Both the position numbers and the translations under genes were made by a program. A model generated the notes under the pieces. It had not been told where the DNA came from. It did no database searches and was given only the letters and a program-made list of their open reading frames with translations. Of a stretch of DNA of 26,180 bases, positions 1 to 26,180 are shown piece by piece (position 1 is the first letter of the stretch; every line of letters begins with the position of its first letter). The stretch spans positions 1 to 26,180 of IMG/VR virus record IMGVR_UViG_3300035670_001118; one strand, written 5' to 3'. This DNA comes from a virus.

Positions 1-121
1 TGCCAGGTACAGATAAAGATTGGCAAAAATATTGTAGATTTGGTACCCTAGAAAATTTCAGTTGAAACTTATTAGGGTGTAAGAAATTTGGATTAGATGG
101 ATTTCTTGTAAGTGCTGTCAT
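1..121 (-). CDS. N-terminus of a tail-tube-family virion protein (partial)
   Basis: An open minus-strand frame begins at ATG (121-119) and runs 40 codons to the left edge. It is too short to appear as a long ORF. The peptide contains NPSNPNFLHPNKF, then FSRVPNLQYFC, then SLSVPG. This PNxF...FxC...LPG pattern is the same as the N-terminus of the tail tube protein gp19 in this window (ARPNLFEV ... FMCRSAQLPG), so I infer a tube-like fold such as a tube paralogue or baseplate tube-initiator type protein. The family link rests on that pattern only. It lies after the gene 23 terminator, so it is probably a separate transcription unit. No clear Shine-Dalgarno sequence or consensus late promoter is visible in front of it. 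Confidence 0.6.
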   Translation of the reverse strand, partial: MTALTRNPSNPNFLHPNKFQLKFSRVPNLQYFCQSLSVPG

Positions 122-139
122 AGTTAAGTATTTAGGCGT

Positions 140-170
140 AAAAAAAGACCCACCTTTCGGTGGGTCTTTA
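140..170 (-). terminator. Rho-independent terminator after the major capsid gene
   Basis: An 8-bp GC-rich stem, GACCCACC (147-154) with GGTGGGTC (159-166), has a 4-base loop. Read on the minus strand it is followed by a run of seven T (146-140). It ends the gene 23 message about 45 bases past the stop codon. A shorter T run on the other strand could give weak bidirectional activity. Confidence 0.9.
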
Positions 171-175
171 AGGTT

Positions 176-207
176 AGTCTCTTATTATTATAATTATTGT
201 CGAGACT
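176..207 (-). repeat. Inverted repeat in the gene 23 3' leader-out region
   Basis: AGTCTC (176-181) and GAGACT (202-207) form a 6-bp stem around an AT-rich, partly self-complementary 20-base interior. It lies between the gene 23 stop and the terminator. It could be a second 3' hairpin that stabilises the capsid mRNA. No T tract follows directly, so it is not itself a terminator. Confidence 0.4.
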
Positions 208-215
208 TTTAAAAA

Positions 216-1550
216 TTACATCAGGTTGGCAATCTTCATTGCACGATAGTACAGGTTGGTTCTTGGGTTGATGGCACCAAGACCTTGAGCAGTACCTTCG
301 GCAAATGGGTTAGCAACCAGGCCGTAACGTGTTTTGAAACCAATCTTCGGTTGGAAGTTGTTGGTGTCAACGGCACGGACCATTTGCAGAGGAACGTATG
401 GGCAGTAGAACAGACCTGCGTCATAAGCGTTCGAACCCTTATAACCCATAACAGCAAACTCAGCGGTTGAGTTGGCAGCGAAATATGGATCGATGTAAAC
501 CTTGATGCGACCAAACAGCGTACCAGCGAATGTGTTGCCGGTGTCATCAACTGACAGGCTAACATTGCCACCTAAGGCTGATTGATAGTCGAGGATGCCA
601 GCCATGGCCAGAGCAGAAGCAACGTCAGAAGAACAAATCATGACGTTACCTTTGCCGCGACGGGTGGTCTTGGCAATAACGTTGGCTTCACGCTCGAGTT
701 GGAAAGCCAGACCCTTGATCTTCTCAACCATCCAGCGACCGTTGGAGTCGGTGTCAAGGTCGAAAGTACCAGCAGTCGTTGTACCAACTTGGGCACCAAC
801 TTTAGCAGAAGTATAGATTGTGCGAATAACTTCGCGGTTGATTTCAGCAAGAATTTCTGTTGACAGAATGTTAGCCAGTTCTGTTTCAGCATCCAGACCG
901 TGGACAGCTTTCAGGTCTTGAGCCAGTTCCATCGAGTACTCAGCTTTCAGAGCACGTGATTTGGCAGTAACAGAAACTTTCTCAATTGAGAAGGCCATCT
1001 CGTTGAAGGTCAGATCTTCAGCAACTGAAGTAGCCATAGCACCGCCAGTAGCCATACCGTATGTGAATACGTTGCCTGAACCGGTTGCAGTGTTGGTGGC
1101 CAGAGAGATAGCGTCTGGTGTTGACTTGTCGCCAGAGAAACCGGTGTTGGCTTCGTTATAGAAGGCCTCAGCGGCACCAGCAGTAACGTTCTGTGAAGCA
1201 TAGGTAGAACGCATTGCGAAAATCAGACCAGTAGGACCGGTCATTGGCTGAACGCCGCACAGATCATAAGCGATCAGGTTTGGCAGTGAACGGCGAACCA
1301 GAGAGATCAGGATTGGATCAAAGCCGGCAACTGGACCGCCAGCAGCTGAACCACCCGAGTAACCTGTGCCACCCAGTGAGTTAACTGGAGCTGTTTCTTG
1401 CAGAATAGCACCAGACTTTTGCATTTCTTGAGCAGAGTTCTCAAGAACAACAGCCGTAACGGCCTTACGATATGGGTCTTGAATAGGAGCCAGATCAGGA
1501 TGATCGAGTACACCTTCCCATTTCTTTTGTAAATTTTCGGACAAATACAT
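216..1550 (-). CDS. 23: Major capsid protein gp23
   Basis: This 444-residue protein is the T4-type major head subunit (HK97-like fold), which forms the hexamers of the prohead shell and is matured by the gp21 protease. It is somewhat shorter than T4 gp23 (about 520 residues). The N-terminal ~52 residues look like the removed propeptide: ILQE|TAPVN at residues 49-57 fits the [LI]xE cleavage rule, which would leave about 392 residues. The PNLIAYDLCGVQPMTGPTG stretch (91-109) is typical of the family. The start has a strong ribosome site, AAGGAGAT, before ATG at 1550. It follows gene 22 by 17 bases and ends in a terminator. Its base composition looks richer in G+C than its neighbours (31 of 60 bases at 601-660), consistent with a highly expressed gene. 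No gene 24 follows. Confidence 0.96.
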   Translation of the reverse strand: MYLSENLQKKWEGVLDHPDLAPIQDPYRKAVTAVVLENSAQEMQKSGAILQETAPVNSLGGTGYSGGSAAGGPVAGFDPILISLVRRSLPNLIAYDLCGVQPMTGPTGLIFAMRSTYASQNVTAGAAEAFYNEANTGFSGDKSTPDAISLATNTATGSGNVFTYGMATGGAMATSVAEDLTFNEMAFSIEKVSVTAKSRALKAEYSMELAQDLKAVHGLDAETELANILSTEILAEINREVIRTIYTSAKVGAQVGTTTAGTFDLDTDSNGRWMVEKIKGLAFQLEREANVIAKTTRRGKGNVMICSSDVASALAMAGILDYQSALGGNVSLSVDDTGNTFAGTLFGRIKVYIDPYFAANSTAEFAVMGYKGSNAYDAGLFYCPYVPLQMVRAVDTNNFQPKIGFKTRYGLVANPFAEGTAQGLGAINPRTNLYYRAMKIANLM

Positions 1551-1567
1551 TTAAATCTCCTTAGTGT

Positions 1568-2605
1568 TTAAATTTTTGTTTTGGAAATCGCTTGCATTAC
1601 CGAGGCAACATAAGGATCCGTAGAGGATTTTTTCTCTTGTGTCTCTTCGATAGTTTCATGCAATTGGGTTTCATCGGCTTTCTTCACGCCTGATGGGAAG
1701 TAATTCTCACGAATGGTTTCCAGTTTTGTCTGATACTCTTCCTCTGTGGAAAACTCAACACTCTCTGCGAGTGATTTGATTTTTTCAAACTGGGTTTCTG
1801 TGAGGCCTTCGCAAACAGTACGTGTGATTTCGACTTTACGGGACTCAACCAGAGATTTCTTGAGATCAATACCACGCTCAATCTCTTCGTTAAGTTTGCT
1901 TTCGAGTTCTTCAACTTTACCAGCAAGTTCATCAACCAGGTCAACTTTCTCAGATGGAACATCGATATAATGCTCAGCAAACAGATTACGCAGACCAGCA
2001 ATAAACTCTTCCGTAATTTCGGCACGCAGACCGCTTTCAATAGCGATTTCATTTTCTTGTAACCACTGCTCAACAACGTAGTTGAGATAGTCATCAATCT
2101 TATTCGTCAAATCTTCTTTGATGGAAGTAACAGCTTCTTCCAGTTGCTCAGCATATTTGGCTTCAATTTGCTCTTCGATTTGAGCAACACGATCCATTAC
2201 ACGAGCTTCAAAAATTGTTGCAACTTTAGATTTGAAATCTTCTGAAATTGTAGAATCATCAGCAAACAAAGCATTGATATCTTCAGAGAGATCAATACTC
2301 TCTTCAGATTGCTCTTCTTCAGCAATGATTTCTTCAGCTTCAACTTCAGACTCTTCTTTCTTCATCTTCAGTTGTGTATCTGGTGATGCAGCAGAAGGCT
2401 TGGTCGAAGGTGCTGTAGCACTCTTTGCGCCTTTAGTTGCGTCAATTTTGTGCGAATCGTCATCCGGTTTCGCATTTTGTGGGGTTGGGCCACCAAGGTC
2501 TTGAGCCTCAGTACCAGGTAATTTTTCTGGTGACATTGCTGGAGCCTTGCTCTTACCGCCAGCAAGAATTTCAGCAGCCGCTTCCATTAGTTTATTTGTT
2601 GCCAT
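1568..2605 (-). CDS. 22: Prohead core scaffolding protein gp22
   Basis: The protein has 345 residues, longer than T4 gp22 (about 270). It is the main component of the inner scaffold around which gp23 assembles and is destroyed by gp21 at maturation. The N-terminal ~80 residues are low-complexity and Pro/Ser/Lys-rich. A very acidic stretch (84-118) follows, then a long predicted helical, coiled-coil region (about 125-300) rich in Glu, Lys and Leu. Candidate gp21 sites of form [LI]xE|T occur at 268-271 and 315-318, and LxE|A at 6-9 and 155-158. It starts at ATG with AAGGAGAT upstream and has its own consensus late promoter 23 bases before the start. Identity comes from composition, coiled coil and its place between 21 and 23. 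Confidence 0.92.
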   Translation of the reverse strand: MATNKLMEAAAEILAGGKSKAPAMSPEKLPGTEAQDLGGPTPQNAKPDDDSHKIDATKGAKSATAPSTKPSAASPDTQLKMKKEESEVEAEEIIAEEEQSEESIDLSEDINALFADDSTISEDFKSKVATIFEARVMDRVAQIEEQIEAKYAEQLEEAVTSIKEDLTNKIDDYLNYVVEQWLQENEIAIESGLRAEITEEFIAGLRNLFAEHYIDVPSEKVDLVDELAGKVEELESKLNEEIERGIDLKKSLVESRKVEITRTVCEGLTETQFEKIKSLAESVEFSTEEEYQTKLETIRENYFPSGVKKADETQLHETIEETQEKKSSTDPYVASVMQAISKTKI

Positions 2606-2627
2606 TAGGAATCTCCTTATGATTTCT

Positions 2628-2635
2628 TATTTATA
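2628..2635 (-). promoter_or_regulatory. T4-type late promoter for genes 22-23
   Basis: The minus strand reads TATAAATA, the exact T4 late -10 motif recognised by the gp55 sigma factor with the gp45 clamp. It lies in the 34-base gap between genes 21 and 22, 22 bases before the gene 22 ATG, with the ribosome site AAGGAGAT between. This would allow scaffold and capsid to be made in excess over the upstream prohead genes. Confidence 0.8.
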
Positions 2636-2639
2636 AAAT

Positions 2640-3290
2640 TTAAAGTTTTCGTAGGTAATTTTCGAATAATTTTAGAGCAGCCTCTTCAATTTGACCTTTA
2701 GAAGCTCTCTGAATTACTTTCTTGGCTCTGTCAAAGTCTGCCTCAACAAACTTTCCTTCGACAAACATCCATTCTTTATTTTCCATGATGCCATTAACAA
2801 AAGCACCTGGTGCTGATGGATCAGCCACGATGTCAGCCGCTGTAGCCAACTTTAGATCATCTTGAACAAGATTATATCCTTCTTTAGTTTGAATAACCGA
2901 ACCTAAGGCTCTTGAGGAAACTCCAAGGTTCACACCATTTTCGATCAGATTTTTGGCAATCTGACCATACGGTGTATCAAGCACTAAAGCTTTTCCATAA
3001 AATGTATTGCCGTCTTCTCTAAGAGAAACGATTTTATGAGAAACTCTTTCAAGATTAATTGATGGTGTGTCAGGATGCCCTAGTTCACCTAACGCACGAT
3101 TTGTGTCAATAAATTCTTCTGTATATCTTTCGACCTCATTTCTCAGAGTGTCCATTTTGTACATACGATTGTTGCGATTAACAGTATCGCCAACTAAGAA
3201 TGTACCTTCGATATACAGATTTTTCTTACCATTCTCAGCCGTTTCGGTAAGATACTTGACTTTTTCTATGGTTTCTGTAATAAGTTTCAT
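2640..3290 (-). CDS. 21: Prohead maturation protease gp21
   Basis: This 216-residue, T4 gp21-type serine protease (herpesvirus-assemblin-like family) cleaves scaffold, core and capsid proteins inside the prohead. Visible family marks are NRNNRMY (38-44), GELGHP with the putative catalytic His at 72, GVSSRALG with the nucleophile Ser at 125 or 126, and ADPSAPGAF (156-164), with Asp157 a candidate third residue. Two possible self-cleavage sites, ITE|T (4-7) and LTE|T (14-17), lie near the N-terminus, as expected for a self-activating zymogen. The gene starts one base after the stop of the 121-aa gene (TAACATG), so translation is probably coupled. Confidence 0.95.
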   Translation of the reverse strand: MKLITETIEKVKYLTETAENGKKNLYIEGTFLVGDTVNRNNRMYKMDTLRNEVERYTEEFIDTNRALGELGHPDTPSINLERVSHKIVSLREDGNTFYGKALVLDTPYGQIAKNLIENGVNLGVSSRALGSVIQTKEGYNLVQDDLKLATAADIVADPSAPGAFVNGIMENKEWMFVEGKFVEADFDRAKKVIQRASKGQIEEAALKLFENYLRKL

Positions 3291-3291
3291 G

Positions 3292-3657
3292 TTAGAAGTC
3301 CGTTAAAGCTGGTGAATAATTGGCAACTTTAGATACTGATAGAATCAGCGTACCATTCGAACCAGAGTTAGTTACGTAAATATTTGATGACGTTGAATTA
3401 GCAACAGAGATATCATATTGTGTTAGGGGCCAATCTACACCACCAGGTAAATCAAGCACTAATGTTCCGTTACCATCATCGCCTCTATAAACTGACCAAA
3501 CGCCGTCTGATGCAGATAATACGCCAGTAATTGAAGCGTCAGTGATGGTTTCATCATCTGATGCTTGTAGATCTTCCAAATCAATTCTAGTTGCGCCAGT
3601 TCCAACAACTCGAATAACCGATTTGGATCTTTTATTGTTTACAATTTCGTATGCCAT
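3292..3657 (-). CDS. Small beta-rich protein in the head gene cluster, function unknown
   Basis: The protein has 121 residues. I do not recognise a named family. The sequence is rich in Thr, Ser, Val, Gly and Asn, with alternating hydrophobic strands (for example SVIRVVGTGATRIDLEDL, YDISVANSTSSNIYVTNSG), no cysteine, and no signal peptide or membrane segment. This fits a small beta-sandwich. It starts directly after the stop of the preceding gene (TAAATG) and ends one base before gene 21, so it is made with the prohead proteins. T4 has no equivalent between 68 and 21. A head decoration or virion protein is a reasonable guess from position and composition only. Confidence 0.75.
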   Translation of the reverse strand: MAYEIVNNKRSKSVIRVVGTGATRIDLEDLQASDDETITDASITGVLSASDGVWSVYRGDDGNGTLVLDLPGGVDWPLTQYDISVANSTSSNIYVTNSGSNGTLILSVSKVANYSPALTDF

Positions 3658-4077
3658 TTATTTTAGCCCCATTGCTGAACGTCTACGCATTGACATCTTT
3701 CTTTTCAATAACGAGCGACGTAGTTTAGCCCTTCTAGTTGTTTTCCATGACCGCTTTAACAAGCGAGCCTTTTTAATTCTTGTTGTTGCAGATATTCTTA
3801 CAACACGATTACCTTTAATTCTATAACCTTTAATGCCTGAACGTTTGCGATTCTTTTGAACTACAATACGACCTTTGGCATTTCTTCTAATTCTACGGCG
3901 AATCTTTTGAATTCTACCTTGTTTGATAATGTTAGGACTACCTTCTTCTAACATATCTTCTACAACATAATTCTTTGCTTCACCTAAAATTCTAGAAGCA
4001 ATTTCATTTAAACGAGAGAACAAATTTTCTTTTGCTTTCTCTAATTGTCCTTCTACTACTAAGTCAACAAACTTCAT
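3658..4077 (-). CDS. Arg/Lys-rich prohead core protein (gene 68 position)
   Basis: This 139-residue protein has two parts. Residues 1-51 look helical and mixed in charge (MKFVDLVVEGQLEKAKENLF...). Residues 52-139 contain 38 Arg or Lys among 88 residues and no Asp or Glu, ending MSMRRRSAMGLK. It sits two genes before gene 21, where T4 has prohead core gene 68, and has about the same length as gp68 (141). I infer a core protein that binds DNA or the acidic scaffold. The first residues resemble a capsid-targeting sequence, with a possible cleavage at VVE|G (8-10). Its start overlaps the preceding stop by four bases (ATGA). Orthology to gp68 is by position and length, not by recognised motifs. 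Confidence 0.8.
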   Translation of the reverse strand: MKFVDLVVEGQLEKAKENLFSRLNEIASRILGEAKNYVVEDMLEEGSPNIIKQGRIQKIRRRIRRNAKGRIVVQKNRKRSGIKGYRIKGNRVVRISATTRIKKARLLKRSWKTTRRAKLRRSLLKRKMSMRRRSAMGLK

Positions 4078-4865
4078 TTCTTTGCTTTACTAAATGCAAA
4101 GTCTGCCACTTTAACAAAGTGTGCAGGTGATTTATGAACCATGTCTGCTAACTTCTTTTTGTTCTCATCATTTACAGCTTTATGTACTTGCGTAATTGCC
4201 GATGCAGTAAAGTGGTCAACCTTTTTTGTTTGACCATTACCAAACTTAACTGTTTGTGCTTGTTTGCTATCTACAATCTTATGTAGTTGATCCATAACAC
4301 CTTCTACGATCGTCTCTTCGGCTTGAATTACGGCATCTTCATTAGTGTAAGGAATCATAAAATTCTTATCTAATGTTTTGCTATAATATAAAGCAACTTT
4401 TGTTTTATCTGGAAATAACCTAATAGCTTTTCTTTTTAAAACAATTGTAAAAGGTGGATCACCTTTCATTACTTCTTCTTTAATATCTTCTTTGTCAGAA
4501 ACATCTGGCGCATCTTGTGTCATAACAATACGATGAGCTCTTACTTTTTTACCTGAAGCAGAAACTTTATAATCAGAAGAATCAATAACACCTTCTTCTA
4601 ATTCTTCTCTTACTGCTCTACGAGTTTGCATGAAGATTTGTTTATTATTTGAAAGTAAATCTACCATCTTATTAAAAAGATTTTGAAGAATCATTCTGTC
4701 GGCATTATTAAATACTGGTTTGTCTTCTTGCATCTTATCCAAAATTTTATGAATACGATTTAATTGTGATTTATTTGCAAGACCAGCACGAACCAACATA
4801 TCAAACTTTTCATAGTTTGATGATTCTTCTTTAACGATAGATTTAAATTCGTTTAATAATTTCAT
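4074..4865 (-). CDS. Conserved T4-like prohead-region protein, function unknown
   Basis: The protein has 263 residues. Its N-terminus, MKLLNEFKSI, resembles the capsid-targeting sequences of T4 internal proteins (MKxxxEF type). Residues ~15-95 look all-helical (FDMLVRAGLANKSQLNRIHK, then FNNADRMILQNLF). A linker with SGKKVRAHRIVM (104-115) leads to a predicted strand region (FTIVLKRKAIRLFPDK...VALYYSK) and a helical, Lys-rich C-terminus. It overlaps both neighbours by ATGA, so it is coupled to the 67-like and basic proteins. T4 has no gene here. I infer a core or internal head protein from the N-terminus and location, and do not assign a function. Confidence 0.8.
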   Translation of the reverse strand: MKLLNEFKSIVKEESSNYEKFDMLVRAGLANKSQLNRIHKILDKMQEDKPVFNNADRMILQNLFNKMVDLLSNNKQIFMQTRRAVREELEEGVIDSSDYKVSASGKKVRAHRIVMTQDAPDVSDKEDIKEEVMKGDPPFTIVLKRKAIRLFPDKTKVALYYSKTLDKNFMIPYTNEDAVIQAEETIVEGVMDQLHKIVDSKQAQTVKFGNGQTKKVDHFTASAITQVHKAVNDENKKKLADMVHKSPAHFVKVADFAFSKAKK

Positions 4866-5074
4866 TCTTCTGTTTGTGTTTCTTCTGCTTCAGATTCAAT
4901 TTCTGTTTCAGATTCTACTTCTTGTTCTTTACCATTAAAAACTGTTGCCGACATTTCTTGTTTTTTGGTAGCAAGAGCATCAAAAGCTCTTTGTGATAAA
5001 ATATCATTAAGCGTATCTTTAGCTGCAGCAGATTCGCCTGTACTCACTTGTGTAATAAATGTATCAATATCCAC
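4862..5074 (-). CDS. 67: Prohead core protein gp67-like
   Basis: The protein has 70 residues (T4 gp67 has about 80). The N-terminal half, with AAKDTLNDILSQRAFDALAT (17-36), matches the helical pattern of gp67. The C-terminal third (48-70) is almost all Glu, Thr, Ser and Gln, as in the acidic tail of gp67. In T4 this is a core protein, cleaved by gp21, that affects head length. The start is GTG at 5074, backed by an AGGAGAT ribosome site with good spacing; no better ATG lies in frame. It comes directly after portal gene 20, as in T4, and overlaps the next gene by ATGA. Confidence 0.8.
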   Translation of the reverse strand: MDIDTFITQVSTGESAAAKDTLNDILSQRAFDALATKKQEMSATVFNGKEQEVESETEIESEAEETQTEE

Positions 5075-5093
5075 TTTTATCTCCTGTTATAAT

Positions 5094-6767
5094 TTATTTA
5101 TGCCTAAATTTTAAGACACTTTCAGATAAGGCATAACGAGAAACCTCATCATCTAATTGTGGCGTCATCGACTCCTGGGTGCCATCCTCTTGTGTGTTGT
5201 CTTCATTGGGATATTCGGCCGCTGAGGCACCTTGGCCTTGTGCGGCAACTGGCCCTTGAAGCTCTGGTGGGAGGGTTTCTCTTTCATTTTGCATCTCCTT
5301 ATCCATTTGTTTAATTTCATCATCTCTCATTCGGAGAACATTCTTTTTAATAAATGCTTGTGAGTAATATCTACCAACATAAGGATCAACCATTGTTAAT
5401 AGATTCAATCTTTCTCTCATTAACTCAACTTCACTTAATTCTGTAAAGTTATTATCTTTACGGTAAGTAAAGTAGATGCTTTCTTTAAAATTGTCCCACT
5501 CTTCTTGTGTACAAACACCTTTTAAAGCTAATTGAACACGCAAAGCATTATCAAAAATTTGTGAAAATTTATTACGAAGTCTGTCTATAAATCTCATAAA
5601 CTTAACTTCATCTCTCGTAACTTCTGTTGAACGGCCAACACCAATTAAACCACCACCTTGTGGTTCTAAACGTGAGATTGGTACATTCAGAGATTGTAAT
5701 AATTTTTGTCTGAAGTATTTAACATCTTCTAACTCACCTAAGTTTTGACCCGCAGGCAGAGTTGTAATTTCAGTACCTTTACCACCTTCACGCCGAGGCA
5801 ACCAAAAATCTTCTAACATCGACATATGTTTACGGTCATCACGCAGTTCACCAGTTGATGCATCGTAAACCATTTTGTTTTTATACTTAATCATGATGTC
5901 ACGAAGATATTGTTCCGCTTTACCTTTTGGTAAGTTACCAACATCGATATAAAAAATACGGCGTTCTGGTGCTCGCGATAAACGATAAATCACAACAGCA
6001 TCTTCAATCATTCTTAACTGATTGAGTGGTTTAATTGCCTTGTGAAGATACGAAATAACAAATGTGTTTTTTGCATCCATCAGACCAGAGTTCACATTAA
6101 TAATTGAATCTGGTGAAATACGAAGACCTGTGTTTACTTGAGCTGTATATGTTTGAGTTGTGGTACCTTTGTCATTATAAACATAGTATTCAGCAATAGA
6201 CTGAATAATCATTGCACCAGTTTTTGGATCACGATCTTTTTTAATCTCACGTACCTTGCGAATTTTACGTGGATCAATATATCTTAATTCTTGAATACCA
6301 TCTTTTGGATTTTTTTCATTTACCAAAACATGATAATAAATTCTACCATCAATATACCAACGTTTGAAAAGATCATCAGCAAGATTATTAAAGTTTAACA
6401 TCTTTAAGAGCAATTCAAACTCTTCTCTAATTCTTTTCTTGATAGATTCTGGTTGTTTGAGTTTATCTAAATTGATATCAACAACAGTACCATCAACGTC
6501 ATGTGTAATTGTTTCATTAACAATTTCATCAATGGCCATTTCTAATTCTGGATGATTAGCCATTTCACGGTAACGTGTAATAAGTTCTAATTCATTACGA
6601 ACCGAACCTTCTAGGTCAACATATGTACCGTAGTGAGCGTTTTGTGTGATTGTTACGGCACCATCATCTAGTGCCTCGGTCGGAAGAGCAAACGAGGGCT
6701 GTTCAAGAGGCTGGTCTTGAACTATGTCTTTTTTGCCGAGAGTGAATCCGAAAAGTTTTATTGCCAT
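5094..6767 (-). CDS. 20: Portal vertex protein gp20
   Basis: This 557-residue protein (T4 gp20 has 524) is the dodecameric portal that starts prohead assembly and later anchors the terminase and neck. Family marks include the N-terminal GFTLGKKD, the segment LITRYREMANHPELEMAIDE (62-81), EIVNETI just after it, and YYHVLVNEKNPKDGIQELRYIDPRKIRKV in the wing region. The C-terminal ~60 residues are low-complexity, rich in Gln, Glu, Pro and Ala. The ribosome site is AGGATGA, 10 bases before ATG. A terminator just upstream separates it from gene 19, yet no consensus late promoter is visible in the 50-base gap, so its transcription start is unclear. Confidence 0.95.
   Translation of the reverse strand: MAIKLFGFTLGKKDIVQDQPLEQPSFALPTEALDDGAVTITQNAHYGTYVDLEGSVRNELELITRYREMANHPELEMAIDEIVNETITHDVDGTVVDINLDKLKQPESIKKRIREEFELLLKMLNFNNLADDLFKRWYIDGRIYYHVLVNEKNPKDGIQELRYIDPRKIRKVREIKKDRDPKTGAMIIQSIAEYYVYNDKGTTTQTYTAQVNTGLRISPDSIINVNSGLMDAKNTFVISYLHKAIKPLNQLRMIEDAVVIYRLSRAPERRIFYIDVGNLPKGKAEQYLRDIMIKYKNKMVYDASTGELRDDRKHMSMLEDFWLPRREGGKGTEITTLPAGQNLGELEDVKYFRQKLLQSLNVPISRLEPQGGGLIGVGRSTEVTRDEVKFMRFIDRLRNKFSQIFDNALRVQLALKGVCTQEEWDNFKESIYFTYRKDNNFTELSEVELMRERLNLLTMVDPYVGRYYSQAFIKKNVLRMRDDEIKQMDKEMQNERETLPPELQGPVAAQGQGASAAEYPNEDNTQEDGTQESMTPQLDDEVSRYALSESVLKFRHK
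5095..5102 (-). promoter_or_regulatory. Possible late promoter variant before the 67-like gene
   Basis: The minus strand reads CATAAATA, one base from the T4 late consensus, 20 bases before the GTG start of the 67-like gene. It lies over the last codons of gene 20 (His-Lys-stop), so it may simply be coding sequence. Weak evidence. Confidence 0.3.
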
Positions 6768-6781
6768 TGTAGTTTCATCCT

Positions 6782-6818
6782 AAAAAATAAAAAGAATAGG
6801 GGATGAACCCCTATTCTT
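6782..6818 (-). terminator. Rho-independent terminator after tail tube gene 19
   Basis: An 11-bp perfect stem, AAGAATAGGGG (6792-6802) with CCCCTATTCTT (6808-6818), closes a 5-base loop. Minus-strand read-out then gives TTTTTATTTTTTA. The upstream arm overlaps the gene 19 stop codon (6819-6817). It should end or attenuate tail transcripts before portal gene 20. Confidence 0.92.
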
Positions 6819-7362
6819 ACACCACAGCGTCTTCTACTGATTCCCACCATTGGTAGGAAAGGGTTACAGTAAATTCCTCAATAGCGTCATTCGAACCCCA
6901 ATCAACTTCAATTGGAGCAACATCAGTTGGAAATAATCCGATAAACTTATATTTTTTCAGGACATCGCCAGCTTTGCCATATTGACGAACTTCACCATCA
7001 ACAGTATAACCTAATGGTGATTGAGCAACAGGATTTCTAACGTTCAATGAATGGCTATTAATGCCGTTCATCCATCTTTCGAAAGCGTTGCGAACAATAA
7101 AGTCTTCGTCATTAATAATATTGATAGTCCAATCAGGAAATGTTCTATTACCAACAAACTTTAATTCACGGCCAAAGTAGTTAACTGGCACAACACCAAG
7201 TGTAGAACCTGGTAATTGTGCGCTTCTGCACATGAATGTCAATTTTTGTTGTGCTGTTCCTGCCTGTGAAAATGCAGGAAACGGTAATGTCACCTCAAAT
7301 AGATTTGGGCGAGCGCCGTCTCCTGTCATCTGAGAGCGGAACTGATTTACATTAAATGCCAT
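6817..7362 (-). CDS. 19: Tail tube protein gp19
   Basis: The protein has 181 residues (T4 gp19 has 163). It polymerises into the inner tube of the contractile tail, inside the sheath. Recognisable family pieces are ARPNLFEVTLPF near residue 20, FMCRSAQLPGSTLG (43-56), FVGNRTFPDWTINIINDEDF and the C-terminal LFPTDVAPIEVDWGSNDAIEEFTVTLSYQWW pattern. It starts at ATG with a TAGGAGA ribosome site and follows sheath gene 18 by 25 bases, the usual sheath-tube pair. Its stop codon lies inside the terminator stem. Confidence 0.96.
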   Translation of the reverse strand: MAFNVNQFRSQMTGDGARPNLFEVTLPFPAFSQAGTAQQKLTFMCRSAQLPGSTLGVVPVNYFGRELKFVGNRTFPDWTINIINDEDFIVRNAFERWMNGINSHSLNVRNPVAQSPLGYTVDGEVRQYGKAGDVLKKYKFIGLFPTDVAPIEVDWGSNDAIEEFTVTLSYQWWESVEDAVV

Positions 7363-7387
7363 TTTTTTCTCCTATCTCTCTTATTTA

Positions 7388-9076
7388 TTAGAACCGTCCA
7401 ACGATTTCATCAAATGCTACGCCTGTGCGAGCAGCAACGAAATTAAGTTGGATGAAGTTGATGGAACGAGCAGGCTTAATGTAAATGTCACCAATAAATT
7501 CGTTGCGATCGATGACTTCAGAAGTATTGTTTGTAGTATCACAAACGACACGGAAATCATAGATGCCACGGCGACCTTGAACATCACGCAAGAATGGTTC
7601 AACAAGATTTACAAACTGCGAACGTGTAAACTCATCGTTAAATTCAAATAACGAAGAACGAGCTGCTCTTGCAATAGTTTTTTCTAGTACAATAAACAGT
7701 CGGCGAACATTAATGCGATCAAATGCTGTTGGTTTTGCAAAGAAAGTTTTGTCACCGTAGAGAATCGTACCTTCGCCTGGGAAAGTAACGACAGGATTTA
7801 CACCAATTTTATAAATGGTATCTCTTTCAGATTTTGTTGGGTTCCAAGAGAGTTTAATTACGTTTTTAATTTGTCCTCTATTTAAACCTGCTGGTGAGAA
7901 CCAAGGATCTCTTTGGTTGTCTGTTCTCGCACATAGTCCAGCAACATCACCGTTTAATGGTACCCAACGATAAGTATCATTGTACTTATCATATTGATAT
8001 TTCCATGCAGAATCCATCATAGCATATGTGCTTCTGTCGGTAAATGATGAAACAAAACTATTTAAGTCAGAAGCTTCATTTCCAGAATTATCAATGACAT
8101 CACTTCTATTTGGCGAGAAGAAAACTACAACATCTTTTCTCGACTCGGCCAAAGACAATAAATGTGTTGTTACTGTTAGACCAAGTGTTTCTCCAGCTAA
8201 AATTAAAGAAACGTCAACAGAATCCGGATTTGCAAACAGATCGTAAGAAACATTTCTATTTGAATCTGAAGGATTCACACTAACTGCACCCGAAAGAGTA
8301 TAATCAGTCTGAGCCATTTCATCATAAACTAAGTTGTCTGTCGCAAGACGACCCCAATTTGTAGTTTCTGATGGATGAGATCCCCACCAAATATATTTTG
8401 ATTTGGAATTAATAACGTCTTTATAATAGTTTGATGAACCGTCATCTGTTTTTGCATCTGAAGCTTTAGACAAGAAAGAAAATTTCTCAATAACCGTACC
8501 TGCTGTACCAGAAATTTTTCCTGTTGTATCAATAACAACTAAGTGTAGTTCATCTCCAGCCGAATCACCATTAGAATTATTTCTACCAACATAATCTGAA
8601 GTTGTAGGATAACTATCAAAAGTATCTCTATATGTCCAAGTCGAAAGTAAATCTGTATTAGCATCACACATAGAAACTTTTAGTGAGTTGCCTATAATTC
8701 CTGGATATTTGGCAAAGAATACGTTTGAACCAGAACCAGAAGAATGATTTTCCAAATAATCTAATTCATTTTCTACCAATACGCCGGTTCCAGAAGTTGT
8801 AGCATTCAATGTTCCAGATCCAACTGAACGCACAACTCTTAAATCGTTTGAATATTGCAGAAAGTTTGCTGCTGTGAAAAAGCTAGTAAATGTATTAGCG
8901 TCTGGTTTACCAAATCTTTCCGCCAGTTGAACTTCATTATTAATTTGAATAATCTCATTAACTGGACCCCATTGAAAGTTGCCTGCAAATGCTCCAACAG
9001 TTGTTGAAACTGAAGGAACAACAGTTGTTAAGTCAACCTCTGATACATTCACGCCTGGCGATAGTTGAAATGCCAT
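7388..9076 (-). CDS. 18: Tail sheath protein gp18
   Basis: This 562-residue protein is shorter than T4 gp18 (659). It is the contractile sheath subunit of the tail. The N-terminus (LSPGVNVSEVDLTTVVPSVS, then VGAFAGNFQWGPVNE and NEVQLAERFGKP) lines up with T4 gp18. The C-terminal domain has the conserved sheath end (RSSLFEFNDEFTRSQFVNLV, then YDFRVVCDTTNN, IYIKPARSINFIQLNFVAARTG). The reduced length suggests a smaller protruding middle domain than in T4. The ribosome site is AAGGAGAT and tandem stop codons end the gene. A possible late promoter variant lies 46 bases upstream. Confidence 0.97.
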   Translation of the reverse strand: MAFQLSPGVNVSEVDLTTVVPSVSTTVGAFAGNFQWGPVNEIIQINNEVQLAERFGKPDANTFTSFFTAANFLQYSNDLRVVRSVGSGTLNATTSGTGVLVENELDYLENHSSGSGSNVFFAKYPGIIGNSLKVSMCDANTDLLSTWTYRDTFDSYPTTSDYVGRNNSNGDSAGDELHLVVIDTTGKISGTAGTVIEKFSFLSKASDAKTDDGSSNYYKDVINSKSKYIWWGSHPSETTNWGRLATDNLVYDEMAQTDYTLSGAVSVNPSDSNRNVSYDLFANPDSVDVSLILAGETLGLTVTTHLLSLAESRKDVVVFFSPNRSDVIDNSGNEASDLNSFVSSFTDRSTYAMMDSAWKYQYDKYNDTYRWVPLNGDVAGLCARTDNQRDPWFSPAGLNRGQIKNVIKLSWNPTKSERDTIYKIGVNPVVTFPGEGTILYGDKTFFAKPTAFDRINVRRLFIVLEKTIARAARSSLFEFNDEFTRSQFVNLVEPFLRDVQGRRGIYDFRVVCDTTNNTSEVIDRNEFIGDIYIKPARSINFIQLNFVAARTGVAFDEIVGRF

Positions 9077-9122
9077 GTTTTAATCTCCTTTTTTTCAGGC
9101 TGAATAGTGCTTTTTTATCTTG

Positions 9123-9130
9123 TATTTATG
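9123..9130 (-). promoter_or_regulatory. Likely late promoter variant for genes 18-19
   Basis: The minus strand reads CATAAATA, one base from the T4 late consensus. It lies in the 57-base non-coding gap between gene 17 and gene 18, 46 bases before the gene 18 start. A separate promoter here would fit the need for many more sheath and tube subunits than terminase. The first base mismatch keeps confidence moderate. Confidence 0.5.
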
Positions 9131-9133
9131 TTT

Positions 9134-10768
9134 TTAAAAAGTTGAGGATGGATACCCTCTATTGGACACATAAGACCAACGGTCACCAGAGTTATCTTCA
9201 ACATCTTCAATCCTACCATCGTCAAATATACCAACTGGTGCAATACTTTCTTCGATCAATAAGTTTTGTTCTTCAACTAACCGCCTACGGATATCGCTGT
9301 TTGTGTTCTCTTTAAAGAACGACTGTGCGGCCAACCAAGAAAACATCACCAATGTCATGGCCATATCGTCATGATTACCTTCTTCCGCCTTAAATGTATC
9401 TTTTTCTCTAGAAAAAGTATATAGTTCTAGAATGGTATCTTGGTCATTAATGATTAATTTATCAGATTCAACCATTGCTTTAAAGTTTGCACAACCAATT
9501 TTTTTAACAGAAACGGTCGTTCTAAGACCAAAAGAAACCGATCTTTTAAAACCTGCTGAAATTGATTGACCTTTAATATTATGGTGTTCCAGTTTAAAAA
9601 TGTTGTCATATTCTAAATCGTGGTGTAAAATGTCAACGACTTGTTGGCCAATATTGTTCGTTTCTACTAATATAAAGGCCTCATTGTATTTCATACCAGT
9701 AGAATAAATCAGAGTTGGGTAGATAAGTGTTGGTATTTTATTGTTTCTATACTTTGCAACTTGTCTGTACGGTATTTCTGTAACATCAATAACTGAGAAA
9801 GCGGAATAGTCTAGACCCACACCTTCTGAACAGTCAACAGTAATTACATACATTCGGTCTTTTTGGGGATATTCGTAAATATCAAATCCATCACCCGATT
9901 CAATAGGTGTTTCATATGTTAATGATTTAAGTTTTGCAGCTGATATAAGTGTTGCAGTAGAACCAATAAACTCAGTTTCAAATTCTTGTCTAAACTGTTC
10001 TTCAGAAGTGTTTCGTATTGTTTCTTCTTTCCACTTCTCGTCTCTACCCGGCACCATTGACCAGTGAACTTCAACTGGTTTATATAAACTTCTTTTCTCT
10101 GTGGCATCTTTCCACATTTTATAGAAAAGATTCAAACCATTTGGTGTCGAAACAATAATAACTTTTGTGGACTGGCCAGAAGAAATAACTGGGTAAGTAG
10201 ACGTAAAGAATTCTTCTGCGATGTTATTTGGTACGAACGCAAATTCGTCTAAGAACACTAGGTTATATGTACCACCTCGAACACCAGCTCCTGATGTTGC
10301 ATAGGCATAGATTTTAGATTTGTTTTCGAGTTCAATGTTACCTCTATTCCAAACTAAAATGCCTTGTTGCATCCAAGTTGGTAGATATTCATAGGCATAT
10401 TGAACACGACCTAGAATCTCACGGGCAAGTGAACCTTTGTTAGCTAGAATGGCAATAGAATAGTTATCGTTGAACAAAACAGACCACAACATGTATCCAA
10501 CCGTCGTGGTTGTCTTTCCAACCTGTCGTGGCATCTTTGCGATACAGAAACGATTCTCATGGAAATCTCGCACCATATCTTCTTGGAACGGCCACATTTC
10601 AAAAGGCACAAGGCCTTTATCTACGTTAACAATCTTAACGTAGTTCTTAATAAAATATACCGGATCTTCCATACACTTAGCAATTTCAATTAATTGCTCC
10701 TGTGTATAAGATATTTCTGTACCAGGTTTTTTTAGACTGGCATTACCAAGATAACCCTCATCAGCCAT
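9134..10768 (-). CDS. 17: Terminase large subunit gp17
   Basis: This 544-residue protein is the packaging motor ATPase with a headful nuclease. The ATPase half shows Walker A PRQVGKTT (80-87), Walker B VFLDE (171-175) with catalytic Glu175, and the coupling motif STPNG (207-211). The RNase H-like nuclease half shows VDCSEGVGLDYSA (311-323, Asp312), ILVETNN (366-372, Glu369) and HDDMAM (466-471, Asp467/468). T4 gp17 has 610 residues. It starts at ATG two bases after the Dps-like stop and has only a weak ribosome site inside that gene, so translation probably depends on the upstream gene. Confidence 0.97.
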   Translation of the reverse strand: MADEGYLGNASLKKPGTEISYTQEQLIEIAKCMEDPVYFIKNYVKIVNVDKGLVPFEMWPFQEDMVRDFHENRFCIAKMPRQVGKTTTTVGYMLWSVLFNDNYSIAILANKGSLAREILGRVQYAYEYLPTWMQQGILVWNRGNIELENKSKIYAYATSGAGVRGGTYNLVFLDEFAFVPNNIAEEFFTSTYPVISSGQSTKVIIVSTPNGLNLFYKMWKDATEKRSLYKPVEVHWSMVPGRDEKWKEETIRNTSEEQFRQEFETEFIGSTATLISAAKLKSLTYETPIESGDGFDIYEYPQKDRMYVITVDCSEGVGLDYSAFSVIDVTEIPYRQVAKYRNNKIPTLIYPTLIYSTGMKYNEAFILVETNNIGQQVVDILHHDLEYDNIFKLEHHNIKGQSISAGFKRSVSFGLRTTVSVKKIGCANFKAMVESDKLIINDQDTILELYTFSREKDTFKAEEGNHDDMAMTLVMFSWLAAQSFFKENTNSDIRRRLVEEQNLLIEESIAPVGIFDDGRIEDVEDNSGDRWSYVSNRGYPSSTF

Positions 10769-10770
10769 TT

Positions 10771-11205
10771 TTATTTACTGGTGCTCTTCAGCATCCATCC
10801 ATGTTTATTATGTGCGTCAATTCTACCTGCAATATAATCTGCAAGGCCTTGTTTGTCAAATTCGTTTGCTAATTTGAAAGCAACATTTAATGTATTTAAA
10901 AGTTTATCGTTATCTTCAGCAAGCTTACGAATCATATCTATTGCTGTTGGAATTGTCGTGTCACATTCAATCTCACTTAATTCCATATAACGTGTAAATG
11001 AACCAGGAGCATAAGCACCTAGTGTACGTATTTCTTCTGCTATTGCATCTGTCGCAGCATAAACTTCTCCATAAAGATCACCTAAAAAATCGTGATATTG
11101 TGGAAAATTTGGACCTTCCACATTCCAATGATAGTAATTTGCTTTGAGTTGAAAGGCGTAAGTTTCGGCTAAAACTTTACGCATAATTTCTATTAATGTT
11201 TCCAT
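10771..11205 (-). CDS. Dps/ferritin-like protein between the terminase genes
   Basis: The protein has 144 residues. It matches the Dps family core: KANYYHWNVEGPNF (21-34), H38 twelve residues after H26, then D53 and E57 in ATDAIAEEIRTLG (51-63). These align with E. coli Dps ferroxidase residues His51, His63, Asp78 and Glu82. The position equal to Asp67 is Gly42, with Asp39 and Asp43 close by, so the iron site may be altered. Dps proteins form 12-mer shells that bind DNA and oxidise and store iron, protecting against peroxide. There is no long Lys-rich N-terminal tail of the E. coli type. It overlaps gene 16 by one base (TAATG) and precedes gene 17 by two bases, so it is made with the terminase. 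T4 has nothing here. The fold is confident; the role in the phage is unknown. Confidence 0.88.
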   Translation of the reverse strand: METLIEIMRKVLAETYAFQLKANYYHWNVEGPNFPQYHDFLGDLYGEVYAATDAIAEEIRTLGAYAPGSFTRYMELSEIECDTTIPTAIDMIRKLAEDNDKLLNTLNVAFKLANEFDKQGLADYIAGRIDAHNKHGWMLKSTSK

Positions 11206-11588
11206 TACTTGTTTGCCTTAATCATGTTAATTAAATCTGCGGTAGAACCAACAAATACCGCCTTGTCAATCTTAACATCAGAACTTTGTTTTGGTTCCAA
11301 ATCTCTTTTTCTTTTTTGTATTTCTAATAAATCTTTATTCATATCTGCCAAATTTTTAAGCATGTTTGCAGCAACTTCATATGCTCTTGGATGTTCAGAT
11401 TCTTTTGCGACATGCAAGAGATTATCCATGGCAATATTACCTTTATCTATAAGACCACGGATATTCTCTCTTGCAAACTCAGCATCATCATGAATTGGAT
11501 TTGTAATCTCAACCACTTCAGTTCTCTGAGTAAATTCAACAGGTTCAATGTCAAGTACTTCAGACAACTTTTCATCAATTTTTTTCAT
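11205..11588 (-). CDS. 16: Terminase small subunit gp16
   Basis: The protein has 127 residues (T4 gp16 has 164). It regulates the packaging ATPase and recognises DNA for packaging by forming oligomeric rings on DNA. The central helical pair (ARENIRGLIDKGNIAMDNLL, then SEHPRAYEVAANMLKNLADMNKDLLEIQK) and the C-terminal KAVFVGSTADLINMIK match the T4 gp16 pattern (NADSPRHMEVFATLM ... NATVFMGSPTELMDEI). It lacks the longer N- and C-terminal tails of T4. It follows the 265-aa gene by four bases and overlaps the Dps-like gene by one base. Confidence 0.93.
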   Translation of the reverse strand: MKKIDEKLSEVLDIEPVEFTQRTEVVEITNPIHDDAEFARENIRGLIDKGNIAMDNLLHVAKESEHPRAYEVAANMLKNLADMNKDLLEIQKRKRDLEPKQSSDVKIDKAVFVGSTADLINMIKANK

Positions 11589-11592
11589 TCAA

Positions 11593-12390
11593 TTAACCCC
11601 AAGTACCGCCAGTGAAATTAATATATCTCCAAATATCTGTTGTACCGTCATATGTACCAACACAACGATAAATTTTATCATTATCAATAGAAATTAAACC
11701 GGCCACATCACCTGGATCGCCTTTAGATGTTAATGGTACTGGTGTGTGCCATTGTAAAACAACACCATCAACGTTTAAAATGCCAGTTACAGTTAAATTA
11801 TTTGCAGTAACAGTATTTGAAGAAATGACATTAACGCCTACTAAATTATTTGCAGTAATTGTATTCGCACCAGAAATATTACCTGGAACGGTCAATGTAC
11901 CGTCTGTATTTGCAAGAGTTACATAATAAGATTGTGCATTGAATTGTACATTACCTCCATCATTACCAAGTCTTGTATCATTTGCTCTTAAATTTAAAAA
12001 TCCTGAACCTTCGCCATCTAATGAATTAAAAGAATCACAAGTAACTGTTCCGCCCTCTTGAACTATTAACGAAGAAACGTTGGCTTCTGCTGTGCCGTCA
12101 AATAAACTGTTAGCAACAGCTCTAGCAGTAGAATCAACGGAACTTGCAGCAGCACTATTGGCCGCAGCAAATGCAGCATTAGCATATGCGCCAGCAGAGT
12201 TGGCAGCCTGGAAAGACGCAGTACCATCATTCGTAACAAACGATAGTGTACCAGATCCGTCAGTTGCCAGAACTTGACCAGCAGAACCATCGGCAGATGG
12301 CAATATGAAAGCGATATTTGGAGAAATAGTATTGGCGGCAACCAATTCTATTTTACCAGAAGTATCTCCAAGAATTGTAACTTTAGACAT
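11593..12390 (-). CDS. Fibre-like virion protein related to the long tail fibre
   Basis: The protein has 265 residues. It shares two module types with the long fibre at the right edge: an LPSADGSAGQVLATDGSGTL segment (30-49; the fibre has LPSTNGSANQVLALAEDG), and Ala-rich AANSA/AFAAAN repeats (about 62-90). The middle is a beta-rich stretch with N-G-TVTG-NLTVTG spacing, seen in phage fibre shafts. The C-terminus, with DNDKIYRCVGTYDGTTDIW, resembles a small tip domain. It starts with an AAGGGGAT ribosome site. Its place between gene 15 and gene 16 is not T4-like. A short fibre or a whisker-type neck appendage is plausible; function is inferred from modules only. Confidence 0.75.
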   Translation of the reverse strand: MSKVTILGDTSGKIELVAANTISPNIAFILPSADGSAGQVLATDGSGTLSFVTNDGTASFQAANSAGAYANAAFAAANSAAASSVDSTARAVANSLFDGTAEANVSSLIVQEGGTVTCDSFNSLDGEGSGFLNLRANDTRLGNDGGNVQFNAQSYYVTLANTDGTLTVPGNISGANTITANNLVGVNVISSNTVTANNLTVTGILNVDGVVLQWHTPVPLTSKGDPGDVAGLISIDNDKIYRCVGTYDGTTDIWRYINFTGGTWG

Positions 12391-12405
12391 TTAAAAATCC
12401 CCTTT

Positions 12406-12738
12406 TTATTTTATAATCCATTCTGAACCTGGAGATACGGTTACAGTTACTCCAGGAGATAAAACTGGGTCTATTGTAATTGCATTATAGCCCTCAGGTA
12501 TAGTATAACTAGAATCTATGGTTGTACCACCAATAGGTTCTAATGTAAATTTTGCAGCAGTAGTAACTGCCGTAGAAATTGATCTCTCAATAACAGAATC
12601 TAATGAAGATAGTTTGATCTTCTTTGTTACTGCTGGTGAAGAACTATTATCTACAACAATTAAAATAATCTGATCTAAGTCATCAACAACATCAACTAAT
12701 TGTAACTCAGATAGTTCTGTAATTTTTTTGTTTGCCAT
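12406..12738 (-). CDS. Small virion-type protein, function unknown
   Basis: The protein has 110 residues. The N-terminus (MANKKITELSEL, then DLDQIILIVVDNSSSPAVTKKIKLSSL) is a pattern common at the N-terminus of phage fibre and virion proteins. The C-terminus (YTIPEGYNAITIDPVLSPG...VTVSPGSEWII) looks like a short turn of beta-helix. It overlaps gene 15 by one base (TAATG) and precedes the 265-aa fibre-like gene by 15 bases. Together the two may form one appendage. This is inference from order and N-terminal pattern. Confidence 0.7.
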   Translation of the reverse strand: MANKKITELSELQLVDVVDDLDQIILIVVDNSSSPAVTKKIKLSSLDSVIERSISTAVTTAAKFTLEPIGGTTIDSSYTIPEGYNAITIDPVLSPGVTVTVSPGSEWIIK

Positions 12739-13568
12739 TATTCTTCTCTTATTGGTAATGAATTTTCTGTTGCAATCTTATAACCATCTTCAGTAATAAT
12801 GTATGTGTATGCAAGTTCTTCGGCTCTTTGTTCTGAGAAACCAAACTCATCATCAGGTTCAGCCGTATCAGGATTTGGTGTTGTGACAAACTGTGTCACA
12901 AGATTATAAACAGTAGTGTTTGCTTCCAGGTATATATTGGTATTTGCTTGTCTGATAACTTTACCAGTACGCACAGCAGGCCAAATGTAACCTTTTGCGG
13001 TGAACTCTAAGTCCCATGTAATCAATCTTGTACTCATCATATCACCCTCATAGTCTGTTGTTGGTGTAACAGAGTTTAGAATGATTGGTAGATCGTACTT
13101 TTGGTCCATTGGCTGAATAAAGTCAACAGTCACAGTAAAATCTGGTGTAAAGAATGGTAAAATTTGTTCTAATATTTGTGTACCATCTTCTGTATTGCGA
13201 GTATAGATTGACAATGAAAAATCAAAGTTATATGGAACTGGCACATACTGAGCATTTAAAGATGTACTTGTATTTGCCGAAAAGTTTCTCATCGTTGAGA
13301 TTTGTTTGCGGCCAGAATCGTAACTCATGCCGGTCATCTCAAAAGAAATTCTAGGTACAACTGTAGCAATAGATTTGGTTAAGTTAGGATCAGAAGTTAT
13401 TCTCGTCATATATTTTTCTTTAGCGCCATATGATAATGGCACCTTGAAAATTTCTCTTGGTGATCCATTTGTATTGTACCGAACAATCTGAATGTCATTA
13501 AAGAGCGTACCAAAAGCCACTACAACTTTTCGTATTGTTCGGTTATAAAAGTGTTGTTGTCCTAACAT
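12738..13568 (-). CDS. 15: Tail completion / sheath stabiliser protein gp15
   Basis: The protein has 276 residues from the start chosen here (T4 gp15 has 272). It forms the hexameric ring that caps the finished tail and joins it to the neck. The N-terminus FYNRTIRKVVVAFGTLFNDIQIVRYN matches the gp15 pattern of T4 (FYNSSFRRYATLMGDLFSNIQI), which fixes the start at 13568. There ATG overlaps the gene 14 stop by one base (TAATG). A longer reading from 13601 would add 11 residues lying inside gene 14, and is rejected. Further family pieces are VPLSYGAKEKYMTR and MTGMSYDSGRKQ. Confidence 0.93.
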   Translation of the reverse strand: MLGQQHFYNRTIRKVVVAFGTLFNDIQIVRYNTNGSPREIFKVPLSYGAKEKYMTRITSDPNLTKSIATVVPRISFEMTGMSYDSGRKQISTMRNFSANTSTSLNAQYVPVPYNFDFSLSIYTRNTEDGTQILEQILPFFTPDFTVTVDFIQPMDQKYDLPIILNSVTPTTDYEGDMMSTRLITWDLEFTAKGYIWPAVRTGKVIRQANTNIYLEANTTVYNLVTQFVTTPNPDTAEPDDEFGFSEQRAEELAYTYIITEDGYKIATENSLPIREE

Positions 13569-14515
13569 TAATCGCCACCAAATGGATTTGTTTCGGTCCA
13601 ATCTAGAATTAGATCGCCTTCTGTTTCTACTCTATTGTTATCTGCAATGTCTTCAAATACGGTATCAAATGTAACTTTATCATTTGCAGTTGTCATTGTC
13701 CATGTTGCACCACTTGTATTGCCTGTAATTGTACCTGCACCAAATGTTCCGTTTACATGAATGACATCAACATATCTACCTGCATTCCATGTATGAACTG
13801 TTGCGGTAGCTGTTGCGGTTGCTAAACTGGATCCTTGATATACAATTTCTTCTGGTTCAAATGTGCCAGAACCACCTGTGATACTTACTGTAAGTCTTGT
13901 CTTTGTATAGGCATCAAATGCTTGTTCATCAATTTCTGTAATGCCTGTTGAAATTAATTCATGTGAGAAGACATATTGTTTTAGTTTTAATGCATACACA
14001 TAAACATTACCGCCACGGCCACGACCAAGAGAATAGAACATGGCTTGATCGTTCTCATGTTCGACAAAAGTAATCTCAAAAAAGTTTTTGAGCATTGGAA
14101 TATAAACAAGGTCACCTTCTCTTGGTCGAGTTGGTGATGCATTTTCTGATGGTGTAATATCACCTAATCTTGGTTGATTAAAGTTTGTGGCACCAACAGT
14201 ATATTTAAATCTACGGCGAGAAACGAGCAATTGAACTTCATCACGAATCTCTAAACCAAACTTAGAAATGAAATCGCCTTCGCCATCCATTCCTGTAACA
14301 TTCTCAAGATACATTTCAATTGGATGTGCAGAACGATATTGTTTGAGTGTGTCTTCACCGTATAGATAATCTTCTGTGCCGTCACTTGACCGTGGCAGAT
14401 AATAAACATCCATGCCATAGATGCCCATGGCTTCAATCACCAAATCTTCAACTAGAAGTTGTTCATTGGTGATCTGTTCTTGTGGAAACGGTTGGAAATA
14501 AAAGTTGGTAGCCAC
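13568..14515 (-). CDS. 14: Neck protein gp14
   Basis: The protein has 315 residues (T4 gp14 has 256). It forms part of the neck that seals the packaged head and receives the tail. The N-terminus (NEQLLVEDLVIEAMGIYGMDVYYLPR, 18-42) is typical of the family, as is GDLVYIPMLKNFFEI. Extra length comes from a beta-type insertion at about 207-282 (GSGTFEPEEIVYQGSS..., ending GATWTM). The C-terminal DWTETNPFGGD ends the protein. The start codon is GTG at 14515, two bases after the gene 13 stop, with a weak GGG ribosome site; coupling to gene 13 is likely. Confidence 0.93.
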   Translation of the reverse strand: MATNFYFQPFPQEQITNEQLLVEDLVIEAMGIYGMDVYYLPRSSDGTEDYLYGEDTLKQYRSAHPIEMYLENVTGMDGEGDFISKFGLEIRDEVQLLVSRRRFKYTVGATNFNQPRLGDITPSENASPTRPREGDLVYIPMLKNFFEITFVEHENDQAMFYSLGRGRGGNVYVYALKLKQYVFSHELISTGITEIDEQAFDAYTKTRLTVSITGGSGTFEPEEIVYQGSSLATATATATVHTWNAGRYVDVIHVNGTFGAGTITGNTSGATWTMTTANDKVTFDTVFEDIADNNRVETEGDLILDWTETNPFGGD

Positions 14516-14517
14516 AG

Positions 14518-15471
14518 TTAACCCATTATGAAGTCTGATGGAAGAACATTGTATGATTGCATTTCTTCTTCAATCTTATCAATTTCTCTCTGTGCTTCCT
14601 CCATAATTCTTGGTCCATCTAATGTGACACCGCCAGGCATTTGTATGCCAGCAAACTTAGAAAGGTTAGTTCCCCATTGATACTTAATTAGAGCAGTACC
14701 ATATCGTTTTAGAAATCTATCGTTCCAAACATCTGTCATTCCTGGTTTGCTGGCTGTTGCAGATGTAATATCAACAGCTGGCGCAGCAATCAACATTAAC
14801 TCTGTTGGTGAATTAATACGATTAACTTGTAAATCGGTACCATTGATTGTAATGATATCACCTTCTACGAGTTCTTGGTCAAACTTTGTACCTGTGCCTG
14901 TAACTGTATTAGAAGTGTTTGTTGCGGTAAATGTACCAGTCAATGTTACGGAATCTGGATTCATTTTACGATAGCATTCGATGACAACATATTCACCAAC
15001 TGTTGCATCTCTAGACCAATCAATATCTAAGAAAAGTCGGTTGTGATGTCGATTGAATCTGAATTGAGGAGTACCTGAGAAAAGAAGATTTAAAGTGCGA
15101 ATGTGTTGCATGGTAATTTCATATGACACATACGAAACAGAAGTAAAGTCATAGAGATCATGCAAACGTAACTGATATCTCAGGTCAAACATATTGATTG
15201 ATGAATTAGAATCATCAAACGGCATAACACCAATTACAAAAAGAACAGGATCAGGACAATAAATCCACTTACGATCAATGTCTTCTTGTGTAAATCGATG
15301 TTTCATGTAAATCTTCTCACAACCTTCAAAATGATAGTCGTGGAAGAATTGCAGTGCGTCATCGATGCGATCTTCTACTTGATCGTCATCTACGTTAATT
15401 TGAATTACTGGATGGCCTAAACGGCGAAGGCAGTAATCTTTGAATTCTTGTCTAGTAGCAGGTGCGGCCAT
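14518..15471 (-). CDS. 13: Neck protein gp13
   Basis: The protein has 317 residues (T4 gp13 has 309). It is the head-completion neck protein that binds the portal and gp14. The N-terminus (RQEFKDYCLRRLGHPVIQIN, then DDDQVEDRIDDALQFFHDYH) and the segment WIYCPDPVLFVIGVMPF are typical of T4-like gp13. A beta module of about 70 residues (174-243, GTFTATNTSNTVTGTGTKFD...) is inserted before the C-terminal helices. It starts at ATG 15471 behind GGGA at five bases. That site lies in a hairpin overlapping a consensus late promoter. Confidence 0.93.
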   Translation of the reverse strand: MAAPATRQEFKDYCLRRLGHPVIQINVDDDQVEDRIDDALQFFHDYHFEGCEKIYMKHRFTQEDIDRKWIYCPDPVLFVIGVMPFDDSNSSINMFDLRYQLRLHDLYDFTSVSYVSYEITMQHIRTLNLLFSGTPQFRFNRHHNRLFLDIDWSRDATVGEYVVIECYRKMNPDSVTLTGTFTATNTSNTVTGTGTKFDQELVEGDIITINGTDLQVNRINSPTELMLIAAPAVDITSATASKPGMTDVWNDRFLKRYGTALIKYQWGTNLSKFAGIQMPGGVTLDGPRIMEEAQREIDKIEEEMQSYNVLPSDFIMG

Positions 15472-15496
15472 AATAGTCCCATGTGAATGGACTATT
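15472..15496 (-). promoter_or_regulatory. Hairpin covering the gene 13 ribosome site
   Basis: AATAGTCC (15472-15479) and GGACTATT (15489-15496) pair in an 8-bp perfect stem with a 9-base loop. The 3' arm, as read on the minus strand, holds most of the Shine-Dalgarno GGGA and reaches the base next to the ATG. The 5' arm overlaps the last bases of the late promoter. A message started at that promoter would lack the 5' arm and leave the site free. Read-through RNA from the fibre genes would fold and be poorly translated. Confidence 0.65.
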
Positions 15497-15500
15497 TATA
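15493..15500 (-). promoter_or_regulatory. T4-type late promoter before gene 13
   Basis: The minus strand reads TATAAATA, the exact T4 late consensus, in the 63-base gap between the 689-aa fibre gene and gene 13. It ends 21 bases before the ATG. It should drive the neck, tail terminator and terminase run. Confidence 0.82.
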
Positions 15501-15534
15501 CTAAATTAAATCTTTGTTTTTACTATAATACTAT

Positions 15535-17604
15535 TTAAGTAATAGTCGTAATTGTCATTGTGGAATCACCTGTGGTATTAGTTAAACCACTTAAATGTTG
15601 TGATCCTCCAGAAGGAGCCCAACTGTGGTGTCTATATTCAAATGTAAGTGATTGGCTGGATACTGAAACTGTGGTGTAGTTGGCATAACTGATTCCACTC
15701 CAAGTTCCTGTATCGGAGCCGTCAGGATTAAGTTTATGAACTGTTACATATTTTGGTGTTGCTTCGTGTTTAACCAATGAATATATGTGTTGTCCTGTAG
15801 AAGTTGATGCCATTGACATTGGAACATCAACACTTGTTGTACTATATTTTCTTTGCCACTGTATAACAAAAGAAGAATTTAATTTTACAATAATTACATC
15901 AGCATTTCTTTGCATAGAAATGTAGATATTTCCGTCACTATCAGTACATACTCCTCCAACATCTGATATAGCACCTGCACTGTCTGTAAATTTATAAGTT
16001 GAAGCGGAAGACCAAGTTGGCGTTATTTTTATTAAATATGCATGGCCGTTTACCGGATCATGACCTGAAGCATATGTATACTTTGATGCATCTACATGAA
16101 TTTTGTTCCATTTAAAATTATTTAAATTTGAAACTCCAAATGACACGGCTGGATTTGAACCGTTAGCAAGTAAAAAAGGAGATGCTGGTGTAGGATAAGC
16201 TCCGTATAATCTAACTAAAAATCCTTTAAAATTATTTTGATTTGGGTCATACGCATTATAAGATTTACCGCATATTGCAATATATCCATCTTTATATGAT
16301 GCAGCATCAAATATCCAATGTTTGTCACCATATGCTGTTGAACATTCATAATTATTTGAATAGTGTCGAGCGTATGTTGCTATATTAAGCGATCCGTTTG
16401 CAGCATTTAATTTGTAATGTATTGGAACCATAGATCGTTGAGTGGTACCACCAAACAATGTTCTTCCATTTACTAGATCAAAAACATTAACACAATCTTC
16501 TGCTGCGCCATTATGTACAACAACCATACCTTCATCACCTTGGCTACCATATGTTGAATGATAATAAGCTAATTTGCTAGCAAAAAGAACTGCTCCGGTA
16601 TTAGCATTTAATTTAAAAACTGAAGTGTCCATATCATCATAAACTGAACTTGTATTTGAACCTAATGATCCCGTATAATATATGGCATTATTTGCATAAT
16701 TTAAACTGTAACCTAAGTATTGATTTCTTGATGATTCTGTGTTAATTTGTTTTTGCCAACGAGTTGAACCTTCTTTGGTTAAACTTAAAACGCCAGTATT
16801 ATTTGATGATCCATTTCCACCAAGCCCACTACCTTTTGTAGCTATTGCAACATAAACATTATCACTATCATCAACAGTTAAATTTTCTGCATATGTATCA
16901 TAACTTGCAGTAGATATTTTTCTAATCCATGTAGATAATGTAGTTACTGTTAAACTAAAAGACCTTGTGGACTCTTGATTTTCTGCATCTGTTGCAACGA
17001 CATCAAAATTGTATAAAGTGTCATTTGCAATACCTGTAACTGTACCATATACATAACCATTTGATAACAAAGTTACTCCATTTGGCAATGAAGATCCTAA
17101 AGCAAGTTGATATGTTGTTGCATATGTAGCATTTAAATTTAAATTGAATGCAACATCAAGCCTTTGATTTGTTAATGTTGTTCCTGTTATCCATAAAGGT
17201 TCAGATGAATATGTCAAACCATTAACATTAATTGCAGTACCACCATCTGTATTTACAACATAAAGATTATATGTAGCAGCGGACTTTGCAGGAACTTGTG
17301 CATGTAAAGTATTTGAGTCAATAAAAGTTACTGACGTTGCTGGTGTGCCTTCAATTAATAACTGAGCACCAGTTTTAAATCCTGTTCCATTAACAACAAT
17401 ATAACCACCACCAATATTTGCAGCAGTATCATCTAAAACATGGTAAGTTGAGTTTGCAATATCAACAGAAGTAATTTTAGGACCACCACCTTCAACGATT
17501 GTGGTTGCAACAGAAGATTCAATTTTAGGTAGAGTTACTGCATTATTTGCAAGTAACTCTGTGTCAACTGTACCTGAAGCGAGCAGTAATCTTTTGCGTG
17601 TCAT
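15535..17604 (-). CDS. Modular adhesin: TIG, putative Ig, beta-propeller
   Basis: The protein has 689 residues. Residues 1-35 (ASGTVDTELLANNAVTLPKI) are a fibre-type N-terminus. Residues 42-132 look like an IPT/TIG domain (PKITSVD...GGYIVVNGTGFKTGAQLLIEG). Residues 135-221 look like a putative-Ig (He_PIG-type) domain, with LPNGVTLLSNGYVYGTVTG and YNFDVVATDAEN. Residues ~224-640 carry repeats of form xxYAENLTVDDSDNVYVA, CTDSDGNIYISM and VFKLNANTGAVLFA, as in beta-propeller blades. The C-terminal 50 residues are Ser/Thr-rich. A propeller at the fibre tip suggests binding to a surface polysaccharide or protein. It is the last gene of the fibre cluster. Domain calls are by eye. Confidence 0.8.
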   Translation of the reverse strand: MTRKRLLLASGTVDTELLANNAVTLPKIESSVATTIVEGGGPKITSVDIANSTYHVLDDTAANIGGGYIVVNGTGFKTGAQLLIEGTPATSVTFIDSNTLHAQVPAKSAATYNLYVVNTDGGTAINVNGLTYSSEPLWITGTTLTNQRLDVAFNLNLNATYATTYQLALGSSLPNGVTLLSNGYVYGTVTGIANDTLYNFDVVATDAENQESTRSFSLTVTTLSTWIRKISTASYDTYAENLTVDDSDNVYVAIATKGSGLGGNGSSNNTGVLSLTKEGSTRWQKQINTESSRNQYLGYSLNYANNAIYYTGSLGSNTSSVYDDMDTSVFKLNANTGAVLFASKLAYYHSTYGSQGDEGMVVVHNGAAEDCVNVFDLVNGRTLFGGTTQRSMVPIHYKLNAANGSLNIATYARHYSNNYECSTAYGDKHWIFDAASYKDGYIAICGKSYNAYDPNQNNFKGFLVRLYGAYPTPASPFLLANGSNPAVSFGVSNLNNFKWNKIHVDASKYTYASGHDPVNGHAYLIKITPTWSSASTYKFTDSAGAISDVGGVCTDSDGNIYISMQRNADVIIVKLNSSFVIQWQRKYSTTSVDVPMSMASTSTGQHIYSLVKHEATPKYVTVHKLNPDGSDTGTWSGISYANYTTVSVSSQSLTFEYRHHSWAPSGGSQHLSGLTNTTGDSTMTITTIT

Positions 17605-17626
17605 TTGAAAGCCTTTTTTCTTTTAT

Positions 17627-19192
17627 TTATTTCCAGAATTGTGGTGGTAATGTTTGTGGAGTTGGTGCCGCATTAAATGAAACCCTTGTTGGGAAATCAA
17701 CTTCATATATTTGATTTAATTTTAACTCTATTGTTGTTGGAGAAACAGTAGAGATTACAAAATTTGTTTGTGCATTTTGTGAATCAACACTTTGCATTGT
17801 GATACTTGTAAATGTATTGAAGCTATTTGAAACATCTAAAGTTTCAATTGATGCAAATGTGATGTTTGTAACTGGAACATTAGTATAATTAAAACCCGCT
17901 GCGCTAACTTCGAGCTGAGTATTGCCGGCGCCGCCAACAAAATATACACCAATATCATCATCAATAATAGATGCTGGGTATGCTGTTTCTGTTATAGTGT
18001 AACCAACAACATTATTGACAGCTGTAATGATTACAACTTTTGTGTTATTGATATCGTAGTTTGTAATAGGATCAATAATTAAATTGGCAAGAGAGTTGCC
18101 ATTTGTAATTGTTATTGTTCCGCTTGATGCACTGAATGTTGCTGCACCAGATACATCGTAATCTGTTTGATAAACCGCATTTCCTGTAACAGAAAATTGT
18201 ATGGTTACATCGCCATCTGTAATTGCATTTGCACCATTTGCTCTAGAGAAAGAGTAAACGATATTGCTGGTACCATCTTCAGATGTAAAAGATGGAGAAA
18301 CTTCTATCGATACAGTTGGGCCAGTTGCTTCTGGTACTGGTGCTGAAGCTAATGATAATACAATTTTTCCGGCAGTTGCACCATTACCAGCTGTTCCTCT
18401 ATCACTATCTGACGCATTTCCTGGACTCGTACTGCTAGATCCATTATAGAGTGTAACATCGGTTACATATGTTGTACTATAATAACCTGAGCCACCACCA
18501 CCACCAAAACCGCCAGCATCACCACCACCGCCACCGCCGCCATAATGGCCGCCGCCACCGCCGCCACCGCCTTGGTCACCAGCATCGTATATACCCATAC
18601 CACCAGTATAGCCAGAAATTCCAGAAACCGAACCACCAGAATAACTATCTGTAGCACCAGATCCTCGGCCGCCGTTTGTTCCAGATCCAGACGAACCGGT
18701 TCTTCTAGAACCAACACCACCTGCACCAGCACTTACTTGTGTGCCTCCACCGCCGCCGGAACCTGGTGCAGTTGAACCATTTGTACCACCACCAGATCCA
18801 CCTTGGCGGCCACTAGCGTCAGCTCCTGAACCACCACCACCACCGCCTGCAATCAGTACTTCTGTTGAACCTGCCCGTAAAACTCCTGAGGCAGCACCAC
18901 CGCCGCCACCGCCTCTAGTACTACTTGCGCTTGTTCCTGGATTACCAACAAACAGTTGATATGTTACTCCATTCTCAAAAGATATTTTTCCAAAAGCTGC
19001 ACCACCTGGACCACCACCATTACCAGTTGTGTAGTTACCACCACCAGCACCCCATATTTTTGTGTTAGCTGAGAAGTCTGCTGTTGGTGTAATTGTCCAA
19101 AGACCGCCAGATGGCAATACTAAGTCACCATCTGTACTTAAATTCCAGGTGGACTTTCCGCTAACTGAAGGTGATATGGTAAACGTTGACAT
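17627..19192 (-). CDS. Polyglycine-rich adhesin with Calx-beta module
   Basis: The protein has 521 residues. Residues 1-45 are beta-rich (TWNLSTDGDLVLPSGG). Residues ~48-275 are dominated by Gly runs separated by short hydrophobic strands, such as EVLIAGGGGGG and GKIVLSLA. This resembles bacterial glycine-rich surface domains and the polyglycine tip of T-even gp38-type adhesins. Residues 292-413 look like a Calx-beta domain ending in SIIDDD, with possible calcium ligands. Residues 414-521 are a C-terminal domain shared with the next gene upstream. The coding strand here is full of GGx codons, so it is locally GC-rich. It follows the 456-aa gene with tandem stops (TAATAAATG). Likely a receptor-binding tail protein. 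Confidence 0.8.
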   Translation of the reverse strand: MSTFTISPSVSGKSTWNLSTDGDLVLPSGGLWTITPTADFSANTKIWGAGGGNYTTGNGGGPGGAAFGKISFENGVTYQLFVGNPGTSASSTRGGGGGGAASGVLRAGSTEVLIAGGGGGGSGADASGRQGGSGGGTNGSTAPGSGGGGGTQVSAGAGGVGSRRTGSSGSGTNGGRGSGATDSYSGGSVSGISGYTGGMGIYDAGDQGGGGGGGGHYGGGGGGGDAGGFGGGGGSGYYSTTYVTDVTLYNGSSSTSPGNASDSDRGTAGNGATAGKIVLSLASAPVPEATGPTVSIEVSPSFTSEDGTSNIVYSFSRANGANAITDGDVTIQFSVTGNAVYQTDYDVSGAATFSASSGTITITNGNSLANLIIDPITNYDINNTKVVIITAVNNVVGYTITETAYPASIIDDDIGVYFVGGAGNTQLEVSAAGFNYTNVPVTNITFASIETLDVSNSFNTFTSITMQSVDSQNAQTNFVISTVSPTTIELKLNQIYEVDFPTRVSFNAAPTPQTLPPQFWK

Positions 19193-19195
19193 TTA

Positions 19196-20566
19196 TTAAT
19201 CTGTCCAAACTTGAATAGGATTATCTGATGCTGGTGAAGGACCATCGAAATCATAATAAGAAACAAAGTCAATTGAATAGGTTAAATTTATATCTAACTG
19301 TACAGAATCGGTACTTATAGTTGTCATTGTATTCAAACTATTTGACACATCTAATGTTTCAATAGTAGCAAAAGTAATGTTTGTAACAGGAATAGAAGTA
19401 AAACTTAAATTTGCTACACTAAATTCTAACTGATTGTTTCCTGCACCACCAACTGGATAAACACCAATATCATCATCGTAAATGTAACCCGTAACGGCTG
19501 ATGTTACAACAAGATAACCTGCGGTAGTATTAGCCGGTGTAATTGTTACGCTATCAACACCAAAATAAGAAATATTAGATGTACCTTCAATATCAGCATC
19601 TGGTGTTGGAATAATAATTAAGTTTGCATTTGCTGTTCCGTTTTGAATCGTAATTTGACCAGCAGATGAACTAAATGAATCTGCGCCTTCAACGGTATAA
19701 TCAACGTTGTAAGTTGCATTACCACTCACAGCAAACGAAACTACATCAGTACCAGAAGTTACAGGTACTCCCGTGTCTGCACGATAGAACGTGAAGATTA
19801 AATTTGATGATGCGTTTTCTAATACGCTTGTTGGAGAAACTGAGAGACTTATTCTTGGGCCTGGAGGCGGACCTAAAAACTCCGAATTTATTTGTGAAAC
19901 TTCTGCATCTGATAGTCTGCGATCATAAGCCGCAAAATAAGAAATGTCACCCCAGTATTGACTATTACTGTTTACATCAGTATTGCCATTGTGATAAGCA
20001 CCAATGACATAAAAACTATTATTGTATCGAGCATTAGAATTAGTTATAGTGCCTCTTTGTACACCATTAACATTTAGATCAAATGTATTTGGAGAATCAT
20101 TATTTGACCAACGAACGACCCACAAATCAAAATCACTAGGATAACCTGGTAAAGATTGTTGAGAATAACCTGTACTGTAAAATCCAGATCCTTGGTCGTA
20201 GAGACCAATGTTCCATCCAGCCTCTTGAATAATAACTTGGTGATCTTCGCTCCAACCTCTAGTCAAAGTTCTCCATGTAGAAGAGGAATTTAAAACTCTT
20301 GTATAAAGAACATATGTTACACCAGATGTTCCAGTTAATCCAGGAACATCACCAGCACCAGCACTTCTTTTGGCAGAACCATAACTGCCACTAAAGTTCA
20401 TATATGGTATTGAACCCGTGGTCTGCCAAGCGCCGGCATTTATATTAAAGTTATTGGAATTTCCTGAAGTATCGTACCAAACTGATCCAGAACCAGGATA
20501 AGAAGAACTATTACTAGCGTCTAAAGCTAATTTAAGGCCAGAAGTTACATTATTAGTATATGACAC
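19196..20566 (-). CDS. LamG-like plus Calx-beta tail adhesin
   Basis: The protein has 456 residues. Residues 1-230 look like a concanavalin/LamG fold: SGLKLALDASNSSSYPGSG, WYDTSGNSNNF, then FDLNVNGVQRGTI, FYVIGAYHNG and the closing ISYFAAYDRRLSDAEVSQIN. Such domains bind sugars. A GPPPGP linker (232-237) leads to a Calx-beta-like domain (239-366, ending YIYDDD) and a C-terminal domain that nearly repeats that of the next gene. The start is GTG at 20566 with GGAG eight bases upstream; nearby ATGs (20570, 20580) are out of frame. It follows the 352-aa gene by 15 bases. Confidence 0.8.
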   Translation of the reverse strand: MSYTNNVTSGLKLALDASNSSSYPGSGSVWYDTSGNSNNFNINAGAWQTTGSIPYMNFSGSYGSAKRSAGAGDVPGLTGTSGVTYVLYTRVLNSSSTWRTLTRGWSEDHQVIIQEAGWNIGLYDQGSGFYSTGYSQQSLPGYPSDFDLWVVRWSNNDSPNTFDLNVNGVQRGTITNSNARYNNSFYVIGAYHNGNTDVNSNSQYWGDISYFAAYDRRLSDAEVSQINSEFLGPPPGPRISLSVSPTSVLENASSNLIFTFYRADTGVPVTSGTDVVSFAVSGNATYNVDYTVEGADSFSSSAGQITIQNGTANANLIIIPTPDADIEGTSNISYFGVDSVTITPANTTAGYLVVTSAVTGYIYDDDIGVYPVGGAGNNQLEFSVANLSFTSIPVTNITFATIETLDVSNSLNTMTTISTDSVQLDINLTYSIDFVSYYDFDGPSPASDNPIQVWTD

Positions 20567-20581
20567 GCATCAATCTCCATG

Positions 20582-21640
20582 TCATTGCATTAAAATGCCA
20601 ATATTTAAACCGCGATTTCTTGTATCGCTTTCATTGTGAGTGCAGCTAAATTTATAATATCTTCTTCCAGAAACATAAAATACTTCGCCTGTTTGGTGGT
20701 TTTTTCCAGACAACAAAACTATTCCTTCTGGAATTTGCCACGCATTTCCTCTTAGGTGATTTCCTAACATAAAAGGATAAACTGCTGTAGATTGATTTCC
20801 ATATCGATTGTATCTATCACTAATAAAACTTTCACTAGTACTATTTGGATACATCTTAATTAAATTATCATTAAAGTTATTATAAGAATCGCCTGTTGTT
20901 ACTGTGATATCTTGAGAGGTTGATAACAGATTATTGAATCTTGATATATTTACACCTGGTTGATATTTGTGTAAATGTGCTTGTAAATAATATTGAGTGT
21001 TGTCACCATTTCCCATTCCAGATAAACCAATCATCGGAACAGCATCAGAATTTGGATAACCATGAACAATAGAAGCAGAAGCATTACCAACATACCAAAA
21101 AGTTCTATTTGTAACACAGCCAACAAATATGAAAGATTGATTTACTGAAATAACCCATCTTTTTCCAGCAACAGTGCCCCATTGATCTATACTATCTCTT
21201 CTGTTTGGAGCCTCATTGCCGGCTTCACCCGCACCAAGAAAATTTAAGGGCCGAGCGTAATCAAAATTTCCATAAGTTGTAGCTTCAATATCACTTGTAG
21301 CAAAAGAACCTAAGAAACCAGAAAGATTTCCATGATTATTATACGTTGTACTATTTGTGCGAACAGCAAAACCTTTTCTATATGCAGGCTTATCTGCTTT
21401 GCCAGCTACAGGAGCATGAATTTCGGTCTTAGGTGTTTGTTCAGTTGGACCAGCATAAATTAATTTTTCTGTCCAACCTCCTGCACCAGTACTATATTCG
21501 TGATAGAAACTACAATAAGTGGATGTTGTTGCTTCTGCTTTTAATACATTATTACCAGTAGCAACTGCATTTAATATTTTAATAAATGTTTTTGTTCCAC
21601 CTGTTCCGTCCGCTGTTGTAGGAACAAATTCAACAAACAT
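20582..21640 (-). CDS. Tail-fibre cluster protein, function unknown
   Basis: The protein has 352 residues and I recognise no named family. It is rich in Tyr, Asn, Ser and Gly, and looks like folded beta structure. Notable pieces are GKRWVISVNQSFIFVGCVTNRTFWYVG (mid-protein), then a C-terminal IPEGIVLLSGKNHQTGEVFY...SGRRYYKFSC. The end resembles the C-terminus of the next upstream gene product, suggesting a shared tip fold. Cysteines are few. There is no signal peptide or membrane segment. It starts right after tandem stops of that gene (TAATAAATG). From its place among adhesin genes it is probably a fibre or baseplate-associated virion protein. Confidence 0.72.
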   Translation of the reverse strand: MFVEFVPTTADGTGGTKTFIKILNAVATGNNVLKAEATTSTYCSFYHEYSTGAGGWTEKLIYAGPTEQTPKTEIHAPVAGKADKPAYRKGFAVRTNSTTYNNHGNLSGFLGSFATSDIEATTYGNFDYARPLNFLGAGEAGNEAPNRRDSIDQWGTVAGKRWVISVNQSFIFVGCVTNRTFWYVGNASASIVHGYPNSDAVPMIGLSGMGNGDNTQYYLQAHLHKYQPGVNISRFNNLLSTSQDITVTTGDSYNNFNDNLIKMYPNSTSESFISDRYNRYGNQSTAVYPFMLGNHLRGNAWQIPEGIVLLSGKNHQTGEVFYVSGRRYYKFSCTHNESDTRNRGLNIGILMQ

Positions 21641-21643
21641 TTA

Positions 21644-22771
21644 TTAGGCTCCATTGATTGTAGTTGGTACCAAGTAACAAGCTGGATGTCCATAGTTAGT
21701 GCCAGCTACTGATTCAACGTTATTGCCGGTTCTATGCATTCTAACGACTCTATAACTTACACCTTGTATAGAAATCTCATCTCCGTTTTGACCAATGAAA
21801 TCGGATGTTCTATAAAGATTAGGAATTTTTCCGTAACCATTACCTCTAGAGTTAGCCTGTGTTGTGTTTCCATATCCTGGAGTGCCTGGATAAAAATACA
21901 CTGGCAATAGATAATTCTGTGAGTTACCAACAGAATCTCTTGTTGGATAAACCGCAGTAGCTGGTGTTGGCCAAATCATCGGATAAATGTATGTTGTTTC
22001 CGTTTGGTGACCATTTCTTCTGCCGTCAGCATGCCTATAAGCCGTTGAAGCACTTCCATCAAACATTCTACCCATAGTAATTCTGGCATCTTGTCGACCT
22101 TGATAAGTTTCTAAGGTTGGATATGTAGAAGTTGGCCAATATAAACCTCCAGCAATAATACTAAATCCAGGATAAAATTTATCATCAATACTTCTTGCCC
22201 AAGTATCTGCACCTGTAGCTTCATATTCTAACATTGCAGACGAACCACCAAAATTATTACTATCTTTAAAAGTAATAATTGTCCAATATTCCGATAAGAA
22301 GAAATTTAATTCGGCTGCACTTGTATATGGATTCAATTGAGAACCAACGTTTGTCGTGTAAACGCCGTTTTGTTCCCAATAACCATCAAAGTTGGTACCA
22401 TTTGGTTCGTAAAAGTTAATACTTGTTGGATGGTCAGTAACTCTTGTTCGCCAAGAGAATACTGGACTGCCTCCGCTTATCTGGTTGGCTAATTGTAAGG
22501 CTCTTCTAGCACCAGTTACAGAATGGTGTTCTTTATAAAAAATAATTCTTGTTGGATTAGCATCATCACCACCAATTACTGTTGACATCGTAAGGGTGGA
22601 TGGTTTAGATCCAACTTTTACACAATTGTTTATTGCAAAAGCAGCAGTAGGTAAAGCTGCGATTTCAGTAGTACCATTAATAACACCTACAATCCAATCA
22701 GCAACAGTTAGACCACTTACGGTAGTTCTGAGTGAATAATTATTATTTGTAAACGAAATTTTTACGTACAT
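21644..22771 (-). CDS. Tail-fibre cluster protein, function unknown
   Basis: The protein has 375 residues and no family that I recognise. The N-terminal 60 residues (MYVKISFTNNNYSLRTTVSG ... AFAINNCVKVGS) look like a small attachment domain. The rest is Tyr-, Thr-, Gly- and Asn-rich beta sequence, ending in IPNLYRTSDFIGQNGDEISI..GVSYRVVRMHR. That end has the same spacing as the end of the 352-aa protein (IP...G.NG-E-I...G..YR). It begins with an AAAGGAAAT ribosome site, 15 bases after the 76-aa gene. Likely a virion fibre or receptor-binding component by context only. Confidence 0.72.
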   Translation of the reverse strand: MYVKISFTNNNYSLRTTVSGLTVADWIVGVINGTTEIAALPTAAFAINNCVKVGSKPSTLTMSTVIGGDDANPTRIIFYKEHHSVTGARRALQLANQISGGSPVFSWRTRVTDHPTSINFYEPNGTNFDGYWEQNGVYTTNVGSQLNPYTSAAELNFFLSEYWTIITFKDSNNFGGSSAMLEYEATGADTWARSIDDKFYPGFSIIAGGLYWPTSTYPTLETYQGRQDARITMGRMFDGSASTAYRHADGRRNGHQTETTYIYPMIWPTPATAVYPTRDSVGNSQNYLLPVYFYPGTPGYGNTTQANSRGNGYGKIPNLYRTSDFIGQNGDEISIQGVSYRVVRMHRTGNNVESVAGTNYGHPACYLVPTTINGA

Positions 22772-22786
22772 TTTTTATATTTCCTT

Positions 22787-23017
22787 TTAAAAACCTGTTT
22801 TTAAAGTGCTTTCCGCAGTTAAAATATGTTTGTTATTTTGGTCAACATCTACGACTAAGACCAACGTTTTGTCTAAGTGTTGAACGAAATGTAGTTGTGC
22901 ATATTTATCGACCATTCTTCCTACCGCTGGAGAACCTTCTGCACTATACAAAGAGTAACTTTCTAATGTATCAATATCTATATTAAAATAATGTATCAAA
23001 AGTTCTTTTTCGTTCAT
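22787..23017 (-). CDS. Small conserved-looking protein, function unknown
   Basis: The protein has 76 residues and is soluble, with no signal peptide or membrane segment. The N-terminus is acidic and helical (MNEKELLIHYFNIDIDTLES). The middle has HFVQHLDKTLVLVVDVDQNN, likely a strand pair. It starts with a GAGGGAT ribosome site seven bases after the long fibre gene and lies 15 bases before the 375-aa gene. A small fibre chaperone or adaptor would fit the position, but nothing in the sequence proves it. Confidence 0.65.
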   Translation of the reverse strand: MNEKELLIHYFNIDIDTLESYSLYSAEGSPAVGRMVDKYAQLHFVQHLDKTLVLVVDVDQNNKHILTAESTLKTGF

Positions 23018-23024
23018 TATAAAT

Positions 23025-26000
23025 TTATCCCTCTAAGGTATATAGTATTGTCATATTTAGGTCTGATCCACCTGTAGATAACACATCTACCGTCAAATAG
23101 TCATCTTCTACCATACTAAATGGAACCAAACTTGTGGTTTTTGATTCGTTAGATAAAATGTCAAATGATCGGATTTGGCTGTCATTTTTCAATAAAGAAA
23201 CTAAAACATTCGATGAACTTGTGGACACCAATCTTAGAGTTACGGATGTAGCTGTTAAGTTTGTTGGTGCATACCATCTAACAGTACCAGTTGTTGGCAC
23301 TAAAGAACCGGTTTGAGTTAAACTTACGCTTCTTGTTGAGGTGGCACCAATTGCAGTATTTGCCCAAGTAAGGCTTGTGCCATCTTCAGCCAAAGCTAAT
23401 ACTTGATTTGCTGAACCATTCGTTGATGGTAATACTAAAGTAACGTTCTGAGTTACGGTATTTGGTGATCTGAGTGTTACGTATGTTGACGAATTTGCAT
23501 TTTCAAATTTGATAGCATTTTCATTTGACAATACAAAGTCTGAACCTGCACCCTCTTCTGTTTGTACCTTTAATTGTCCACCAACATTCTGCAATACTAA
23601 ACCTTGGACATTCAATGCTGTCGAAACTGTTAATGCGCCAGATGTGTTACTGACTATAATTCCGTCAATGTCAATGGAACCTGGTCCAACAAACACTGTA
23701 TGTATTCTATTTGTAGAATTACCAATATTATAGGTGACATCTGATGTCGGTATAATATTGCCTGAAATTTCTACGTCACCACTAATTAAACCACCAGTTG
23801 TACTAAATCCAGAGTTAGCAGCATCAAATGCAGCCTGTACACCACCTGCAGCACTATTTGCGGCATCAAATGCAGCTTGAACTGAGTTTGTTAATCCATC
23901 TAAAATGGCTTCAGCATTTGTATAGATGAGTACAGTAACTTCATCATTTGCTGAACCGGCATTCGTAAGTATAATTGTACTGTTTGAAACCTCTTTAACA
24001 TAGTCTGTTTGTGCAAGAAGAATACCATTTTGGTAAACATGAACAGTAGAGTTTGCCAGAACAACCATCGAAGCATTCGCCAGCACAGTTTGATTGGCTT
24101 CTAATACAAATTCAAATGTTTGTAAATCAGAAGTTAAGTATGATGGTGTTGCTTCAGTAATAATTGTAACATCAATTAATGAGTTAGCTGAAGGTGCTTC
24201 TGAGAATACTAAGTTGGCACCAGCAACATTATAAGATGCTTTACTTTGCATTACACCGTCAATAGAAACTAAAGTGTAATTTTCGCTAGTTGGTATTCTT
24301 GTAAGTGTAAATGTTGTACATGCATTGTCACCAGTAAAATTATCAACTGTAATTAATGCAGTTGAATTATTGACAACATATGTTGCACCTTGAGTAAATA
24401 CTGTAACGTCAATATTTGAATTTGCTGGTGGTGCTTCTGTAAATGTTAATGTTGTTCCAGTAACATCATAAGAAGATTTTAATTGTAAGACACCATCAAT
24501 TACAACAAATGTGTAATTTTCGTTTGCTGGTTGTGTTGATAAGGTAAATGTTGTACAAGCATTATCGCCAGCAAAATTATCAACGTTAATTGAGATTTGG
24601 AAATCTTGGTTTGCTTTATCGAACGCAGCATTTGCATGAGCATAAGCTAAAATGCCTGTTGTACCTTCAGCAGTATTAGCAGCATCAAATGCCGCCTGTG
24701 CTAAATCGGTTGCACTGTTTGCGGCATCAAATGCAGAGTTGGCTTGGTCTCTAACCCAAGTATCAACTGAATTGTTGGCTGCATCGAATGCGGATTGTGC
24801 GATTGAAGAAATGGTATTTACATATGATTCTGAAGCAATGTTTTCATATGTAATGCCATCATTCGTGAATGTCCATTTATCAGCAGTTTCATTCCAGATA
24901 ACACCAACATTATTTTCTGTACCCCTATCGATCTCTATACCAGCATCAACAGATGGCGCAGCTGCTTGGTCTATACCAGCATTTAATGTGATGATGTTAT
25001 CGCCAAGATTTACTGTCGTTGTATTGGCATAAGTTGTTTGACCAGTTACCGTTAAATTGCCAACAACATTTAAATCACCTGTAATTGTACCGCCAGTTTG
25101 TGGTAGTGCAGCGTTAGCAGTATCAAAAGCTGAGTCAGCAGTAACTTGAGCTGTATTGGCCGCATCAAATGCAGAGTTGGCTTGGTCTCTAACCCAAGTA
25201 TCAACTGAATTATTTGCAGCCTCAAAAGCAGCGTCAGCGGTAATCTGTGCATTATTAGCGGCATCAAAAGCTAAGTCAGCTGTTGTTTGTGCAGTGTTCG
25301 CAGCATCAAATGATGAATTTGCTTGGTCTCTAACCCATGTATCTACTGCATTATTAGCAGCATCAAATGCCGCATCAGCAGTAATTTGTGCGGTATTAGC
25401 AGCATCATATGCGGCTTGTGCCAAATCACTAGCAGAATTGGCTGCATCGAATGCTAAATTGGCAGCATCAAATGAAGACTGGCTTAGTGTGTTAGAAGCA
25501 TATTCGTCAGCGCCTTGCATCGTAGTAATCTCAATTGAAGCATTTGAAGCTGGTGCTTCAGAAAATACCACTGCATTTGCAGAAATGTTATAAGAAGACT
25601 TTAATTGTAAAACACCATCAATAACTACTGAAGTATAAATTTCATTTTTTGGAGTTGTTGATAGTGAGAATGTTGTACAAGCATTATCACCAGTGAAAGT
25701 ATCTAATGTTAATACTACACCAACAGGTAAAGCTTCTTGTGAAATAAATGTGATGGCCTCAATGTTAACATTACCTGGTGCTTCAGAGAAAACGACACTT
25801 GAACCTACAACATTATATGCGGATTTGTGTTGTACTATACCATCTAAGGTGATAATTGTAAAATTTTCTTCAACTGGAATTGTTGACAATGTGAATGTTG
25901 TACATGCACCATCACCAGTGAATGAATCAACAGTCATTGAAACGCCAAAGGCAGAATTGATTAATGTTGATGCTGCATTAACGGCATCATAAGCTGAGTT

Positions 26001-26180
26001 GGCGTGATTATAAGAAGAGTTGGCTTGATCACGTACCCAATAATCCATTGAATTGTTGGCCGCATCGTAAGCAGCATTAGCATGATCATAAGCAGAATTT
26101 GCTTGGTCTCTAATCCAAGTATCTACAGCATTGTTAGCGGCCTCAAAAGCTGCATTAGCCGTATCAAAAGCAGCATTAGT
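23025..26180 (-). CDS. Long tail fibre, repeat-built (N-terminus off the right edge)
   Basis: An open frame covers at least 1051 codons. The Met at 26048 is not the start, since the frame runs on through 44 more codons of the same repeat to the edge. Numbering from that Met, Ala-rich blocks with AFDAAN and VDTWVRDQANSAF repeats (about 1-35, 190-315, 415-480) look like a trimeric helical coiled-coil shaft. Four copies of a ~65-residue beta module (about 38-103, 113-177, 487-551, 566-632) each contain GDxACTTF and a DGVLQ-x-KSSY hairpin. A segment with GDLNVVGNLTVTG and WNETADKWTFTNDG (319-400) is typical of T4-like fibres of aquatic phages. The C-terminus has NIGNSTNRIHTVFVG, LPSTNGSANQVLALAEDG and a 100-residue beta tip. 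Confidence 0.88.
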   Translation of the reverse strand, partial: TNAAFDTANAAFEAANNAVDTWIRDQANSAYDHANAAYDAANNSMDYWVRDQANSSYNHANSAYDAVNAASTLINSAFGVSMTVDSFTGDGACTTFTLSTIPVEENFTIITLDGIVQHKSAYNVVGSSVVFSEAPGNVNIEAITFISQEALPVGVVLTLDTFTGDNACTTFSLSTTPKNEIYTSVVIDGVLQLKSSYNISANAVVFSEAPASNASIEITTMQGADEYASNTLSQSSFDAANLAFDAANSASDLAQAAYDAANTAQITADAAFDAANNAVDTWVRDQANSSFDAANTAQTTADLAFDAANNAQITADAAFEAANNSVDTWVRDQANSAFDAANTAQVTADSAFDTANAALPQTGGTITGDLNVVGNLTVTGQTTYANTTTVNLGDNIITLNAGIDQAAAPSVDAGIEIDRGTENNVGVIWNETADKWTFTNDGITYENIASESYVNTISSIAQSAFDAANNSVDTWVRDQANSAFDAANSATDLAQAAFDAANTAEGTTGILAYAHANAAFDKANQDFQISINVDNFAGDNACTTFTLSTQPANENYTFVVIDGVLQLKSSYDVTGTTLTFTEAPPANSNIDVTVFTQGATYVVNNSTALITVDNFTGDNACTTFTLTRIPTSENYTLVSIDGVMQSKASYNVAGANLVFSEAPSANSLIDVTIITEATPSYLTSDLQTFEFVLEANQTVLANASMVVLANSTVHVYQNGILLAQTDYVKEVSNSTIILTNAGSANDEVTVLIYTNAEAILDGLTNSVQAAFDAANSAAGGVQAAFDAANSGFSTTGGLISGDVEISGNIIPTSDVTYNIGNSTNRIHTVFVGPGSIDIDGIIVSNTSGALTVSTALNVQGLVLQNVGGQLKVQTEEGAGSDFVLSNENAIKFENANSSTYVTLRSPNTVTQNVTLVLPSTNGSANQVLALAEDGTSLTWANTAIGATSTRSVSLTQTGSLVPTTGTVRWYAPTNLTATSVTLRLVSTSSSNVLVSLLKNDSQIRSFDILSNESKTTSLVPFSMVEDDYLTVDVLSTGGSDLNMTILYTLEG
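24724..24773 (-). repeat. 50-base perfect direct repeat, copy 1
   Basis: This stretch is identical, base for base, to 25162-25211. Both encode the ...NSVDTWVRDQANSAFDA unit of the long fibre. Less exact copies lie near 25300-25355, 26020-26070 and 26090-26140. Confidence 0.9.
25162..25211 (-). repeat. 50-base perfect direct repeat, copy 2
   Basis: Second copy of the repeat at 24724-24773, 438 bases away. The 438-base offset is a multiple of three, so recombination between the copies would remove 146 codons and keep the frame. Confidence 0.9.

Follow-up and report, generated by a model that had tools for sequence, protein, structure and literature searches.

In T4-type phages, the gp38 adhesin is a tail protein with a polyglycine-rich receptor-binding part and an N-terminal attachment part, and the fibritin (wac) gene lies just upstream of gp13 on the T4 map. 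Fibritin consists of a conserved 50-aa N-terminal neck-binding domain, a coiled-coil shaft, and a variable C-terminus. It has been given as an example of the usual polarity of phage fibres, in which the N-terminus attaches and the C-terminus binds; its conserved N-terminus binds the neck, and one of its ends is modularly replaced (PMC3797505). Beside the gp14 neck gene, pelagimyophages and cyanomyophages have a hypervariable island with tail fibres, described as the host recognition cluster (HRC), and carbohydrate-binding domains, concanavalin A among them, have been reported from their structural operon, in structural proteins that are unidentified (PMC7029224).

We analysed a 26,180-base fragment of the IMG/VR record IMGVR_UViG_3300035670_001118 (hereafter, the window). 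On its minus strand, gp13-, gp14-, gp15-, gp17-, gp18-, gp19-, gp20-, gp21-, gp22-, and gp23-like genes are found in T4 structural order, with the gp13/gp14/gp15-like genes (PHROG matches) at 12738-15471, after the slot that holds the adhesin genes. The nearest named relatives of the terminase are those of Pelagibacter and Synechococcus myoviruses (55-57% identity), and the source is an uncultured, aquatic, Kyanoviridae-related T4-like phage. The slot extends from gp13 to a large repeat-rich fibre-like gene, within which the window ends. Of the two borders of the island, the window covers the one on the gp13 side; the other border of an HRC is at VrlC. The features of the island and its borders are as follows.

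14518-15471, minus strand: gp13-like neck protein (head-tail adaptor Ad2), the downstream island border (phrog_211, E = 2.8e-41)
15535-17604, minus strand: P689, a tail protein with an N-terminal TIG mount and a propeller-like C-terminal head (Pfam TIG and SBBP)
17627-19192, minus strand: P521, 521 aa, ATG start
17630-17962, minus strand: P521 C-terminal orphan domain, residues 411-521, DDDIGVYFVGGAGN... (55% identity to its P456 counterpart over aligned columns)
17963-18322, minus strand: P521 Calx-beta-like domain, residues 291-410 (43% aligned identity to P456; related Nostoc repeats)
18323-19192, minus strand: P521 N-terminal head, residues 1-290, glycine-rich (poly-Gly), read from the translation
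19196-20566, minus strand: P456, 456 aa, GTG start
19199-19477, minus strand: P456 C-terminal orphan domain, residues 364-456 (by its P521 counterpart)
19478-19861, minus strand: P456 Calx-beta-like domain, residues 236-363 (by alignment to P521; Nostoc repeats)
19862-20566, minus strand: P456 N-terminal head, residues 1-235, LamG/concanavalin-like (phrog_25721, E = 5.5e-24)
20582-22771, minus strand: two slot proteins of the same island, 352 and 375 aa, without a family match
23025-26180, minus strand: large repeat-rich fibre-like protein, 1051 aa, continuing past the window end (51% identity over ~500 aa to a 1348-aa protein of the related locus L017)

P521 and P456 thus lie where the HRC does, in an island that lacks synteny and lies immediately upstream of the neck genes, and the island matches the published cluster (PMC7029224): it is variable and rich in tail fibres, and glycosyltransferase or sulfotransferase genes occur in the corresponding island of some relatives. 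It differs in that none of the sequenced relatives examined contained the P521/P456 pair or its C-terminal domain. The first-pass annotation had seen two neighbouring adhesins here; the adhesin-type modules and the location in a tail and host-recognition island beside the neck genes support this part of its reading. At the two borders, we note that residues ~177-230 of the gp13-like protein (14518-15471) match the tail-fibre profiles phrog_1980 and phrog_17834, an apparent inserted domain, and that tandem 141-bp repeats are located at 25106-25463 within the large fibre-like gene.

The P521 and P456 genes are adjacent on one strand, with 3 nt between them. BLASTP aligned the proteins from residue 291 of P521 and residue 236 of P456 nearly to both C-termini (102/238 identities, 43%, E = 1e-50), which defines a common C-half of ~230 residues that begins directly after each head. 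The motifs DDDIGVY, VGGAGN, and TNITFA(S/T)IETLDVSNS are present in both proteins. In Smith-Waterman comparisons, the Calx-beta-like part scored 237 against 44 ± 7 (maximum 72) for 500 shuffles, and the last domain scored 232 against 34 ± 6 (maximum 57; 500 shuffles); because of these tests, we regard each of the two parts as homologous by itself. At the DNA level, identity was 77% over 161 nt (family D2) and 57% across the codon-aligned C-half. The heads displayed no similarity, with a Smith-Waterman score of 54 that falls within the range of 300 shuffles (49 ± 8, maximum 81). Overall, the proposal of two proteins with unrelated N-terminal heads on a common C-half was confirmed, and the similarity of the C-halves at the protein and DNA levels extends far beyond the short motifs rather than being background only. 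The accompanying description of a Calx-beta domain ending in DDDIGVY was correct as to the motif but not as to the boundary, since the Calx-beta-like domain ends with DDD, and IGVY belongs to the start of the domain that follows.

The P521 head had no match in Pfam. When scored without composition correction against a local sister-phage Gly_rich_2 (PF21722) profile, it reached a best-domain score of 96, compared with 66 or less for the seven top listed shuffles, and its whole-sequence scores overlapped those of the shuffles; given its composition, the head is at most a candidate Gly_rich_2 domain. In this head, P521 resembles gp38 in having a polyglycine-rich recognition module, a likeness of type and not of demonstrated sequence homology, and differs from it in that the attachment part of gp38 is N-terminal. 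The P456 head is 32% identical over 197 residues to the domain at the C-terminus of Syn19_042, a LamG-bearing fibre protein of Synechococcus phage Syn19 (E = 3e-19), had no match to Pfam Laminin_G, and gave short, weak matches (E 3e-5 to 3e-4) to three stand-alone proteins of the related locus L065; judged by its sequence matches, this head is LamG-like. Of the L065 proteins, two were scanned, and Laminin_G_3 was above the Pfam cutoff in one and below it in the other. The three L065 proteins (5684-7748; 216-238 aa) are encoded in tandem directly downstream of the gp14-like gene, a second site for adhesin-like genes, across the neck genes from the island.

A scan with gp14 yielded 80 related loci. 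Among those on long contigs, the nearest is L017, which matches the window at 90.7% identity over ~12 kb (3578-15514); this similarity stops abruptly at 15514, 20 bp before the first slot gene. L017 lacks both P521 and P456; in their place are three other proteins with an N-terminal TIG mount and C-terminal Gly_rich_2 heads. This TIG mount is common to P689 (up to 57% identity), residues 12-223 of which are 47-57% identical to sister-phage slot proteins bearing other heads. Elsewhere, the slot holds Calx-beta-like and Gly-rich parts (L026); a short anchor, a Calx-beta-like part, and repeats (L029 and L044); a TIG mount with three LamG domains (L007); TIG with RCC1-like repeats, as read from sequence (L008 and L011); or collagen with S74 (L062 and L071), and the Syn19 protein has an N-terminal mount followed by LamG. 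The shuffled combinations that the first-pass annotation had proposed looking for in sister phages thus exist: L017, L026, L007, and Syn19 carry these head types on different mounts. Sulfotransferase and glycosyltransferase genes are located among the island tail proteins of L007 (30-1802), L011 (2292-4058), L062 (5696-7624), and L071 (6046-7749).

The order of the parts sets the pair apart. Where a Gly-rich domain was detectable in a sister slot protein, it ended no more than 37 residues from the C-terminus in 26 of 27 cases, not all of them independent, and the exception (L046) is cut at a contig edge. LamG heads are C-terminal in Syn19_042 and L007 and stand alone in L065. P521 and P456, in contrast, start with their heads, lack the N-terminal mounts of their neighbours, and carry the constant half at the C-terminus. 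Accordingly, Syn19_042 shares with P456 a homologous LamG-like head but has it C-terminal, behind an N-terminal mount, whereas that of P456 is N-terminal, before the C-half; and the L017 proteins resemble the pair in being tandem paralogs with glycine-rich heads in the same slot but have the constant half N-terminal and the head C-terminal, with neither a Calx-beta-like nor an orphan domain. Fibritin is comparable in its gene position upstream of gp13 and in the modular replacement of one end, but P521 and P456 vary at the N-terminus, where fibritin is conserved; neither gave a PHROG match to the fibritin (wac) family, and their N-termini are the heads. Among slot protein pairs with partial sharing, 471 shared the N-terminal part versus 151 the C-terminal part (counts that are non-independent and affected by truncated contigs). 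We conclude that modular head variation is ordinary in principle but that the order of parts is unusual and the end domain is without a known relative.

We next consider what the C-half contains. The first part of the shared half is 33% identical to Calx-beta-like repeats of Nostoc (residues 2-123, E = 4e-14). Neither C-half matched PF03160 (Calx-beta) at the gathering score, and the Nostoc repeats themselves are below its cutoff (23.1 versus 27 bits); because these related repeats match only below the cutoff, we refer to the first ~120 residues as Calx-beta-like. A profile comparison of this domain with that of L026/L029/L044 was not significant (probability 2.6%), and for this reason we do not claim that the two phage spacers are of common descent. 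The orphan domain that follows (about 93-111 residues) had no relative in 50,697 phage records (tblastn), Pfam, PHROGs, PDB sequences, or IMG/VR pattern scans, which require short exact peptide matches and which distant relatives could escape. The IMG/VR queries were protein patterns of P521C, P456C, their joint alignment, and the last-domain alignment, and DNA patterns of FAxIETLDV and VGGAGNxQLE. Three candidates were set aside: a 36-residue match around DDDIGVYF in L003 and a pattern match in L087, which had no related protein, were dismissed as chance, and phrog_32357 (E = 0.014) was judged not significant as a relative of the C-half. With the C-half as query, PDB sequences gave only matches with E of at least 0.13, and two AlphaFold predictions had pLDDT values of 36 and 34, below usable confidence.

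Our preferred reading, to which we assign a probability of roughly 0.55, is that P521 and P456 are accessory tail adhesins, each made of an N-terminal head, a Calx-beta-like spacer, and a common C-terminal domain, in which the C-half serves as the fixing or assembly part and the heads bind different ligands. The genes lie between the large fibre-like gene and gp13-gp14-gp15 in T4 structural order, and in relatives this slot is occupied by tandem paralogs, some of whose modules are shared and others swapped. We infer that the products are on the virion and that their heads bind host surface ligands, with the C-half as the attachment end because it is constant and an N-terminal mount is absent; the term mount for the C-half is thus plausible. 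The constant job of the C-half would be virion attachment or assembly of the protein, and the heads would contact different surface ligands. The island as a whole may be exchanged between phages as a block through the conserved flanking neck genes, and heads may be recombined among several kinds of mount. Against this explanation, the proposed polarity would be the reverse of that of most phage fibres, and the only guide to it in the sequence is which half is constant; the lack of a known relative of the C-terminal domain and the low confidence of both structure predictions also count against it.

If the pair instead followed the usual fibre polarity, with attachment by the N-terminus (PMC3797505), receptors would be bound by an exposed C-half, and the variable N-terminal domains would have an attachment or structural role. 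We consider this improbable because, in relatives, domains of the glycine-rich and LamG types form variable tips at the C-terminus, with a conserved mount at the N-terminus, and because a phage that placed one constant tip on two different bases would acquire no additional specificity. The main rival to a mount, which we regard as unlikely but somewhat less so, is that the C-half helps the protein to fold or trimerise or acts as its chaperone, as Peptidase_S74 ends do for fibres that otherwise differ. In L062 and L071, which provide the clear cases of C-terminal sharing in the slot, neighbouring paralogs have only their last 120-140 residues in common, and these are Pfam Peptidase_S74 chaperone ends, so C-shared pairs in the slot can be chaperone-bearing fibres. 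However, Peptidase_S74 was absent from the P521 and P456 C-termini in the Pfam search that detected it in the L062 and L071 controls; a Calx-beta-like spacer is part of the C-half but not of S74 ends; and we saw no collagen or coiled-coil-like shaft in either protein that would need a trimeriser.

A further, more tentative possibility, which we hold to be somewhat short of even, is that the orphan domain is an undescribed virion-attachment module that carries interchangeable heads N-terminal to it and that the island mixes N-terminal TIG mounts with C-terminal Calx-beta/orphan mounts. With the C-half as mount, this phage group could present a given recognition module either way round, and annotation by the rule of an attaching N-terminus and a binding C-terminus would place specificity in the wrong domains, in the island that is most variable in abundant aquatic phages. 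The P521/P456 pair is a compact natural test, in a single phage, of head exchange on one base.

Finally, we examined the history of the pair, which the first-pass annotation had ascribed to duplication followed by head replacement. A recent tandem duplication in place, with one head then replaced, would account for two adjacent same-strand genes, 3 nt apart, with homologous C-halves. However, synonymous sites in the C-halves are near saturation (pS 0.65), so this scenario is not supported, and identical residues use the same codon in 54 of 100 cases, scarcely above the 46.5 expected from codon usage alone. Further, the conserved block DDDIGVY-SNSFNTF shows synonymous conservation no higher than elsewhere (Fisher p = 0.54), which rules out recent gene conversion in it; the conservation of this last-domain block reflects protein-level constraint. 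With the sister phage also lacking both genes, we consider recent duplication very unlikely. Because pS is ~0.65 for the C-halves versus 0-0.56 for core genes between the window and L017, and L017 is without both genes, it fits better that the pair diverged before the split of the window phage and L017 or was imported already diverged, i.e. a very old paralogy or import.

Two segments of the core depart from the general level of divergence. First, 3,105 consecutive bases of the window (11093-14197) are identical to L017 and to L004, which is 99.8% the same genotype as L017 from another sample, and the flanking genes have pS values of 0.2-0.56. This suggests that a very recent homologous exchange took place across gp14-gp15, beside the adhesin island, or that the window assembly is chimeric. 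Second, within the gp18-like sheath gene (7800-8830), identity to L017/L004 drops to 64-74%, compared with near or above 80% for its neighbours, which suggests that part of the sheath protein is divergent or has been exchanged.
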